DNA from: Ramlibacter pallidus
GTDB lineage: Bacteria > Pseudomonadota > Gammaproteobacteria > Burkholderiales > Burkholderiaceae_C
Reading direction: 5' to 3'
DNA length: 64,000 bases
Assembly (NCBI RefSeq): GCF_015070875.1
Contig: NZ_JADDIV010000003.1
Span: forward strand, 1-64,000
Below the pieces are notes generated by a model. The model saw nothing but the letters and a program-made list of their open reading frames with translations, was not told the DNA's origin and searched no databases. Both the position numbers and the translations under genes were made by a program. Below, one piece after another: positions 1-64,000 of the stretch (position 1 is the first letter of the stretch; each line of letters begins with the position of its first letter).

Positions 1-16
1 CTTCTGTTTGAACGGA

Positions 17-40
17 GAGTTTGCCGCGCGCGGCAAACTC
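17..40. repeat. 24-bp perfect palindrome
   Basis: Two 12-base arms (GAGTTTGCCGCG and its exact complement) meet without a loop. It could fold as a hairpin at the end of the transcript of the gene to the left of the window, but no T-run follows, so a terminator role is not shown. Confidence 0.6.
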
Positions 41-168
41 GGAAGTGAGTTAGGCCGGATCGCCGCCGGGAGCAGCCTTCCAGCGCACCCTGCGCGCAGC
101 GCAGGGCGAGGCACCAGCGGGACTGCACCGCGCACCGCCTGCCGCGACGCACCCGGAATGCGGGCGCC

Positions 169-197
169 CTGGATTCCCGCCTTCGCGGGGATGACGG
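169..197. repeat. REP-like dispersed element
   Basis: The core reads GGATTCCCGCCTTCGCGG followed by GGATGACGG, with a CCCGC-CTTC-GCGGG hairpin. Elements of this form are recognised as scattered intergenic repeats in many proteobacterial genomes. Only one copy is seen in this window. Confidence 0.55.
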
Positions 198-227
198 AAA
201 CCGCGAGCCCCACTGATTTCCTTGCGT

Positions 228-241
228 CTGATCAATGTCAA
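228..241 (+). promoter_or_regulatory. FNR/ANR-like box upstream of ccoG
   Basis: CTGATCAATGTCAA matches the FNR consensus TTGAT-N4-ATCAA at 8 of 10 positions. Its centre is about 43 bp before the ccoG ATG, and a CATGAT hexamer at 264-269 could be the -10. That geometry fits a class II FNR promoter with almost no leader. It agrees with oxygen control of cbb3 genes and with the FNR gene at 27949-28698. Confidence 0.5.
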
Positions 242-277
242 GTGCCGCCCGCCTCCGGGGCCGCATGATTTCCGGAC

Positions 278-1696
278 ATGAAAGTCATCCCCATCACTCC
301 CGTCCCGGCCGGCGAGGAAGGCGCCGTCCAGGGCTTGTACGCGTCCGAGAAGAAGGTGTACCCGCGGTCGGTCACCGGCGTCTTCGCCCAGTGGCGCTGG
401 GCCTTCGTGTGGCTGACGCAGCTGGTGTTCTACGGGCTGCCCTGGCTGCAGTGGGGCGAGCGGCAGGCGGTGCTGTTCGACCTGGCGGCCCGCCGCTTCT
501 ACATCTTCGGCTACGTCCTCTATCCGCAGGACTTCATCTACCTCACGGGCCTGCTGGTGATCAGCGCCCTGTCGCTGTTCCTCTTCACCGCGGTGGCCGG
601 CCGGCTGTGGTGCGGCTTCGCCTGTCCGCAGACGGTGTACACGGAGATGTTCCTCTGGATCGAGCGCAAGGTGGAGGGCGACCGCCCGCAGCGCATGAAG
701 CTGGATGCGGCGCCGCTGTCCGCGCGCAAGCTGGGCAAGAAGTCGCTCAAGCATTTCCTGTGGATCACGCTGGCCCTGTGGACGGGGTTCACGTTCGTCG
801 GCTACTTCACCCCCGTCCACACGCTGTGGGCCGAGTCCTTCACGCTGTCGTTCGGCCCGTGGGAATGGTTCTGGGTGCTGTTCTACGGGTTCGCCACGTA
901 CGGCAACGCCGGCTTCATGCGCGAGCAGGTCTGCAAGTACATGTGCCCCTATGCGCGATTCCAGAGCGCGATGTTCGACAAGGACACCCTGATCGTCAGC
1001 TACGACACGGCGCGCGGCGACCCGCGCGGCACCCGCGGCCGGAAGGACGACCGGGCGGCCAAGGGGCTGGGCGACTGCATCGACTGCGGCTTGTGCGTGC
1101 AGGTCTGCCCCACCGGCATCGACATCCGCAACGGCCTGCAGTACGAATGCATCGGCTGCGCCGGCTGCGTGGACGTCTGCGACACGGTGATGGACAAGAT
1201 GCACTACCCGCGCGGGCTGATCCGTTTCACGACGCAGCAGGCGCTGGCCACCGGCGGCAAGCGGCAGGACATCGTGCGCCGCGTGCTGCGGCCCCGCGTG
1301 CTGGTCTACACGGCGATCCTGCTGGGCCTCACGGCCGCGATGATGGCGACGCTGGCCATGCGCACGCCGCTGAAGGTGGACGTGGTGCGCGACCGCGCCG
1401 CGCTGTCGCGGATCGTCGCCGGCGGCAGGCTGGAGAACGTGTACCGCCTGCAGGTGATGAACGCCACCGAGCAGCCTCAGCGCTACCGCCTCTCCGCCGC
1501 CGGCCTGGAAGGGCTGTCGCTGGCTTCCGAGCCCGAGTTCGAGGTCGGTCCCGCCGGGTCGCGCTGGGTGCCGGTGCGGCTGCAGATCCCGTATGGCTCG
1601 GCGCCCGCCGGCTCGCACGCCATCCATTTCGACATCGCCACCGTCGGCGGCGACGCGCACGTGCGCGAGAAGTCGGTCTTCCTCGTGCCCCGCTGA
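278..1696 (+). CDS. ccoG: cbb3 cytochrome oxidase accessory protein CcoG
   Basis: CcoG (FixG/RdxA family) is a membrane ferredoxin-like protein needed for cbb3 oxidase assembly and linked to copper handling. The 472-residue length fits the family. Several membrane segments occupy the N-terminal half. Two 4Fe-4S motifs follow: C267-xx-C270-xx-C273-xxx-C277 and C291-xx-C294-xx-C297-xxx-C301. The C-terminal periplasmic part ends with VREKSVFLVPR, typical of the family's Ig-like domain. The next two genes (FixH-like and a small membrane protein) lie close downstream on the same strand. The ccoNOQP genes are expected to the left of the window. The start follows a possible FNR-dependent promoter with a weak ribosome site. 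Confidence 0.95.
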   Translation: MKVIPITPVPAGEEGAVQGLYASEKKVYPRSVTGVFAQWRWAFVWLTQLVFYGLPWLQWGERQAVLFDLAARRFYIFGYVLYPQDFIYLTGLLVISALSLFLFTAVAGRLWCGFACPQTVYTEMFLWIERKVEGDRPQRMKLDAAPLSARKLGKKSLKHFLWITLALWTGFTFVGYFTPVHTLWAESFTLSFGPWEWFWVLFYGFATYGNAGFMREQVCKYMCPYARFQSAMFDKDTLIVSYDTARGDPRGTRGRKDDRAAKGLGDCIDCGLCVQVCPTGIDIRNGLQYECIGCAGCVDVCDTVMDKMHYPRGLIRFTTQQALATGGKRQDIVRRVLRPRVLVYTAILLGLTAAMMATLAMRTPLKVDVVRDRAALSRIVAGGRLENVYRLQVMNATEQPQRYRLSAAGLEGLSLASEPEFEVGPAGSRWVPVRLQIPYGSAPAGSHAIHFDIATVGGDAHVREKSVFLVPR

Positions 1697-1712
1697 ACCC
1701 GAAGGACAGAAC

Positions 1713-1979
1713 ATGAACCCCAACGCCCCCCCATCCGGCGCAACCCCCGCTCCCTGGTGGAAGCACGGCCTCGTCTGGATGGTCATCGCCGGTCCCGCCT
1801 TCGTGGTGGTGGCCGGCATCGCCACGCTCGTCATCGCCGTGCGGCAGCCGGATCCGGTCGTCACGCCCGACTACTACCGCCGCGGGATCGAAATCAACAA
1901 GGCACTGGCCGCGCGCGACAAGGCCGCCTTGCCCGCGATGCAGGGCCGCAACCACGCGGCCACGCCGACGGCTCCCTGA
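1713..1979 (+). CDS. FixH-like membrane protein
   Basis: This 88-residue protein has one membrane helix (about residues 18-42) followed by the conserved PDPVVTPDYYRRGIEINK stretch. That pattern is typical of the short FixH/CcoH-like proteins that follow ccoG. FixH-type proteins assist cbb3 oxidase assembly. The chosen ATG lies 16 bases after the ccoG stop, with AAGGACAG upstream as a ribosome site. It is shorter than canonical FixH (about 150 residues) because the periplasmic domain is missing, which is common in Burkholderiales. Confidence 0.75.
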   Translation: MNPNAPPSGATPAPWWKHGLVWMVIAGPAFVVVAGIATLVIAVRQPDPVVTPDYYRRGIEINKALAARDKAALPAMQGRNHAATPTAP

Positions 1980-2014
1980 GCCCCGGCAATGACAACCACG
2001 GAGGAGACGAGACG

Positions 2015-2311
2015 ATGGCCAACCGCCTGATGTGGATCGTGTGGCCCGCCTTCCTGGCGGCCTGCGCGCTGGAACTGCTGGTGTTCGCCGTCGTCGACCC
2101 ACTGGAGCTGCAATGGTCCGGCCACGCGCTCGGCTGGACGCGGCAGGCCGTGTATGCCTTTGGCTTCTTTACATTCTGGCTGGTCACGCTGGCGGCCTGC
2201 GGGCTCACCACGCTGCTGCGCATGTCGCCGGCGGAAGTGAACCGCTGCCCCTTCGATCCCGCACAGCGTCCGTCCGGCTGCCCGGGCAACGAAAGCGCCC
2301 CGCTTTCGTGA
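2015..2311 (+). CDS. Small two-helix membrane protein, cbb3-linked
   Basis: A 98-residue protein with two predicted membrane helices (about residues 3-27 and 43-68) and a polar tail with two cysteines (residues C78 and C88). GGAGGAGAC-type ribosome site (around 2000-2010) precedes the ATG. It lies 35 bases after the FixH-like gene and so is probably co-transcribed with ccoG. I do not recognise a named family. In related bacteria an uncharacterised protein of this size commonly follows the FixH-like gene. Its function is unknown. Confidence 0.7.
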   Translation: MANRLMWIVWPAFLAACALELLVFAVVDPLELQWSGHALGWTRQAVYAFGFFTFWLVTLAACGLTTLLRMSPAEVNRCPFDPAQRPSGCPGNESAPLS

Positions 2312-2360
2312 GGCGGGGGCAGCGCGCCGTGCAACGCGGCGCGCTTTACACGGCTCTGCG

Positions 2361-2376
2361 GTAGGCAGCGTCCTAC
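2361..2376. promoter_or_regulatory. GTAGG-N6-CCTAC dyad (polysaccharide operon)
   Basis: GTAGG and CCTAC are separated by CAGCGT. The same architecture recurs at 13339-13354 and 19064-19080. It resembles the GacA/UvrY response-regulator site TGTAAG-N6-CTTACA. The binding protein is unknown; the NarL-family regulator at 23595-24236 is one candidate. Confidence 0.45.
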
Positions 2377-2568
2377 TCGCGAATGCGGGCGATACCGTCG
2401 AACCCGCTGAACTTACAAACCCAACATCCCGTTCGAGTTTGAAACATACACGCTGAAACAAGCGCAGGCGAAAAGGGGCTGCACCTGCCCCGAAACGCAC
2501 CAAATCGCCATGGACCCCATAGGCGAATCGCGCAGCAGCCGTGGATGTAAACAAGCGTGCAAGCCGAC

Positions 2569-2584
2569 CGTAACCGCGGTTACG
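2569..2584. promoter_or_regulatory. 16-bp perfect palindrome before wecB
   Basis: CGTAACCG followed directly by CGGTTACG, 57 bases before the wecB start. A perfect dyad at this place is a plausible operator or mRNA hairpin. No known site class was recognised. Confidence 0.4.
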
Positions 2585-2640
2585 TCCGGCGCGAAGCAGT
2601 AACAGCCGGGCAGGGCCCGGATCGAACAGGGAGGCACGTC

Positions 2641-3765
2641 GTGGACAAGCGCATCGTCGGGATCGTGTGCGGCACCCGGCCGGAGATCATCAAGCTCGCA
2701 CCGGTCTATCACGCGCTGCGTGGGCAGGAGGAGCTCTGCGTGATCTGGGTGCACACGGGGCAGCACGGGGACATGGCGGCGGACATGCTGCGCTCCTTCG
2801 GCATCACGCCGGACGAGCAGCTGTGCCGCAAGGGCACGTCGCTCGAGGAATTCAGCGTGGAGTGCCGTTCGCAGCTCGACGCGCTGATGGCGCGCCAGCG
2901 CTGGGACTTCTGCATCGTGCAGGGCGACACCGAGAGCGCCTTCCTCGGCGCGCTCACCGCCTTCTACCGCCGCATCCCCGTGGGCCACGTCGAGGCGGGC
3001 CTGCGCACCTACAACCTGGAACGCCCCTTCCCCGAGGAAGGCCTGCGCCAGATGATCAGCCGCATCACCAACATGCACTGGGCGCCGACCGAGCGCGCCC
3101 GCGCCGCGCTGCTGCGCGAAGGCATCGAGCCCGAGAAGATCGTGCTGACCGGCAACACCGTCGTCGATGCGCAGCAGTGGATCTGCGACAAGCACGGCAT
3201 CCGCCGCGAAGGCCCCGCCTCGCAAGGCCACATCCTGGTGACGGCGCACCGCCGCGAGAACTGGGGCGAGGAGATGGCGCAGACCTTCCACGCCGTGGCG
3301 GACATCGCCCGCGCCTTCCCGCAGCGCCGCGTGCTGTTCCCGGTGCACCTGAACCCGGTGGTGCAGCGTCCGGCGCACGAGATCCTGGACGGCCTGGACA
3401 ACGTGAAGCTGGTGGCGCCCCTCGACTACCTCGGCATGCAGCAGGCGCTCGTGAACGCGGTGCTGCTGCTCACGGACTCCGGCGGCCTGCAGGAAGAGGC
3501 GCCGACCTTCGGCGTCCCGACGCTCGTGCTGCGGCATGAAACCGAGCGCCCCGAAGCAGTCGAAGCCGGCTGCGCGCGACTCGTGGGACCGAAGCGCGAT
3601 GCGATCGTCCGCGAAGCCACCCGCCTGCTGCAGGACGAGGCGGCCGCCGATGCGATGCGCAAGGTGTCCAACCCGTTCGGCGACGGGCAGGCCGCCCGTC
3701 GCATCGCCGACGAAGTGATGACGCGCCTGGTGGTGCGGGCCGACGCGGCCGCGATCGCCGCCTGA
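2641..3765 (+). CDS. wecB: UDP-N-acetylglucosamine 2-epimerase (non-hydrolysing)
   Basis: WecB interconverts UDP-GlcNAc and UDP-ManNAc in the cytoplasm, supplying ManNAc for polysaccharides. The 374 residues match the family length. Family motifs visible are CGTRPEIIKLAPV near the N-terminus, GDTESAFLGALTAFY, VGHVEAGLRTYN with the catalytic Glu, and DSGGLQEEAPTFGVPTLVLR near the C-terminus. The GTG start is chosen because GGGAGG lies eight bases upstream and the reading from there matches the family's N-terminus. Upstream in-frame codons add a non-conserved extension. It is the first gene of a seven-gene operon; the next gene starts 17 bases later. Its position next to an NfrB-like glycosyltransferase suggests it makes the donor sugar for that synthase. 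Confidence 0.93.
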   Translation: MDKRIVGIVCGTRPEIIKLAPVYHALRGQEELCVIWVHTGQHGDMAADMLRSFGITPDEQLCRKGTSLEEFSVECRSQLDALMARQRWDFCIVQGDTESAFLGALTAFYRRIPVGHVEAGLRTYNLERPFPEEGLRQMISRITNMHWAPTERARAALLREGIEPEKIVLTGNTVVDAQQWICDKHGIRREGPASQGHILVTAHRRENWGEEMAQTFHAVADIARAFPQRRVLFPVHLNPVVQRPAHEILDGLDNVKLVAPLDYLGMQQALVNAVLLLTDSGGLQEEAPTFGVPTLVLRHETERPEAVEAGCARLVGPKRDAIVREATRLLQDEAAADAMRKVSNPFGDGQAARRIADEVMTRLVVRADAAAIAA

Positions 3766-3782
3766 AAGCGCAGGAGAACCCG

Positions 3783-4181
3783 ATGACCCTTCACCTGTTC
3801 CGCTGCTCGCTGCTGGGTGCGGCGTGCCTGGCCGGCCTCGCCCATGCGCAGGTCACGCCGCCCCCGCTGCCGCCCGGCTCGCACATGGTCCGGCCCGAGC
3901 CGGGCCTCAACGAGGAGGAGCGCAAGCGGCACGTCCGCGCGCACCACCACAAGTTCCACCACAAGAAGGACGTGACGCGCGACGACAGCGTCCACGGCCA
4001 CGAGAGCCTCGTGCCGACCAGCGGCCCCGCCGGGGCTGCCGCCGGAGGGCAGGGCGGGGGCGCCGCCGCCGCACCCGGCCGCGCGGGCGCCGCGGGGCAG
4101 GGCGGTGCGGGCACCGGACCGCAGCGAGAGAAGACCGACCGGGGCGCCAGCTCCTATTTCCACGGCAACGACAAGAAGTGA
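3783..4181 (+). CDS. Small secreted His-rich, Gly/Ala-rich protein
   Basis: A 132-residue protein with a clear signal peptide ending in LAHA (about residue 22), a proline-rich mature start and a histidine/lysine cluster HVRAHHHKFHHKKD (about residues 50-63). A Gly/Ala-rich low-complexity stretch (about 80-110) follows, then a polar tail. No family is recognised. It lies between wecB and the deacetylase-like gene with gaps of 17 and 15 bases, so it belongs to the operon. The histidine cluster could bind a metal or a negatively charged polymer, but this is only inferred from composition. GCAGGAG before the ATG serves as ribosome site. Confidence 0.75.
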   Translation: MTLHLFRCSLLGAACLAGLAHAQVTPPPLPPGSHMVRPEPGLNEEERKRHVRAHHHKFHHKKDVTRDDSVHGHESLVPTSGPAGAAAGGQGGGAAAAPGRAGAAGQGGAGTGPQREKTDRGASSYFHGNDKK

Positions 4182-4196
4182 AGTGAGAACCCAGCC

Positions 4197-5888
4197 ATGA
4201 AACTCCTCCAGCGATTCCTGCTTCCGGCGCTTGCCGTCGCCGCCTTCGCGGGCACGCAGCTGCCCGCACAGGCCCAGACGCCCACGCGGACCGCCACCAC
4301 GGCGAGCACGACGACCACCCCCACGACGACGCCGCCCAAGGCCCTGGTGCTGTACGACACCGCGCCCGGCACCGAGTGGGACAAGATGGGCCTCGCGTAC
4401 TCCATCATGCTGCGCAACCTGCTGGGGCATTTCGACGCGCAGGTCGACCTGCTCCCGGTGCAGCAGTACACCGCCGGCAAGCTGAACAACTATACGGCCA
4501 CCTTCTACCTTGGCGCCCTGTACGACACGCCGATCCCGGCCGCCTTCCTCGCCGACGCGAACACCACCACCAAGACGGTGGTCTGGTTCAAGTACAACCT
4601 GTGGCAGCTCGCCTGGAACCAGGCCTACAACTTCACCGCCGCCAAGGGCATCCAGCTCAATGGCCTGCGCGGCCTGAACGCGGCGCCCACGTCCACGAAC
4701 CCCGAGCCCGGCTTCTTCAACACGGTGAAGTACAAGGGACTGGACTTCGTCAAGTACTACACCTACGACAGCGTCCGCAACGTCGTCAGCGCGGACCCGG
4801 ACATGCTCGAGGTCGCGATCACCGACCCGGTCAAGGCGCAGGTCGTCGTCCCGGTGGCCAACCCGAAGGCGAACCAGACGGCGCCCTACGTCACGCGCTC
4901 GGGCAACTTCTGGTACGTGGCCGACCTGCCTTTCAGCTTCATCGGGCCGCGCGACCGCTACCTGGTCTTCAGCGACCTGCTGCACGACATCCTCGGCGTG
5001 CAGCACGCCGAAAGCCACAAGGCGCTGATCCGCCTGGAGGACGTCGGCGCGCTGGTGTCGGTGGACGCGATGAAGAAGCTCAGCGACTACATGAAGTCGC
5101 GCAACGTGCCCTTCTCGGTGGCGGTGATCCCGCGCTACGTCGACGGCCTCGGCGCGTACAACGGCGGCGTGCGGCAGGAGATCCACCTGTCGCAGGCGAC
5201 CAACCTGCGCTCCTCTCTCGAATATGCCCGTGCCCGCGGCGCCGAGATGGTGATGCACGGCTTCACCCACCAGTACGGCACGATGAAGAACCCGCACACC
5301 GGCGTGAGCGGCGACGACTACGAGTTCTGGAACATCGTGGCCAACCAGCCCTTCCCGGAGGACTCGCCCTCCTGGGTGCTCGGCCGCCTGAACCAGGGCC
5401 TGACCGACATGAAGGCGCACGGCCTGAACCCCATCGCCTGGGAAGCGCCGCACTACCACACGTCCGCCATCGCGGCGAGGACGGCGCCGCAGCTGTTCAG
5501 CACCACCTACCAGCGCGTCGTGTACTACACCGCGGACAAGCCGGTGTTCTTCGGCACCAACAAGGACTTCAGCGTCGGCCAGTTCTACCCGTACGTGATC
5601 GGCAAGGACTACTACGGCCAGTACGTGCTGCCGGAGAACCTGGGCAACATCGAGTACGACATCAGCGAGATCGACCCGACCTCCAACTACAACTACACGG
5701 CGGACGACCTGCTGCTGAACGCGAAGTACGCCAAGACGGTGCGGGATGGCTTCGCCTCCTTCTTCTTCCACCCCTTCTGGCTCGAACCCAACCTCGGAAC
5801 GCCCGGCTTCGAGGACTTCAAGAAAACGATCGAGGGGATCAGCGCGCTGGGCTTCACCTGGGTCGCTCCCGGCACGCTGCGCCGCTGA
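4197..5888 (+). CDS. DUF2334 polysaccharide deacetylase-like protein
   Basis: A secreted 563-residue protein. The signal peptide ends near QAQA (residue about 27), and a Thr-rich linker follows. The next part (about 45-270) starts KALVLYDTAPGTEWDKMG and is typical of the N-terminal half of DUF2334 proteins. The catalytic-like domain starts with ALIRLEDVGALVSVDAM, in which the Asp could bind metal. MHGFTHQYGT carries the spaced histidines of the NodB-like fold, and EAPHYHTS is near the C-terminal part. Such proteins belong to the carbohydrate esterase 4-like superfamily and often accompany exopolysaccharide synthases. In this operon the likely job is periplasmic removal of N-acetyl groups from a ManNAc- or GlcNAc-type polymer. 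Substrate and activity are inferred. Confidence 0.85.
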   Translation: MKLLQRFLLPALAVAAFAGTQLPAQAQTPTRTATTASTTTTPTTTPPKALVLYDTAPGTEWDKMGLAYSIMLRNLLGHFDAQVDLLPVQQYTAGKLNNYTATFYLGALYDTPIPAAFLADANTTTKTVVWFKYNLWQLAWNQAYNFTAAKGIQLNGLRGLNAAPTSTNPEPGFFNTVKYKGLDFVKYYTYDSVRNVVSADPDMLEVAITDPVKAQVVVPVANPKANQTAPYVTRSGNFWYVADLPFSFIGPRDRYLVFSDLLHDILGVQHAESHKALIRLEDVGALVSVDAMKKLSDYMKSRNVPFSVAVIPRYVDGLGAYNGGVRQEIHLSQATNLRSSLEYARARGAEMVMHGFTHQYGTMKNPHTGVSGDDYEFWNIVANQPFPEDSPSWVLGRLNQGLTDMKAHGLNPIAWEAPHYHTSAIAARTAPQLFSTTYQRVVYYTADKPVFFGTNKDFSVGQFYPYVIGKDYYGQYVLPENLGNIEYDISEIDPTSNYNYTADDLLLNAKYAKTVRDGFASFFFHPFWLEPNLGTPGFEDFKKTIEGISALGFTWVAPGTLRR

Positions 5889-5922
5889 AGCCGCCCCGAC
5901 ATCCACATAACGAGGTACCAAC

Positions 5923-7992
5923 ATGAAACTTGCCCGTGTCCTGCCCGCCGCCGCGCTGGCGGCCCTGAGCCTGGTCCCGCTGTGGGGAACGGCGCAACAG
6001 GCGTCCCAGCCGCCGCTGCGCCCCGCCCAGCAGATGACCCCGCCCGCCGTGCCGCCGCAGACCTCGGTCTTCCGGCCCGTGGACCCCAACGCACCCGGCG
6101 CGCCGGCCGCGGCCGCCGAGGCCAACGCCGGCGTCTGGGTCCCGCGCACCATCACGTTCGCGGAACTGGGGTTCACCGAGCCGGTGGTGCTCGGCTACCC
6201 GGACACGATCAAGGAGATCTACCTGCCGGTGCCCCCGGGCGTGAACCTCTCCGGCGGTTCGCTGCAGCTCGATGCGAGCTACGTGCGCGCCGACGGCGGC
6301 CGCACGACGCTGGTGTACGCGATCGACGGCGCCCCGGTGCAGGCCATGGGCATGACCGCCGACCGCGGCGACGCCAGCGTCACCGTTCCCGTCGACGGCA
6401 AGCCGCGCCCGAGCGGCTTCGTCCGCCTGAACATCGACTGGCGCACCGCCGTCGCCCGCGAGAACACCTGCGCCGACGCCCGCACGCCCGGCAACATCCT
6501 GCGGATCGAGCCCACCAGCAAGTTCGTGTTCCGCTACGACGGTTCCGCCATCCAGGACCTGACCACGGCCTGGGGCGCGCTGCCGCCGATGCCGAACGTG
6601 CAGATCGCGTCCAGCAACCTGCAGTCGCAGGTGTACGACACTGCGTGGCGCGTGGGCGTGGCGCTGGAGCGCGCCGGCAAGCGGCCCCGCTTCCGCACCG
6701 CCGACGGCAGCGGCGCCCCGGCGGCCGCTCAGCCCGGCATGGCAGCCCCCGTGGCCGGCGGCTCCACCGAGCCCGACATCGTGATCGGCGGCCAGGCGGG
6801 CCCGAAGGAGATCCGCATCGCCAGCATGAACGGCCGCCCGGTGATCATGGTCGGCGCGGAGGCGGGGGCACAGGCCGCCGGCCTCTTCAGCCAGATCTGG
6901 TCGCAGGTCGCCGCAGGCTCCGCGCTGACCGTGAGCGCGATCGATGCGCCCAAGAGCGACTCCAACGCGGTGTCGCTGCAATACCTGGGCGCCAAGCCCG
7001 CCAGCTTCGACGTGCTGGCGCACGCGGACTGGAACGCCAGCTTCGACATCGGCGCCGTCGCCGCCGACGGCAAGGGTCCCGGCACGCTGGTGATCGACGT
7101 CGCCGCCTCGCCGAGCGCCGCCCGCACGCCCCCGGTCGTCTCGGTCTTCATGAACGACGTGCTGCTGGGCGCCAAGGAGATGGAAGCCAACGGCAAGCGC
7201 GAGCGCATCGTCGCGCCGGTGCCGCGGTATGCGCTGCAGACTCGCAACGTGATCCGCGTGTCCTTCGTGCGCCAGCTGGCCTCCGACCGCTGCCGCGAGA
7301 CGCCCGAGGCGTACCCCGTGAGCGTGCTGGCCTCCAGCCACATGCTGCTGGACAAGATCGAGCCGCGCGGCGACTTCACCGGCCTGATGTCCAAGTTCGC
7401 CAACGGCGGGACGCTGCTGGTCCCGCAGTCGCACCTGGCCGACGCCGCCAACACGCTGCCGCGCGTGGTGCGCCTGGCCGCCAGCACCGGCCTGTCGCCG
7501 GTCAAGGCGAAGTTCCAGCCGACCTCCGGCAACACCGCCAAGGTGGAGGGCCCGTACCTCGCGATCGACGTCATGCCCGAGGGCGTGGCCGAGGGCGTGA
7601 AGCCGGAGCAGGACCGCCTGTTCCTGGCCGGCACCAAGGACCGCCCGCTGCTGGACGTCCGCGGCCTCAACCGGGTCGGCATCATCGAGGTGCACGGCAC
7701 CGGCGACAACGTGGGCGCCGTCTACCGCACGCTCGGCAACACGCCGCCGTCCATGGAGAAGCCGATCCAGCTGTCCGGCGGCAACCTGGCCATCATGGGC
7801 AACAACGGCCTGCGCACGGAGGTCAACACGCACGACCCGTCGGGGCAGGGCGCGATGCGCGAGGCGCAGCCCGGCCTGTTCGAGCGCGGCTACTGGTGGC
7901 TGCTGCCGCTGGTGATCCTGGCGCTATTCATCGGCCTGCTGGTCTTCGCCTCCCGCATGCGCCGCCGCAAGGCCATGGCCGGGGACCGTTGA
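5923..7992 (+). CDS. BcsB-like periplasmic polysaccharide synthase partner
   Basis: A 689-residue protein with an N-terminal signal peptide (ending near GTAQQ), a long periplasmic region and one C-terminal membrane helix (WWLLPLVILALFIGLLVFA) followed by a basic tail. This matches the topology of BcsB, the membrane-anchored periplasmic subunit that guides cellulose out of BcsA. The early sequence RTITFAELGFTEPVVLGYP and the later repeated sugar-binding-like and flavodoxin-like parts are also BcsB-like. The family domain binds carbohydrate; the c-di-GMP site of cellulose synthase is in BcsA, so direct nucleotide binding is not expected. No bcsA is present. The NfrB-like synthase 39 bases downstream is the probable partner. 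Confidence 0.85.
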   Translation: MKLARVLPAAALAALSLVPLWGTAQQASQPPLRPAQQMTPPAVPPQTSVFRPVDPNAPGAPAAAAEANAGVWVPRTITFAELGFTEPVVLGYPDTIKEIYLPVPPGVNLSGGSLQLDASYVRADGGRTTLVYAIDGAPVQAMGMTADRGDASVTVPVDGKPRPSGFVRLNIDWRTAVARENTCADARTPGNILRIEPTSKFVFRYDGSAIQDLTTAWGALPPMPNVQIASSNLQSQVYDTAWRVGVALERAGKRPRFRTADGSGAPAAAQPGMAAPVAGGSTEPDIVIGGQAGPKEIRIASMNGRPVIMVGAEAGAQAAGLFSQIWSQVAAGSALTVSAIDAPKSDSNAVSLQYLGAKPASFDVLAHADWNASFDIGAVAADGKGPGTLVIDVAASPSAARTPPVVSVFMNDVLLGAKEMEANGKRERIVAPVPRYALQTRNVIRVSFVRQLASDRCRETPEAYPVSVLASSHMLLDKIEPRGDFTGLMSKFANGGTLLVPQSHLADAANTLPRVVRLAASTGLSPVKAKFQPTSGNTAKVEGPYLAIDVMPEGVAEGVKPEQDRLFLAGTKDRPLLDVRGLNRVGIIEVHGTGDNVGAVYRTLGNTPPSMEKPIQLSGGNLAIMGNNGLRTEVNTHDPSGQGAMREAQPGLFERGYWWLLPLVILALFIGLLVFASRMRRRKAMAGDR

Positions 7993-8031
7993 GTTGACGT
8001 GTTGCAGCAGTAGGCAACGAGGAGAGAAGCC

Positions 8032-10203
8032 ATGAACTGGGACCTGATGATCGCGGAGTACAACTCCGGCCTCGAAGTGCTCGCCGCGATCCTGACGCTG
8101 GTCATCTTCGTCTCCTCGCTCGACGACCTGTTCATCGACCTCTGGTACTGGGTGCGGCGGATCTTCCGCCGGGCCCGGCTCGAGCGCACCCCGCAGTACC
8201 GCCGCCTCACCGTGGAACAGCTGCGCGACCGCGAGGAACAGCCGCTGGCGATCATGGTGCCGGCCTGGCAGGAAAGCGACGTGATCGCCGCCATGGTGCA
8301 GAACATGGTGGAGGTGCTGGAGTACCGCAACTACCGCGTGTTCGTCGGCACCTATCCCAACGACCAGCCCACCATCGACGAGGTGGAGCGCATGGTCAAG
8401 CGTTATCCGCAGCTGCAGCGGGTGCAGGTGCCGCATCCCGGCCCGACCAGCAAGGCCGACTGCCTGAACGCGGTGGTCGCCGCGATCTTCGAACACGAGC
8501 GCGAGCACGGCGTCGAGTTCGCGGGCGTGGCGCTGCACGACAGCGAGGACGTGCTCCATCCACTGGAGCTGAAGTTCTTCAACTACCTGCTGCCGCGCAA
8601 GGACATGATCCAGTTGCCGGTGGCGTCGCTGGAGCGCGAGTGGTACGAACTCGTCGCCGGCACCTACATGGACGAGTTCGCCGAGAGCCACGCCAAGGAG
8701 ATGGTGGTGCGCGAGAGCGTCTCCGGCATGGTGCCGTCGGCCGGCGTGGGAACCTGCTTCTCGCGCAAGGCGCTGCTGGCGCTGATCGGCTCCACCCGCA
8801 ACAAGCCCTTCAACATCGACAGCCTGACCGAGGACTACGACGTGGGCATGCGCCTGGCGCAGCTGAACATGACGTCGATCTTCGGCGTGTTCCCGGTCAC
8901 CTTCCACATCAGCCGCACGTCCTGGGGCAGCAAGAAGCGCCGCGAGCTGCTGATGCAGATGCCTCTGTGCGTCCGCGAGTACTTCCCCGACAATTTCCGC
9001 GCGGCCTACCGGCAGAAGGCGCGCTGGGTGCTCGGCATCGGCCTGCAGAGCTGGGAGCAGATCAAGTGGCGCGGCCAGTCGCTGGCGGCGCGCTACCTGC
9101 TGCTGCACGACCGCAAGGGCGTGGTCACCTCGTTCGTCAGCATCCTGGCGTACATCCTGGTGGCGCACTTCATCCTGTTCCACGTCGGGCTTGCGACGGG
9201 CTGGTGGCACGCGTACTACCCGTCGCTGTTCCAGGAAGGCAGCATCTGGCGCGCGATGATCTACGTCAACGCCTTCTTCCTCGCGATCCGCGCGGCGCAC
9301 CGGGTGTACTTCACTTCCGCGCTGTACGGCTGGGAGCACGGCGTGATGTCGCTGCCGCGCATGGTGGTCGGCAACTTCGTCAACTGCATGGCCGTGGCAC
9401 GCGCCTGGAAGATGTACCTGGGCTACCTGTTCAAGGGCAACCGCCTGGCCTGGGACAAGACCGCGCACGAGTTCCCGAGCAGCACCCAGCTGGCGCGCCG
9501 CCGCCAGCGCCTGGGCGAGCTGCTGCAGTCGTGGAATGCGGTGGAGCCCGGCGCGCTGGAACGTGCGCTGGAGAAGCAGCAAAGCGGCGGCGTCCCGCTC
9601 GGCCGCGTGCTGGTGTCCAACGGCTGGCTGGACGAGGAGACGCTGGCCGAGGCCATCGCCTACCAGGCCGACCTGCCGCGTGCGCACCTGTCGGCCGAAC
9701 TGGTGCGGCAGCATGCGGCCGACATGCCGCTGGAGCTGGCCGTGCGCCATCGCGCCGTGCACATGGGCCGCAACAAGAACGGCCGGCCGATCCTCGCGGT
9801 GACCAGCCCGCTGTCGGAAATGGCGCTGGCCGACATCACGCAGGCCATCGGCCAGGAGCCGGTGCAGCGCATCGCCCGCGAAGGCGAGCTCGCCGTGGCG
9901 CTGCGGCTGCTGCGCGAAACGCAGGGCGAGAAGGCCACCGCCGTGCCCAGCGGCCCGCTGCTGGGCGACATGCTGATCGAGCGCGGCCTGCTGCGCAAGG
10001 ACGAGTTCGAGCACGCGATGCAGGAGTACAAGCCCAACCAGCATGGCCGCATCGGCGACTACCTCGTGGAGCGCGGCGTCATCGCGCGCGAGATGCTCGA
10101 GCAGGTCGTGCAGGAGCAGCGCAGCTTCTTCGCCCGTGCCGCCGCGCAGCCCGAACAACAGCAGAGGGGATTCTTCGGCAAGCCGTCCGCCCAACCCACC
10201 TAG
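8032..10203 (+). CDS. nfrB: NfrB-like c-di-GMP-responsive glycosyltransferase
   Basis: An inner-membrane family 2 glycosyltransferase fused to a C-terminal MshEN region, the architecture of E. coli NfrB (745 residues; 723 here). A membrane helix lies at about 15-40. The GT-A domain has VPAWQESDV, the DSED metal site, TEDYDVGM and the QKARW acceptor motif. More helices follow at about 365-460. From about residue 490 come paired motifs of MshEN type: RLGELLQSWNAVEPGALERA, then LGRVLVSNGWLDEETLAEAI, and again near 640-700 LGDMLIERGLL and RIGDYLVERGVI. MshEN domains bind c-di-GMP, so synthesis is probably switched on by that messenger. GGAGAGAAG precedes the ATG; the nfrA-like gene starts eight bases after the stop. 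Confidence 0.92.
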   Translation: MNWDLMIAEYNSGLEVLAAILTLVIFVSSLDDLFIDLWYWVRRIFRRARLERTPQYRRLTVEQLRDREEQPLAIMVPAWQESDVIAAMVQNMVEVLEYRNYRVFVGTYPNDQPTIDEVERMVKRYPQLQRVQVPHPGPTSKADCLNAVVAAIFEHEREHGVEFAGVALHDSEDVLHPLELKFFNYLLPRKDMIQLPVASLEREWYELVAGTYMDEFAESHAKEMVVRESVSGMVPSAGVGTCFSRKALLALIGSTRNKPFNIDSLTEDYDVGMRLAQLNMTSIFGVFPVTFHISRTSWGSKKRRELLMQMPLCVREYFPDNFRAAYRQKARWVLGIGLQSWEQIKWRGQSLAARYLLLHDRKGVVTSFVSILAYILVAHFILFHVGLATGWWHAYYPSLFQEGSIWRAMIYVNAFFLAIRAAHRVYFTSALYGWEHGVMSLPRMVVGNFVNCMAVARAWKMYLGYLFKGNRLAWDKTAHEFPSSTQLARRRQRLGELLQSWNAVEPGALERALEKQQSGGVPLGRVLVSNGWLDEETLAEAIAYQADLPRAHLSAELVRQHAADMPLELAVRHRAVHMGRNKNGRPILAVTSPLSEMALADITQAIGQEPVQRIAREGELAVALRLLRETQGEKATAVPSGPLLGDMLIERGLLRKDEFEHAMQEYKPNQHGRIGDYLVERGVIAREMLEQVVQEQRSFFARAAAQPEQQQRGFFGKPSAQPT

Positions 10204-10211
10204 GGGTCACG

Positions 10212-12509
10212 ATGAAACAACAACAACGAAAGGCGCTGGCCCTCGCCGCCGTGCTGGCGCTTTCTTCCCTGGCAGCCGCGGCCCAGGCACCGGCGCGCCC
10301 GGCCGCACGGGGCGCGCAAGCCGCCCATGCGGCGGCCGACGCCGGCTACAAGGCGTACGCCCGGCGCGACTACGCCGCCGCGATGGCCGCTGCGCAGCGG
10401 GCGGTGCAGCTGGCCCCGGCGCGGCGCGACTACTGGCTGCTGCTGGCGCAGTCGCAACTGGCGCTGGGCCGGGCCGACGAGGCCGAGCAATCCCTCAACC
10501 GGGCCGCGCAGGCGAGTGGTGACGACGCCGCCCTGGCGCGCGCACGCGCCGACTGGTCCCGCTCGCGCGCCCTGGTGGCCGGCGAGGCCATGTACAAGGC
10601 GCTGCAGGCCGGCGACGTGCGCGGCGCGATCACGCAAGGCACCGAGGCCGTGCGGCTGGCGCCGGAGAACGCGGCCTTCCGGCTGGTGCTGGTGCACGCG
10701 CTCCTGCGCGACAACCGGCATGCCGACGCCGAGCGCGTCGCCACCGAAACCATCGCGCTGCTGCCGGACAGCGCGGCGCCCCTGGCGCTGCGTGCGTATG
10801 CGCGGCAGGGACTGAACCGCCCCTCCGACGCCGCGGCGGACCTGGAGCGCGCCCTGCAGCAGCGCGGCGTGCAGCCGGCCCACCAGCGGCAGTTGCGCCT
10901 GCTGGCCGCGGACCTGGCGCTGGCGCAAGGCAACGCCCAGCGGGCGGCGGACCTGCTGGCCGCATTCCCCGCCGACGATGCCGAAGCGGCGTCGCGCCGC
11001 GAGCTGGCCCGCCAGCGCATCGCCGGCACCGCGCCGGCGTACGCCTTGCGCGCGCCCGGCATCGACTGCAGCAACGTGGAGGCTTCGCAGACCTGCATCC
11101 TGCTGGCGGCGGCCGTGCCGCCGCAACCCGGCTTCGCCAATGCGACGGCCGCCTACCGCGCCCTCGAGGAGCGCGACGTCCAGCGAGCGCTCGCGCAGGC
11201 GCGCCTGGCGACGCAGGCGTCTCCCGGCCAGCGCGACTGGCACCTGATGCACATGAACGCGGCCCTGGCCGCCGGCGAGCAGGCCGAGGCGGAGCGCGCG
11301 GCGACCGCGGCCCTGGCGCTCGGCGCGGACCCGGTGGTGCTGGCGCAGCGCTCTTCGATCCGGCGCGGCCTCGGCGACGTGGCGGGCGCCAATGCGGACG
11401 CCGAAGCGGCCCTGCAGTCGGGCGCGCTGCCGCCCCAGCGCGAAGCCGCACTGCTGGCGGAACTGGGCCGCACGCGCGAAGCCCGCGCCCGGCTGGCGAC
11501 CTTGCCGCCGACCGCGCAGACGCCCGCGGCCAACCTGGACATGGCGTACCTTTCCACGCGCGTCGGCGACGACAAGGCGGCCCGCGAGGCCTTCGCCAGG
11601 GCCGACGCCGCCGGCGGCCTGCCGCCGACGTCGCTGCTGGATGCCGGTTATGCCGCGATGCGCAGCCACCAGGACGGCGAGGCCGTTGCGTACTTCAAAC
11701 GCGCGATCGACGCCGTGAACGGCCTGCAGCTGAAGATGGAGCCGCAGATGGTGTACGACACCCGCCGCACCATCGCCGACGTGTCGCGCAAGTGGGGCGT
11801 GCTGGCCTCGATCACGATGCGCAACGGCAGCGGCGTGCAGCCGGGCTTCGGCCAGGTCGGCGGAGGCGGTGGCCGGCGCACGTGGCAGGCCGGCGCCGAG
11901 GCCTACTACCGGCCCTGGGGCTTCCGCAATGGCCAGTTCGTCGAGCTGTTCGCGCGCGGCTTCGCCACGCTGGACGACCAGGCCGGCGGCAACACCGGCG
12001 GCGACAGTTTCCAGGGCGGCGTGGGCGTGCGCTGGAAGCCGCTCACGGCGCAGAACCTCGTGCTGTCCTTCAGCCGCGTGTTCGGCCCGAACGTCAACGA
12101 CGACTGGCTGGCGCAGATCGGCTATTCGCTGGACTACGGCACCGACCTGCGCGTCGATGCCCGCAGCTGGTGGACGTCGCGCATGTATGCCGAGATCGGC
12201 CACTACCTGGAGAACGGCAACACCTACGGCATCGCGCAGGCGATGCTGGGGCGCAGCTATCTCGTGGGCGGCGATGGCCGCACGGTGCTGTTCCCGCACG
12301 GCTTCGTCGGCGTGGAGTACAGCTCGAACGACCCGGTGGCGAAGACCTCCGCCGGGATCGGGCCGGGCGTGAGCCTGCGGCGCTGGTTCCGCGAGGACAC
12401 GTACAACGCGCCGCGGTCGTACTGGGACCTCACGCTGCAGTACCGCGCGCGCCTGTCGGGCGACGACCGCATGCGCGGCCTGTTCCTCAACGGGCTGCTG
12501 TCGTACTGA
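10212..12509 (+). CDS. nfrA: NfrA-like TPR and outer-membrane protein
   Basis: A 765-residue exported protein. The signal peptide ends near AAAQA (about residue 25). Alanine-rich tetratricopeptide-like repeats occupy about 35-500. The C-terminal part from about 530 (VLASITMRNGSGVQPG onward) has the alternating aromatic pattern of an outer-membrane beta barrel (QAGAEAYYRPWGF, FVELFARGFATLD, LTLQYRARLSG) and resembles the NfrA C-terminal domain. In E. coli NfrA is the outer-membrane partner through which the NfrB-made glycan leaves and which phage N4 uses. This copy is shorter than E. coli NfrA (about 990), mainly in the TPR part. The ATG was chosen for the signal peptide; upstream codons overlap the nfrB gene. 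Confidence 0.87.
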   Translation: MKQQQRKALALAAVLALSSLAAAAQAPARPAARGAQAAHAAADAGYKAYARRDYAAAMAAAQRAVQLAPARRDYWLLLAQSQLALGRADEAEQSLNRAAQASGDDAALARARADWSRSRALVAGEAMYKALQAGDVRGAITQGTEAVRLAPENAAFRLVLVHALLRDNRHADAERVATETIALLPDSAAPLALRAYARQGLNRPSDAAADLERALQQRGVQPAHQRQLRLLAADLALAQGNAQRAADLLAAFPADDAEAASRRELARQRIAGTAPAYALRAPGIDCSNVEASQTCILLAAAVPPQPGFANATAAYRALEERDVQRALAQARLATQASPGQRDWHLMHMNAALAAGEQAEAERAATAALALGADPVVLAQRSSIRRGLGDVAGANADAEAALQSGALPPQREAALLAELGRTREARARLATLPPTAQTPAANLDMAYLSTRVGDDKAAREAFARADAAGGLPPTSLLDAGYAAMRSHQDGEAVAYFKRAIDAVNGLQLKMEPQMVYDTRRTIADVSRKWGVLASITMRNGSGVQPGFGQVGGGGGRRTWQAGAEAYYRPWGFRNGQFVELFARGFATLDDQAGGNTGGDSFQGGVGVRWKPLTAQNLVLSFSRVFGPNVNDDWLAQIGYSLDYGTDLRVDARSWWTSRMYAEIGHYLENGNTYGIAQAMLGRSYLVGGDGRTVLFPHGFVGVEYSSNDPVAKTSAGIGPGVSLRRWFREDTYNAPRSYWDLTLQYRARLSGDDRMRGLFLNGLLSY

Positions 12510-12511
12510 CG

Positions 12512-13342
12512 ATGCGGCGCTTCATCGTGGGCCTGGCGGCGGCCGCCATGCTGCTGGCGGGCTGCGCCTCGACGGTGCCGCCCATCGAGGGCGTCGTCTG
12601 GCAGATCGACAACGAGCACACCGATCCGCGCGGCGACTGGCAGAAGCTGGGCGTGAAGCACCTGCTGGTCCAGTGGAGCGTGGTGGACGACCTGGCTTTC
12701 GTGCCGGGGACCGGGCTGGCGCCGGGCAAGGCGATGCCGGACTGGCCGCGCATCGGCCGCGAGCCCTGGGCGGGCGAGGTGATCCTCGGCCTGGCCGGCC
12801 GCTTCGACGAACGCAGCGCGCGCGAGAACATCGACGCCCTGGTGCAATTGTCCGCCCGCGTCGCGAAGACGCCGCCGCCGGTGAACGTCACCGGCTGGTA
12901 CTTCCCGGTGGAGATCGACCCGACCTGGATGGATGCGGCGCGGCTCGGCCCCTTGCTGCGGCAGCTGCCCAAGCCCCTCTGGATCAGCGTCTACGACAGC
13001 GCCAACGTCGGGCCGGAAGAACTGGCGCAGAGCCTGGTCGAGTGGCTGCCGCCGGACGTCGGCGTGTTCTTCCAGGACGGCGTGGGCGTGCATGCGCGCG
13101 AACCCTTCGTGGCGCGCCACTACGCGAACGTGCTGGTGCGCCGGCTCGGCCGGGACCGCGTGCGCGTCATCGCCGAAGCCTTCCGGCCGAAGGAGGGCGG
13201 GGGCTTCCGTCCGGCCACGCTGGAAGAGTTGAAGCCCCAGCTGGCCACCTACCGTGACTTTCGCATCTACTTGTTCGAGGGGCCGCGCTACGTGCCGCCG
13301 GCCCTGGTCGAGGGCCTCGCCGCAGGACAGGAACGGAGGTAG
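12512..13342 (+). CDS. Lipoprotein with TIM-barrel-like glycosidase look (DUF4434-like)
   Basis: A 276-residue lipoprotein: the lipobox LAGC puts the lipidated cysteine at residue 18. The mature part (VVWQIDNEHTDPRGDWQKLG, HLLVQWSVVDD, GWYFPVEIDPTWMD, LWISVYDSANVGPEE, VGVFFQDGVGV) has the strand-by-strand acidic residues of a TIM-barrel glycoside hydrolase and resembles DUF4434 proteins. It follows the nfrA-like stop by two bases, so translation is probably coupled. A periplasmic hydrolase that trims the polymer is the likely role, comparable to the accessory hydrolases of other exopolysaccharide systems. Activity is not shown by sequence alone. Confidence 0.75.
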   Translation: MRRFIVGLAAAAMLLAGCASTVPPIEGVVWQIDNEHTDPRGDWQKLGVKHLLVQWSVVDDLAFVPGTGLAPGKAMPDWPRIGREPWAGEVILGLAGRFDERSARENIDALVQLSARVAKTPPPVNVTGWYFPVEIDPTWMDAARLGPLLRQLPKPLWISVYDSANVGPEELAQSLVEWLPPDVGVFFQDGVGVHAREPFVARHYANVLVRRLGRDRVRVIAEAFRPKEGGGFRPATLEELKPQLATYRDFRIYLFEGPRYVPPALVEGLAAGQERR

Positions 13343-13355
13343 TCTGCGTCCTACA
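13339..13355. promoter_or_regulatory. GTAGT-N6-CCTACA dyad before the FimV-like gene
   Basis: The left arm overlaps the stop codon of the lipoprotein gene. A further half site TTCCTACC begins at 13371, about two helical turns downstream. Same layout as the dyads at 2361 and 19064. Confidence 0.4.
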
Positions 13356-13398
13356 AGCTAAGCGCAGCGATTCCTACCCGACCGTCGCTGCCGAGCTT

Positions 13399-13413
13399 CT
13401 TACAGTGCGTAAG
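13399..13413. promoter_or_regulatory. CTTAC-N5-GTAAG inverted repeat at the FimV-like start
   Basis: Perfect five-base arms around AGTGC, ending three bases before the chosen ATG at 13417. It would cover the ribosome-binding region, which has no clear Shine-Dalgarno sequence. It could be an operator or a translational hairpin. Confidence 0.35.
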
Positions 13414-13416
13414 CCC

Positions 13417-15351
13417 ATGAAAAAGTTGCTTACGCCCCGGCGGAACCTGGTCCTCGTCCTGTGCGTGGGGGCGTGGACGGGGTGGGCCGCTGCGCAGTCG
13501 CTGGGGGCCCCGGCCGCCGAAGCATGGATCGGCCGCCCGCTGGACATGACGGTGCCGGCGCGTTTCCTGTCGCCGGACGCCGAGTGCGTGCATGCCGACG
13601 TGTTCTATGGCGAGAACCGGCTGCGGAGCAGCCAGGTGCGCGCCAGCGTGACCGGAGGCGACGCCAAGCGCATCCGCATCCAGGCCGACGCGCTGATCGA
13701 CGAGCCGATCGTCACCGTCTCCGTGCGGGCCGGCTGCGGCAGCTCCATCACGCGCAACTACACGCTGCTGCCCGAGTTGCCCAGCGAATCGGTGATCGCC
13801 GCCTGGAACCGCCAGGCCGCGGCCGTTGCCGCGGCACCGGCCGCTCCGCTGCGCATGGCGAACAGCGCCGCGCTCGCGACGAGCCCGCGCGTGCGCGCGC
13901 CACGGCCGGCCGCGGCGCAGGTGGCGGCCGCCCCCGCTCCGTCCGCGCCCGCACCGCGCTCGCGTGCGGCGGAAGCACCGCGCCAGGAAGCCGCCGCGGG
14001 CCCGCGCCTGCGGCTCGAGCCTCTGGAATTCGATCAGCAACCCCTGCTGCGCGTGAGCTCCAACCTCGCGGACCCGGCGGGCAATGCCGCGGGCCGGGCC
14101 ACGGCCGCCTTGCTGTGGCAGGCGATCAACGCGGATCCGCAGGAGATCCTGCGCACCAGCGCCATGCTGCAGAAGCTGGAGACCGACCTCCTGCAGCTGC
14201 GCCGCACCAACGACCAGACGCGCGCCGAAATGGCCGCGCTGCGCAGCCGGCTCGACGAAGCGCAGCCCTGGCATGCATCGCCCGTCGTGGCACAGGTGCT
14301 GGCGCTGCTCGTGCTGGCGGCCGCCACGGCCGCCGGCGTGCTGTGGTTCCGCGGCCGGCGCGAGGAAGGCGCGCAGGCTTCCTGGTATGCGCAGGCCGAG
14401 CCGGCACCGGCCGAGGCCATGGCCGAAGTGCCTGCGGCGGCGCCGCCTCAGCACGTGCCGGTGCATGCGAGCCGGAGCGCCACGCCCGACGTCCCGACGC
14501 CGCCGCCTGCCGCAGTGCCCGCGCGGGGGGGCGCCGGGCCGATCGAGTTCGAAGCCGTCGTGCCCGTGCCGAGGCCCCCGCAGCGCCGTCCCGCGGTCAT
14601 GCGCGTGGAGACGCTGGCGGCCACCTTCGAGGAAGCCGAGTTCCTCGCCTCCCTCGGCCTGGGCAAGGACGCGATGGACGTGCTGAAGGCCTACCTGCAA
14701 GACAGCGCCAGCCCGGCGCCGGTCGCCTTCTTCGAACTGATGCGGCTGTGCGAACAGGCCGGGGAACCGGCCGCGGTGGCGATGGTCCGCCGCCGCTACG
14801 AGAAGGCGTTCGGCCTCGAGCCGCCGCCGCTCGAGCGCCTGGCGGGGCCGGCGGGCCTGGAAAGCCTGCCTCGACTCAGCGCCCGTATCACGCAGGCCTG
14901 GGGCCGGCCCGAAGTCCTGGACATCCTGGAGGAGGCGCTGTTCCACGTCCCCGAGCCCGAGGGGGCGTTCACGCTGCAGGCGGGACGCGAGCTGATCTCC
15001 CTGCACGGCCTCGCGGTGGCGCTGGCCGAGGACGGCGAAGGGGCCCCGGTGGGCCACGAGGCCGATCCGCATCCGCTCGCGCCCTGGGCGCATGCCGACG
15101 ACACCGCGTCCGCCCTGGCGGCGACGCAAGGCAGCGTCGGCGGGGAAGGCGGCCACCATTTCGCCCTCGACTTCGACCTGGGGACCGCGGCCCCGGAGGC
15201 CGCGCCGCAGGCCGAGGGCCCGCGCGCCGCGTTGCCGCTGCCGCCGTCGCGGGCGAACGCTTCGCGCGAGGCCGCGCGGCGGACGCGCGAGCAGGAGGAC
15301 GCCTTCAGCGAGGCCATGCACGGCGAGCGGGTCCCCGTCAGCCGCTTCTGA
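13417..15351 (+). CDS. FimV-like membrane protein
   Basis: A 644-residue protein with a signal peptide or anchor at the N-terminus (KLLTPRRNLVLVLCVGAWTG). A FimV-N-like beta domain follows (IGRPLDMTVPARFLSPDAEC to about 120), then an Ala/Pro-rich region, a short coiled-coil-like stretch (about 245-285) and a membrane helix (VVAQVLALLVLAAATAAGVL, about 290-310). The C-terminal part contains a TPR-like helical stretch (FEEAEFLASLGLGKDAMDVL onward), as in FimV/HubP proteins that organise polar machinery and type IV pili. Assignment rests on architecture, so it is tentative. An in-frame GTG at 13405 is an alternative start; neither has a good ribosome site. The EAL-domain gene follows by 17 bases. 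Confidence 0.65.
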   Translation: MKKLLTPRRNLVLVLCVGAWTGWAAAQSLGAPAAEAWIGRPLDMTVPARFLSPDAECVHADVFYGENRLRSSQVRASVTGGDAKRIRIQADALIDEPIVTVSVRAGCGSSITRNYTLLPELPSESVIAAWNRQAAAVAAAPAAPLRMANSAALATSPRVRAPRPAAAQVAAAPAPSAPAPRSRAAEAPRQEAAAGPRLRLEPLEFDQQPLLRVSSNLADPAGNAAGRATAALLWQAINADPQEILRTSAMLQKLETDLLQLRRTNDQTRAEMAALRSRLDEAQPWHASPVVAQVLALLVLAAATAAGVLWFRGRREEGAQASWYAQAEPAPAEAMAEVPAAAPPQHVPVHASRSATPDVPTPPPAAVPARGGAGPIEFEAVVPVPRPPQRRPAVMRVETLAATFEEAEFLASLGLGKDAMDVLKAYLQDSASPAPVAFFELMRLCEQAGEPAAVAMVRRRYEKAFGLEPPPLERLAGPAGLESLPRLSARITQAWGRPEVLDILEEALFHVPEPEGAFTLQAGRELISLHGLAVALAEDGEGAPVGHEADPHPLAPWAHADDTASALAATQGSVGGEGGHHFALDFDLGTAAPEAAPQAEGPRAALPLPPSRANASREAARRTREQEDAFSEAMHGERVPVSRF

Positions 15352-15368
15352 AGACCCGAAGGAAGTCG

Positions 15369-17267
15369 ATGGCCTTCGTGCAGCACAGTCCCTCGAGCGC
15401 CGACCCCGCCGCCCTGTTGCTCGATGCGGCGGGCACGCGGGGCGCGCGCCCGAGCCGCCCGGCCTGGCTGTACACGGCGGCCCTGCATCCCGCCGACGAG
15501 CCGCAGCGCATCGCCGAACTCCACGCGTTCGCCATCCTGGACACCGAGCCGGACGAAGACTTCGACCGCCTGGTGCAGCTGGCCACGGTGCTGTGCGGCA
15601 CGCCGATGGGTGCGCTGACCCTGGTCGACAGCCAGCGGCAGTGGTACAAGTCGCGCGTCGGCGTGCCCGTGCAGCAGGTCGCCCGCGACAAGTCCTTCTG
15701 CGCCCACGCGATCCTCGAGACCGACCGCGTGCTGGAGATCCCGGACGTGTCGCGCCTCGGCTGGGCCGACCCGCAGCCCTGGGGCGCGAAGGGCCCCACG
15801 CTCGGCTTCTATGCGGGCGTGCCGCTGCGCACCGGCGACGGCAGCGCGATCGGCACGCTCTGCGTGATGGACCAGGTCCCGCGCCGGCTGACCGACAGCC
15901 AGCGCGATGGCCTCGTGAAGCTGGCCAAGGCCGTGTCCAGCCTGCTGAACCTGCGCCGCCAGCTGCGCATCGCCACCGAAACCGACCGGCTGACCGGGCT
16001 GCCCAACTGGTTCCACTTCGAGGCGGAGTTCGACCACCGCAAGCCGGCCTGCGGCATGGTCTGCTTCGTGCGCCTGAAGACCATCAACCAGATCAACTCG
16101 GCCCACGGCTTCCGCGTGGCCGACGGCCTGATCAAGCAGACGGCGGACCGCCTGCGCGTCTTCGGGGAGGGCGGCGCATTCATCGGGCGCATCAAGCGCG
16201 GGCTGTTCATCCTGTTCTTCCCGGATGCCAAACCCGGCGACTTCGCGCGCAGGATCGCCCCCGAACTGGCCGCGAGCCTGGGCCGCCCCTACGAGGTCAA
16301 CAACCTGGCGCTGGTGTGCCCGGTGAACCTGGGCTTCGCCTCCTTCCCGGACGACGGCCGCAGCCTCGACGAGGTGGTGAACGCCGCGGACACCGCGTTG
16401 CAGGTGGCGATCGAACGCGAGGAGCCGATGGCCTTCTTCGACCGTTCGGTGCACAACGTCCAGAGCATGCATTACCGCCTGGAGCCGCAGCTGCGCCGGG
16501 CCCTCGCGTGCGACGAGTTCGTCAACTACTACCAGCCGAAGGTGGAGCTCGCCACCGGGCGGATCGTCGGCGTCGAGGCCCTGGTGCGCTGGATGGACCC
16601 GAACCGCGGCCTGGTGCCGCCGGGGGAGTTCGTGCCGGCGCTGGAGACCACCGGCCTCATCGGCGAGGTGGCGCAGAAGATCATGGAGCGCGCGATCGCC
16701 GACTGGTGCACGTGGCGCGATGCCGGCCTGGCCGCCCCGCGCGTCGCGGTGAACGTGGCCGCGACGCAGTTGCGCAACGACGATTTCGTGCCGTCGCTGC
16801 GCCGCGCGCTCGCTGCGCTGCGCGGCGACCCGGTGGCGCTGGGCATCGAAGTCACCGAAAGCATCCTGATCTCCAACATGGAGCGCGCCATCGAGGTGCT
16901 GCAGCAGGTGCGGGCACTGGGCGTGCCGGTCGCGATCGACGATTTCGGCACCGGCTATTCCTCGCTGGCATACATCGTCACGCTGCCCATCGACGAACTC
17001 AAGATCGACCGGGCCTTCGTCAAGAAGATCACGGCCGACAAGGCCTACGAAGGCATCGTGCGCACCTGCGTGTCGCTCGCGCGCGGGCTGAACCTCAAGG
17101 TGGTGGCCGAAGGCGTGGAGACCGAAGCGCAGGCCATCAAGCTGCGCGACCTGCAGTGCGACCAGGCGCAGGGCTTCTTCTACAGCCCGCCGGTCCCGGC
17201 GGACCAGCTGGTGCGCATGCTCAAGGCCGGCCCCATGGTGGTGCCGGGGGCGGACACGCCGGCCTGA
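15369..17267 (+). CDS. GAF / degenerate GGDEF / EAL protein (likely c-di-GMP phosphodiesterase)
   Basis: A 632-residue soluble protein. A GAF domain (about 45-195) contains DKSFCAHAILETDRVLEIPD. A GGDEF-like domain (about 200-365) has lost its signature: the position reads GRIKRGLFILFF (about residue 273 on), so no cyclase activity is expected. The EAL domain (about 375-620) is intact: VEALVRW with Glu403, ESILISN, AIDDFGTGYSSLAY, ELKIDRAFVKK and AEGVET. It is therefore expected to hydrolyse c-di-GMP, with GAF and the dead cyclase domain as sensors. GAAGGAAG provides the ribosome site. It lies 17 bases after the FimV-like gene, suggesting a polar or local signalling unit, and close to the c-di-GMP-binding NfrB-like synthase. 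Confidence 0.9.
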   Translation: MAFVQHSPSSADPAALLLDAAGTRGARPSRPAWLYTAALHPADEPQRIAELHAFAILDTEPDEDFDRLVQLATVLCGTPMGALTLVDSQRQWYKSRVGVPVQQVARDKSFCAHAILETDRVLEIPDVSRLGWADPQPWGAKGPTLGFYAGVPLRTGDGSAIGTLCVMDQVPRRLTDSQRDGLVKLAKAVSSLLNLRRQLRIATETDRLTGLPNWFHFEAEFDHRKPACGMVCFVRLKTINQINSAHGFRVADGLIKQTADRLRVFGEGGAFIGRIKRGLFILFFPDAKPGDFARRIAPELAASLGRPYEVNNLALVCPVNLGFASFPDDGRSLDEVVNAADTALQVAIEREEPMAFFDRSVHNVQSMHYRLEPQLRRALACDEFVNYYQPKVELATGRIVGVEALVRWMDPNRGLVPPGEFVPALETTGLIGEVAQKIMERAIADWCTWRDAGLAAPRVAVNVAATQLRNDDFVPSLRRALAALRGDPVALGIEVTESILISNMERAIEVLQQVRALGVPVAIDDFGTGYSSLAYIVTLPIDELKIDRAFVKKITADKAYEGIVRTCVSLARGLNLKVVAEGVETEAQAIKLRDLQCDQAQGFFYSPPVPADQLVRMLKAGPMVVPGADTPA

Positions 17268-17268
17268 A

Positions 17269-17295
17269 GGCGGTGGGCACCGGGTGCCCACCGCC
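17269..17295. terminator. Bidirectional terminator-like hairpin between convergent genes
   Basis: A perfect 12-bp stem (GGCGGTGGGCAC with GTGCCCACCGCC, loop CGG) lies exactly between the stops of the EAL gene (plus) and the kinase-like gene (minus). The following T-run is short (CTTTC), so it is probably a weak intrinsic terminator for both strands. Confidence 0.7.
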
Positions 17296-17298
17296 CTT

Positions 17299-18555
17299 TC
17301 AGACCATCTTCACCAGCTCGAACAGCACGGTGGGCGGGAGTTCCACCGTCAGCTGCTCGCGCCCCACCTTGGGTGTTTCGAAGCGGTCGAAGCCGCTCAG
17401 GTGGAAGGACGGCAGTTCGCGCGTGATCTCCACGAGCGGGCAGCGGTCCTCGCCCCCCAGCACGCCGCCGCGGAAGGCGGCGACTTCCTCCGCCGGCACG
17501 TCGTAGGCCGTCACGAGCACGTTGGGGCGGGTGTCGGCGATCAGCGCCGTGGCTTCGGCGGTGCTGGCCGCGCATTGCGCGGCGATGCCCATCTTGCGCA
17601 ACGACTCCAGCGCCTCGTGGCGCATGCGTTCGTCGCGCGCGACCACCAGCACCCAGGTTTCGCGCAAGGGCGCGGACGTCCCGTCGTGGCCGTCGGTGAG
17701 GTCGAGGCACGACAGGCCGTCGGTGCTCAGGAAGGTCTTGGGGAAGTCGATCGTCAACAAGGCGGCGCCCTGTTCACGCGAGCGGGTCACGTCCAGGCTC
17801 GACGACGCGGCGATCTGCCGCAGCATCATCCAGTGCAGGCCGTCGTTCAGGCGGCGTCCCCGCGGGCGCACGGTCCAGCCGACGCCGTTGGGATGCGCGC
17901 TGGCCGCGGGCGGCGGCGTGGTCACGCGCACCTTCATCTGCGCGGGGCCGGCGCCGCCGCCGCCCGTGCCCAGCGAGAAGTGGAGCTGCTTGCTGAAGCT
18001 CAGGGCCCAGTCCAGGATGCTGTTGACCAGGCTGATGGCGACCGGCGGGTCCAGCAGCACGTCGACCGACTCCAGCTCCGACGTCACGGAGGCGCCCGCC
18101 GCCTCGATCTCGGCCGTGCGGTCCTCCAGCACGTGGCGGACCAGTTCCGCCAGGTCGACGCGTTCGCGGGCCTGCCGGATGCGCCCGCTGGCCAGGCGCG
18201 TGATCTGCTGCGCGCGCAGGCTGGTGCCGCGCAGCTGGTGCATCGCGTCGCTCAGGGCCTTGGCCTCGGTGCGCCGCAGCCGGCCGGCGCCCACCAGGTA
18301 GTTCAGGGCGCGCAGCAGCAGGTTGCTGCTTTCCACCGCCTGCTCGGACAGCGCCGCGACGAGGTTGGGCCACTGCTGCGCCATCGACCACGGCGCGTTC
18401 GGGTCGGTCTGGACGAAGCCGCCGGCCCCGTCGGACCACCGCCTGCCCATGGCGGGGCCGTTGCTGGCGGGTGCCGGCGCGGGCTCGACGCGGGGCGCGG
18501 CGGCCGGCTCGGTCTGGACGAGCGTGAGTTCGGGGAAGTCGATGGTGTTGCTCAT
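17299..18555 (-). CDS. Histidine kinase-like protein with degenerate receiver domain
   Basis: A 418-residue soluble protein. After a Pro/Ala-rich start, a helical region (about 75-160) with SDAMHQLRGTSLRAQQITRL and QARERVDLAELVRHVL looks like a dimerisation/phosphotransfer domain. The next part (about 160-285) is a weak ATPase-like fold in which the N-box reads VNSILDWALSF, unlike an active kinase. The C-terminal part (from about 300: ETWVLVVARDERMRHEALES) looks like a receiver domain lacking the usual acidic pocket. The ATG overlaps the stop of the upstream receiver gene by four bases, so the two are translationally coupled. It may be an inactive kinase-like scaffold or a very divergent kinase. 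Confidence 0.7.
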   Translation of the reverse strand: MSNTIDFPELTLVQTEPAAAPRVEPAPAPASNGPAMGRRWSDGAGGFVQTDPNAPWSMAQQWPNLVAALSEQAVESSNLLLRALNYLVGAGRLRRTEAKALSDAMHQLRGTSLRAQQITRLASGRIRQARERVDLAELVRHVLEDRTAEIEAAGASVTSELESVDVLLDPPVAISLVNSILDWALSFSKQLHFSLGTGGGGAGPAQMKVRVTTPPPAASAHPNGVGWTVRPRGRRLNDGLHWMMLRQIAASSSLDVTRSREQGAALLTIDFPKTFLSTDGLSCLDLTDGHDGTSAPLRETWVLVVARDERMRHEALESLRKMGIAAQCAASTAEATALIADTRPNVLVTAYDVPAEEVAAFRGGVLGGEDRCPLVEITRELPSFHLSGFDRFETPKVGREQLTVELPPTVLFELVKMV

Positions 18556-18974
18556 GGAGGGCCTCCGGTCGGGTGTTCGGGTGCGAGCGCCGCCTGGGCG
18601 CCCATCTGCGTGCAAAGGTGGGAGCAGTAGTCCACCAGCGCATCGATCTCGGTGGACTTGTCGAAGACGGCGTCCACGCCCAGCTGCGCGCAGCGCTTGC
18701 GCACGCCGGCATTGACGTAGTTGCTGAACACGATGATCTTCTGTTCGGGGCGCACCCGCTGCGCGCGCTGCACCAGCCGCATGCCGCTGCCGCCCTTGAG
18801 GAACAGGTCCACGATCAGCATGTCCCAGTCCAGGTGCGCGGCCAGCCATTCCAGCGCGCCTTCTTCGGTGCCGGTGCCGCCGACCACCTTCACGCACGTG
18901 AGTTCTTCCAGGGCCTCCACGAGGTTCTCCTGGATCTCTGCGTTGTCCTCGACGACGAAAACTGCAAGTTGCAC
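18552..18974 (-). CDS. Single-domain response regulator (receiver only)
   Basis: A 140-residue CheY-like receiver. The acidic pair is E9/D10, the phosphorylation site is Asp56 (MLIVDLFLKGGSG), the switch Ser/Thr is Ser84 (IIVFSNY) and the lysine is Lys106 (VFDKSTE). There is no output domain, so it must act by protein contact or pass a phosphate on. Its 3' end overlaps the kinase-like gene by four bases. It is transcribed away from the PAS-GGDEF-EAL gene at 19133, with a 158-bp region between them. Confidence 0.88.
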   Translation of the reverse strand: MQLAVFVVEDNAEIQENLVEALEELTCVKVVGGTGTEEGALEWLAAHLDWDMLIVDLFLKGGSGMRLVQRAQRVRPEQKIIVFSNYVNAGVRKRCAQLGVDAVFDKSTEIDALVDYCSHLCTQMGAQAALAPEHPTGGPP

Positions 18975-19063
18975 GAGGGCTCAATCGGTAAGGTTCAGTG
19001 ACAAGGCGTAAGGCACTCTATGCGCGTGGCTAGCGCGACCGCTCGGATGCACACGCGTTTGCA

Positions 19064-19080
19064 TGTAGGAGGGTGCCTAC
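19064..19080. promoter_or_regulatory. TGTAGG-N6-CCTAC dyad in a divergent control region
   Basis: The best of the three dyads: TGTAGG, then AGGGTG, then CCTAC. It lies between the receiver gene (minus) and the PAS-GGDEF-EAL gene (plus), 52 bases before the latter's ATG. It closely resembles the GacA/UvrY consensus TGTAAG-N6-CTTACA. Confidence 0.5.
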
Positions 19081-19132
19081 GGCCGCACCCGCCGTGTTGC
19101 AGCCCCACGTAAGATGCGCGACAAGGAATCAC

Positions 19133-21613
19133 ATGGACCCGGTGAACGCGCACAACGCAGGCAACCTGCTGCAGCTGGTCGAACGCAGCGCCTTCCTGGG
19201 CTTCTGGCGCATGGACGTGCGGCAGGGGCAGCTGCACTGGTCCGAGCAGCTGGCGCGCCTGCATGGGGCCCCTCCGGGCTACACGCCCACCTTCGAGCAC
19301 GCGCTGGACCACTACGCCGAGGAACACAAGGCCGAAGTCCAGGCGAAGGTCCGCGCGTGCCAGGAGCAGGGCACGCCCTTCGACATCGAGGTGCAGCTGC
19401 ATTCGCTGCAGGGCCGGCGCATCTGGGCGCGCCTGGTGGGGCAGCCGTTGCGCGACGCATCCGGCGAGATCGTGGGCGCCGAGGGGCTGGTGCAGGAGAT
19501 CGCGCCGGCCGGCTACGCTCCGGGCACCCTGCTGCGGCACACCGTCAGCATGGGCGGTGCGCTGGGCAGCGGCGAAGCGTTCGTCACGGTGGACCGCTAC
19601 GGCCGCATCAGCTATGCGAACGAGCAGGCCGAGCAGCTGCTGGCCGGCGGCGGCGAAGCGCTGGTCGGGCGCAAGATCTGGAGCTTCTTCCAGAAGCGCG
19701 CGCGGCTCAAGCTCGAGGAGCGCCTCGTGCACGCGCTGGAGAAGCGCGAAGGCATCGAGCTGGAGGAGATGGACGCGCAGGTGAGCCACTGGCTCGAAGT
19801 GCGCGGCTTCCCCTTCGGTGCCGGGCTCGCGCTGCACCTGCGGGACGTCTCCGCCCGGCGGCGCGCGCAGCAGCACCTGATGCTGCTGGAAGGCAGCATC
19901 GCGCGCCTGAACGACATCGTCATCATCACGGAGGCCGCGCCGTTCCGTGCGCCGGGGCCCAGGATCGTGTTCGTCAACGAGGCCTTCGAACGCCGCACCG
20001 GCTACACGCGCCAGGAGGTGATCGGCCAGTCGCCGCGCTTCCTGCAGGGCGCCGACACCCAGCGCGCGCAGCTCGATCGCATCCGCGCCGCGCTCGAGCA
20101 GTGGGAGCGCGTCCGGGTCGACCTGATCAACTACACCAAGGCGGGCGAGCCGTACTGGGTCGACCTGGACGTGTCGCCGGTCTGGGACGACTCGCGCCGC
20201 CTCACGCACTGGGTGGCCGTCGGCCGCGACATCACCGAGCGCAAGCGCGACGAGGAGAAGATCCAGTACCTCGCCTTCTACGACCCGCTCACGCAGCTGC
20301 CGAACCGGCAGATGCTGCTGGACCGCCTGAACGAGGCCGCGGGCGAGAACGCGCACGGGCGCGACGGCGCGCTGATGTTCATCGACCTGGACAACTTCAA
20401 GGTCCTGAACGACACGCTCGGCCACCAGAAGGGCGACCTGCTGCTGCAGCAGGTGGCGCGGCGCCTGCGCAACTGCGTGGCCAAGGGCGACCTGGTCGCG
20501 CGCCTGGGCGGCGACGAGTTCGTCGTGCTGCTCGAGAACACGCCGGAGAAGCCGCTCGACCCCCTGACCGCGGCGCAGGTGGTCAGCCAGCGCATCCTGA
20601 CCGCGCTGGGTGAGCCCTACGTGCTCCCCGGCTACCTGCACCACAGCACCTGCAGCATCGGCGTGACGCTGTTCGGCCGCCTGCCGTCCAGCGTGAACGA
20701 GCTCCTCAAGCAGGCCGACCTGGCCATGTACCAGGCGAAGGCGGCGGGGCGCAACGCCGTGCGGTTCTTCGACCCGGAGATGCAGGCGGTCGCCACCGCC
20801 AACGCGGCGCTCGCGTCCGACCTGCGCCAGGCGTGGCGCGACAACCACCTGAAGATCGAGTACCAGCCGCAGGTGGGCATGGACGGCGGCATGACGGGCG
20901 TGGAGGCCCTGTTGCGCTGGGAGCATCCCGTGCGCGGCACGGTGCAGCCCGACGAGTTCATCCCGACCGCCGAGGAAACCTCGCTGATCATCCCGATCGG
21001 CCACTGGGTGCTGGAAGCGGCCTGCGCGCAGCTCGCCGCCTGGGCGAAGCGGCCGGATCGGGCGCACCTCTCCATCGCGGTGAACGTCAGCGTGCGGCAG
21101 TTCCGCCATCCCGACTTCATCGATGACGTGATGTCCTGCATCCGCCGCTCGGGCATCCCGCCCGACCGCCTGAAGCTGGAACTGACCGAAAGCCTGCTGG
21201 CCAGCAACATCGATGCGGCCGTCGCCAAGATGCGCAACCTGAAGGACATGGGCGTGCGCCTGTCGGTGGACGACTTCGGCATCGGCTACTCGTCGCTGTC
21301 GTACCTGAAGCGCCTGCCCATCGACGAACTGAAGATCGACCGCGGCTTCGTGAAGGACATCCTCACCGACACCAACGACGCGGCGATCGCCGCCACCATC
21401 ATCGGGCTGTGCCGCAGCCTGGGGCTGGAAGTGATCGCCGAAGGCGTGGAGACGGACGAACAGCGCGCTTACCTGGCGCGCCAGGGCTGCCACCGCTACC
21501 AGGGTTACCTGTTCTGCCGCCCGCTGCCGCTGGAGCAGCTGGAAGCCTTCATGCAGCGCCTGCCCGGAGGCGGCGGCACGGTCACACCGGAACCATCTTC
21601 AGTGGCGTCGTGA
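19133..21613 (+). CDS. PAS-GGDEF-EAL protein, bifunctional c-di-GMP enzyme candidate
   Basis: An 826-residue protein with no membrane helix. Three PAS-like domains come first (about 15-125, 140-245 and 250-375; the third has FVNEAFERRTGYTRQEVIGQ and a PAC segment). The GGDEF domain carries an intact RLGGDEF motif (459-463); the RxxD inhibitory site is not seen (AKGD there). The EAL domain has intact VEALLRWEHP (Glu591), ESLLASNI, VDDFGIGYSSLSYL, ELKIDRGFVKD and AEGVET. Both synthesis and breakdown of c-di-GMP are chemically possible. ATG 19133 is chosen because AAGGA lies seven bases upstream. Its 3' end overlaps the convergent gene at 21582-22331 by 32 bases. Confidence 0.92.
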   Translation: MDPVNAHNAGNLLQLVERSAFLGFWRMDVRQGQLHWSEQLARLHGAPPGYTPTFEHALDHYAEEHKAEVQAKVRACQEQGTPFDIEVQLHSLQGRRIWARLVGQPLRDASGEIVGAEGLVQEIAPAGYAPGTLLRHTVSMGGALGSGEAFVTVDRYGRISYANEQAEQLLAGGGEALVGRKIWSFFQKRARLKLEERLVHALEKREGIELEEMDAQVSHWLEVRGFPFGAGLALHLRDVSARRRAQQHLMLLEGSIARLNDIVIITEAAPFRAPGPRIVFVNEAFERRTGYTRQEVIGQSPRFLQGADTQRAQLDRIRAALEQWERVRVDLINYTKAGEPYWVDLDVSPVWDDSRRLTHWVAVGRDITERKRDEEKIQYLAFYDPLTQLPNRQMLLDRLNEAAGENAHGRDGALMFIDLDNFKVLNDTLGHQKGDLLLQQVARRLRNCVAKGDLVARLGGDEFVVLLENTPEKPLDPLTAAQVVSQRILTALGEPYVLPGYLHHSTCSIGVTLFGRLPSSVNELLKQADLAMYQAKAAGRNAVRFFDPEMQAVATANAALASDLRQAWRDNHLKIEYQPQVGMDGGMTGVEALLRWEHPVRGTVQPDEFIPTAEETSLIIPIGHWVLEAACAQLAAWAKRPDRAHLSIAVNVSVRQFRHPDFIDDVMSCIRRSGIPPDRLKLELTESLLASNIDAAVAKMRNLKDMGVRLSVDDFGIGYSSLSYLKRLPIDELKIDRGFVKDILTDTNDAAIAATIIGLCRSLGLEVIAEGVETDEQRAYLARQGCHRYQGYLFCRPLPLEQLEAFMQRLPGGGGTVTPEPSSVAS

Positions 21614-22331
21614 CGACAGCGCGCGGCAGGCGCAGGATGATCGCCTGGCCGTTGCGCAGCAGCTCCACGTCGTGCTGCACGGCGAGGGCCTGCACTTCCA
21701 CCCAGGACAGCGGCGGTTCGCCGGACTCGTGCAGCTGCGTGAAGGCGCCTTCGGGCTGCGGCTGGTATTCCACCGCGACGACCCCGTTGGTGGACGACTG
21801 TTCGGTGCGGACCACGATCTCGCCCGGGGCCGGCGCCGCATCGGCCAGCGTCAGGACGGCCGCGGCCAGCAGGAAGCGCACGGCGCTGCGGGAGACGTCG
21901 AACTCGCCGTCGCCGAACTCGGTGCGCAGGTCGAAGCCGCGGAAGTTCAGGCTGGTGGACAGCAGCCGGACCACCTCGCCGGCGCCTTCGCGCAGGGTGG
22001 TCGTGTCGTCCTCGGCCGGCTCCATCCAGGTGCAGACCTCCAGGCAGCGCGCCACCGCCTGGCGCGACAGCCGGTTGAGCTTGGAGACCGAGCCCTGCAG
22101 GTCGTCGGACGCGACGCTGCCGCGCTCCATGCGCGCGCTCAGCGCCTCGGCCATCATGCCCAGCGACTGCAGGTGCACCACCATGTCGTGCCTCAGCGGG
22201 GGCGTCAACCGGCGCAGGATGTCGTGCTGGGCGGCGCGCGCGAGGCTGCGCAGCCTTTGCGGCGACGGGTCCAGGACGGCCGGTGGCGGCGTCGCGCCGG
22301 AGGTGAGGATGGGGTCTTGGATGGCCAACAC
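21582..22331 (-). CDS. Histidine kinase-like protein lacking clear ATP-site motifs
   Basis: A 249-residue soluble protein. A helical part (about 25-110) has a possible phospho-acceptor region PPLRHDMVVHLQSLGMMAEA, followed by a fold (about 115-249) that may derive from an ATPase domain (VRFLLAAAVLTLADAAPAPG; AIILRLPRAVV). The usual N, G1 and G2 boxes are not recognisable. It resembles in layout the kinase-like protein at 17299-18555. It could be a phosphotransfer or scaffold protein for the neighbouring signalling genes. It is divergent from the PAS-kinase gene at 22543 across 211 bp, in which a TGTAGGAATAGGAC sequence occurs. Function is uncertain. Confidence 0.65.
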   Translation of the reverse strand: MLAIQDPILTSGATPPPAVLDPSPQRLRSLARAAQHDILRRLTPPLRHDMVVHLQSLGMMAEALSARMERGSVASDDLQGSVSKLNRLSRQAVARCLEVCTWMEPAEDDTTTLREGAGEVVRLLSTSLNFRGFDLRTEFGDGEFDVSRSAVRFLLAAAVLTLADAAPAPGEIVVRTEQSSTNGVVAVEYQPQPEGAFTQLHESGEPPLSWVEVQALAVQHDVELLRNGQAIILRLPRAVVTTPLKMVPV

Positions 22332-22542
22332 TTCGGAAGGAAAGGTTCAGGTTGGCAGCGAGTCTGGAGGGCCGCCTTCGCCGGCCTTGTCAGGGTCCCC
22401 ATGCGCAGGCTGTAGGAATAGGACGGCACTGCGGCGAAGCGCCGCGGCTGCGGCGCGTGGGCTCGCGCCCGCTGCACGGACGCACGATCCCGGCCCGCCG
22501 AACGCTTGTGCTGTAATTTGCGGGACCAAGAGGTGACCCGCA

Positions 22543-23598
22543 TTGCCTTTCCCTGACCCTTCCGAGGCGACCGCCGCCGCGCGGCTCGCCGGCCTGCTCG
22601 ATTCCGCCATGGACGGGATCATCAGCGTGGACGATGCGCAGCGCATCGTGATGTACAACCGTGCCGCCGAAAGGATGTTCGGCTGGACGGCGGCCGAGGT
22701 GCTCGACCAGCCGCTGGACCTGCTGATCCCGCAGCGTTTCCGCGGCGGCCATTCGCAGCAGGTGCGCCGCTTCGGGGCCACGGGCACCACGTCGCGCCGC
22801 ATGGGCGACACCACCGTGCTGTACGCGCTGCGCAAGGACGGCAGCGAATTCCCCATCGACGCCTCGATCTCGCAGCTGCATACCCCGGACGGCAAGCTTT
22901 ACACCGTGATCCTGCGCGACGTGACGGAGCGCGTGAAGGCGCGGGAGGAGCTTGCCGCCTTCGCCGCGGAATCGGCCGGCGTGCGCGAACAGGAGAAGTC
23001 GCGGATCGCCCGCGAGCTGCACGACGAGCTGGCGCAGTCGCTCACGGCGCTGAAGATGGACACCATCTGGATGCGCGACCACCTGCCGGCGGCCGACGCC
23101 TCGGCGCAGGACAAGATCGCCAAGATGCTCGCCATGCTCGATGGGGCGGTCGCCTCCACCCGCAGGATCGCCGCCGACCTCCGGCCGCTGGTGCTGGACG
23201 ACCTGGGGCTGGTCCCGGCCATCGAGTGGGTGGTGCAGAACTTCACGCAGCGCACCGGGGTGCCGTGCGAGCTGCTGGTGGACGAAGCGCTGGAACTCGA
23301 CGAGCCCTATGCCACCGGCGTGTTCCGGATCGTGCAGGAATCGCTGACCAACGTGGCGAAGCACGCGCAGGCCACCGAGGTGGTCGTGGAGCTGCATCCC
23401 AGGGGAGAGATCCTGCTGCTGCGGGTGCAGGACAACGGCGTGGGCTTCCGCACCAGCGACCCGCGCAAGCCGCAGTCGCTGGGACTCGTCGGCCTGCGCG
23501 AACGCGCGCACCTGCTGCGCGGCGAGGTGCGCATCGACAGCAGCCCGGGCACGGGCACGCGGGTCGAGGCCCGCATCCCGATCGGGAGGGCGGCATGA
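22543..23598 (+). CDS. PAS-containing NarX-type sensor histidine kinase
   Basis: A 351-residue soluble kinase. A PAS domain (about 15-125: DSAMDGIISVDDAQRIVMYN, FGWTAAEVLDQPLD) precedes a HisKA_3 domain with the acceptor His160 in ARELHDELAQSLTALKMD. A HATPase_c domain follows, with QESLTNVAKHAQA (N box), DNGVGF and LGLVGLRERA. This is the NarX/UhpB/DegS class, which pairs with NarL-type regulators; the next gene is one, overlapping by four bases. The TTG start is supported by AGAGGTGA seven bases upstream. The first in-frame ATG lies inside the PAS domain. No membrane segment is seen, so the signal is intracellular. Confidence 0.92.
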   Translation: MPFPDPSEATAAARLAGLLDSAMDGIISVDDAQRIVMYNRAAERMFGWTAAEVLDQPLDLLIPQRFRGGHSQQVRRFGATGTTSRRMGDTTVLYALRKDGSEFPIDASISQLHTPDGKLYTVILRDVTERVKAREELAAFAAESAGVREQEKSRIARELHDELAQSLTALKMDTIWMRDHLPAADASAQDKIAKMLAMLDGAVASTRRIAADLRPLVLDDLGLVPAIEWVVQNFTQRTGVPCELLVDEALELDEPYATGVFRIVQESLTNVAKHAQATEVVVELHPRGEILLLRVQDNGVGFRTSDPRKPQSLGLVGLRERAHLLRGEVRIDSSPGTGTRVEARIPIGRAA

Positions 23599-24236
23599 TC
23601 CGGATCGTGCTGGCCGACGACCATGCCATCGTCCGCGAAGGGCTCAAGCGCATCGTCGGCGACGTCGCCGACTTCGCCGTGGCCGGCGAAGCGGCCGACG
23701 GCACCGAGGTGATGCGGGTCGTGCGGGAAAAGGACTTCGACATCCTGGTGCTCGACCTGTCGATGCCCGGGCGCAGCGGCATGGAGCTGATCAAGCTGGT
23801 GAAGGCCGAAAAGCCGAAGCTGCGCATCCTCGTGCTCAGCATGCACCAGGAGATGCAGTATGCCGTCCGCGCCATCAAGTCCGGCGCCAGCGGCTACCTG
23901 ACCAAGGAAAGCGCGCCGGCGCAGCTGGAGCAGGCGATCCGCAAGATCGCCGGCGGCGGCGCCTACATCAGCACCGAAGTCGCCGAGCAGCTGGCGCTCG
24001 GCGCCATGCCCGGCGCCTCGGACGCACTGCCGCACGAGAACCTGTCCGACCGCGAGTTCGAGGTGTTCCGGCTGCTCGTGGCTGGGGAGGCGGTGACCGA
24101 CATCGCCGGCAAGTTGAACCTCTCGGTCAAGACGGTGAGCACGCACAAGGCCAACCTGATGCAGAAGCTCGGCCTGTCGAACCAGACCGAGCTGGTGCGG
24201 TATGCCCTGAAGAACGGGCTGGCGGACTTGGACTAG
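23595..24236 (+). CDS. NarL/FixJ-family response regulator
   Basis: A 213-residue regulator: receiver domain (D8, D9, phosphorylation site Asp54 in ILVLDLSMPGRSG, Lys104 near GYLTKES) and a C-terminal LuxR-type helix-turn-helix (LSDREFEVFRLLVAGEAVTD, LSVKTVSTHKANLMQKL). It is coupled to the kinase gene by an ATGA overlap and forms its two-component partner. Members of this family such as GacA/UvrY bind TGTAAG-N6-CTTACA-like dyads, so it is a candidate for the GTAGG-N6-CCTAC sites in this window. That link is inferred, not shown. Confidence 0.93.
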   Translation: MIRIVLADDHAIVREGLKRIVGDVADFAVAGEAADGTEVMRVVREKDFDILVLDLSMPGRSGMELIKLVKAEKPKLRILVLSMHQEMQYAVRAIKSGASGYLTKESAPAQLEQAIRKIAGGGAYISTEVAEQLALGAMPGASDALPHENLSDREFEVFRLLVAGEAVTDIAGKLNLSVKTVSTHKANLMQKLGLSNQTELVRYALKNGLADLD

Positions 24237-24241
24237 CGCCG

Positions 24242-24538
24242 CTACCCGTCGACCTGGATCTCCAGCACGCAATCCTTCAGCGCGTGCACGCGCATGCGGC
24301 GCCGGTCGCCCGCCTTGTAGCTCTCGCTCGCCTGCAGCATGACGTCGCGCGGATCGCCGTCATGGGTGATCCAGGCTTCGCCGCCGCGGCAGTGCACCGT
24401 GATGCGGCCCGGCGGCGCCTCGATCTCGCGGGTGCGGCCCGCCCGGACTTCGGCGGCGAACCAGCGGGTGACGCGCGGGCGCGCCGGAGCGGCGAACAGG
24501 CGCGCCATGAAGGCAGGGGCTTGGAGGGTGAGCAGCAT
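24242..24538 (-). CDS. DUF2917 domain protein
   Basis: A 98-residue small protein. The segment from about 38 (REIEAPPGRITVHC, EAWITHDGDPRDVMLQ, ESYKAGDRRRMRVHAL) fits the DUF2917 family, a small beta-rich domain common in Burkholderiales and of unknown function. It converges on the NarL-type regulator gene, ending five bases after that gene's stop, and is divergent from the penicillin-binding protein gene across 227 bp. That region contains two TCCTACA/GCCTACA half sites (24632-24637 and 24707-24712). Confidence 0.8.
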   Translation of the reverse strand: MLLTLQAPAFMARLFAAPARPRVTRWFAAEVRAGRTREIEAPPGRITVHCRGGEAWITHDGDPRDVMLQASESYKAGDRRRMRVHALKDCVLEIQVDG

Positions 24539-24732
24539 GGGCGCTGATCATCCGCCGCGGCAACGCTGAAGAAGGCATCCGGACGTGCACCCGCGCGTGG
24601 GAGCGCGCCGGGACCGCTTGTCCTTGCACCGCCTACAGCCGCGCGGGAACGTCGTCCGATGGCGCGCGTGCCGCACGGCAAAGCCCCTCGTGCGTCGCGC
24701 GGCAGTCCTACAGGCGGCCGATCTGCCGCTCA

Positions 24733-24740
24733 CCTAGATT
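24733..24740 (+). promoter_or_regulatory. -10-like element CCTAGATT before the penicillin-binding protein gene
   Basis: CCTAGATT lies 25 bases before the ATG at 24766 and recurs exactly at 32765-32772 before the thioesterase gene. TAGATT matches the sigma-70 -10 at four of six positions and, with the C before it, also resembles sigma-S-type sites. A CCTACA half site ends 20 bases upstream. Confidence 0.4.
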
Positions 24741-24765
24741 GGCGCACTACGCAGGAACCTGGACC

Positions 24766-27540
24766 ATGACGAGAAACTTCGAGGGAGTGGCGGGCCGCAT
24801 CGGCCTGAAGTTGCGCGCCTGGGGCGGCGCGATCCGGCGGCATCCGGTGCGCGCTGCGGCCGCCTTGCCGCTGGCGCTGGTGCTTTACGTGGCCGCGCTC
24901 TACCCGTTCACCCCGGGCATCGGCGACATCCGAAAGGCCAAGCAGGAGTCGCCCTCGGTCGTCCTGTCCGCCGACGGCAAGGAGCTCGCCGTCTTCCGCC
25001 GCGCCAACCGCGACTGGGTGAAGCTGGAGGAGATCTCGCCCAACGTGAAGGAGGCCCTGATCTCCACCGAGGACCGGCGCTTCTACGACCACCACGGCAT
25101 CGATTTCGTGCGGACCGCCAAGGCGGTGGTGAACACCCTGACCGGTGACGTCGAGGGCGGCTCCACGCTCACCCAGCAGCTGGCGCGCAACCTGTACCCC
25201 GAGGAGATCGGGCGGGAGCAGACCGTCACGCGCAAGGTGAAGGAGGCCATCACCGCGCTGAAGATCGAGGCCCTCTACAGCAAGGACGAGATCCTCGAGA
25301 CCTACCTGAACTCCGTTTCGTTCCTCTACAACGCGTGGGGCATCGAGATGGCGGCGAAGACCTATTTCCAGAAGTCCGCCAGGGACCTGAACAAGCTGGA
25401 GGCGGCCACGCTGGTGGGCATGCTCAAGGGCACGAGCTACTACAACCCCGTGATCAACCCGGAGCGCGCAGTGCAGCGTCGCAACACCGTGCTGGCGATG
25501 ATGGCGGAAGAGAACAAGATCAGCGGCAGCGAGCTCGAGCGCCTGAAGGCACAGCCGATGAAGCTGGACTTCGAGCGCGTGCCGGAGTTCAACGGCACGG
25601 CGCCGCACCTGACGGAGTACCTGCGCAAGTGGCTCACCGAGTGGGCCGACAAGCACGACTACAACATCTATTCCGACGGCCTCGTCGTCCGCACCACGAT
25701 CGATTCGCGGCTGCAGGCGATGGCCACGCAGGCCGTGGAGCGCCAGGCGAAGAACCTGCAAGCCGTCGCGGACGTGGAGTGGAGCCGCAGCGGGCTGACC
25801 GCGCTGGGGAGCGACGCCGCGGCGTACGTCGCGCACCGCAGCAAGGTGCAGCCCTTCGAGTACTTCTGGAACAGCCGCAAGGACCTCGTGCGGTCGTGGA
25901 TCAAGGACAGCGCGGAATACAAGGCGGCGCGCGAGCAGGGCCTGTCCGAGGAGGACGCGCTCAAGCAGCTACAGGCGGACGACCGCTTCATGGCCGAACT
26001 GCGCCGCCAGAAGACGATGCTTCAGGCCGGCTTCCTCGCCCTCGATCCCACCACCGGCCACATCAAGGCCTGGGTCGGCAGCCGCGACTACGCGGAGGAC
26101 AAGTTCGACCACGTCCAGCAGGCCCGGCGCCAGCCCGGCTCCACCTTCAAGCCGTTCGTCTACGGCGCTGCCTTCGACATGGGCATCCCGGCCAGCGAAA
26201 CGCTGATGGACGCGCCCGTCGCGATCCAGATCGACCGCAAGCAGGTGTGGCGGCCCACCGACGTGGGCGACGGTCCCACCGGCGCGCCGATGACGCTGCG
26301 TGAAGGCCTGGCCCGCTCCAAGAACACCATCACCGCGCAGCTGATGATGCGCGTCGGCCCGTCGCGCGTCGCCAGCCTCGCGCGGTCCATGGGGGTGCGC
26401 GACAGCAAGCTGGAGCCGGTGCCGTCGCTGGCGCTGGGCACCAGCCCGGTGACGCTCAAGGAGATGGTGAGCGCCTTCGGCACCATCGCCAACGGCGGCA
26501 GCTACATCGAGCCCGTCGTGGTGTCCGCCGTGGAAGACCGGGAGCGCAACGTGCTGGCGAGCTTCTCCGGCGGCGCCTCGGAGACCGCGCTGTCCAACCA
26601 CGCCGCGATGACGCTGCTGGACGTGCTGCGCGGCGTCGTCGACGGCGGCACCGCGGCCGGCCTGAAGCCGCGCTTCGGCCTGACCGGCGACCTCGCCGGC
26701 AAGACGGGCACGACCCAGGACAACACCGACGGGTGGTTCATCCTGATGCATCCGCAGCTGGTGGCCGGGGCCTGGATGGGCTTCAACGACAACCGCGTGG
26801 CGATGCGCAGCGAATACTGGGGGCAGGGCGGCCACAACGCGCTGTTCGTGGTCGGCGACTTCATGCAGCAATCCACGAAGGCGGGGCTGGTGGACAGCAA
26901 GGCCGCCTTCGCCGCGCCGCGCATGAAGGATCTCGACCAGCCGCTGGTGGACCGCATGGGCGACTGGTGGAACAGCGTGTTCAGCACGCCGCCGTCCGCG
27001 GCCGAAGTCGCCGCCACGCAGCCGGTGCAGCTGCCCGCGCTGCCGCCGGTGAACCTGGAGCCGCCGCAGCTGGAACCGCCGCCGATGGCCATGGCACCGC
27101 GCCCGCTGCCGCCCTTGCCCGGCCCTGCGGTCACCCCGGACGCGCCGGTGATCGTCGAACCGCAGCGCGTGCCCGCCTTCCCCCGACCGCTGGAATCCAC
27201 CCGCGCGAACGAATCGGCCCGCGTGCTCGAACCGACGCGGCCGATGGACAGCATCCCGGGCACGCAGGTCTACCGGGTGCCGGAAGCCACCGCCCGGATG
27301 CCGGATCCTTCCGTCCCGGCGGACGTCGTGCGGGCACCCGCCACCACCACCCGGGTCCTGCCTTCCACGAGCGCCGGCGCGACGGCGTCCTCGACGCCTG
27401 CCGTGCCATCCGCCACGTCGTCGATGGGCGCGGCCGGCGGCAGCGCGCCGCCGGCCACCGCCCCGTCCCCGGCCAGTGACGGCCCAGCCGTGGCGCCGGT
27501 CGGGCAGGCCACCGGCAGCGTGTCGGCTCCGGCGGAGTGA
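24766..27540 (+). CDS. Class A penicillin-binding protein (PBP1-type)
   Basis: A bifunctional peptidoglycan synthase of 924 residues anchored by an N-terminal helix (about 25-45). The glycosyltransferase 51 domain has STEDRRFYDHHGID (catalytic Glu about 102) and GGSTLTQQLARNLY. The transpeptidase domain has GSTFK (Ser459), SKN (518) and KTGTT (646). Between them is an insertion with EYFWNSRKDLVRSWIKDS and a charged helical stretch (about 360-420), as in a subgroup of PBP1A proteins. The last 170 residues are Pro/Ala/Thr-rich and low in complexity. AGGAA before the ATG acts as ribosome site; an in-frame TTG upstream lies inside the -10-like element and is rejected. Confidence 0.93.
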   Translation: MTRNFEGVAGRIGLKLRAWGGAIRRHPVRAAAALPLALVLYVAALYPFTPGIGDIRKAKQESPSVVLSADGKELAVFRRANRDWVKLEEISPNVKEALISTEDRRFYDHHGIDFVRTAKAVVNTLTGDVEGGSTLTQQLARNLYPEEIGREQTVTRKVKEAITALKIEALYSKDEILETYLNSVSFLYNAWGIEMAAKTYFQKSARDLNKLEAATLVGMLKGTSYYNPVINPERAVQRRNTVLAMMAEENKISGSELERLKAQPMKLDFERVPEFNGTAPHLTEYLRKWLTEWADKHDYNIYSDGLVVRTTIDSRLQAMATQAVERQAKNLQAVADVEWSRSGLTALGSDAAAYVAHRSKVQPFEYFWNSRKDLVRSWIKDSAEYKAAREQGLSEEDALKQLQADDRFMAELRRQKTMLQAGFLALDPTTGHIKAWVGSRDYAEDKFDHVQQARRQPGSTFKPFVYGAAFDMGIPASETLMDAPVAIQIDRKQVWRPTDVGDGPTGAPMTLREGLARSKNTITAQLMMRVGPSRVASLARSMGVRDSKLEPVPSLALGTSPVTLKEMVSAFGTIANGGSYIEPVVVSAVEDRERNVLASFSGGASETALSNHAAMTLLDVLRGVVDGGTAAGLKPRFGLTGDLAGKTGTTQDNTDGWFILMHPQLVAGAWMGFNDNRVAMRSEYWGQGGHNALFVVGDFMQQSTKAGLVDSKAAFAAPRMKDLDQPLVDRMGDWWNSVFSTPPSAAEVAATQPVQLPALPPVNLEPPQLEPPPMAMAPRPLPPLPGPAVTPDAPVIVEPQRVPAFPRPLESTRANESARVLEPTRPMDSIPGTQVYRVPEATARMPDPSVPADVVRAPATTTRVLPSTSAGATASSTPAVPSATSSMGAAGGSAPPATAPSPASDGPAVAPVGQATGSVSAPAE

Positions 27541-27562
27541 CGTCCTCGCTGCTGCCATGAAA

Positions 27563-27586
27563 AAAGCGGCCCAAGGGGGCCGCTTT
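27563..27586 (-). terminator. Intrinsic terminator (csbD side; probably bidirectional)
   Basis: A 10-bp perfect stem (AAAGCGGCCC with GGGCCGCTTT, loop AAGG). Read on the minus strand it is followed by a run of T residues, so it best ends the csbD transcript. It also lies 22 bases after the stop of the penicillin-binding protein gene and may end that transcript too. Confidence 0.85.
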
Positions 27587-27601
27587 CCGTGGGCGCGGCG
27601 G

Positions 27602-27829
27602 TCAGCGGCGCGACGCGCGGGTCGAACGCTCCAGGTCGCGCTCACGCAGTTCGCGTTCGTCGTGGCGCACCACTTCCTTGGCGTCGCCCAGGCCCTGCTG
27701 CAGCTTGCCCTTGGCTTCGCGCGCGTGGCCCTTGGCCGTCAGGCTGCTGTCGCCCGTCAGGCGGCCCACCTGCTGCTTCACCTCGCCGGTGACGCGGTTC
27801 GTCATGCCCTTGACCTGGTGCTTGTTCAT
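27602..27829 (-). CDS. CsbD-family stress protein
   Basis: A 75-residue hydrophilic protein with the family signature: MNKHQVKGMTNRVTGEVKQQ, then GRLTGDSSLTAKGHAREAKG. CsbD-like proteins are small general-stress proteins of unknown mechanism. The tail is rich in Arg and Glu. GGAGAG stands before the ATG and a strong terminator follows. A TGTAGGAG half site lies about 95 bases upstream on the coding strand. Confidence 0.92.
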   Translation of the reverse strand: MNKHQVKGMTNRVTGEVKQQVGRLTGDSSLTAKGHAREAKGKLQQGLGDAKEVVRHDERELRERDLERSTRASRR

Positions 27830-27948
27830 GCGTGCTCTCCTTGGATGGGTTGGATGCTTCCCATCTTGGGACGCCCCGCGTGCGCTCCCAGCGGCGAAGG
27901 GCCGGGATGGCCGTGCTCCGGCTCCTACACGGCCGCGCAGGGGTGGCA

Positions 27949-28698
27949 CTAGAAGCTGCCGCCGGGCTGCGCCAGGATCGCCTTCAGGCGCTGCGTGTCC
28001 ACGATGCGCACGTGCCGCTGGTGCACCTCGATCATCCCCTCCTCGGCGAACCGGGAGAACGTGCGGCTCACCGTTTCCAGCTTGAGCCCGAGGTAGCTTC
28101 CGATCTCCTGGCGCGTCATGCGAAGGACGAGCTCCGAGCGCGAGAACCCGCGGGCCTGCAGCCGCTGCACCAGGTTCAGCAGGAAGGCGGCCAGGCGCTC
28201 CTCCGCGCGCATCGTGCCGAGCAGCAGCATGACGCCGTGTTCGCGCACGATCTCGCGGCTCATCACCCGGTGCAGGTGGTGCTGCAGGGCGCCGACTTCG
28301 CGCGACAGCTCGCCGATGCGGTCGAAGGGCATGACGCAGACCTCGGAATCCTCCAGCGCGACGGCGTCGCAGGTGTGCTGGTCGTTCACGATGCCGTCCA
28401 GGCCGACGATCTCGCCCGCCATCTGGAAGCCCGTCACCTGGTCGCGTCCGTCCTCGGCCACCACGCAGGTCTTGAACACCCCCGTGCGGATGGCGTAGAG
28501 GGCGTGGAACTTCTCGCCGCTGCGGAACAGGGCGGTCTTGCGCTTGACCTTGCGGCGCGCGCTGATGACGTCGTCGATGCGCGCCATCTCGTCGTCGGAC
28601 AGCCCCATCGGCATGCAGAGTTCGCGCAGGCTGCAGTTGGAGCAGGCGACCTTGATGCTTTCGCGGTCCGGCCGGCCGGCGGGGGGAGGGTTGCTCAT
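27949..28698 (-). CDS. fnr: FNR-family oxygen-responsive regulator
   Basis: A 249-residue Crp/FNR protein. The 4Fe-4S ligands are C19, C22, C28 and C110 (VACSNCSLRELCMP and HTCDAV), the pattern of true oxygen-sensing FNR/ANR proteins. A cyclic-nucleotide-type beta roll, a long dimer helix and a helix-turn-helix (MTRQEIGSYLGLKLETVSRT) follow; ExxSR (ETVSR) recognises TTGAT half sites. It is divergent from hemN across 133 bp containing one good and one weak FNR-like box, so self-regulation and activation of hemN are likely. It probably also controls ccoG. Confidence 0.95.
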   Translation of the reverse strand: MSNPPPAGRPDRESIKVACSNCSLRELCMPMGLSDDEMARIDDVISARRKVKRKTALFRSGEKFHALYAIRTGVFKTCVVAEDGRDQVTGFQMAGEIVGLDGIVNDQHTCDAVALEDSEVCVMPFDRIGELSREVGALQHHLHRVMSREIVREHGVMLLLGTMRAEERLAAFLLNLVQRLQARGFSRSELVLRMTRQEIGSYLGLKLETVSRTFSRFAEEGMIEVHQRHVRIVDTQRLKAILAQPGGSF

Positions 28699-28725
28699 GT
28701 TCGGGATCCGTCGCAGGGCGGCGCC

Positions 28726-28739
28726 CTGACCTGCGTCAA
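28726..28739. promoter_or_regulatory. Weak FNR-like box near the fnr start
   Basis: CTGACCTGCGTCAA matches TTGAT-N4-ATCAA at 7 of 10 positions. It lies 28 bases upstream of the fnr ATG on the minus strand, a position suited to repression. Confidence 0.3.
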
Positions 28740-28766
28740 ATTGTCCCGGGCACAGGCGGCACGCGA

Positions 28767-28780
28767 TTGATGCATGTCAA
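28767..28780. promoter_or_regulatory. FNR box upstream of hemN
   Basis: TTGATGCATGTCAA matches TTGAT-N4-ATCAA at 9 of 10 positions, and the flanking bases extend it to GATTGA-N6-TCAATC. The centre is about 58 bp before the hemN ATG, consistent with class II activation from a start site near 28815. Confidence 0.75.
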
Positions 28781-28831
28781 TCGGGCCCGCCCTCGCCGCG
28801 GGCACAGTCGGGGACATCGAGCGGAACCACC

Positions 28832-30220
28832 ATGACTGCATCCCCCATCTCCTCCGACCTGCTGCGCAAGTACGACGTGCCGGGCCCGCGCTACACCTCG
28901 TACCCGACCGCCGACCGCTTCGTCGAGGCCTTCGGCCAGGCCGACTACCTGCAGGCGCTGACGCAGCGGCGGGAAGGTCCCTCGGCGATGGCGCTCCCGC
29001 TGTCCCTGTACGTGCACATCCCGTTCTGCGAGTCGCTCTGCTACTACTGCGCCTGCAACAAGATCATCACGAAGCACAAGAACCGGGCGGCCAGCTACCT
29101 GCGCTACCTCAGCCGCGAGGTGGAACTGCACACCGAGGTGCTCGGGCCGAACCAGCCGGTCAGCCAGCTGCACCTGGGCGGCGGCACGCCGACCTTCCTG
29201 TCCGACGCCGAACTCGGCGAGCTCATGGCCATGCTGCGCCGCAGTTTCGCCGTCGCGCCCGGCGCGGAATGCTCGATCGAGATCGACCCGCGCACGGTGG
29301 ATGCGACGCGGCTGCAGGCGCTGGCCGACCTCGGCTTCAACCGCATCAGCTTCGGCGTGCAGGACTTCGACCCGGACGTGCAGAAGGCGGTGCACCGCGT
29401 GCAGCCGTACGCGCAGGTCGCCGCGCTCATGGAGGATGCCCGCCGCATCGGCTTCGACTCCATCAACGTGGACCTGATCTACGGCCTGCCGAAGCAGACC
29501 CCCGAATCCTTCGCCCGCACCCTGCAGCAGGTCGCCCAGCTGCGCCCGGACCGCATCGCCCTCTATGGCTACGCCCACCTGCCGGAGCGCTTCAAGCCGC
29601 AGCGGCGCATCCTGACGGCCGAACTGCCGGGGGGCGGGGCCAAGGTGGCCATGCTGTCGCAGGCCCTGGCTGCGTTCCTGAGCGCGGGCTACGTCTACAT
29701 CGGCATGGACCATTTCGCGCTGCCGGGCGACGCGCTCGCGATCGCGAAGCGGCAGGGCCGCCTGCACCGGAACTTCCAGGGCTACAGCACGCAGGCCGAC
29801 TGCGACCTGATCGGCCTGGGCGTGTCCGCCATCGGCAAGGTGGGCGCGACGTACAGCCAGAACGCCAAGACGCTGGAGGAGTACTGCGACCTCCTGGACC
29901 AGGGCAGGCTGCCGGTGAACCGCGGGCTCGCGCTCTCGCGCGACGACCTGGCGCGCCGGGCCGTGATCATGGCGCTGATGTGCCAGGGCCAGGTGGTGTT
30001 CGAGTCGATCGAGCTGGCCTGGCTGCTGGACTTCCGCAGCTACTTCGCCGCGGAAATGGAGCAGATGCGCGAGCTCGAGGCGCAGGGGATGGTCGCCGTC
30101 GACGACACCGGTATCCAGGTGACGGCGCAGGGCTGGTTCTTCGTCCGCGCCGTGGCGATGAAGTTCGACAAGTACCTGCAGGCCGACCGCAACCGGGCGC
30201 GCTTCTCCCGGATCATCTGA
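28832..30220 (+). CDS. hemN: Oxygen-independent coproporphyrinogen III oxidase HemN
   Basis: HemN converts coproporphyrinogen III to protoporphyrinogen IX by radical SAM chemistry, supplying heme under low oxygen. The 462 residues match the family. The radical SAM cysteines are C66, C70 and C73 (HIPFCESLCYYCAC), with C75 following as in E. coli. Other family segments are YTSYPTADRF at the N-terminus, LGGGTPTFLS, NRISFGVQDFD and DLIYGLPKQT. It is divergent from fnr with an FNR box upstream. The next gene starts one base after its stop. Confidence 0.96.
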   Translation: MTASPISSDLLRKYDVPGPRYTSYPTADRFVEAFGQADYLQALTQRREGPSAMALPLSLYVHIPFCESLCYYCACNKIITKHKNRAASYLRYLSREVELHTEVLGPNQPVSQLHLGGGTPTFLSDAELGELMAMLRRSFAVAPGAECSIEIDPRTVDATRLQALADLGFNRISFGVQDFDPDVQKAVHRVQPYAQVAALMEDARRIGFDSINVDLIYGLPKQTPESFARTLQQVAQLRPDRIALYGYAHLPERFKPQRRILTAELPGGGAKVAMLSQALAAFLSAGYVYIGMDHFALPGDALAIAKRQGRLHRNFQGYSTQADCDLIGLGVSAIGKVGATYSQNAKTLEEYCDLLDQGRLPVNRGLALSRDDLARRAVIMALMCQGQVVFESIELAWLLDFRSYFAAEMEQMRELEAQGMVAVDDTGIQVTAQGWFFVRAVAMKFDKYLQADRNRARFSRII

Positions 30221-30221
30221 C

Positions 30222-30908
30222 GTGGCCCTCACGCTGACGCTGGCCTCCACCGCCTTCCTCATGGGACTGGCAGGGGGGCCGCATTGCCTGGCGATGTGCG
30301 GCGCCGCGTGCGGCGGCGTGGTCCGCGGCGCGGGCGTGCCGCCGGTGCGCGGGATGTGGAGCTTCCAGGGCGGCCGCCTGCTCGGCTACGCCGCCGCCGG
30401 TGCCGCCGCCGGTGCCGCGGTGCAAAGTTTCGCGTGGCTGTCGCAGCAGACGTCCGCGCTGCGGCCCGCCTGGACGCTGTTCCACCTGGCCGTGCTGGCC
30501 TGGGGCCTGATGCTGCTGGCGCAGGCGCGCCAGCCTGCCTGGGTGGAGCACGCCGGCCGCACCGTGTGGAGCCGTGTGCGGCCCCTCGCGCAGAAGCGCG
30601 GCGGCTTGGTGGCGACGGGCGCCTTGTGGACCTTCATGCCCTGCGGGCTGCTGTATTCGGCCCTGCTGGTCGCGTCGCTCTCCGGAGGCCCGCTCGAAGG
30701 CGCCGCCGCCATGGCGCTGTTCGCCGTCGGCAGCGGGATCTCGCTGGGGCTGGGACCCGCGGCGCTGCGCCGGCTGCAGTTGCTGGGCAATCGCCTGCGC
30801 AAGGATTCCGGCACCCGCATCGCCGGCGCCCTGCTGGCCGCGACCGCCGCCTGGGCGCTGTGGATGGACGTGGCCCATCGCGTCGCGGTGTGGTGCGGGC
30901 TGGCCTGA
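30222..30908 (+). CDS. HCxxMCG-motif membrane protein (TauE/SafE-like, DsbD_2 type)
   Basis: A 228-residue polytopic protein with about six helices. The first helix ends in the motif GGPHCLAMCGAACGG, and a later one holds FMPCGLLYSALLVASLSGG. These are marks of the family often labelled 'sulfite exporter TauE/SafE' that accompanies cbb3 oxidase genes. The paired His/Cys residues suggest metal, possibly copper, handling, but this is inferred. It starts with GTG one base after the hemN stop, so translation is probably coupled. Its place beside fnr and hemN matches cbb3 clusters of related bacteria. Confidence 0.85.
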   Translation: MALTLTLASTAFLMGLAGGPHCLAMCGAACGGVVRGAGVPPVRGMWSFQGGRLLGYAAAGAAAGAAVQSFAWLSQQTSALRPAWTLFHLAVLAWGLMLLAQARQPAWVEHAGRTVWSRVRPLAQKRGGLVATGALWTFMPCGLLYSALLVASLSGGPLEGAAAMALFAVGSGISLGLGPAALRRLQLLGNRLRKDSGTRIAGALLAATAAWALWMDVAHRVAVWCGLA

Positions 30909-30963
30909 GCCGGCCTGCGCGCATATCCAACCCGCGCCGGTACGGCTGTGCCACGATGCGGGC

Positions 30964-31470
30964 ATGAAGCTCCTGCTCGCGGCGTTCGCCTTCCTCCACG
31001 GCGTGATCGCCATCCTCTTCGCCTGCGCCGCGCTCGCCCTGCTGGGCCTCGCCGTGCAGGTGGGCTGGTCGGCGCTCGCCAACGACTTCGGTCCGGGCGC
31101 CGCGCAGAAGATGATCGAGGCGGTGGGCCTGCTGGCGGCGGCCGTGCTGGCGCTGCAGATCTCCCAGACCATCGTCGAGGAGGAGATCGTCCGCGGCGCG
31201 CACAGCAGCACGCCCACCCGCGTGCGCCGCTTCCTTTCGCGCTTCTTCGTCGTGGTGACCGTGGCACTGGCCATCGAAGGCCTGGTGGCGACGTTCCACG
31301 CCGTGCACGAGGACCTGACCCAGCTGCTGTACGCCGCGGCGCTGCTGGCCGGCACCGCCAGCCTGGTCGCCGCCTGGGGCCTGTTCGTCTGGTTCAACCG
31401 TGCCGCCGAGGACGTGGAGCCCGAGGGCATGCGCGAGGTGAAGAGGGAGGACGAGAAGCTGCGCGACTGA
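30964..31470 (+). CDS. Uncharacterised four-helix membrane protein
   Basis: A 168-residue protein with about four hydrophobic helices (about 1-30, 45-70, 88-110, 118-140) and a charged C-terminal tail (RAAEDVEPEGMREVKREDEK). I do not recognise a family. No Shine-Dalgarno sequence precedes the ATG; CACGAT at 30952-30957 could be a -10 giving a leaderless or nearly leaderless transcript. Neighbours are the HCxxMCG protein and a methyltransferase-like protein. Confidence 0.7.
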   Translation: MKLLLAAFAFLHGVIAILFACAALALLGLAVQVGWSALANDFGPGAAQKMIEAVGLLAAAVLALQISQTIVEEEIVRGAHSSTPTRVRRFLSRFFVVVTVALAIEGLVATFHAVHEDLTQLLYAAALLAGTASLVAAWGLFVWFNRAAEDVEPEGMREVKREDEKLRD

Positions 31471-31488
31471 GGCGGCACGGCGACGCGC

Positions 31489-31494
31489 TATGCT
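31489..31494 (+). promoter_or_regulatory. TATGCT -10 element for a leaderless transcript
   Basis: TATGCT ends eight bases before the ATG at 31502, which would put the start of transcription at or within a base or two of the initiation codon. There is no ribosome site between them. Confidence 0.4.
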
Positions 31495-31501
31495 CGCCCG
31501 C

Positions 31502-31963
31502 ATGCCTTCCCTGGAGCTTCGCGTCCCGCCGGTGGCGCAAGTCCTCGTCGCGGCGGTCCTCATGGGGCTGCTGGCGCGGGCCTTTCCCACGGGCCCCCTC
31601 GTGTTCACGCCACCGTATGCGCTGGCCGGCGCGCTGGCGGGCCTCGGATGCGCGATCGCCGTGGCCGGCGTGCTCGCCTTCCGCCGCGCCCGCACGACGG
31701 TGAACCCGATGACCCCCGGTGCCTCGTCGGCGGTGGTCTCGACCGGCATCTACGGCCTGACGCGCAACCCGATGTACCTGGGTTTCCTCCTCGCGCTGCT
31801 GGGATGGGCGCTGGCCCTGGGGCACGGGCTGGCCCTGTTGCCGGTGGCCGGGTTCGTGGCGTGGATGACGCGCTTCCAGATCGTCCCGGAAGAGCGCGCG
31901 CTGCGGGAGAAGTTCGGCGAGGGGTACGAGCACTACCTGCGGCGGGTGCGCAGGTGGATCTGA
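31502..31963 (+). CDS. Isoprenylcysteine carboxyl methyltransferase-family membrane protein
   Basis: A 153-residue membrane protein with about four helices. The segment TGIYGLTRNPMYLGFLLALL and the C-terminal EERALREKFGEGYEHYLRRV are the signature of the ICMT/PEMT-like group of membrane methyltransferases. Bacterial members rarely have a known substrate. The start lacks a Shine-Dalgarno sequence and probably uses a leaderless transcript. The TauE-like gene follows after 23 bases. Confidence 0.85.
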   Translation: MPSLELRVPPVAQVLVAAVLMGLLARAFPTGPLVFTPPYALAGALAGLGCAIAVAGVLAFRRARTTVNPMTPGASSAVVSTGIYGLTRNPMYLGFLLALLGWALALGHGLALLPVAGFVAWMTRFQIVPEERALREKFGEGYEHYLRRVRRWI

Positions 31964-31986
31964 TCCGCCGGCTTCGCACCTGAGGC

Positions 31987-32709
31987 GTGGAGTACGCCTT
32001 CGTCCTCGTGCTGGGCCTGTTCGCGGGCACGCTGGGCGGCGTGGTCGGCACCGGTTCGTCGCTGGTGCTGATGCCGGTGCTGGTCGTGATGTTCGGCCCG
32101 CGCGAGGCGGTGCCGATCATGGCGATCGCCGCGCTGCTCGGGAACCTCGGCCGCGTCGTCGCCTGGTGGGACGCCATCCGCTGGAAGGCCTGCGCCGCCT
32201 GGTGCGCGACGGCGGTGCCCGGGGCCATGCTCGGCGCGCGCCTGCTGCTGGCGATCCCGCCGGGGGCGGCGGAGCTCGCGCTGGGCGTCTTCTTCCTGGC
32301 CCTCATCCCGCTGCGGCACTGGCTCGCCCGCCGGGATTTCACGTTGTCGCTGGCGCACCTGGCCCTGCTGGGCGGGCCGCTGGGACTCGTCACCGGGCTG
32401 GTGGTCTCCACGGGGCCGCTCACCGTCCCGCTTTTCGCCTTCCACGGACTCGGCCAGGGGGCGCTGCTGGGCACCGAGGCTGCTGCTTCCATCGGCATGT
32501 ACGGCGCGAAGGTGGGCACCTTCGGCGCCCTCGATGCATTGCCGCGGGACGTGGTGTGGCAGGGACTGCTCGTGGGCACCACGCTGATGGCGGGATCCTT
32601 CATCGGCCGCCGCATCGTGCTGGCGCTGACGCCGGGCGCGTTCCGCCTGCTCGTGGACGCGCTGATGCTCTGTTCCGGCCTCGCGCTGCTCTGGGCGGCC
32701 TGGCGCTAG
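31987..32709 (+). CDS. TauE/SafE-family membrane permease
   Basis: A 240-residue protein with about eight hydrophobic helices. The N-terminal FAGTLGGVVGTGSSLVLMPV and the second half (TGLVVSTGPLTVPLFAFHG, MAGSFIGRRIVL) give the inverted repeat typical of TauE/SafE permeases, thought to export sulfite or sulfonates or other small anions. It starts with GTG; no strong ribosome site is seen. It differs from the HCxxMCG protein at 30222-30908, which belongs to another branch. Confidence 0.85.
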   Translation: MEYAFVLVLGLFAGTLGGVVGTGSSLVLMPVLVVMFGPREAVPIMAIAALLGNLGRVVAWWDAIRWKACAAWCATAVPGAMLGARLLLAIPPGAAELALGVFFLALIPLRHWLARRDFTLSLAHLALLGGPLGLVTGLVVSTGPLTVPLFAFHGLGQGALLGTEAAASIGMYGAKVGTFGALDALPRDVVWQGLLVGTTLMAGSFIGRRIVLALTPGAFRLLVDALMLCSGLALLWAAWR

Positions 32710-32764
32710 CTGTCGCTGCCGCGACCGCGCGTCCCGGCGACGACAGCCGCCGCGCCTGGTCCGG

Positions 32765-32772
32765 CCTAGATT
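32765..32772 (+). promoter_or_regulatory. CCTAGATT -10-like element before the thioesterase gene
   Basis: Identical to the element at 24733-24740; both are followed by TG and stand 22-25 bases before an ATG. The flanking sequence is not otherwise similar. Confidence 0.4.
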
Positions 32773-32794
32773 GCCTCGGCACAAGGAGATTCGC

Positions 32795-33211
32795 ATGGCA
32801 CCGCAAGACGACCCCCTGGCCCTCATCCGCGGCATCAACGCGAGCGCCGCCTTCAACCGCTGGTGCGGCATCGAGGTCCTGTCGGCGGGGGAGGGCCGCG
32901 CCGAGATCGCGCTGGCGTGGCGTCCGGACCTGGGGCAGTACGCGGGCTTCCTGCACGCGGCGATCCTCGGCGGCCTCGTCGACACGGCCTGCGGCTTCGC
33001 CGCGGCGACGGTGGTCGGCCGCGTGCTGGCCTCGCATTACGCGGTGAACTGCCTGCGCCCGGCCGTCGGCGAACGGTTCATCGCGCGCGGCCGCGTGGTC
33101 AAGCCGGGGCGCACGCAGGTGTTCACGGCCTGCGAGCTGTTCGCGGTGAAGGACGGGCGCGAAACGCTGGTGGCGACCGGCGAGACGCTGCTGACCCCGG
33201 TTCCAGGCTAG
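32795..33211 (+). CDS. PaaI-type hotdog thioesterase
   Basis: A 138-residue single hotdog domain. GQYAGFLHAAILGGLVDTAC is the catalytic helix region of PaaI/YigI-like acyl-CoA thioesterases, and SHYAVNCLRPAVGERF is the following strand pair. It probably hydrolyses an acyl-CoA in the cytoplasm; the substrate is unknown. AAGGAG six bases before the ATG decides the start. It stands alone between the TauE-like gene and murQ. Confidence 0.87.
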   Translation: MAPQDDPLALIRGINASAAFNRWCGIEVLSAGEGRAEIALAWRPDLGQYAGFLHAAILGGLVDTACGFAAATVVGRVLASHYAVNCLRPAVGERFIARGRVVKPGRTQVFTACELFAVKDGRETLVATGETLLTPVPG

Positions 33212-33320
33212 CTGAGCGTCGCGGTGCGGCGGCGATACCACACAGGATTGCATGCCCCTCCTACATCCGTGTTCCCATGGCGGCGGGACCATGGCAGCAC
33301 CTCTACCATGGGACATCCGC

Positions 33321-34298
33321 ATGCCTGAGACGAAGCTGGAGGCCGCCCCCACCGCCATGACCGACGCCGCGCGCAAGCCCGATGCGATTCCCAAGCCGCC
33401 CCTGGATGCGCGCCTGACCGAGCAGCGCAACCCGCGCAGCATGCGCATCGACCAGCTGTCGACGCTGGAGATCGTCGACCTGATCAACGCGGAGGATCGC
33501 CTGGTCGCCGCCGCCGTCAGCGACGAGCGCGAAGCGATCGCGCGCGCCATCGACCTCGTGGTGGACTGCCTGCGGCAGGGCGGCCGCCTGCTCTACGTCG
33601 GCGCCGGCACGTCGGGCCGGCTGGGCGTGCTCGATGCCTCCGAGATGCCGCCGACCTACCGCACGGACCCCGACATGGTGCAGGGCGTGATGGCCGGGGG
33701 CTTCGAGGCGCTGCTGCGGGCGCAGGAGGGCGCCGAGGACCATCCGGAGGACGGCGCGGCCGCCATGGACGGTCGCAGCGTGGGGCCGCAGGATTTCGTG
33801 CTGGGCATCGCGGCGTCCGGCACCACGCCCTACGTGCACGGCGCGCTGAAGCGCGCGCGGGAGTTGGGCGCGCGCACCGGTTTCCTGCTGTGCACCTACC
33901 CCACCGAGGACCTGCTGCGCACGCACGACGTGGTCATCGCACCCTTGGTCGGCCCCGAGGTGATCACCGGCTCGACCCGCATGAAGGCCGGCACGGCGAC
34001 CAAGATGGTGCTCAACACGATCAGCACCAGCAGCATGGTCAAGCTCGGCAAGGTGTACGGCAACCTGATGGTGGACCTGCAGGTCACCTGCCAGAAGCTG
34101 CAGGACCGCGGCGAACGCATCCTGATGGATACCCTCGCCGTTCCGCGCGAGGAGGCCGAACGCCTGCTCGATGCGGCCGGCGGCCATGTGAAGACGGCCA
34201 TCGTGATGGGCCGCCTGGGCCTGGACGCGGCGGCGGCCCGCCGCCGGCTGCAGGAGAAGGGGGGCGCCATCGCCGCCCTCGTTGGTAAGCCAAAGTAA
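33321..34298 (+). CDS. murQ: N-acetylmuramic acid 6-phosphate etherase MurQ
   Basis: MurQ cleaves the ether of MurNAc-6-phosphate to give GlcNAc-6-phosphate and D-lactate, a step of cell-wall recycling. The SIS domain carries VGAGTSGRLGVLDASEMPPTY with the catalytic Glu, and GIAASGTTPYVHGAL, GSTRMKAGTATKMVLN and KLGKVYGNLMVDLQ follow in family order. From the chosen ATG it has 325 residues, slightly longer than usual (about 300). An ATG at 33357 would give 313; neither has a clear ribosome site. A CCTACA half site occurs at 33260-33265. Neighbouring genes are not part of the pathway. Confidence 0.94.
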   Translation: MPETKLEAAPTAMTDAARKPDAIPKPPLDARLTEQRNPRSMRIDQLSTLEIVDLINAEDRLVAAAVSDEREAIARAIDLVVDCLRQGGRLLYVGAGTSGRLGVLDASEMPPTYRTDPDMVQGVMAGGFEALLRAQEGAEDHPEDGAAAMDGRSVGPQDFVLGIAASGTTPYVHGALKRARELGARTGFLLCTYPTEDLLRTHDVVIAPLVGPEVITGSTRMKAGTATKMVLNTISTSSMVKLGKVYGNLMVDLQVTCQKLQDRGERILMDTLAVPREEAERLLDAAGGHVKTAIVMGRLGLDAAAARRRLQEKGGAIAALVGKPK

Positions 34299-34407
34299 CT
34301 CACTTTGTGCGCGGGAGGGCGCTCCGGCGCCACGCGACGCTCCCCGGAAAAACGTCACGCCAGCGTCAATCCCCCGTTCGGGGGGCGTCTGCTGCGCGCT
34401 ACATCTG

Positions 34408-34435
34408 TTGCCCTTCGTTTACGGATCGATACACT
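34408..34435 (+). promoter_or_regulatory. Sigma-70-like promoter for the adhesin gene
   Basis: TTGCCC (34408-34413), a 16-base spacer and TACACT (34430-34435), about 80 bases before the TTG start at 34517. A CCCCCG-TT-CGGGGG hairpin lies shortly upstream (about 34372-34385). Confidence 0.5.
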
Positions 34436-34516
34436 GCCCGCTGGCGAGCGGCCTTGGGCCCTCCCAGCCATCGCGGCCGCCGGTGCGGCTGTCCCGAGAA
34501 CGAACGAGGGGTTTTC

Positions 34517-37500
34517 TTGACGATCGCAAACACCACCGCCGCGGGCGGACGTACGCTTTTCACGGTCGAAGCCGATGCCGGCCCGCAACTCTGGGCCTAT
34601 GACAACGGCGTCCGGGTCCTCCTTGCCACCGGTCTCACCGCGCCCTACCCGAAACCGGTCGTCCTCGACGGCTTCTCCTACTACACCAGCTTCGCCCAAC
34701 CCGGCATCTGGAAGAGCGACGGCACGGTGGATGGCACCGTGCAGGTGTTCTCCGGTACGAACGTCAACCAGGTGGGCGTGCACGACGGCAGCCTGTACTT
34801 CACTCGGTTCAATCCGTACACGGCACAGAGCGACCTGTGGCGTGTCGAGGAGAACGGCGCCGTCCAGCTCAGCGGCACGGTGAACGCGGACACCGGGGCG
34901 GCGCTTGCGACGCCCCTCGGCGCGGTGGACGTCCTGGACTTTCAGGGAGCAGAGGGCGGCCTCTACCTCAGGACCTACGCTCCGGGCGGCTTCCAGGGCC
35001 TGCAGTTCTGGCCGGAGGGCGGATCCCTCACGGCGGTGGGCGGCGCCTTCCCGAGCGACGCGCAGATCGTGGGCAGCGCCGCGGGCAAGCTCCTGTTCGT
35101 GGCGGGCGATCCCTGGAACGGCGGCACGACCAGTGCGTTGTTCGTCGTCGAAGGCGGGAACATCGCCCGCGTGGGCGAAGCCAGCAGCCTCGTCGACTTC
35201 AACAGCGTGCGCATGATCGACGGCGAGCTGTTCTTCACCGCCACGCAGAACCACATCTGGGGCAGCGCCACGGAGCTGTACCGCTTCGACGGCAGCCTGC
35301 ACGCCGTCACGACGGCAAGGGAGGGGGACCCGGGAGCCGGCGAACCGGCTTTCGTCTCCAACGACGTCTGGCAGTACGGCTTCGCCGGCGACGCCCTGTT
35401 CTTCGGCGGTGGCGGCGGCAACGGCAGCGCGACCAAGCGCGTCGACGGCGTCGATTACGTGCTTTCCCGCCCCGGCGGCGACTACAGGGGTTTCTTCGGC
35501 GGCGACGTGGTCGGCGACGAATTCTTCTTCCACGCCGTCAACACGGCCAACGATGCGCACGTGCTGGTCCGCTCCGGCGCGGGCACGGCACCGCCCGCGG
35601 TGGTGGCCGATTTCCCGCAGTTCGTCTACCCGGAGTTCGAGATCGTCGAAAGCGGCGGCGCCTACTTCCTGGCGCTGCAGAGCGGACCGGAAGCCTTCCA
35701 CCTGGGCTACATTGCCGCTGGCTCGGACGTGATCGAGTATCTTTCGCCGACCACCTTCACCCGCATCGTCGACCTGCGCGTCATCGACGGCACGGTGTAC
35801 TTCACGGGCGCAGACACCGAGGACGGCGCGGAGCTCTGGACCACGGACGGCACGCTGGACGGCACGGTCATGGCGCAAGAGTTCACCGCCGGGCTCTTCG
35901 GCTCCGGCCCGCGCAACTACGTGGAGCTGTCGGAGGGCGGCGGCAACAACGAGCCCACGGGCGGCATCGTGATCACCGGCACCCCGGCGCAGGGCCAGAC
36001 CCTGACCCTGGTGAACACGCTCGACGACGCCGACGGCATGAACCTCGTGAGCTACCAGTGGTACCGCGACGGCGTCGCCATCGAAGGCGCCATGGGCATC
36101 ATCTACACGCTGACCGCAACGGACGTCGACAAGGCCATCACCGCGAAGGCCTCGTACACCGACCAGCTCGGCACCTTCGAGGAAGTGGAATCGGCGCCCA
36201 CGGCCGACGTCGCGGGCGCGCTGCCCACCCCCACGCTGCTTCCCCTGGCTCCGCTGCAGGACACCGGCATCAGCCAGGGCGACGGCGTCACGCGCATCGT
36301 CACCCCCACCCTGAGCGGAACGGCGGCACCGGGCACGTCCGTCCGCATCTACGACGGCGACACGCTGCTGGGCGCCGCGCCGGTCGCCGCGAACGGGACC
36401 TGGTCGTTCCGCAGCCCGACGCTCGGCGACGGCGCGCACCAGCTGACGGTCCAGGCGGTCGACAACAGCGGCGCGATCAGCAACCGCTCGCCCGCGCTGG
36501 CGGTCACCATCGACACCCAGGCGCCGACGAAGCCGGTGGTCGCGCTCAACGCGGGCAACGGCCCCTTGCCCGCGGGGGCGTTCACGTCGAGCACCGCGCT
36601 GGTCGTGAGCGGCACCGCCGAAGCGGGCACGCGGGTGGACATCCTGGACGGCAACACGCTGGTCGGCACGACCCAGGCAGACGGCTCCGGCAACTTCAGC
36701 TTCGAGGTGCTCGGGCTCGCGCAGGGCAGCCACAAGATCTACGCGCGTTCGGTCGACCAGGCCGGCAACCTTTCGCTTTCCAGCGGCTCGGTGGTGACCG
36801 TCGACACGACCCCGCCCCCGATGCCGGTGGTGCAGGGCCTGCATGCGTCCACCGACACGGGTGCCAGCAGCACCGACGGCATCACGCGCACGACGCGTCC
36901 GCTGCTGACGGGCACGGCCGAGGCCGGCACCACGGTGTACTTCCATGACAGCCTGAACGGCGGGGGCTATACCCTGATCGGCAGCGTGGTGGTCGGTTCC
37001 ACCGGGACGTGGTCGTTCCGGCCGGCCGGCACGCTGGGCGACGGCAGCCATCGCATCATCGCGCAGGCGGTCGATCGCGCCGGCAACGTCAGCGAGACGA
37101 CGCCGGGGCTGGTGCTCACGATCGACACCTCCGCGCCCACCGCTCCCACGCTCGTCGTGTCGTCCGGCGGCACCACCCTGCCGAACGGCGGCACCTCGCT
37201 GGACGGGGACCTGGTGGTTTCGGGCACCGTCGAAGCCAACGCGCGCGTGGAGCTGTTCGAAGGCGGCACGCTCGTGGGAACGGCCACGGCGGGCGCGAAC
37301 GGCCAGTTCAGCATCACGCTGTCCGGCGTCGCCGACGGACAGCACAAGTACCACGCGTGGGTCTACGACGTCGCGGGCAACGGCGCATCCTCCGCGCTCG
37401 CCACGGTCACGGTCGATGCGAACGCGCCGCTTGCGCCCGTCATCACCGGCATGCTCGCGGTCTCGGACCTGGGCGAGAGTTCCAGCGACGGCGTGACGCG

Positions 37501-40500
37501 CGTGAAGACGCCCACGATCGTCGGCACCGCGGAAGCCGGCACCACCATCCGCTTCTACGACGCGGCGAACAACGAACTCGGCAGCACCCTCACGGGCACG
37601 AACGGCGCCTGGTCGTTCCGGCTGCCGACGATGGCCGATGGCAACCACGCGATCACGGCCGTGCCGACGGACCGCGGCGGCAACGTCGGCGCCGCCTCGG
37701 CGCCGCTCGCGATCACGATCGACAGCGTGGGGCCCGCGAAACCCACGATGGCCATCACCGCCAACGGCCTGCCCGTCCCCGCCAGCGCGGTGATCGGCAA
37801 CCTGCCGCTGCAGATCTCCGGCACGACGGAAGCGAACGCGCTGGTGGACCTCCTCGACGGATCCACCGTGCTTGCCACCGTGCGCGCCGACGCCAGCGGC
37901 AACTACAGCTTCTCCCCGGTGGTGACCGAGGGCGTGCACCGCCTGGGGACGCGCGCCACGGACCTCGCGGGCAACGCCGTCCTGTCGGACACGCTGCTCT
38001 TCACCATGGACGCCTCGGCGCCCGGCGCGCCGCAGATCACCGGGCTGGCGACCGGCACCGACACGGGCGCGAGCGCGACCGACGGCATCACGCGCACCAA
38101 GACGCCGGTGGTGACGGGCAACGGCGAGGCCGGCGCGACGGTGCAGGTGTACCTTGACGACGTGCTGGTCGGCACGACGCAGGTGGGCACCGGCGGCACC
38201 TGGTCGTATCGCCTGCCGACGCTGGCCGACGGGGGCCACCAGGTCCAGGCCCGCGTGGTCGATCGCGCCGGCAACGCCGGCGACATGTCGCCGGCGTACG
38301 CCATCACCGTCGACACGGTCGCCCCGGGCACCGGGCCGGTCGCCGTGACGGCCAACGGCACGCCGGTCCCCAACGGCGGAGCGACCGACAGCGCCACGCT
38401 GGTGTTCAGCGGCAGCGCGGAAGCCGGCGCCACCGTGCAGATCCTCGACGGCGCGAACGTGCTGGGCAGCGTCACGGCCACGGCCGAGGGCACGTTCAGC
38501 TTCGTGGTGAGCGGCCTGGCCGACGGGGCCCACACGCTCTCTGCCAAGGCCACCGACCTGGCCGGCAACACGGTGGCCTTCGGCCACACCGCGCTGACGG
38601 TGGACACGCTGCCGCCGGCCACGCCGCAGATCGTGGGCCTGGCCGCCGGGACCGACACGGGCCCGAGCGCCTCCGACAACGTGACCCGCGTGAACACGCC
38701 GGTGCTCACCGGCTTCGCCGAGGCGGGCAGCACCGTGCGCTTCTACGACGCCAACGACAACCTGCTGGGCAGCACCGTGGCGAGCAGCAGCGGGGCGTGG
38801 AACTTCCGGACGCCGGTGCTGGCGGACGGGACGTACGAGATCTCGGCGCGTGCGACCGACCGCGTCGGCAAGGTGAGTGCGGAGTCGACTTCGCTGGCGA
38901 TCACGGTGGACACGCAGATCGTCAAGCCCGTCCTGAACGTCGCGCTGTCGGGGCCGTCGCGGCCGGCTGACGGCTATGTCACGGTCGGTGGCGTGGTGGG
39001 GCTCTCGGGCTCGGCGGAGCCCGGCTCGACGGTGGAAATCGTGGACGGCAACGCGGTGATCGCCACCGTGGTGGCGGCAGCCAACGGCAGCTGGTCACTG
39101 GACCTGGATTCGCTGGCCCACGGGACGCACACCCTCACGGTGCGCGAGACCGACCTCGCCGGCAACCGCTCGGTCTCGGATGCCCGGACGGTGAACGTGG
39201 ACCTGGTCGTTTCGCCGACCCACGTCACTGCGGTCGCGGCCAATGCCATGGGCTACACCTTCAGCGGCGTGACCGAGCAGTACACGTCGATCCAGATCCT
39301 GCGCGACGGCCAGGTGGTCGGCACCGGCCAGGCCGGAAGCAGCGGCACGTGGTCGCTCGCCGCGGGCGGGTCGCTCGACGCCATTCCCCGCTTCGAAGTG
39401 CGCGGCACCACGCTGTCGGGCACGGTCTTCACCCAGCAGGTGGTGATCGGCAGCGGCTACACGGGCGCGGAAGGCGTGCACGTGGACGAGGGGCCGAACG
39501 TCACCTTCGTCGGCTCCGACGCCGCCGACTTCCTGCATGCCGGCGGCGGGGTGAACTTCTTCGACGGCGGCAAGCAGGTCGGCACCACGGTGCAGGGCCC
39601 GGGCTATGGCGACCTCCTGATGGTGTATGCGGCGGGACCCGCCGAGGCGGACGCCGTGACGCTCACGCAGCTCGCCAGCACGGCGACGGGCACCGACCGC
39701 GCCGCGTTCTACGCGGGCTATGCCTACAAGGTGGTGAACGGCGACGAGGTCACCTACCTCAAGAACGTGGAGGCGGTGCAGATCCAGACCTGGGTCGATG
39801 CCAACGGCAACGGAACGCGCGAGTACGGCGAGGTGAACTTCGCCCGCGTGATCCCGCTGACGCTGAGCACCAGTTCGGTCCCGCTCGACCCGAACGACCC
39901 GACCCGCACGCAATGGGGCCAGCCCCTGCAGGAGCAGTACCACGTGGCCTTCGCCTCCGGCGGGCCCGGCGCCGACAACTTCGTGGCCACGCGCGACCTG
40001 TCGGCGCAGGCGCAGTCGCTGATGGCCACCTGGGGCCGCGGCGTCTATGTCGACCTCGGCGCGGGCGCCGACCAGGCGGTCGGCTCCGACTGGGGCGACC
40101 ACTTCGTCATGGGCGATGGCGTCAACTACGTGAACGGCGGGGCGGACCTGGGGACGGACCCCCTGGGCCAGCCGGCGGAGGACGGTGTCGAGACCTTCGT
40201 GGCGAACGGGGCGCAGGCCGCCGCCGTCACGGTGACGGAACTCGCCGCCGGCAGCGGCGCCGACGGCACCGCCTACGCGAACGGCTACCGCTACAAGCTG
40301 GTGAACGGCGCCGAGACCACGTACATGCGCAACGTCGAGTGGGTCAGCGTCAACCAGTGGACGGACCACAACGGCAACGGCGTGCGCGACGGCGGTGAAA
40401 CGTCGCCGGCGCGGCACATCCGCATCTCGCCGACCATCACGGTCACCGCTGAAGACCCGGGCAACCCGGGCCACACCACCTGGGGCCAGCCGCTGGGACA

Positions 40501-43471
40501 GGTCTACCACCTGGCCCAGGTGAACCCGGGGCTGGCGAACGACACGTTCGACGCCGAAACGGACCTCGCGCCGTCGGCGCTGGAACTGATGGCCGACTAC
40601 CAGCGCGGCGCCTGGGTCGACCTGGGCGGCGGCAACGACATCGCGGCCGGCAGCAACTGGGGAGACACCTTCGTCATGGGGGCCGGCACGAACTACGTCG
40701 ACGGGCGGGGCAACGCGGGAACGGACCCGGCCGGCAACCCCGCGCGTGACACCGTGGACATCACGGTCAACAGCCTGGCAGCCGCCGATGCCGTGCAGGT
40801 CACGGCCCTGTCCGCCGCGACCGACCCGCTCGACCAGCAGGCCTTCGAGGCCGGCTACACGCACAAGGTGGTCTCCGGCGCGGAGACCACCTACATGCGC
40901 GGCATCGAGAGCGTGAACGTCACGGTGTGGAACGACAGCAACGGCAACGGCGTGCGCGACCAGGGAGAAACCGGCCCGGGCCGGTTCATCAGCCTCGCGG
41001 CCCTGAGCTCGCCGATCCCGCTGCATCCCACGAACCCGGCCCTGACGGTCTGGGGCACCCCGGTCTCGAACGAGATGTGGGTGTCCTTCGTGAGGGGCAG
41101 CGCCTTCGAGGATGCCTGGGACGCGACGCAGTTCGATAGCCTGTCCAGCGACCTCATGAACGCGTTCGGCCGCGGCGCCTTCTTCGACATGGGCGACGGC
41201 AACGACAACGTCACCGGCACCGGCTGGGGCGACTTCTTCAACATGGGTTCCGGCCTGAACACCGTCGATGGCGGCGACGACAACGGCACCGATCCGATGG
41301 GCAACCCGTCCATCGACGAGTTGCAGGTCACGGTCGCTCCGGGGCAGGAGGACGCCATCGAGGTCGTGCAGCTGACGGCGGACAGCCCGTTCATCGACGG
41401 CCTGGCGTACCAGATCGGCTTCCGCTTCAAGGTGGTGACGCCGCAGGAGACCACGTACCTGCGCAACATCGAGCGCGTGTCCGCGGAAAGCTGGGTCGAC
41501 GCGAACGGCAACGGGCAGAAGGACGGCGGGGAAACGCAATACCTCGGGTCGGCGGACCTGGTGGCGCAGTTCTTCGCGATCCATCCCGGCAACGGCCAGG
41601 CCGGCGTGCTGAACGGCACGGAGTTCGACGACGTCCTGTCGGCGAACAGCGTCGTGGTCCCGCAGTCGGTGCGCGACCAGATGGTGGCGCAGCGACTGGG
41701 CCTGAACCTGAACGGCGGCGAAGGCAACGACACGCTGACCGGCACCGACTACAGCGACATCTTCTCGGGCGGATCCGGCGTGAACTGGATCGACGGCGGT
41801 GCCAACAGCGGCACCACCGGCAGCTTCGTCAACGCGAACCGCGACGTCCTGAACGTGACGGTCGGCAGCGTCGCCGACGCCAACCTGGTCACGGTGGTCG
41901 AACTGAACGGCGGGATGGCCGAGGCCGACCTCGCGGCGTTCCAGGCCGGCTACCGCTACCGGGTGCACAACCCGGCGGGCGGCGAGACCAACTACGTCAA
42001 GGACGTCGAGCTGGTCAACATCGTCGTCTACAACGACGCCAACGGCAACGGCGTGCCCGACCAGGGCGAGAGCTTCGTCCACCGCGTCCGTTCCCTCGAG
42101 CCGCAGTTCAACAACAACGCGCCGTCGGTGGGCAACCAGGTGGGTGCGCTGGGCTACGTGTTCGGCACGCACTTCGACGACGTGATCGACGGCAGCCAGG
42201 TGTTCACCGAGTTGAACAAGACCTTCGACCCGGGCAATGCGCACGGTGCGTACGTCTTCGCGCTCGGCGGCAACGACGTCGTCACCGGCACCGCCGGCAA
42301 CGACGTGGCCACCGTGACGCAGATCGGCTCGCACCTCTTCGACGGGGGCGCGGACGAGGGGTACTACCACTTCGCGCCGGTGTCGGCGTACGTGTCGTCC
42401 GACCAGTACCGCCTGGTGGAGCAGCGCACGAGCGTGCCGAACCCGAACGCGCCGAACGGCGGCCTCACGTCCGGCAACTTCAATCCCACCCGGTACCGCC
42501 TCGTGGAGCTCGATCGCTGGAGCGAATTCGCCACGGCGAGCCTGACCGAGCTGGGCGCGGACGACGCCGGCCAGCTGCTGAACCGCCTGAACGGCACGGC
42601 CCTCAGCGCCACCGACGCGGCGAACATCGCGGCGAAGGCCGGCGAGCTGGGCCTCACGGGCGCGGGCGGCAACGGCTACACGGTCGCCGTGGTGAAGTAC
42701 GACGCCAGCGGCAACCTGCTGGGGGTCGACTTCCTGAAGGACGTCGAGACGGTCCGCTTCGACCTCTGGTACGACTTCAACCGCAACGACGTCGCGAACG
42801 GCACGGCCGGCGAGACGGTGGCGACGCCGTTCCAGTACAACATGGTCGCGGACAGCCTGACGCTGGACCAGTCCGAGGCCTCGTACCTGACGCTCACGCT
42901 GGACGGCGCGGCGCGCCAGTTCGCGGGCATCGGCACCGGCAGCTCGTTCTCGGAAGCCGACCTGGATTTCAGCGGACTGGCGCTGGCGCCGTGGCTGCAG
43001 CCCGGCACCGGCTATCGACTGTCCGACCTGGGCGGCAACGACCACCTGACGGCCACGGCCGGCAACGACCTGATCGCGCTGGGCGGCGGCAACGACGTCA
43101 TCGACGGCGGCGATGGCGACGACTACGCGGCGGTGTACTGGTCCGGGGCGGCGGGCGCGACCCTGCAGCAGAGCGAGGAAGTGGTCAACGGCTTCAAGGA
43201 GATCACCGTGACCCAGGTGGACGGCGGGATCACCACCGAGCTGTTCACGCTGAGCGAGCAGGCCGGCGGCAGCTGGCTCCTCGACGTCGCGGACGGCGCG
43301 GACAGCCTCGTGCGGCCGCAGGGCTCGGCGACCAACGCCGTCGGCGACGACGTGCTGGTGAACGTGGAGCACTTCGCCATCTTCCGCGCCGGCAGCGTGA
43401 GCCTGACGACCGGCGACGGCACGACCGGCGCGCCCAGCCTGGAGATCGACCTGGTCGGCGTCCAGGCCTGA
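34517..43471 (+). CDS. Giant type I secreted Ig-like / Ca-binding adhesin
   Basis: A 2984-residue acidic, cysteine-poor protein without a signal peptide. Residues 1-470 hold beta-propeller-like repeats of ELWxxDGTxxGT type (GIWKSDGTVDGTVQVF, ELWTTDGTLDGTVMAQ). About 480-560 is an Ig-like module common in RTX adhesins (GTPAQGQTLTLVNTLDDADG). About 570-1565 comprises ten Ig-like domains in alternating A/B pairs. About 1650-2530 comprises five copies of a 189-residue module with an EF-hand-like loop. Near 2845-2872 there is an RTX-like run (GGGNDVIDGGDGDDYAAVY), then the presumed C-terminal export signal. The TTG start is supported by GAGGGG five bases before it and by lack of conservation upstream. 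The exporter genes follow directly, so secretion by that type I system is likely. Confidence 0.9.
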   Translation: MTIANTTAAGGRTLFTVEADAGPQLWAYDNGVRVLLATGLTAPYPKPVVLDGFSYYTSFAQPGIWKSDGTVDGTVQVFSGTNVNQVGVHDGSLYFTRFNPYTAQSDLWRVEENGAVQLSGTVNADTGAALATPLGAVDVLDFQGAEGGLYLRTYAPGGFQGLQFWPEGGSLTAVGGAFPSDAQIVGSAAGKLLFVAGDPWNGGTTSALFVVEGGNIARVGEASSLVDFNSVRMIDGELFFTATQNHIWGSATELYRFDGSLHAVTTAREGDPGAGEPAFVSNDVWQYGFAGDALFFGGGGGNGSATKRVDGVDYVLSRPGGDYRGFFGGDVVGDEFFFHAVNTANDAHVLVRSGAGTAPPAVVADFPQFVYPEFEIVESGGAYFLALQSGPEAFHLGYIAAGSDVIEYLSPTTFTRIVDLRVIDGTVYFTGADTEDGAELWTTDGTLDGTVMAQEFTAGLFGSGPRNYVELSEGGGNNEPTGGIVITGTPAQGQTLTLVNTLDDADGMNLVSYQWYRDGVAIEGAMGIIYTLTATDVDKAITAKASYTDQLGTFEEVESAPTADVAGALPTPTLLPLAPLQDTGISQGDGVTRIVTPTLSGTAAPGTSVRIYDGDTLLGAAPVAANGTWSFRSPTLGDGAHQLTVQAVDNSGAISNRSPALAVTIDTQAPTKPVVALNAGNGPLPAGAFTSSTALVVSGTAEAGTRVDILDGNTLVGTTQADGSGNFSFEVLGLAQGSHKIYARSVDQAGNLSLSSGSVVTVDTTPPPMPVVQGLHASTDTGASSTDGITRTTRPLLTGTAEAGTTVYFHDSLNGGGYTLIGSVVVGSTGTWSFRPAGTLGDGSHRIIAQAVDRAGNVSETTPGLVLTIDTSAPTAPTLVVSSGGTTLPNGGTSLDGDLVVSGTVEANARVELFEGGTLVGTATAGANGQFSITLSGVADGQHKYHAWVYDVAGNGASSALATVTVDANAPLAPVITGMLAVSDLGESSSDGVTRVKTPTIVGTAEAGTTIRFYDAANNELGSTLTGTNGAWSFRLPTMADGNHAITAVPTDRGGNVGAASAPLAITIDSVGPAKPTMAITANGLPVPASAVIGNLPLQISGTTEANALVDLLDGSTVLATVRADASGNYSFSPVVTEGVHRLGTRATDLAGNAVLSDTLLFTMDASAPGAPQITGLATGTDTGASATDGITRTKTPVVTGNGEAGATVQVYLDDVLVGTTQVGTGGTWSYRLPTLADGGHQVQARVVDRAGNAGDMSPAYAITVDTVAPGTGPVAVTANGTPVPNGGATDSATLVFSGSAEAGATVQILDGANVLGSVTATAEGTFSFVVSGLADGAHTLSAKATDLAGNTVAFGHTALTVDTLPPATPQIVGLAAGTDTGPSASDNVTRVNTPVLTGFAEAGSTVRFYDANDNLLGSTVASSSGAWNFRTPVLADGTYEISARATDRVGKVSAESTSLAITVDTQIVKPVLNVALSGPSRPADGYVTVGGVVGLSGSAEPGSTVEIVDGNAVIATVVAAANGSWSLDLDSLAHGTHTLTVRETDLAGNRSVSDARTVNVDLVVSPTHVTAVAANAMGYTFSGVTEQYTSIQILRDGQVVGTGQAGSSGTWSLAAGGSLDAIPRFEVRGTTLSGTVFTQQVVIGSGYTGAEGVHVDEGPNVTFVGSDAADFLHAGGGVNFFDGGKQVGTTVQGPGYGDLLMVYAAGPAEADAVTLTQLASTATGTDRAAFYAGYAYKVVNGDEVTYLKNVEAVQIQTWVDANGNGTREYGEVNFARVIPLTLSTSSVPLDPNDPTRTQWGQPLQEQYHVAFASGGPGADNFVATRDLSAQAQSLMATWGRGVYVDLGAGADQAVGSDWGDHFVMGDGVNYVNGGADLGTDPLGQPAEDGVETFVANGAQAAAVTVTELAAGSGADGTAYANGYRYKLVNGAETTYMRNVEWVSVNQWTDHNGNGVRDGGETSPARHIRISPTITVTAEDPGNPGHTTWGQPLGQVYHLAQVNPGLANDTFDAETDLAPSALELMADYQRGAWVDLGGGNDIAAGSNWGDTFVMGAGTNYVDGRGNAGTDPAGNPARDTVDITVNSLAAADAVQVTALSAATDPLDQQAFEAGYTHKVVSGAETTYMRGIESVNVTVWNDSNGNGVRDQGETGPGRFISLAALSSPIPLHPTNPALTVWGTPVSNEMWVSFVRGSAFEDAWDATQFDSLSSDLMNAFGRGAFFDMGDGNDNVTGTGWGDFFNMGSGLNTVDGGDDNGTDPMGNPSIDELQVTVAPGQEDAIEVVQLTADSPFIDGLAYQIGFRFKVVTPQETTYLRNIERVSAESWVDANGNGQKDGGETQYLGSADLVAQFFAIHPGNGQAGVLNGTEFDDVLSANSVVVPQSVRDQMVAQRLGLNLNGGEGNDTLTGTDYSDIFSGGSGVNWIDGGANSGTTGSFVNANRDVLNVTVGSVADANLVTVVELNGGMAEADLAAFQAGYRYRVHNPAGGETNYVKDVELVNIVVYNDANGNGVPDQGESFVHRVRSLEPQFNNNAPSVGNQVGALGYVFGTHFDDVIDGSQVFTELNKTFDPGNAHGAYVFALGGNDVVTGTAGNDVATVTQIGSHLFDGGADEGYYHFAPVSAYVSSDQYRLVEQRTSVPNPNAPNGGLTSGNFNPTRYRLVELDRWSEFATASLTELGADDAGQLLNRLNGTALSATDAANIAAKAGELGLTGAGGNGYTVAVVKYDASGNLLGVDFLKDVETVRFDLWYDFNRNDVANGTAGETVATPFQYNMVADSLTLDQSEASYLTLTLDGAARQFAGIGTGSSFSEADLDFSGLALAPWLQPGTGYRLSDLGGNDHLTATAGNDLIALGGGNDVIDGGDGDDYAAVYWSGAAGATLQQSEEVVNGFKEITVTQVDGGITTELFTLSEQAGGSWLLDVADGADSLVRPQGSATNAVGDDVLVNVEHFAIFRAGSVSLTTGDGTTGAPSLEIDLVGVQA
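36254..39210 (+). repeat. Tandem Ig-like domain repeats in the adhesin
   Basis: A-type domains begin with DTGxSxxDGxTRxxTP (near 36260, 36853, 37466, 38060 and 38654) and end TWSFR...LADGxH...DRAGNV. Each is followed by a B-type domain with NGxxxPxG and GSAEAGATVxILDG. The dyad period is about 594 bases (198 residues). Confidence 0.85.
39480..42110 (+). repeat. Five tandem 189-residue EF-hand-like modules in the adhesin
   Basis: Each copy ends in a W-x-D-x-NGNG-x-x-D-x-GE loop (DANGNGTREYGE, DHNGNGVRDGGE, DSNGNGVRDQGE, DANGNGQKDGGE, DANGNGVPDQGE) whose codons begin at 39797, 40364, 40934, 41498 and 42035, a spacing of about 565 bases. Each also has WGDxFxMGxGxNxVxGG and GYxYKVVxGxETTYMRNVE. 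Confidence 0.85.
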
Positions 43472-43598
43472 GGCCGGCGGCGGGCGGACGGCCGCGGGGC
43501 CGCCGCCTGCACGCGACACTCGCTCGCGCAGCGCAGGAATTGTTGTGCATTCGGCGCGGCGCCCGGGTGCCCGCGGGGGCGCCCGGACGCCGCGCCGG

Positions 43599-43604
43599 TA
43601 AACT
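43599..43604 (+). promoter_or_regulatory. TAAACT -10-like element before the type I exporter operon
   Basis: TAAACT lies 56 bases before the TTG start at 43660. The 188-bp gap also contains GC-rich inverted repeats (GGCGGC/GCCGCC near 43477-43508; GGCGCCC/GGGCGCC near 43557-43583) that may attenuate read-through from the adhesin gene. No good -35 was found. Confidence 0.35.
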
Positions 43605-43659
43605 GCGCGGCGACGGCACCGTCGGGCTGCCGGCTGCATCCACGGAGGAAGGGGACCCC

Positions 43660-45414
43660 TTGAGCCAAGGCGAGCTGCGAGCCGCCCTCGCGGGCAGCGG
43701 GCCGCTGCTGCGCCGCGCGGCGGCGTTCGCGCTGATCGGGGCGTTGCTGGTGCTGATGCCCAGCTGGTACATGCTGGAGGTCTACGACCGTGTCGTGGGC
43801 AGCCGCAGCCACCTGACCCTGGCGATGCTCACCCTGCTGGTGCTGGGTGCGTATGCGGTCATGGAGGTCCTCGACTGGGCCGCCGGCAGCCTGCTGCACC
43901 AGGCGGGCGTGGACTTCGAGAAGCGCCTCGCGCCCCGCACCTTCGAAGCGTGCTTCACGGCCGGCTGGCGCCGGCTGCCGGTGGGCGGCCTGCAGCCGCT
44001 GCAGGACCTGCGCACGCTGCGCGATGTCTTCGCGGGGCCGGCGGTGCGCTCGGTCCTCGAGATGCCGGTGTCGCTGGTCTTCCTGGCGCTGGTGTTCGCG
44101 ATCCACCCGGCGCTCGGCTGGCTGACCCTGGTGGCCGCCATCGTGCAGGCGTTCGTCGCATGGATGAACGAGCGCGACACGCAGGAGCCGCTGGCGGCGG
44201 CGGGGCGGGCGGCGCGCGAAGCGCAGGTCCATGCGGATGCCTCGCTGCGCAACGCGCAGGTGATCGAAGCCATGGGCATGCTGCCGGACGTGCGCCGCCG
44301 CTGGCTGGAGCGGCAGGGTGAATTCCTGCGGCTGCAGGCCACCGCGTCGGACCGCTCCGGCACCTGGCAGGCCCTCGGCAAGCTGGTGCAGACCGTCGTC
44401 GCCTCGGCGCTGCTCGGGCTCGGCGCCTGGCTGCTGCTGCGGGAGATGCTCGTGGACGACGGCGCGCTGATGATCGTCGCCTCCATCCTCGGCGGCCGGG
44501 TGCTGGCGCCCATCGTGCAGCTGGTCGCGCAGTGGCGCGCGGTGGTCGGCGCGCGGGAGGCGTGGCAACGCCTGCACCAGCTCCTGGAGACGCTGCCGGC
44601 CCGGCCGCCGGCGATGCCGCTGCCGGCGCCGACGGGGCGCTTCGCGGCTGAAAACCTCGTGGTTCCCGCGCCGGGATCGACCGCTCCCATCCTCAAGGGC
44701 GTCAGTTTCGGGCTGCAGCCGGGCGAGGTGCTGGCGGTGGTCGGCCCCTCCGCCTCCGGCAAGACGACGCTGGCGCGCGCCCTGGTCGGACTCTGGCCAT
44801 CGGCCGGCGGCAAGGCCCGACTGGACGGTGCCGACGTGTATGCCTGGGACAAGGCGGAGCTCGGCCCGCACGTGGGTTACCTGCCGCAGGGCGTCGAGCT
44901 CCTGGACGGCACCATCGCCGACAACATCGCGCGCTTCGGCGCGCCGGATCCTGCCCGCGTGGAAGCGGCGGCCCGCCAGGTCGGCCTGCACGAATTCGTG
45001 ATGGCGCTGCCCCAGGGCTACGACACGGAGATCGGCACCGAAGGCGCGCGCCTCTCCGGGGGCGAACGCCAGCGGCTGGCGCTCGCGCGGGCCCTGTACG
45101 GTGCGCCGGCCTTCGTCGTGCTGGACGAGCCGAACGCCAGCCTCGACGAGGCGGGTGACGCGGCGCTCGCGGCCGCCATCGCCGCCGCCAAGGCGCGCGG
45201 CACCACCTTCGTCGTCATCACGCACCGCACCAGCGTGCTGGCGGTCGCCGACCGGCTGCTGGTGCTGAACGACGGCCAGGTCCAGGGTTTCGGGCCGCGC
45301 GACGAAGTGCTGGCCAAGCTGGCGCGGGCGGCGCAGGCGGCCCGCGAACAGCAGGCCGCGCCGCGGCGGCTGCCCGCGACGGCCGTCCGTCCGGCGGCGG
45401 AGGGCGCGCCATGA
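43660..45414 (+). CDS. Type I secretion ABC transporter (PrtD-like), first of two
   Basis: A 584-residue half transporter: six membrane helices (about 20-330) then an ATPase. Walker A is GPSASGKTTLAR, the signature LSGGERQRLALAR, Walker B FVVLDEPNASLDE and the H-loop VITHR. No C39 peptidase-like domain is present, as in PrtD rather than HlyB. The TTG start is backed by GGAGGAAGGGG just upstream; no ATG fits before the first helix. Its stop overlaps the start of the second ABC gene by four bases (ATGA). Together with the HlyD and TolC genes downstream it should export the giant adhesin. Confidence 0.92.
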   Translation: MSQGELRAALAGSGPLLRRAAAFALIGALLVLMPSWYMLEVYDRVVGSRSHLTLAMLTLLVLGAYAVMEVLDWAAGSLLHQAGVDFEKRLAPRTFEACFTAGWRRLPVGGLQPLQDLRTLRDVFAGPAVRSVLEMPVSLVFLALVFAIHPALGWLTLVAAIVQAFVAWMNERDTQEPLAAAGRAAREAQVHADASLRNAQVIEAMGMLPDVRRRWLERQGEFLRLQATASDRSGTWQALGKLVQTVVASALLGLGAWLLLREMLVDDGALMIVASILGGRVLAPIVQLVAQWRAVVGAREAWQRLHQLLETLPARPPAMPLPAPTGRFAAENLVVPAPGSTAPILKGVSFGLQPGEVLAVVGPSASGKTTLARALVGLWPSAGGKARLDGADVYAWDKAELGPHVGYLPQGVELLDGTIADNIARFGAPDPARVEAAARQVGLHEFVMALPQGYDTEIGTEGARLSGGERQRLALARALYGAPAFVVLDEPNASLDEAGDAALAAAIAAAKARGTTFVVITHRTSVLAVADRLLVLNDGQVQGFGPRDEVLAKLARAAQAAREQQAAPRRLPATAVRPAAEGAP

Positions 45415-47132
45415 GCTTCGTGGGACGCGCTCAGCACCGGCTGGGCCCCTTGCTCTGGTCGTTCCGACGCGAGTTCATCGCGGTGGGCCTCTTCAGCGGC
45501 GTCGCCAACCTGCTGCTGCTGGCGCCCACGGTGTACATGCTGCAGGTGTACGACCGCGTGCTGGTGAGCCGCAGCGAGCTGACCCTGCTGGCGGTGTCGC
45601 TGGTCGCGCTGTTCCTGTTCGGAGCGGGGGCTTTCGCCGAAGGCGTGCGCACGCGGGTGCTCGTGCGCGCCGGCGTGCGGCTGGACCGGCAACTGGGCAC
45701 GCGCACCTTCGACGCGAGCTTCGCCGCTTCGCTGGCGGATGGCCGCAGCAGCCCCGGGCGCGCTTTCGCCGACCTGCTGCAGGTGCGGCAGTTCCTCACC
45801 GGCAACGGGATCTTCGCCTTCTTCGACGTGCCCTGGGTGCCGATCTACCTCGCGGTGATCTTCATCCTGCACCCGATGCTGGGCTGGGTTTCGCTGTTCT
45901 TCGCCGCCGTGCAGGTGGTGCTGGCGCGGGTCGCGCACGGCCGCACCGCGCGGCCGACCGAGGCGGCGGCGCGGGCCGGCACCGACGTCCACCTGTACCT
46001 GCAGGGCAAGCTGCGCAGCGCCGAGACGCTGGAAGCGATGGGCATGCTGGGCGGCCTGCGGCAGCGCTGGCAGGCGCGCCAGGCGGCGGCGCTGGCCAGG
46101 CAATCCGCGGCGCAGGACACGACGCAGCGCGTCACGTCCGTGAGCAAGTTCATCCGCTACAGCCAGCAGTCGCTGACGCTCGCCGCCGGCGCGCTGCTGG
46201 TCATCGACGGCCAGCTGAGCGCCGGTGCCATGATCGCGGCCAACGTGCTCATGACGCGCGCGCTCGCCCCCATCGACGCGGTGGTGGGCAACTGGCGCAG
46301 CTTCCTGGCCGCGCGCGCGGCCTTCGACCGCCTGCGCGCCCTGCTGGAGGCCGTACCCGCCGGCGGCCAGGCCGCGCCCGCGGCGCGGCCGGCCGGCGCC
46401 TTGCGCCTGCGCGGCCTCGTCGCCCGCGCCGAAGGGCGGGCCGAGCCGATCCTGCGCGGCATCGACCTGGACATCGACGCCGGCCAGACGGTGGTGGTGC
46501 TCGGGCCGTCCGGGTCCGGCAAGTCCACGCTGGTGCGCTGCCTGGTCGGCATCTGGCCGCAGGCGGAAGGCGAAGTCCTGCTCGATGGCGTGCCGCTCGC
46601 CCACTGGAGCAGGGAAGCGCTCGGTCCGCACATCGGCTACCTGCCGCAGGACATCGAGCTCTTCGACGGCACGATCGCCGAGAACGTCGCGCGCATGGCG
46701 GAGCCCGATTCGCCCAAGGTCATCGCCGCCGCACGTGCGACCGGACTGCACGAAGCGATCCTGCGCATGCCGCGCGGCTACGACACGCCGATCGGCGAAG
46801 CCGGCGGCCTGCTTTCCGGCGGGCAGCGGCAGCGGCTGGCGCTCGCGCGTGCCCTGTACGGCGATCCGTCGCTGGTCGTGCTGGACGAACCCAACGCCAA
46901 CCTGGACGACGCCGGCGAAGCCGCCCTCGCGGCGACGCTCGGCGCGCTGCGGCGCCAGGGCCGCACCGTCCTCCTCATCACCCACCGGTTGCCGGCGGCG
47001 CAACTGGCCGATCGCGTGCTGTTGTTGCGCGACGGCCGGGTGGCCGCGTTCGGCCCGCCGGCCGAAGTGCTCCCGCCCGCGCCGTCGCCCACCGGCGGCC
47101 GCCCCGCGGGCGACACCGCGCAACCCGCCTGA
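45411..47132 (+). CDS. Type I secretion ABC transporter (PrtD-like), second of two
   Basis: A 573-residue half transporter with the same layout: membrane domain (YMLQVYDRVLVSRSELTLLA start as in PrtD) and an ATPase with Walker A GPSGSGKSTLVR, signature LSGGQRQRLALAR, Walker B LVVLDEPNANLDD and H-loop LITHR. All catalytic motifs are complete in both proteins, so neither is an obvious dead subunit. Coupled translation suggests a heterodimer, although two separate homodimers cannot be excluded. The HlyD gene follows after 16 bases. Confidence 0.92.
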   Translation: MSFVGRAQHRLGPLLWSFRREFIAVGLFSGVANLLLLAPTVYMLQVYDRVLVSRSELTLLAVSLVALFLFGAGAFAEGVRTRVLVRAGVRLDRQLGTRTFDASFAASLADGRSSPGRAFADLLQVRQFLTGNGIFAFFDVPWVPIYLAVIFILHPMLGWVSLFFAAVQVVLARVAHGRTARPTEAAARAGTDVHLYLQGKLRSAETLEAMGMLGGLRQRWQARQAAALARQSAAQDTTQRVTSVSKFIRYSQQSLTLAAGALLVIDGQLSAGAMIAANVLMTRALAPIDAVVGNWRSFLAARAAFDRLRALLEAVPAGGQAAPAARPAGALRLRGLVARAEGRAEPILRGIDLDIDAGQTVVVLGPSGSGKSTLVRCLVGIWPQAEGEVLLDGVPLAHWSREALGPHIGYLPQDIELFDGTIAENVARMAEPDSPKVIAAARATGLHEAILRMPRGYDTPIGEAGGLLSGGQRQRLALARALYGDPSLVVLDEPNANLDDAGEAALAATLGALRRQGRTVLLITHRLPAAQLADRVLLLRDGRVAAFGPPAEVLPPAPSPTGGRPAGDTAQPA

Positions 47133-47148
47133 GACTGGATTCCCCCGC

Positions 47149-48522
47149 ATGGCCCTCCTGCCCTTTCCGCAACGCAAGCTGCCCGCGCCCGACCCGGGCA
47201 CGGGGACCGACCTGTTGCCCGTGGACGGCGGCACGCCGGCCGACGATGCCCGCCGGCCGATGCGCATCGGCCTGTGGGCGCTGGCCATCGGCTTCGGCGG
47301 TTTCCTGCTGTGGGCCGCATTGGCGCCGCTCGACGAAGGCGTGGTGGCGCCGGGCAACGTCTCCATCGACACGCGGCGCAAGACCGTGCAGCACCTGAGC
47401 GGCGGCATCGTGCGCGAGCTGCTGGTGCGCGAGGGCGAGCAGGTCCGCGAGGGGCAGCCCCTGCTGCGCCTCGATTCGGCGATGTCGCGCGCGACCTTCG
47501 AGGCTTCGCGCCAGCGCTACCTCGGCCTGCGCGCGGTGCAGTCGCGCCTGCTCGCGGAGCAGGCCGGCCGCGCCTCGATCGCCTGGCATCCCGACCTGGC
47601 CGCGGCCGCCCAGGACGTGCTGGTGCGCCAGCAGATGGACAACCAGCAGCAGCTGATGGCGTCGCGCCGCGCCGCGCTGGCCGCCGAACTGCAGGCGATC
47701 CAGGAAGGCATCGCGGGGCAGGAAGGCCTGGTGCAGTCCTACCAGCTGATGGCGCAGAGCCGGCGTGGGCAGCTGGAGCTGCTGCAGGAGGAGCTGAAGA
47801 ACACGCGCGGCCTCGTGCAGGAAGGCTATGCCCCGCGCAACCGGCAGCTGGAACTGGAGCGCATGGCGGCCGAGTCGGCCACCGCGCAGGCGGAGCTGCA
47901 GGGCAACCTGGTGCGCGCGCGGCGGGCGATCACCGAGCAGCGCCAGCGCGCCATCGCTCGGCAGCAGGACTTCCGCAAGGAAGTGGAGCAGGAGCTCGCC
48001 GAAGCCTCGCGCGAGGTGATCTCCGAAGGCGAGAAGCTCCGCGCGCTGCAGGACGACCTGCAGCGCACCGAGATCCGCGCCCCGGCCTCCGGACAGGTCG
48101 TCGGCCTCGCCATGCACACCGTCGGCGGCGTCGTCGCCCCCGGCGGCAAGCTCATGGACATCGTGCCGGGCAGCGAGCCGCTGCTGCTCGAAGCGCGCGT
48201 CGCGCCGCAGTTCATCGACCGCGTGCGGCCCGGCCTGCCGGTCGACATCCGCTTCAACGCCTTCGCCCATTCGCCGCAGCTGGTGGTCGAGGGCAAGGTG
48301 GGATCGATCTCGGGCGACCTCATCATCGAGAACCCGAACACGCCCCCGTACTACCTGGCGCGCATCAGCGTCACGCCCGAGGGCCTGCGCAAGCTGGGTT
48401 CGCGGCAGATGCAGCCCGGCATGCCGGCGGAAGTGGTGTTCCGCACCGGCGAGCGTTCGCTCCTCACCTACCTGCTGCACCCGCTCACGAAGCGCGTGGC
48501 CGCCTCCATGAAGGAGGAGTGA
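47149..48522 (+). CDS. HlyD-family periplasmic adaptor of the type I exporter
   Basis: A 457-residue adaptor with a short cytoplasmic tail, one membrane helix (IGLWALAIGFGGFLLWAALA, about 43-62), a biotinyl-lipoyl half (GNVSIDTRRKTVQHLSGGIV), a long coiled coil (about 120-290) and the closing lipoyl half and beta barrel (IRAPASGQVVGLAMHTVGGV). Family members bridge the ABC transporter to the outer-membrane channel. The end (TYLLHPLTKRVAASMKEE) is typical of the PrtE/LapC group. A Shine-Dalgarno sequence before the ATG is poor; coupling to the ABC genes is likely. Confidence 0.93.
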   Translation: MALLPFPQRKLPAPDPGTGTDLLPVDGGTPADDARRPMRIGLWALAIGFGGFLLWAALAPLDEGVVAPGNVSIDTRRKTVQHLSGGIVRELLVREGEQVREGQPLLRLDSAMSRATFEASRQRYLGLRAVQSRLLAEQAGRASIAWHPDLAAAAQDVLVRQQMDNQQQLMASRRAALAAELQAIQEGIAGQEGLVQSYQLMAQSRRGQLELLQEELKNTRGLVQEGYAPRNRQLELERMAAESATAQAELQGNLVRARRAITEQRQRAIARQQDFRKEVEQELAEASREVISEGEKLRALQDDLQRTEIRAPASGQVVGLAMHTVGGVVAPGGKLMDIVPGSEPLLLEARVAPQFIDRVRPGLPVDIRFNAFAHSPQLVVEGKVGSISGDLIIENPNTPPYYLARISVTPEGLRKLGSRQMQPGMPAEVVFRTGERSLLTYLLHPLTKRVAASMKEE

Positions 48523-48524
48523 GC

Positions 48525-49865
48525 GTGGCGCGACGACGGCTCCCCGCGGTGGCGTGCGCCTGCGTGCTCGCCGCGCTTTCGGCGAACGCGGCCGCGCTCG
48601 ACCTGCTGCAGGCGTGGCAGGCCGCGCAGGCGAACGACCAGCAGCTGCGTGCCGCCCGCGCCGCGGCCGAAGCCAACCGCGAGCGCCTGCCGCAGGCCCG
48701 GGCGCAGCTGCGGCCGCAGGTCAGCGCGAGCTTCAGCCGCAACCGCAACGAACTCCGCTCGGAGCAGGCCGGGTTCCTGGGCATTCCGGTGCAGGAGCAC
48801 GAGCACTACACGAGCGCCAGCGACGCGCTCACGGTGCGCCAGCCGCTGTACCGGCCGCAGCTGACCGCGCAACTGCGGCAGGCGCGGGCACTGGTGGCCA
48901 ACGGCGACGCCGTGCTCGAGACCGAGGAGCAGAAGCTGGTGATGCGGCTCACGCAGGCCTACCTGGAGGCGCTGCAGGCCGAGGAGCAGCAGCGCCTGGT
49001 GGAAGTCCAGCGGCTTGCCTTCGTGGCGCAGCTCGATGCGGCGCGCAAGGGCTTCGCCGCCGGCGGCGGCACGCGCACGGACGTCGACGAGGCGCAGGCC
49101 CGCATCGACCTCAACACGGCGCAGGCGCTGGAGGCGCGCCAGTCGGTCGACTTCGCCCGCCAGCAGCTGGCGATGGTGGTCGGCGCCCCCGTGCAGGAAC
49201 TCGCCCCCATCGCCGTCGACCGCCTGCCCCTCGCCGTGCCGCAGCCGGCGCGGCTGGAGGAGTGGCTGGCGCGCGCCGAGGCCGCCAGTCCCGAGTTGCG
49301 GGCCGGGGCGGCGCAGCTGGAAGCCGCGCGCGAGGCGGTCCGTGTCGCGCGGGCCGGACACCATCCGACGCTGGACGCCATCGCCCAGGTCAGCCGCAGC
49401 GAGAGCGACAACCCGACCCGCGTCGATTCCAAGTACCGGCAGGCCCTGGTCGGCGTGCAGCTCACCGTGCCGCTCTACGAGGGTGGGGCGGTGAATTCCC
49501 GCATCCGCCAGGCATTGGCCGAGGCGGAACGCGCGGAGGGCGCGCTGCAGGCCACGCGCCTCGACCTGGGTTCGCGCGTGCACCGCGAATTCCGGGGCGT
49601 CACCGAAGGGATCGCGCGGGTGCGCGCGCTGGAGCAGGCGGTGCGGTCGAACGAGCAGCTGGTGCAGTCCAGCCGCCGCTCGCAACAGGCCGGCGCCCGC
49701 ACCATCCTCGACATCCTGAACGCCGAACAGCAGCTCGGCACCGCGCGGCGCGACCTGGCGCAGGCGCGGTTCGCCTACGTCCTGGCCCTGGTGCGCCTGC
49801 GCGCCCTGGCGGGCGACATGGGCGAGGCGAGCCTCGCCGAAGTCAACGGCTGGCTGGCGCGCTGA
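48525..49865 (+). CDS. TolC-family outer-membrane channel of the type I exporter
   Basis: A 446-residue protein with a signal peptide (ending near SANAAA) and the two repeated helical-hairpin halves of TolC-type channels (LDLLQAWQAAQANDQQLRAA; PLYEGGAVNSRIRQALAEAE; ILDILNAEQQLGTARRDLAQ). AAGGAGG seven bases upstream supports the GTG at 48525; a GTG at 48519 overlapping the previous stop is the alternative. It closes the ABC-ABC-HlyD-TolC operon and converges on a Bug receptor gene 21 bases away. Confidence 0.93.
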   Translation: MARRRLPAVACACVLAALSANAAALDLLQAWQAAQANDQQLRAARAAAEANRERLPQARAQLRPQVSASFSRNRNELRSEQAGFLGIPVQEHEHYTSASDALTVRQPLYRPQLTAQLRQARALVANGDAVLETEEQKLVMRLTQAYLEALQAEEQQRLVEVQRLAFVAQLDAARKGFAAGGGTRTDVDEAQARIDLNTAQALEARQSVDFARQQLAMVVGAPVQELAPIAVDRLPLAVPQPARLEEWLARAEAASPELRAGAAQLEAAREAVRVARAGHHPTLDAIAQVSRSESDNPTRVDSKYRQALVGVQLTVPLYEGGAVNSRIRQALAEAERAEGALQATRLDLGSRVHREFRGVTEGIARVRALEQAVRSNEQLVQSSRRSQQAGARTILDILNAEQQLGTARRDLAQARFAYVLALVRLRALAGDMGEASLAEVNGWLAR

Positions 49866-49886
49866 GCGCGGGCCGCCGAGGCGATC

Positions 49887-50867
49887 TCACTTGTCCGCCC
49901 AGGGCATCGCCTGCCACAGCTGCCGGAACCCGCCCTCGGCTTCCTTGAGCTCCGCCTCGTAGCGTTGCGGCGGCAGGTAGCGCAGCGGCGCGAAGTGGTT
50001 CGCGGCCTTGGCCTGGAACTCCGGGTCGGCGGCGGCCTTCTGGATGGCGTTCACCAGCTGCTCGCGCACCGGCGGCGGCAGGCCCCTGGGCGCCGCGATG
50101 CCGCGCAGCGAGGCCATCACGATGTCGTAGCCCTGTTCCTTGAAGGTCGGCACGTTCGGCGCGAGCGTGGTGCGCGCGGTGCTCATCTGCCCGAGGTGGC
50201 GCAGCGGCGTGCCACCCTTGGCGTACTGCAGGGCCTCGCCGATGTTCATGGCGGCCATCATGATCTGCTTGCCGGCGATGGCGTTGTGCACTTCGGCCGC
50301 GCCCTTGAACGGCACGTGCGTGAGCTTCACGCCCGCCGCGCGCTCGAACATCAGCGCCGCCAGGTGGTCGTCCGAGCCGATGCCGGTGGTGCCGTAGGTG
50401 ACGGCGCCTGGGTTCGCCTTCGCGTAGGCGACGAGTTCCTTCAGGTTCCGGATCGGGCTGTCCGCGTGCACGGAGAAATTGCCCGGGTCGTCGATGACGT
50501 TGCCCAGCAGGTCGAAGCCCTGCCAGTGGAAGTTCGACTTGCGCTCGATCGGGATCGTCAGCACGTTGGGCGTGTTGATGAAGCCGATCGTGTAGCCGTC
50601 CGGCGCCGCGTTGGCCACCTCGGCGAAGCCGATGCCGCCGCCGGCGCCGGCGCGGTTGTGCACGACGATGCTGGCGTTGTTGCCCAGGTACCTGGCGATG
50701 TAGGGCGCCATCACGCGGGCGATGATGTCGGTGCCGCCGCCGGCGCCGTAGGCGACGACCATCTTGACCGGTTGCTCGGGGTAGGCGGCGTGCGCGGCGA
50801 ACGGAGCGGCCGCTGAGAGCAGCAGGGCCGGCAGCAGGCGGCGCAGGAGGGCGGAGTACGTCTTCAT
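49887..50867 (-). CDS. Bug-family tripartite tricarboxylate receptor
   Basis: A 326-residue periplasmic binding protein with a signal peptide ending in AAHA. Family landmarks are YPEQPVKMVVAYGAGGGTDI, VHNRAGAGGGIG, DGYTIGFINTPN, VTYGTTGIGSDDHLA and THVPFKGAAEVHNAIAGKQ. Bug proteins bind carboxylates for TctAB-type transporters or for signalling; no tctA or tctB is in the window. It is the last gene of the minus-strand operon after the FMN oxidase and RraA-like genes, so its ligand is probably the hydroxy acid they handle. Confidence 0.9.
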   Translation of the reverse strand: MKTYSALLRRLLPALLLSAAAPFAAHAAYPEQPVKMVVAYGAGGGTDIIARVMAPYIARYLGNNASIVVHNRAGAGGGIGFAEVANAAPDGYTIGFINTPNVLTIPIERKSNFHWQGFDLLGNVIDDPGNFSVHADSPIRNLKELVAYAKANPGAVTYGTTGIGSDDHLAALMFERAAGVKLTHVPFKGAAEVHNAIAGKQIMMAAMNIGEALQYAKGGTPLRHLGQMSTARTTLAPNVPTFKEQGYDIVMASLRGIAAPRGLPPPVREQLVNAIQKAAADPEFQAKAANHFAPLRYLPPQRYEAELKEAEGGFRQLWQAMPWADK

Positions 50868-50880
50868 GGCAGGCAGGGCA

Positions 50881-51558
50881 TCAGCGCGGCTGCGGATCGC
50901 AGCCGATCGCCTTGAGCTTCACGTCGATCCAGGAGGTGTCCAGTGTGCCGGCCGCGATGTCGGCCAGCGCCTTCTCCTCGGCGGCCATCTTCTCGCGCAC
51001 GGCGGCGAGCACCGCCTCGGCGTCGTCGCAGGGGACGCACAGCAGGCCGTCGGCGTCGCCGACGACCAGGTCGCCGGGCTGGATCACCATGCCGTCGATC
51101 GCGATCGGCACGTTGATCTCGCCGGGCCCGTCCTTGTAGGGGCCGCGGTGGCTGATGCCGGCCGCGTAGACCGGGAAGTCCCCGGCGGCGATGATGGCCG
51201 AGTCGCGCACGGCGCCGTTGAGCACCACGCCGGCCACGCCGCGCTGGATCGCGGTCCCGACCATCAGTTCACCGTAGAGCGAGTTGGTCAGGTCACCGCC
51301 GGCATCCACGACGATCACGTCGCCGGGCTGCGCCATCGTCAGCGCCTTGTGGATCATGAGGTTGTCGCCGGGCCGCGTCTTCACGGTGAGCGCCGGGCCG
51401 GCAAGGTAGCCGCCCCTGTGCATCGGGCGCAGCCGGGCGCCGCCCGCCGTCAGGCGCGCCATGCAGTCGCTGATGTTCGCCACCGGCACGTCGCGAAAGG
51501 CCTGCACGAGGTGCCCGGCGACCTGGCGCCGGCGCTGGAGGATCTGGAGACCGACCAT
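50881..51558 (-). CDS. RraA-like / 4-hydroxy-4-methyl-2-oxoglutarate aldolase-family protein
   Basis: A 225-residue member of the RraA/HMG-aldolase superfamily: VANISDCMARL, GPALTVKTRPGDNLMIHKAL, GDVIVVDAGGDLTNSLYGEL, GVVLNGAVRDSA and GDLVVGDADGLLCVP. The conserved G-x-x-x-D and N-G-x-x-R-D residues of the aldolase site are present, so it may split a 4-carboxy-4-hydroxy-2-oxoacid or decarboxylate oxaloacetate rather than act on RNase E. Its gene lies 28 bases after the FMN oxidase gene and 13 before the Bug receptor gene, forming one operon. Confidence 0.88.
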   Translation of the reverse strand: MVGLQILQRRRQVAGHLVQAFRDVPVANISDCMARLTAGGARLRPMHRGGYLAGPALTVKTRPGDNLMIHKALTMAQPGDVIVVDAGGDLTNSLYGELMVGTAIQRGVAGVVLNGAVRDSAIIAAGDFPVYAAGISHRGPYKDGPGEINVPIAIDGMVIQPGDLVVGDADGLLCVPCDDAEAVLAAVREKMAAEEKALADIAAGTLDTSWIDVKLKAIGCDPQPR

Positions 51559-51586
51559 GGGATTCCTTGGGGATGGGTGAAGGGGT

Positions 51587-52828
51587 TCAGGCGGGTTCGG
51601 CCCGCCGCAGGTAGCTGGGATCGAGGGCGTCGAGCGACGTCACGCCCAGCATCGCCATGTTGCGCGAGACCTCGTCGCGCAGCAGGGCGATGCCCTTGCG
51701 CACGCCGTCCTCGCCGGCCACCGCCGCCGCGTAGTTGAAGGGCCGGCCGACGAAGACGAACTTCGCGCCGAGCGCCAGCGCCTTGAGCACGTCGGTGCCG
51801 CGGCGAAAGCCGCTGTCGATCATCACCGGAACCTGCGGGCAGGCCGCGACGATCTCGGGCAGCACGCGCAGCGGCGCGACCGTGGAATCGAGCTGGCGGC
51901 CGCCGTGGTTCGACACGATGATCGCGTCGGCCCCGTGCTCCACCGCCAGGCGCGCGTCGCGCACGTCGAGGATGCCCTTGAGTACCAGCTGGCCGGGCCA
52001 CATGGCGCGGATGCGGCGCAGGTGCTCCCAGTTCAGGTGCCCGCGGTCCGAGAAGTCGCGCTCGACGCTCGCCGACAGGATGGGCGCGCCGCGCCAGGCG
52101 TAGTTGTTCTCGAAATGCGGCATGCCGTGCCGCACCAGCGTCTTCAGGAAGGTGCCGAACAGCCAGCGCGGATGCGTGAGGCCCTCCCACGCCAGCCGCG
52201 CGCTGGGGCGCAGCGGGGTGGAGAAGCCGGCGCGCACGTTGTTCTCGCGGTTGGAGGCGATCGAAGCGTCCACCGTCACGACGAGGGTGCGGAAGCCCGC
52301 CGCCTGCACGCGCTGGACCAGCGCGGCGATCTCCGCGTCCGCGCCGGGCAGGTAGGCCTGGAACCAGGCGTCCGGGTTGGCCGCCACGATCTCCTCCATG
52401 CGGATCAGCGAGGAGCCGCTCATGACCATGGGGACGTTCTCCCGCGCCGCGGCCTGCGCCAGCACCAGGTCGCCGCGGTAGGCCGACAGGGCGCTGATGC
52501 CCATGGGCGCCAGGCCGAAGGGCGCGGACCAGCGCTTGCCGAGCACCGTCGTGGCGGTGCTGCGGCGCGACATGTCGATCAGCACCCGCGTGACGAACTC
52601 GTACTGCTCGAAGGACCGTGCGTTGGCCCGCAGGGAATGGTTGCGCTCGACCGCGCCCGAGATGTAGGCGTAGACCGGCCGCGGTAGGTGGCCGCGCGCC
52701 GCGCGCTCGAAATCGTCGAGCGACAGGATGTGGCCCAGCCGGCCGGGCAGCGCCACCGGGCCGGAGGCGGCCGGCGTCGTCTGGGGCGCATGCCTGGCGG
52801 CAGTGCCGGCGGAAGGATCGAGCTGCAT
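51587..52828 (-). CDS. FMN-dependent alpha-hydroxy acid oxidase/dehydrogenase
   Basis: A 413-residue member of the glycolate/lactate oxidase and mandelate dehydrogenase family, which oxidise L-2-hydroxy acids to 2-oxo acids. Motifs are PVYAYISGAVERNHSLRANA, APMGISALSAYRGDL, the catalytic SNHGGRQLDST, MIDSGFRRGTDVLKALALGA and FVGRPFNYAAA. The ATG at 52828 is chosen because an in-frame ATG at 52873 falls inside an operator sequence repeated upstream of another gene. First gene of an operon with the RraA-like and Bug genes, divergent from lysR. Confidence 0.9.
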   Translation of the reverse strand: MQLDPSAGTAARHAPQTTPAASGPVALPGRLGHILSLDDFERAARGHLPRPVYAYISGAVERNHSLRANARSFEQYEFVTRVLIDMSRRSTATTVLGKRWSAPFGLAPMGISALSAYRGDLVLAQAAARENVPMVMSGSSLIRMEEIVAANPDAWFQAYLPGADAEIAALVQRVQAAGFRTLVVTVDASIASNRENNVRAGFSTPLRPSARLAWEGLTHPRWLFGTFLKTLVRHGMPHFENNYAWRGAPILSASVERDFSDRGHLNWEHLRRIRAMWPGQLVLKGILDVRDARLAVEHGADAIIVSNHGGRQLDSTVAPLRVLPEIVAACPQVPVMIDSGFRRGTDVLKALALGAKFVFVGRPFNYAAAVAGEDGVRKGIALLRDEVSRNMAMLGVTSLDALDPSYLRRAEPA

Positions 52829-52861
52829 GTCGGCCGCAAGTGTGTCCCCGCGCCATCCATG

Positions 52862-52905
52862 CGTCCAATACATAATGAGCCTTCTTTTGATGCCGGCAAG
52901 GCATC
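52862..52905 (-). promoter_or_regulatory. LysR compound operator, copy A (oxidase operon / lysR)
   Basis: On the minus strand: GATGCC-N5-GGCATC (52889-52905, a T-N11-A LysR box), then AA, a 10-base gap, and ATTATGTATTGGACG (52862-52876). A GGGGACAC follows at 52842-52849. The box ends six bases before the lysR ATG, so it can serve both directions and self-control. Confidence 0.8.
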
Positions 52906-52911
52906 GCCAAG

Positions 52912-53820
52912 ATGATCGACATCCGCCAGCTGCGCTACTTCCAGGCCGTCGCCGAGGAACTGCATTTCGGCCGCGCCGCCGCCCGCCTGGCGATCGCGCA
53001 GCCGGCGCTGTCGCGGCAGGTCCAGCAGCTCGAGGAGGAGCTCGGCACGCCGCTGCTGCGGCGCACGCAGCGCCGCGTGGAACTGCTCCCGGCCGGGGCG
53101 CTCCTGCTGGAACGTGCCCGGGCGATCCAGCAGGAACTGGCGCGCGCGGTCGCCGACACGCGCCGGACCGGCGCCGGCGAGATGGGCCGGCTCTCGGTCG
53201 GCTTCATCCATTCCTCGACGTATGGCCTGCTGCCGTCGATCGTGGGACGTTTCCGCCAGCTCTATCCGGGCATCGCGTTGGAGCTGCACGAGCTGCCCAT
53301 CACGGCCCAGCACGCGGCGCTGGTGCGGGGCACCATCGACATCGGCCTGCTGCGCGTGCAGGCCGCGCCGGCGGAGCTGGAGGTCGTCCCCGTGCTGCCC
53401 GACCCCTTCGTGCTCGCGGTCCCGTCGCTGCATCCGCTCGCGGGCCGCACGCGCGTGCGCCTGCGCAGCGTCGCCGACGACCCGTTCGTGATGTTCTCGC
53501 GCGACGAGGCGCCGCTGTTCCACGCACGCGTGCAGGCGCTGTGCGAGCAGGCCGGGTTCCGGCCGCAGGTGGCGCAGCATGCGACCCAGATCCACACCGT
53601 CATCGGTCTCGTCGGTGCGGGCCTCGGTGTCGCCGTCGTGCCGGCGACCGGACGGAACCTGCACCCCCGCAACGTGCGTTTCCTGCAGCTGTCCGACAAG
53701 GCCGAGCCGGTGCACATCGCGCTGGCCTGGCGGCGCGGGCAGGAGACGCCGGCGGGCCGGTCGTTCCGCAAGGTGACGCAGGAGGTCGTGGCCAGCCTGC
53801 TGCACGGCGCCGGCCGCTGA
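52912..53820 (+). CDS. LysR-family regulator of the hydroxy-acid operons
   Basis: A 302-residue LysR regulator: helix-turn-helix in residues 1-60 (MIDIRQLRYFQAVAEELHFG, AQPALSRQVQQLEEELGTPL) and an effector-binding domain from about 90 (GRLSVGFIHSSTYGLLPSIV; HTVIGLVGAGLGVAVVPATG). Identical operators with a T-N11-A box stand before its own gene/oxidase promoter and before the Bug-dehydrogenase operon, so it should control both. The effector is likely a small carboxylate handled by these operons. Confidence 0.93.
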   Translation: MIDIRQLRYFQAVAEELHFGRAAARLAIAQPALSRQVQQLEEELGTPLLRRTQRRVELLPAGALLLERARAIQQELARAVADTRRTGAGEMGRLSVGFIHSSTYGLLPSIVGRFRQLYPGIALELHELPITAQHAALVRGTIDIGLLRVQAAPAELEVVPVLPDPFVLAVPSLHPLAGRTRVRLRSVADDPFVMFSRDEAPLFHARVQALCEQAGFRPQVAQHATQIHTVIGLVGAGLGVAVVPATGRNLHPRNVRFLQLSDKAEPVHIALAWRRGQETPAGRSFRKVTQEVVASLLHGAGR

Positions 53821-53828
53821 GGCCGCAC

Positions 53829-53872
53829 GATGCCGCGCGGGCATCAATGGCGCCGAAATTATGTATTGGACG
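53829..53872 (+). promoter_or_regulatory. LysR compound operator, copy B (Bug-dehydrogenase operon)
   Basis: GATGCC-N5-GGCATC (53829-53845), then AA, a 10-base gap and ATTATGTATTGGACG (53858-53872), followed by GGGGACAC at 53887-53894. Spacing from box to 15-mer equals that of copy A; the bases in the gaps differ, so selection rather than recent duplication is suggested. Confidence 0.8.
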
Positions 53873-53923
53873 GCCGGCGGCGCGGCGGGGACACTCCGCC
53901 GCGACAGAACCAGGAGACACACG

Positions 53924-54871
53924 ATGACCCTCAACCGCCGCCAGGCCACGCTCGGCCTGCTCGCCGCCGCCGCCGCGCCCGCCTGGGCGCAGGAATGGAC
54001 CCCCGCGCAGCCCATCACGATCCTGGTGGGCTTCGCGCCCGGCGGCTCGGCCGACCAGATCGCGCGCCAGCTGTCCTTCGCCGCGAAGGGGATCCTCCCC
54101 GTGCCCGTGCTCGTGGTGAACCGGGCCGGCGCCGCCGGGGCCATCGCCGCGCAGGCGGTCGCCGAAGCCAGGCCGGACGGCTACACGCTGTTCGTCGGGG
54201 GCGGCAGCGAGACCACTTCGGTCGGCAACTTCAAGGCCTTGCCCTACGACCCGCGCAAGTCCTTCACCACGGTGATCAAGGTGTCGCGCGCGCCGAGCAT
54301 CCTGGCCGTGCGCGCGGATTCGAAGTTCGCCGACATGAAGGCTTTCCTGGCCGAGGCGAAGCAGGCGCCCGAAAAGGTCTCCTACGGTTCCACGGGCGAA
54401 GGCGGGATCTTCCACGCCACCGGCCTGGTGCTGGAGAAGCAGGCCGGACTGAAGCTGCTCCACGTGCCGTACAAGGGCGCGGCGGATGCCATGAACGCGC
54501 TGCTGGGCGGCCAGGTCGATTCCGCCTTCGGGGCCTACGAGGAGATGAAGCCGATGATCGATGCCGGGCGCGTGCGCCCGCTGGCGCTGTTCTCGCGCAG
54601 CCGCCTGCCCGGCCTGCCGAACGTGCCGACGATGACCGAGATCGGCGTGCCCGTGGCGCTGGACAACATGAAGGGCCTGATGGGTCCGGCCGGCCTGCCG
54701 CAGCCGGTCACGCGCTACCTGCACGATGCCTTCCGCAAGGCCATGCAGACGCCGGCCTGGAAGGAGTACGTCGCCAAGTCGGGCCTGACCGAGGACTACG
54801 CCGAAGGGCCCGCGTTCCAGAAGGAAGTGGTCGAGGCGTACGAACTGATCGGCAAGGCGCTGGCGCGATGA
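53924..54871 (+). CDS. Bug-family tripartite tricarboxylate receptor
   Basis: A 315-residue periplasmic receptor with a signal peptide (ending near AWAQ). Motifs are QPITILVGFAPGGSADQI, VVNRAGAAGAIAAQAV, DGYTLFVGGGSETT, VSYGSTGEGGIFHATG and LHVPYKGAADAMNALLGGQ. The ATG is fixed by AGGAG upstream; an in-frame ATG at 53861 lies within the shared LysR operator and is not used. Its stop overlaps the dehydrogenase start (ATGA), so receptor and enzyme are made together. Confidence 0.91.
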   Translation: MTLNRRQATLGLLAAAAAPAWAQEWTPAQPITILVGFAPGGSADQIARQLSFAAKGILPVPVLVVNRAGAAGAIAAQAVAEARPDGYTLFVGGGSETTSVGNFKALPYDPRKSFTTVIKVSRAPSILAVRADSKFADMKAFLAEAKQAPEKVSYGSTGEGGIFHATGLVLEKQAGLKLLHVPYKGAADAMNALLGGQVDSAFGAYEEMKPMIDAGRVRPLALFSRSRLPGLPNVPTMTEIGVPVALDNMKGLMGPAGLPQPVTRYLHDAFRKAMQTPAWKEYVAKSGLTEDYAEGPAFQKEVVEAYELIGKALAR

Positions 54872-55761
54872 AGGCTTTCGATCCGCAGGCCCGGGTGGGC
54901 TTCATCGGGCTCGGCGTGATGGGCGGCGGCATGGCGCATTGCCTGCTGCGCGCGGGCTACGCGCTGACGGTTCAGGCGCGGCGCACCGACGCCATGCAGC
55001 CGTTCGTGGCCGCCGGCGCCGTCGCCGCCGCCACGCCGGCGGAGCTGGGGCGGCGCTGCGACCTGGTGTTCCTGTGCCTGTCCGACGACGCGGCGGTGGA
55101 GCAGGTGCTGTTCGGCCCCGGCGGGCTGGCGGAGGGCCTCGCTTCCGGCAGCTGTGTCGTCGACACCAGCACCATCGCCGCCGCCTCGGTGCGCGCCTTC
55201 GGCGAACGGCTGCGGGCCGGGGCCATCGCCTTCCTCGACGCGCCCATCAGCGGCGGCCAGCAGGGCGCCGAAAGCGGCACGCTGAACACCATGGTCGGTG
55301 GCGAGGCCGAGGTGGTGGAGGCTTGCCGGCCGGTGCTGTCGGCGTTCTGCAGGACGATCACGCACGTGGGCGCGCTCGGCGCCGGCCAGACCGTCAAGGC
55401 CTGCAACCAGGTGGCGGTGGCCGGCGCGCTGCTCGGCGTCGCCGACGCGATCGCCCTGGCGAAGTCGCAGGGCGTGGACCCGGCCGTCATGCGCGACGTG
55501 CTGCTGGCCGGCACCGCGCGCAGCTTCGTGCTGGAAAAGCACGGGCAGCGCGTGATCGCCGGCGACTTCCAGCCGGGCTTCCGCGCCCACCTGATGCGCA
55601 AGGACCTGCGCATCGCCTTGCGCACGGCACGCGCGGCTGGCGCCTTCCTGGCCGCGGCGCCGGTCGCCGAGCAGTTGCTCGACGAGGTGGTGCAGGGCGG
55701 CGACGGCGAACTGGACTGGGCCGTGCTCGGCCGTCTGGTGCAACGGAAGAAGTCCGGCTAG
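54868..55761 (+). CDS. NAD(P)-dependent beta-hydroxyacid dehydrogenase
   Basis: A 297-residue member of the 3-hydroxyisobutyrate dehydrogenase / tartronate semialdehyde reductase family. The Rossmann motif is VGFIGLGVMGGGMA, the substrate motif DAPISGGQQGAESGTL and the catalytic Lys sits in GAGQTVKACNQ; FRAHLMRKDLRIAL follows. It reduces or oxidises a 3-hydroxy acid such as tartronate semialdehyde/glycerate. The substrate is not determined. The gene converges on the hybrid kinase gene with a four-base overlap of stops. Confidence 0.9.
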   Translation: MKAFDPQARVGFIGLGVMGGGMAHCLLRAGYALTVQARRTDAMQPFVAAGAVAAATPAELGRRCDLVFLCLSDDAAVEQVLFGPGGLAEGLASGSCVVDTSTIAAASVRAFGERLRAGAIAFLDAPISGGQQGAESGTLNTMVGGEAEVVEACRPVLSAFCRTITHVGALGAGQTVKACNQVAVAGALLGVADAIALAKSQGVDPAVMRDVLLAGTARSFVLEKHGQRVIAGDFQPGFRAHLMRKDLRIALRTARAAGAFLAAAPVAEQLLDEVVQGGDGELDWAVLGRLVQRKKSG

Positions 55762-57965
55762 GCTGCTTCGCCGACACCGCGCTGCACCGCGCGCAGCAGG
55801 TCGACCGGCGAGGCGGGCTTGACGAGGTGCTGCGCGAACCCCGCTTCGCCCGCCTTGGCGATGTCCGCGGCGGTGCCGTAGCCGGTCAAGGCGACCAGGT
55901 GGCAGCGCGCGCCGTTGCGGTGGGCGCGCACGCGTTGCGCCAGCTCGTAGCCGCTCATGCCGGGCAGGCCGATGTCCAGCACCGCCACCTGCGGCACGAA
56001 CTGGTCCAGCAGCGTGAGCGCGACGCCGGGGTCGTAGGCCACCTTCACTTCGTAGCCGGACAGCTGCAGCAGCGCCGCCGCCGTGTCGGCCGCGTCCTGG
56101 TTGTCGTCGACCAGCAGCACGCGCGCGTGGCTGCCTTCCGGCGCGGCCGGCGCGGAGCTCTCCACGAAGGCCTGGGGTGGCGCGACCTGCGGCAGCGTGA
56201 TCGTGAAGGTGCTGCCCTGGCCCTCGCCGGGGCTCGTCGCGCGCACGGCGCCGCCATGCATCTCCACGAGGCTGCGCGAGATCGCCAGCCCCAGGCCCAG
56301 GCCGCCGCGCGAACGGTCGGTGCCCTGCGGCGCCTGGTAGAACAGGTCGAACACGTGCGCCAGCACTTCCGGTGCCATGCCCAGGCCGGTGTCCGACACC
56401 TCGACTTCCGCCTGCGTGCCGGCCCGGCGCAGGGCCAGGCGGATGCTGCCCTCGGGCCCCGTGAACTTGATGGCGTTGCCCAGCAGGTTGGTGAGCACCT
56501 GGCCGAGGCGCACTTCGTCCGCCGACACCCAGAGGTCCTCGGCGTCCGGCGCGACCTCGACGCCGAAACGGCGCAGCCCCAGCACCGGCTGCACCGACTG
56601 GGCGGCGTGCCGCACCACGTCGGCCAGGCGCACCGGCTGCATGCGCATCTCCAGGCGCTTGCCGGTGATGCGCGAGACGTCCAGCAGGTCGTCCACCAGC
56701 CGCTGCATGTGGGTGACCTGGCGCTGCATCACCTCGCGCTCCAGCCGCGTGCCTGGGTCGCCCTTGCGCTTCATCAGGTGCAGCGCCGTGGCCATCGGCG
56801 CGAGGGGGTTGCGCAGCTCGTGGCCCAGCATCGCCAGGAATTCGTCCTTGCTGCGGCCCGCCTCCTCGGCCTGGCGCAGGGCTTCCGTCGCGCGGGCCAG
56901 CAGCGTTTCGCGCTCGCGGGCGGCGAGGTCGCGGTCGACGGCGGCCTGCTTCAACGCGGCGCCGACGTCCTGCAGCTCCGCGATGTCGAGCCGGCTCACG
57001 AGCACCGGTTCGCCCCGGCCCAGCGCCTGGGCGGCGGCCTTGAGCGCCTCGATCGGCTCGATGACGTCGCGCGAGAAGTACCAGGCCACGAAGGCGGCGA
57101 GCGCGAGCGAAGCCAGCAGTCCCGCGCCCACCGCGCCGATCACGCTGTACAGCCCGGTGTCCGCGTCCTCGGCGGAGATGCCGGTGACCACGGTCCACCC
57201 CCAGTCCTGCAGCCGGCTGAAGCCGGTGTGGCTGCGCATGCCCTCGAGCGTGGTGGTGTTCCCCGTGCCTTCGCGCTCCGGCGTCGCCAGCAGGGCCGCC
57301 AGCGACGGGGACGGCCCCGGCGACGTGTGCTGCCGGGAGCGCGCCACGCGTGTCAGCTTCTGGTCGAGAACGGTGACGATGGAGGTGCCGGGCACGTTCT
57401 GGCGCAGCAGGACGCCGAGGATGTGTTCGGCGGGGATCACCGCGCTGAGCACGTACCGCAACTGCCCGTCGCGCAGGACCGGCAGGCGCACGGCGAAGGC
57501 CTGGTTGTTCCTCGGGCCGGTCGTCACGGTGCCGACCACCGGCAGCCGCGTGGCGATGGCCTTCTGCATGCTTTCGGGGTCCACGGCGTCGGGCGCCGGC
57601 GCGGACAGGGCATGGGCGGAGCTGAGGAGCAGCTTTCCTTGCGGATCCGCCAGCACGACGGCGCGCCAGCCCTGGCTGGCCGCGATGCGGCGCCCGAGGG
57701 CATGGAATTCCTCCAGTTCGCCGCCGTGCAGCTCGTCGACCAGCGACATGCTCTGCAGCACGCTGACGGTGGCGCGCAGTTCCGCATCGATGGCAGTCGC
57801 CAGCGCGCGCGAGACCAGCAGGGCCGTCGCCCGCGCGTCGTGCGCCCGCTCCCCGGAGATGTAGGCCAGCACCACCGCCGCGACGATCGCCAGCGGCAGC
57901 AGGCCGCTGGCGGCCAGCAGGAAGAGCCGGTACCGCAGCGGTCTTCCCGGCGCCGGCAGCTTCAT
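55758..57965 (-). CDS. Membrane hybrid sensor histidine kinase
   Basis: A 735-residue kinase with two membrane helices (about 13-35 and 274-298) around a periplasmic double-Cache-like sensor (about 36-270). A HAMP-like linker, a HisKA domain (His382 in MLGHELRNPLAP), a HATPase_c domain (NLLGNAIKFT, DTGLGM, RGGLGLGLA) and a C-terminal receiver (VLLVDDNQDAAD, Asp664 in VLDIGLPGMSG, VKPASP) follow. No output regulator is adjacent. The GNAT gene upstream overlaps its start by four bases. The signal and target are unknown. Confidence 0.92.
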   Translation of the reverse strand: MKLPAPGRPLRYRLFLLAASGLLPLAIVAAVVLAYISGERAHDARATALLVSRALATAIDAELRATVSVLQSMSLVDELHGGELEEFHALGRRIAASQGWRAVVLADPQGKLLLSSAHALSAPAPDAVDPESMQKAIATRLPVVGTVTTGPRNNQAFAVRLPVLRDGQLRYVLSAVIPAEHILGVLLRQNVPGTSIVTVLDQKLTRVARSRQHTSPGPSPSLAALLATPEREGTGNTTTLEGMRSHTGFSRLQDWGWTVVTGISAEDADTGLYSVIGAVGAGLLASLALAAFVAWYFSRDVIEPIEALKAAAQALGRGEPVLVSRLDIAELQDVGAALKQAAVDRDLAARERETLLARATEALRQAEEAGRSKDEFLAMLGHELRNPLAPMATALHLMKRKGDPGTRLEREVMQRQVTHMQRLVDDLLDVSRITGKRLEMRMQPVRLADVVRHAAQSVQPVLGLRRFGVEVAPDAEDLWVSADEVRLGQVLTNLLGNAIKFTGPEGSIRLALRRAGTQAEVEVSDTGLGMAPEVLAHVFDLFYQAPQGTDRSRGGLGLGLAISRSLVEMHGGAVRATSPGEGQGSTFTITLPQVAPPQAFVESSAPAAPEGSHARVLLVDDNQDAADTAAALLQLSGYEVKVAYDPGVALTLLDQFVPQVAVLDIGLPGMSGYELAQRVRAHRNGARCHLVALTGYGTAADIAKAGEAGFAQHLVKPASPVDLLRAVQRGVGEAA

Positions 57966-58414
57966 GCGGACCGGATCATGTAGCGGACGACGTCGTCCAC
58001 GGGAGCGAAGCGGTCGTAGAGGCGCCTGGCCCGCGCGTTGTCCGCCTTGGTGACCCAGTAGACCCGGGCCCAGCCCTCGGCCCGCATCGCGTTGCGCAGC
58101 CATTCGATCAGGGTGGCGGCCACGCCCTGGCCCCGTGCCGCGGGCGCGACGAACAGGTCCTCCAGATAGCACACCGGCTGGGTCTCCCAGGTGTTCTCGT
58201 GCACGACGCAGTGGGCAAAGCCGCGCACCTGGCCTTCGACCTCGGCCACGATGCACAGCACCGCCGATTCAGGATCGAGGATGCGGCGCCAGGTGCGCTG
58301 GGTGGTCTCTTCCGCCAGGTCGACCCGGTAGAAGTCGAGATAGCCGCTCCACAGTTGCCGCCAGGCGGCTTCGTCGGAGGGCAGGGCGGCGCGGATCGTG
58401 CATGGGGCGGTCAC
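57962..58414 (-). CDS. GNAT-family N-acetyltransferase
   Basis: A 150-residue GNAT protein: CTIRAALPSDEAAWRQLW at the start, YLEDLFVAPAARGQGVAATL (acetyl-CoA-binding R-x-x-G-x-A/G) and VYWVTKADNARARRLYDRF. The acceptor is unknown. Its stop overlaps the hybrid kinase start (ATGA), so the two genes are co-translated, an unusual but probably incidental pairing. Confidence 0.9.
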   Translation of the reverse strand: MTAPCTIRAALPSDEAAWRQLWSGYLDFYRVDLAEETTQRTWRRILDPESAVLCIVAEVEGQVRGFAHCVVHENTWETQPVCYLEDLFVAPAARGQGVAATLIEWLRNAMRAEGWARVYWVTKADNARARRLYDRFAPVDDVVRYMIRSA

Positions 58415-58427
58415 GCAGCCATTGTGC

Positions 58428-61400
58428 CTAGGGTTGGCCGAGTTGACGGGCCAGCAGGACGGCGGCGTGCACCGCCTGGCGCTCCGCCCCGTCGTGGATC
58501 TGGTGCCGGCAGCTGGTGCCGTCGGCGACGACGACCGCCTCCGGCGCCGAACGCACGGCCGGCAGCAGGCTCAGCTCGGCCATCTGCATCGACACCGCAT
58601 GGTGGCGCGCCTCGTAGCCGAAGCTGCCCGCCATGCCGCAGCAACTGCTCTCGATGAGCTGGGGCTGCACGCCCGGGATGAGCTGGAGCACCTCGAGCAC
58701 CGGCGACACCGCGCCGAAGGCCTTCTGGTGGCAATGGCCGTGCACCAGCACCGGCTGGTCCAGCGGCCGCAGCTTCTGCTTCAACGCATCGAGGCGGCCG
58801 GCGGCGGCCTCGCGGGCCAGGAACTCCTCCAGCAGCAGCGACTGGCGCGCCAGCGCCTGCGCCGGCTCGCCGAAGCCCATGGCCGTCATCTCGTCGCGCA
58901 GCGTGAGCAGGCACGAGGGTTCGAGTCCCACCACGGCGATGCCGCGTGCCACGAAGGGCTGCAGCGCGGCCAGCAGTTCGCCGGCCTTGGCCTTCGCCTC
59001 GTCGACCATGCCGCTGGCCAGGAAGGTGCGGCCGCAGCACAGGTGCTGGCCGCCACCGCCTTTCTTCGCCGCCACGTGCACCGTGTAGCCGGCCGCCCGC
59101 AGCACGTCGAACGCCGCCTTGGCGTTGGCCGACTCGAAGAAGCCGTTGAAGGTGTCGACGAACAGCACCACCGGCCGGTCCGCCGCCAGCACCTCGTCCC
59201 GGCTCGCGCCGTGCACGCCGCTGTTGAAGAAGTGCGCGGACTGCCATTCGGGCAGCGAGCGCCGTGCGGAGACGCCGAGCACCTTCTCGCCCAGGGCCCG
59301 CAGCAGGCCGCTGCGGTTGCGCAGGTTCAGCACGCCCGCGAAGCGGCTCGCCGTGGCCGCGTAGTCGGGCAGACGGGCGACCAGCCTGTCCTTGAGCGAC
59401 CAGCCGTTCTTGCGGCGGTCGGCGTGCAGGAACTCGATCTTCATGCGCGCCATGTCCACGCCGGTCGGGCAATCGCGCTTGCAGCCCTTGCAGCTGACGC
59501 ACAGGTCGAGAGCATCGCGCACCTCTTCGCTGGCCAGGCCGTCCGGGCCGAGCTGCCCGCTCACCGCCAGCCGCAGCGTGTTGGCCCGCCCGCGCGTGAG
59601 GTGCTGCTCGTCGCGCGTCACGCGGTAGCTGGGGCACATGGTGCCGGCGTCGAACTTGCGGCAGTGGCCGTTGTTGTTGCACATCTCCACCGCCTTGGCG
59701 AAACCCCTGGCGGGGTCGCCGCCGGTGCCCGGCGCGGTGGTGCGTTCGGTGGCGGGATCGTTCTGCACGTCCCAGCCGCTCCAGTCCAGCGCGGGCTGCA
59801 GCGGGATCACCTTGTAGCCCGGCGGGAAGCGCATCAGCCGCGTGTCGTCCATGCGCGGCGGGTTCACGATGCGGCGCGGAGACAGCAGGTCCAGCGGGTC
59901 GAACAGGCGCTTGATCTCGCCGAAGGCGGTGTCGATCGCGGGACCGAACTGCCAGCGGATCCACTCGCCGCGGCACAGGCCGTCGCCGTGCTCGCCGCTG
60001 TAGGCGCCCTTGTACTTGCGCACCAGTTCCGCCGCTTCCTCCGCGATGCGGCGCATCTCGGGCGCGCCGTTGCGGCGCATGTCGAGGATGGGCCGCACGT
60101 GCAGCGTGCCGACCGAGGCGTGCGCATACCAGGTGCCCTTGGTGCCGTGGCGGCGGAACACCTGCGTCAGCGCGTCGGTGTATTCGGCCAGGTGCTGCAG
60201 TGGCACCGCGCAGTCCTCGATGAAGGAGACCGGCTTGCCGTCGCCCTTGAGGCTCATCATGATGTTGAGGCCGGCCTTGCGCACCTCCCACAGGTTCTTC
60301 TGCGGCGCCTCCTCGGACATGAGCACCACCGCGCCGGGCAGGCCCAGGTCGCCCATCAGCTCCTGCAGTTCGCGCAGCTTGCGCTGCAGCAACGCCTTGT
60401 CGTTGCCGGCGAACTCCACCAGCAGCAGCGCGTCCGGCTCGCCGATCAGCGCGGTGCGCACCGTCGGAGCGAAGGCCGGGTTCTGCAACGAGAGCTCGAT
60501 CATCGTGCGGTCGACCAGTTCCACCGCCGTCAGCGTGCCGTCGCCGCCCAGTTTGACGATGTGCTGGGCCGAGTCCATCGCCTGGTAGAAGGTCGGGAAG
60601 TTCACCACGCCCAGCACCTTGGCCCGTGGCAGCTCCGACAGCCGCAGCTTCAGGCTGCGCGTGAGGGCCAGCGTGCCTTCGCTGCCCACCAGCAGGTGCG
60701 CCAGGTTGACGCTGCCGTCGGCCGTGTAGGGCCGCTCGTTCTGGTTGTGGAAGACGTCCAGGTTGTAGCCGGCCACGCGCCGCAGCACCTTGGGCCAGTG
60801 CGCCTCGATCTCGGGCCGCAGCGCGGCGGCCAGGTCGCGCACGCGCTCGCCCAGCAGGCGCGCCGCGCCCGTGCTCTCGTCGAAGCGGCCGAAGGCGTGG
60901 AGCGCGCCGTCCGACGTCCAGGCCTCGGCGCCCAGCACGTTGTGGACCATGTTGCCGTAAGCGATGCTGCGGCTGCCGCAGGAGTTGTTGCCGGCCATGC
61001 CGCCCAGCGTCGCCTGGGCGGCGGTGGACACGTCCACCGGATACCAGAGGCCGATCTTCTTCAGCTGCGCGTTCAGGTGGTCCAGCACGATGCCGGGCTC
61101 CACGGTGGCGGTGCGCGCCTCGGCATCCACCTGCAGCACGTGGCGCACGTGCTTGGAGAAGTCGATGACGAGGCCGGCCCCGACCGTCTGCCCGCACTGG
61201 CTGGTGCCGCCGCCGCGCGGCACCACCGGCACCTTCAGGTCGCGGCAGATGTCGAGGGCGATGCGCGCGTCCTCCGCGGTGCGCGGCAGGAACACGCCGA
61301 CGGGCATGACCTGGTAGATGGAGGCGTCGGTCGCATAGCGGCCGCGGTCGCCCGGCGTGAACAGCACTTCGCCGCGCGTTTCGCGGGCCAGCCGCTGCGC

Positions 61401-61496
61401 CAGCCGGCCGGCGACTTCGTTGCTGACGCGCGCGACGTCGTCGTAGGCGGTGCCGGCGCCTTCGCGCGTCACGGTCAGGGGCAGGGGCGCGTTCAT
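58428..61496 (-). CDS. FAD/Fe-S D-2-hydroxyacid dehydrogenase (GlcD-GlcF type fusion)
   Basis: A 1022-residue fusion. The N-terminal FAD-binding PCMH domain (about 50-280: VPVVPRGGGTSQCGQ, GGMAGNNSCGSRSIAYG) and FAD C-terminal domain (to about 540) are followed by a 4Fe-4S part (NNGHCRKFDAGTMCPSYR, CVSCKGCKRDCPTGVDMAR) and CCG domains (LCCGRTF, SSCCGMAGSFGYE). This layout and length match YdiJ-like D-2-hydroxyglutarate / D-lactate dehydrogenases. The enzyme should pass electrons to a quinone or carrier. The ATG overlaps the stop of the GntR gene (ATGA); longer upstream readings run into that gene. Together with the aminotransferase it may produce and remove glyoxylate-type oxo acids. Confidence 0.93.
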   Translation of the reverse strand: MNAPLPLTVTREGAGTAYDDVARVSNEVAGRLAQRLARETRGEVLFTPGDRGRYATDASIYQVMPVGVFLPRTAEDARIALDICRDLKVPVVPRGGGTSQCGQTVGAGLVIDFSKHVRHVLQVDAEARTATVEPGIVLDHLNAQLKKIGLWYPVDVSTAAQATLGGMAGNNSCGSRSIAYGNMVHNVLGAEAWTSDGALHAFGRFDESTGAARLLGERVRDLAAALRPEIEAHWPKVLRRVAGYNLDVFHNQNERPYTADGSVNLAHLLVGSEGTLALTRSLKLRLSELPRAKVLGVVNFPTFYQAMDSAQHIVKLGGDGTLTAVELVDRTMIELSLQNPAFAPTVRTALIGEPDALLLVEFAGNDKALLQRKLRELQELMGDLGLPGAVVLMSEEAPQKNLWEVRKAGLNIMMSLKGDGKPVSFIEDCAVPLQHLAEYTDALTQVFRRHGTKGTWYAHASVGTLHVRPILDMRRNGAPEMRRIAEEAAELVRKYKGAYSGEHGDGLCRGEWIRWQFGPAIDTAFGEIKRLFDPLDLLSPRRIVNPPRMDDTRLMRFPPGYKVIPLQPALDWSGWDVQNDPATERTTAPGTGGDPARGFAKAVEMCNNNGHCRKFDAGTMCPSYRVTRDEQHLTRGRANTLRLAVSGQLGPDGLASEEVRDALDLCVSCKGCKRDCPTGVDMARMKIEFLHADRRKNGWSLKDRLVARLPDYAATASRFAGVLNLRNRSGLLRALGEKVLGVSARRSLPEWQSAHFFNSGVHGASRDEVLAADRPVVLFVDTFNGFFESANAKAAFDVLRAAGYTVHVAAKKGGGGQHLCCGRTFLASGMVDEAKAKAGELLAALQPFVARGIAVVGLEPSCLLTLRDEMTAMGFGEPAQALARQSLLLEEFLAREAAAGRLDALKQKLRPLDQPVLVHGHCHQKAFGAVSPVLEVLQLIPGVQPQLIESSCCGMAGSFGYEARHHAVSMQMAELSLLPAVRSAPEAVVVADGTSCRHQIHDGAERQAVHAAVLLARQLGQP

Positions 61497-62179
61497 GCCG
61501 CGTTCCCCTGCGCGCCGGCCTCGCGCAGCTGCTCCAGCACCACGTCGCGCTTGTTGTGCAGATGGGCCACCAGCACCTGGCGCATGGCACCCGCGTCGCG
61601 GGCCGACAGCGCTTCGATCATCTTCTCGTGCTCCTGCACCGCCGCCTTCCACTTCTCGCCATCCTGGTTGGAGCGGAAGCGCAGCGCCTGCAGGCGGGCG
61701 TTGACCTGGTCGTAGACGGTGGACAGCACCGGGTTGCGCGCGGCGGCGTTGATGGCGCGGTGGATGCGGGCATTGATCGCGTAGTAGGTGGAGAGGTCTC
61801 GCCGCGTGTAGGCGGCCATCATCTCGAACTGCATCGCCCGGATCTCGGCGAGTTCCGCGTCGGTGATGCGCTGTGCCGCGAGCTCACCGGACAGGCCCTC
61901 CAGCCCGGCCATCACTTCGAAGGTGTCCAGGATGTCCGCTTCGGTCAGCGACACGGCGATCGCGCCGCGGTTCGGCACCAGTTCCACCAGCCCTTCGGCG
62001 GCCAGCATCTTGATGGCTTCGCGCAGCGGGGTGCGGGACACGTGGAGCAGCTCGGACAGTTCGCGCTCGTTGAGCTTGGCGCCGGGCGCGATGCGCCCTT
62101 CCACCAGCATCTGGCGCAGCCGCTGCGCCACCTGCTCGTGCAGCGCCGCGCGGGGAATGGAGATCACTTCGGCCGTCAT
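61493..62179 (-). CDS. GntR-family (FCD) regulator
   Basis: A 228-residue regulator: winged helix (ALHEQVAQRLRQMLVEGRIA, LSELLHVSRTPLREAIKML) and an FCD ligand domain (TFEVMAGLEGLSGELAAQRI, YAINARIHRAINAAARNPVL) with the metal-binding Asp/His pattern. TTTTGTATGCA half sites stand directly upstream of its ATG and inside the divergent promoter of the aminotransferase gene, implying control of both. It is coupled to the FAD dehydrogenase by a four-base overlap. Confidence 0.92.
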   Translation of the reverse strand: MTAEVISIPRAALHEQVAQRLRQMLVEGRIAPGAKLNERELSELLHVSRTPLREAIKMLAAEGLVELVPNRGAIAVSLTEADILDTFEVMAGLEGLSGELAAQRITDAELAEIRAMQFEMMAAYTRRDLSTYYAINARIHRAINAAARNPVLSTVYDQVNARLQALRFRSNQDGEKWKAAVQEHEKMIEALSARDAGAMRQVLVAHLHNKRDVVLEQLREAGAQGNAA

Positions 62180-62186
62180 GCCGCCA

Positions 62187-62197
62187 TTTTGTATGCA
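62187..62197. promoter_or_regulatory. GntR half operator next to the gntR start
   Basis: TTTTGTATGCA, eight bases upstream of the gntR ATG; identical to the left part of the palindrome at 62252. Confidence 0.55.
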
Positions 62198-62239
62198 GAT
62201 TTGCTGCGGCGCAAACCCTCGCAGCAGAGTAGTCAGGCA

Positions 62240-62270
62240 TTGACAGCTGGATTTTGTATGCAAAAATCGG
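62240..62270 (+). promoter_or_regulatory. Aminotransferase promoter with GntR operator in the spacer
   Basis: TTGACA (62240-62245) is a perfect -35. AAAAAT about 16 bases on is a weak -10. Between and overlapping them is TTTTG-TATG-CAAAA (62252-62265), a palindrome of the kind bound by FCD GntR proteins. Repression by occlusion is the natural reading. Confidence 0.6.
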
Positions 62271-62302
62271 CCGCACTTCCCATCCGAACCGCCTGAGGAC
62301 CC

Positions 62303-63532
62303 ATGGTCACGCTCGATTTCCACCCCACCGGCCGCCACTTCCTGCAGATCCCCGGCCCGTCGCCCGTGCCGGACCGCATCCTGCGGGCCATGAGCCTGCC
62401 CACCATCGACCACCGAGGGCCGGAGTTCGGCGCCCTCGGCAAGCGCGTGCTCCAGGGCATCGGCCAGGTGTTCCAGACGAAGCAGCCGGTCGTGATCTAT
62501 CCCGCGTCCGGCACCGGTGCCTGGGAAGCGGCCCTCGCCAACGTCATGAGCCCAGGCGACCACGTCCTGATGTACGAGACCGGCCATTTCGCCACGCTGT
62601 GGCAGAAGATGGCCACGCGCCTGGGACTGAAGACCGAGTTCCTCGGGCTGCCCGGCGTGGAGGGCTGGCGCCGCGGGGTGCAGGCGCACCTGATCGAGGA
62701 GCGCCTCAAGGCCGATGTCGGCCACGCCATCAAGGCCGTCTGCGTGGTCCACAACGAGACGTCCACCGGCGCCACAAGCAACATCCTTGCGGTGCGCCGC
62801 GCGATCGATGCCGCGAAGCACCCGGCGCTGCTGCTGGTCGATTCGATCTCGGGCCTCGCGTCCGCGGAGTACAAGCACGACGAATGGGGCGTCGACGTCA
62901 CCGTCAGCGGCTCGCAGAAGGGCCTGATGCTGCCGCCGGGCATCAGCTTCAACGCCCTGTCCGCCCGCGCACTGGAAGCGAGCAGGTCCGCGAAGCTGCC
63001 CAAGTCCTTCTGGGCCTGGGACGAGATCGTGGAGATGAACAAGTCCGGCTACTGGCCGTACACGCCCAACACCAACCTGCTGTACGGGCTGGCGGAAGCC
63101 TGCGACATGCTGCTGGACCCGCACTTCGGCGGGCTGCAGGGCGTGTTCGCGCGCCACCGCCGCTGGGCCGAGGGGGTGCGCAGCGCGGTGAAGGCGTGGG
63201 GGCTGGAGATCCAGTGCACCGAGACCCAGAGCCAGTCGCCCGTGCTGACCGGCGTCGTCATGCCCGAAGGCGTGGACGCCGACGCCGTGCGCAAGCTGAT
63301 CTACGAGCGCTTCGACCTGTCGCTGGGCACGGGCCTGGGCAAGGTGAAGGGCCGCATGTTCCGCATCGGCCACCTCGGCGACTGCAACGACCTCACCCTG
63401 ATGGCCGCGCTCTCGGGCTGCGAGATGGGGCTGAAGCTCTCGGGCGTCAAGCTCGCCGGCTCCGGCGTCGCCGCCGCGATGGATTATTTCGCCGGCCACC
63501 CGGCGCCGGTCGCCCTGCAGCAGGCGGCCTGA
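62303..63532 (+). CDS. Serine-glyoxylate / alanine-glyoxylate-type aminotransferase
   Basis: A 409-residue class V PLP aminotransferase. HFLQIPGPSPVPDRILRAMS and IDHRGPEFGALGKRVLQGI at the N-terminus, YPASGTGAWEAALANVMSPG, VVHNETSTGATSNI, the PLP lysine Lys206 in SGSQKGLMLPPG, and SGCEMGLKLSGVKLAGSG at the end fit the serine-glyoxylate group. It would transfer an amino group between serine or alanine and glyoxylate. Controlled with the FAD dehydrogenase by GntR and followed after 29 bases by a Bug receptor. Confidence 0.92.
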   Translation: MVTLDFHPTGRHFLQIPGPSPVPDRILRAMSLPTIDHRGPEFGALGKRVLQGIGQVFQTKQPVVIYPASGTGAWEAALANVMSPGDHVLMYETGHFATLWQKMATRLGLKTEFLGLPGVEGWRRGVQAHLIEERLKADVGHAIKAVCVVHNETSTGATSNILAVRRAIDAAKHPALLLVDSISGLASAEYKHDEWGVDVTVSGSQKGLMLPPGISFNALSARALEASRSAKLPKSFWAWDEIVEMNKSGYWPYTPNTNLLYGLAEACDMLLDPHFGGLQGVFARHRRWAEGVRSAVKAWGLEIQCTETQSQSPVLTGVVMPEGVDADAVRKLIYERFDLSLGTGLGKVKGRMFRIGHLGDCNDLTLMAALSGCEMGLKLSGVKLAGSGVAAAMDYFAGHPAPVALQQAA

Positions 63533-63561
63533 CCGATCACCAACGACGACAGGAGACAAGC

Positions 63562-64000
63562 ATGCAACGCAGAACCTTCATGACCGGCGTGGCCGCGTCC
63601 ATCGCGCTGCCCATGGCCGGCGCGCAGAACCTGCCCACCGGGCCGGTCCGCATCATCGTGGGCTTCGCGCCCGGCGGCGGCACCGACATCCTGGCGCGGG
63701 TGATCGGGCAGAAGCTCGGCGACATGTGGAAGACGCAGGTGATCGTGGAGAACAAGGCGGGCGCGTCGGGCACGATCGCCTCCGACTACGTGGCCAAGCA
63801 GGCCGGCGACGGCACGGTGCTGCACATGGCGCACATCAACAGCCACGCGCTCATGCCCAACCTGCAGAAGCTGGGGTACGACGCCGAGAAGGACTTCCAG
63901 CCGATCGCGCTGGTGGGCGTCACGCCCAACCTGCTGATCTGCGGCCAGATGCAGCCGGCCAAGACGGTGAAGGACCTGGTGGCGCTGTGCAAGGCGCAGC
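63562..64000 (+). CDS. Bug-family tripartite tricarboxylate receptor (partial, cut by window end)
   Basis: The first 146 residues are visible. MQRRTFMTGVAASIALPMAG is a signal peptide with twin arginines; GPVRIIVGFAPGGGTDILAR, VIVENKAGASGTIASDYVAK and the following ALMPNLQKLGYDAEKDFQPI are family landmarks. AGGAGAC stands before the ATG. It follows the aminotransferase gene by 29 bases and is probably co-transcribed. This is the third Bug gene in 15 kb. Confidence 0.9.
   Translation, partial: MQRRTFMTGVAASIALPMAGAQNLPTGPVRIIVGFAPGGGTDILARVIGQKLGDMWKTQVIVENKAGASGTIASDYVAKQAGDGTVLHMAHINSHALMPNLQKLGYDAEKDFQPIALVGVTPNLLICGQMQPAKTVKDLVALCKAQ

Follow-up and report, generated by a model that had tools for sequence, protein, structure and literature searches.

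An NfrB-type exopolysaccharide operon with a predicted DUF2334 deacetylation module in Ramlibacter pallidus

In Escherichia coli, nfrBA-ybcH form one operon in which ybcH, the third gene, is dispensable for infection by phage N4, and in other bacteria wecB is found beside nfrB (PMC8669469). According to the available text of the same report, wecB adjoins nfrB where a genome has no other WecB, and most pseudomonads carry a GGDEF gene together with nfr. In the MshEN domain of E. coli NfrB, changes to the Leu-Gly motif (L490 and G491 were tested) impair N4 infection (PMC8669469, PMC8669472). Similar loci are described in the available text of these and further reports: the Acinetobacter PGR locus makes a phage receptor and needs its BcsB-like gene for phage adsorption (PMC12507263), nfrA, nfrB and wecB of Achromobacter are clustered with a BcsB homologue and O-acetyltransferases (PMC8669472), and the nfr genes of Simplicispira occur with an alginate-type acetyltransferase module (PMC8669469). 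WecB-dependent phages carry glycan deacetylase tailspikes, as stated in the text available of Sellner et al. Here we describe an nfr operon in which a DUF2334 gene stands among these familiar partners.

Gene content and protein assignments

The window analysed here comprises positions 1 to 64,000 of contig NZ_JADDIV010000003.1 (assembly GCF_015070875.1) of Ramlibacter pallidus. The Ramlibacter host is a soil bacterium. As a first-pass annotation had reported, seven genes lie on one strand between positions 2641 and 13342 (Table 1), separated by 17, 15, 34, 39, 8 and 2 bases; the start codons are our own choice, and gene names were taken from Pfam and NCBIfam using curated cut-offs. The whole order wecB–His-rich–DUF2334–bcsB–nfrB–nfrA–ybcH is also present in three further loci (L017, L031 and L033) and partly in two others, where it is kept up to the point at which the sequence stops (nfrA in L032; nfrB in L037, with DUF2334 doubled): the operon is thus not a chance arrangement. 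The closest relatives among the matches listed are the Ramlibacter loci L030 and L031, with NfrB 91 and 88% identical. A promoter and terminator scan returned 0 promoter-like sites (0.6 in shuffles) and 8 terminator-like sites (5.8 in shuffles, sd 2.6), none clearly above chance.

Table 1. Genes of the operon and the two genes that follow it (positions in the window).
Feature	Position	Strand	Basis
wecB/nfrC-like UDP-GlcNAc 2-epimerase	2641..3765	+	GTG start; TIGR00236 395 bits, cut-off 210
His-rich protein, probably secreted	3783..4181	+	signal peptide by eye
DUF2334 protein, predicted periplasmic metal-dependent polysaccharide N-deacetylase	4197..5888	+	PF10096; signal peptide by eye
BcsB-like periplasmic subunit	5923..7992	+	PF03170; hydrophobic C-terminal segment by eye
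NfrB-like processive GT2 synthase, C-terminal MshEN c-di-GMP domain	8032..10203	+	NF012033, NF053729, PF05157
NfrA-like outer-membrane exporter, TPR repeats and NfrA_C	10212..12509	+	PF13283, TPR families
YbcH-like lipoprotein, glycoside-hydrolase-type TIM barrel	12512..13342	+	DUF4434, hhalign, structure model
FimV-like protein	13417..15351	+	FimV_N 13.8 bits, below cut-off 27
GAF-GGDEF-EAL protein, predicted c-di-GMP phosphodiesterase	15369..17267	+	EAL E 1.6e-68

The Pfam and NCBIfam matches bear out the earlier assignment of an NfrB-like synthase with MshEN, an NfrA-like porin, WecB and a BcsB-like subunit. The synthase scores 1060.6 bits against NF012033 (cut-off 537), which bears just the general name glycosyl transferase family protein, and 637.6 bits against the NCBI NfrB equivalog NF008411, below the cut-off of 1170; it is therefore an NfrB-type synthase, but lies outside the equivalog group that NCBI defines for E. 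coli NfrB. To this extent the NfrB-like identity proposed for the glycosyltransferase holds, and it is further supported by the processive GT2 motifs (HDSED 169–173, TED 266–268 and QKARW 328–332), which E. coli NfrB carries at aligned places, and by the MshEN domain (PF05157 28.6 bits, cut-off 23.1; NF053729 85.7 bits, cut-off 38). The latter shows the motifs RLG at 493 and PLG at 522, with L494-G495 aligning with the Leu-Gly of E. coli NfrB. The BcsB-like subunit matches PF03170 (29.9 bits, cut-off 21), and a cellulose synthase reading was considered and dropped, as the synthase carries MshEN instead of PilZ, for which Pfam gave no match on this protein up to E 0.1. The exporter matches PF13283 (NfrA_C) with 157 bits (E 6.1e-46) and TPR_19 above its cut-off. 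A second wecB-like gene, 34% identical to that of the operon, lies elsewhere in the genome: with two wecB-like genes present, the published rule on the placement of wecB (PMC8669469) fails as an explanation here.

In case of the DUF2334 protein, the family match (PF10096, 156 bits, E 1.1e-45) comes with a metal-site pattern of Asp, HxxxH and a late His; all 16 homologues compared share E281, D282, H354, H358, H419 and H525, and 15 of the 16 keep R440, which agrees with the deacetylase-like character proposed earlier, as far as it can be read from sequence. The structure model reached a pLDDT of only 35.8, comparison with the sequences of solved structures gave no significant match, and hhalign profile comparison gave no kinship to E. 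coli PgaB. Neither PF01522 nor PF14883 was matched by Pfam in the DUF2334 or the lipoprotein gene, and both were detected in the single protein E. coli PgaB. No further DUF2334 gene was found in the R. pallidus genome, which holds two PF01522 genes elsewhere. The His-rich ORF matched no Pfam or NCBIfam family and has a conserved core with HHHK and KD...RDD. Its gene occurs in all seven DUF2334 loci of the R. pallidus clade whose sequence reaches far enough upstream; as a guess, its product could deliver metal to the DUF2334 enzyme.

The lipoprotein (lipobox LAGC, by eye) passes the DUF4434 cut-off narrowly (31.5 bits, cut-off 30), a family that E. coli YbcH matches as well, and the two proteins align by hhalign (97.5%, E 6e-12): judged by profile comparison, they are homologous. 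No kinship to E. coli PgaB was seen by hhalign. The structure model (pLDDT 91.7) is a glycoside-hydrolase-type TIM barrel, in agreement with the fold matches, and places the acids E134 and E222 at the ends of strands 4 and 7. The model thus suggests that E. coli YbcH, termed a putative scaffold in 2021, may be a glycan hydrolase.

Downstream of the operon, a FimV-like gene starts after 74 bases on the + strand, with no terminator-like site in the gap, and possibly belongs to the same transcription unit; the GAF-GGDEF-EAL gene follows 17 bases later, likewise on the + strand. L031, L033 and, in broken form, L044 have homologues of both genes in the corresponding position. As the EAL and DDFGTGYSS motifs are intact and the GGDEF site reads GRIKRG in R. 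pallidus and in these three loci, the protein is probably a phosphodiesterase, and its position suggests that it serves the nfr operon.

Distribution of nfr loci and of the DUF2334 gene

We compared 93 stretches containing NfrB: that of R. pallidus, 12 from 11 other genomes of the family (NfrB occurs in 12 of 200 family genomes, R. pallidus included) and the best 80 of 574 loci. Presence was scored anywhere in a stretch, many contigs end early, and the survey rows L020 and L058 both come from a single contig. The earlier view that the wecB, BcsB-like and lipoprotein genes are enlargements did not survive this comparison, as they belong to the usual set: the BcsB-like gene is present in 87, nfrA in 85, wecB in 77 and a ybcH-like gene in 66 of the 93 stretches, although the bcsB and wecB counts, resting on the best 80 of 574 loci, describe the R. 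pallidus side of the NfrB tree. The DUF2334 and His-rich genes (10 and 7 of 93, the best 80 of 574 included) had been called additions correctly and are the only real ones; the seven stretches with the His-rich gene all carry DUF2334 and all belong to the R. pallidus clade. The comparison of wecB, DUF2334, BcsB and NfrB neighbourhoods that the first-pass annotation had suggested thus shows wecB and BcsB to be common companions, but DUF2334 a rare addition. Restricting the survey to the 74 stretches that span 5.9 kb upstream and 8 kb downstream (again with the best 80 of 574 as source) gave wecB in 66, bcsB in 70, nfrA in 72, ybcH in 59, AlgX in 29 and DUF2334 in 6.

Among the best 80 of 574 loci, the order wecB–bcsB–nfrB–nfrA, mostly followed by ybcH, is seen in Pseudomonas, Paraburkholderia, Herbaspirillum, Stenotrophomonas (in whose loci ybcH was not detected) and some alphaproteobacteria such as Microvirga. 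A BcsB-like gene lies near NfrB in two (G350 and G471) of seven other class genomes with NfrB, some of whose contigs are short. No NfrB match was obtained in two other Ramlibacter genomes of the family sample (G097 and G198), and the R. terrae copy of the locus is broken into many frames. The locus had been read correctly as an NfrB-type exopolysaccharide operon, and its gene set is mostly a known one.

Eight of the ten DUF2334 stretches fall in the R. pallidus clade and have DUF2334 upstream of bcsB; in six of these it comes after wecB, which are all those with wecB detected (of the other two, L034 ends upstream and L044 is broken). The remaining two, both without bcsB, differ in arrangement: DUF2334 stands between nfrA and ybcH in L028, and upstream and divergent in L095 (Collimonas). 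A DUF2334 profile built from nine nfr-linked copies, which favours nfr-linked copies, matched 3 of 299 family genomes (R. pallidus included), each with nfr and all three contained in the profile, and 7 of 369 class genomes, R. pallidus included. In four of the six other class genomes, nfr genes are neighbours of DUF2334: G401 (two DUF2334 copies with wecB, nfrB, nfrA and ybcH), G361 (nfrB–nfrA–ybcH–DUF2334), G329 (ybcH and nfrA on the strand opposite DUF2334, then the contig end) and G350 (bcsB, wecB, nfrA and nfrB on the strand opposite DUF2334, with one ORF between). In G235, DUF2334 lies on a 5.6 kb contig, too short to be informative, and NfrB was not detected in the genome; in G312, the 9.5 kb around DUF2334 hold no nfr gene and NfrB is on another contig. 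Taking family and class together, nfr genes are near DUF2334 in 6 of 8 other genomes; two of these six, G010 and G109, came in by NfrB and sit in the profile. The linkage therefore recurs in other families.

NfrB itself was found in 8 of 369 class genomes, R. pallidus included, with the matches of G401 and G312 covering the GT part only. Among the 368 class genomes without R. pallidus, 7 have NfrB, 6 have DUF2334 and 4 have both (one-sided Fisher p 6.9e-7, uncorrected for kinship). In an even phylum sample of 369 genomes, the NfrB profile matched 29, in 17 cases along the GT part alone. Within this sample, R. pallidus itself was the one genome with this type of DUF2334, which marks the gene as a rare accessory. 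An NfrB tree was built from 100 rows (L058 left out) and reduced to 88 by dropping ten rows without DUF2334 and with incomplete context as well as L138 and L123 (long branches). On this 88-row tree, the distribution of DUF2334 takes five changes or more and a single clade of DUF2334 holders is rejected (p-AU 6.5e-54, with long branches in play), a pattern compatible with repeated gain, transfer or loss alike.

Other modification genes are more frequent: AlgX and AlgF homologues occur together in 35 of 93 stretches and in no stretch singly, and 19 of the 35 also hold an MBOAT gene (best 80 of 574 included; Pfam names verified with representatives from L064 and L045). AlgX and DUF2334 are together in none of the 93 stretches, the best 80 of 574 included, and none of AlgX, AlgF and MBOAT was found in the ten DUF2334 stretches, several of which end early. 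With one set in some loci and DUF2334 in others, the loci resemble a common core to which different tailoring genes can be fitted. As a separate effect, mutual exclusion between AlgX and DUF2334 was not supported, the independent pairs being too few; kinship alone may explain the non-overlap.

Proposed function and alternatives

We favour, with a probability of about 60%, an NGR/PGR-type (NfrB-type) exopolysaccharide operon with a deacetylation module, the product of which would be N-deacetylated and trimmed in the periplasm. WecB would make UDP-ManNAc, and NfrB, switched on by c-di-GMP at MshEN, would polymerise ManNAc across the inner membrane, from where the BcsB-like subunit would take over the chain. 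Some of the N-acetyl groups would be taken off in the periplasm by the DUF2334 enzyme, and the YbcH-like lipoprotein, as a TIM-barrel hydrolase, would trim or guide the chain there before NfrA exports the polymer; the downstream EAL protein would probably lower c-di-GMP locally.

The same operon and polymer are also compatible with a DUF2334 protein that hydrolyses esters, O-acetyl or other, or is a non-catalytic binder of the chain, which we consider rather unlikely. N-deacetylase chemistry is read here at the level of motifs, next to a structure model of low pLDDT (35.8) and no profile kinship to PgaB, and the AlgX and AlgF genes in 35 of the 93 related stretches (best 80 of 574 included) indicate that ester chemistry is at home in the Nfr system. 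However, a dead binder is hard to reconcile with a full metal-site set invariant in 16 of 16 homologues, and the ten DUF2334 stretches looked at, several of which end early, hold no AlgX, AlgF or MBOAT: such a locus would make no O-acetyl group for DUF2334 to remove. It is improbable that the polymer is a different one, made from another sugar nucleotide, with wecB serving a side branch or another pathway. Such a reading would suit the second wecB-like gene of the genome and the literature covered, whose available text does not give the chemistry of the Nfr product, but wecB accompanies nfrB in 77 of 93 stretches (best 80 of 574 included), and E. coli needs WecB and not the other ECA functions tested, according to the text available (PMC8669469, PMC8669472). 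That the locus is silent or in decay and makes no product at present is very improbable: the patchy distribution, with NfrB unmatched in the same-genus genomes G097 and G198, and the many frames of the R. terrae copy would fit decay, but R. pallidus has seven intact ORFs with active-site residues kept, and in L031 and L033, too, every gene reads through as a single frame.

A wider proposal, speculative and in our view improbable, is that the widespread Nfr glycan is edited by exchangeable modules, with O-acetylation (AlgX, AlgF, MBOAT) in many lineages and N-deacetylation by DUF2334 in others. On this view, a ManNAc polymer that is neutral at first would become a polycation and make cells adhere to one another once N-deacetylated, and would lose the group recognised or attacked by phages docking on the glycan, so that DUF2334 would be a host-side escape from receptor phages. 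The Nfr glycan is a phage receptor, and the substrate of a deacetylase tied to it would reveal the identity of the polymer; from a comparison of its deacetylated and O-acetylated forms one would learn whether receptors that hosts keep are edited. The linkage to nfr also gives DUF2334 a testable role.

Comparison with described systems

One of the closest known systems is E. coli nfrBA-ybcH/NGR (PMC8669469, PMC8669472), which shares the NfrB GT2-MshEN synthase, the NfrA exporter, a YbcH homologue and the requirement for WecB. In the text available on it, however, wecB lies in the ECA operon, nfrBA-ybcH is given without a BcsB-like or DUF2334 gene, and the DgcJ used is encoded elsewhere, whereas R. 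pallidus has an EAL gene downstream. The Acinetobacter PGR locus shares NfrB-, BcsB- and WecB-like genes, a porin and a protein similar to the C-terminal part of PgaB, but its main text names no deacetylase, and its PgrA is described there as a DGC-like protein without the GGDEF motif, in place of which R. pallidus has the EAL gene (PMC12507263). Achromobacter and Simplicispira share nfr genes joined to a modification module, which in the main text of their reports is an O-acetyltransferase and not DUF2334. Cellulose synthase (Bcs) shares the BcsB-type periplasmic partner, but the PilZ domain on its synthase found no Pfam match up to E 0.1 in the synthase of R. pallidus.

For the DUF2334 protein itself, the available text on Agd3, which belongs to CE18 and deacetylates an amino-sugar polymer of a fungus, gives the motif order acid-Asp, HxxxH, Arg, His (PMC7229062). 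The catalytic motifs of DUF2334, set beside these published motifs and mapped by order only, follow the same order, although the first acid is Glu and not Asp as in Agd3. In the literature searched, which left most subscription papers and preprints outside its scope, no DUF2334–nfr link was found, and DUF2334 appeared by name in a single paper, in a metagenome correlation table. In the PgaABCD system (PNAG), a deacetylase and a TIM-barrel hydrolase likewise act on an amino-sugar polymer before export; PgaB, however, is one two-domain protein (PF01522 and PF14883), whereas R. pallidus has two genes of other families. By analogy, the operon is thus best read as carrying what would functionally be a PgaB/PelA-like pair of deacetylase and hydrolase split over two genes, with the DUF2334 module as the new part of an otherwise known nfr gene set.

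NfrB length and lone paralogues

In the loci L006-L010 and L011, similarity to the window NfrB stops at approximately residue 545-560 and the NfrB open frames comprise 568-646 aa compared with 729 aa, and hence the C-terminal part of the protein seems to be absent. L006-L010 are family loci with O-acetylation genes.

We detected no nfrA, bcsB or wecB in the stretches around the NfrB paralogues listed below, that of L020/L058 (one contig) stopping inside nfrB. An EAL gene lies immediately upstream of the L020/L058 paralogue on the opposite strand.

Features in the window and in other stretches
Feature	Stretch	Coordinates	Remark
NfrB paralogue	L041	10007-11983	R. cellulosilyticus
NfrB paralogue	L047	9938-12001	
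NfrB paralogue	L020/L058		
DUF2334 tandem pair	L037	4063-7818	
DUF2334 tandem pair	L121	8063-12873	
Second GGDEF-EAL gene	window	19502-21556	~2 kb beyond the first; GGDEF motif apparently intact
Operon as in window	L044	5490-15309	Ramlibacter terrae H242

Duplicated and broken genes

The tandem DUF2334 genes of L121 differ widely in their profile scores (E 5e-224 versus 2e-103). Several genes of the L044 operon are split into many frames, reflecting either sequencing error or decay. A relative of the second GGDEF-EAL gene occupies the same position in L033.

YbcH

The ybcH/nfrA order is reversed in L057 and L087 compared with most other loci. As in the hydrolase-like lipoprotein of the window, E. 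coli YbcH (NC_000913.3 587091-587981) exhibits Glu at the candidate catalytic positions.
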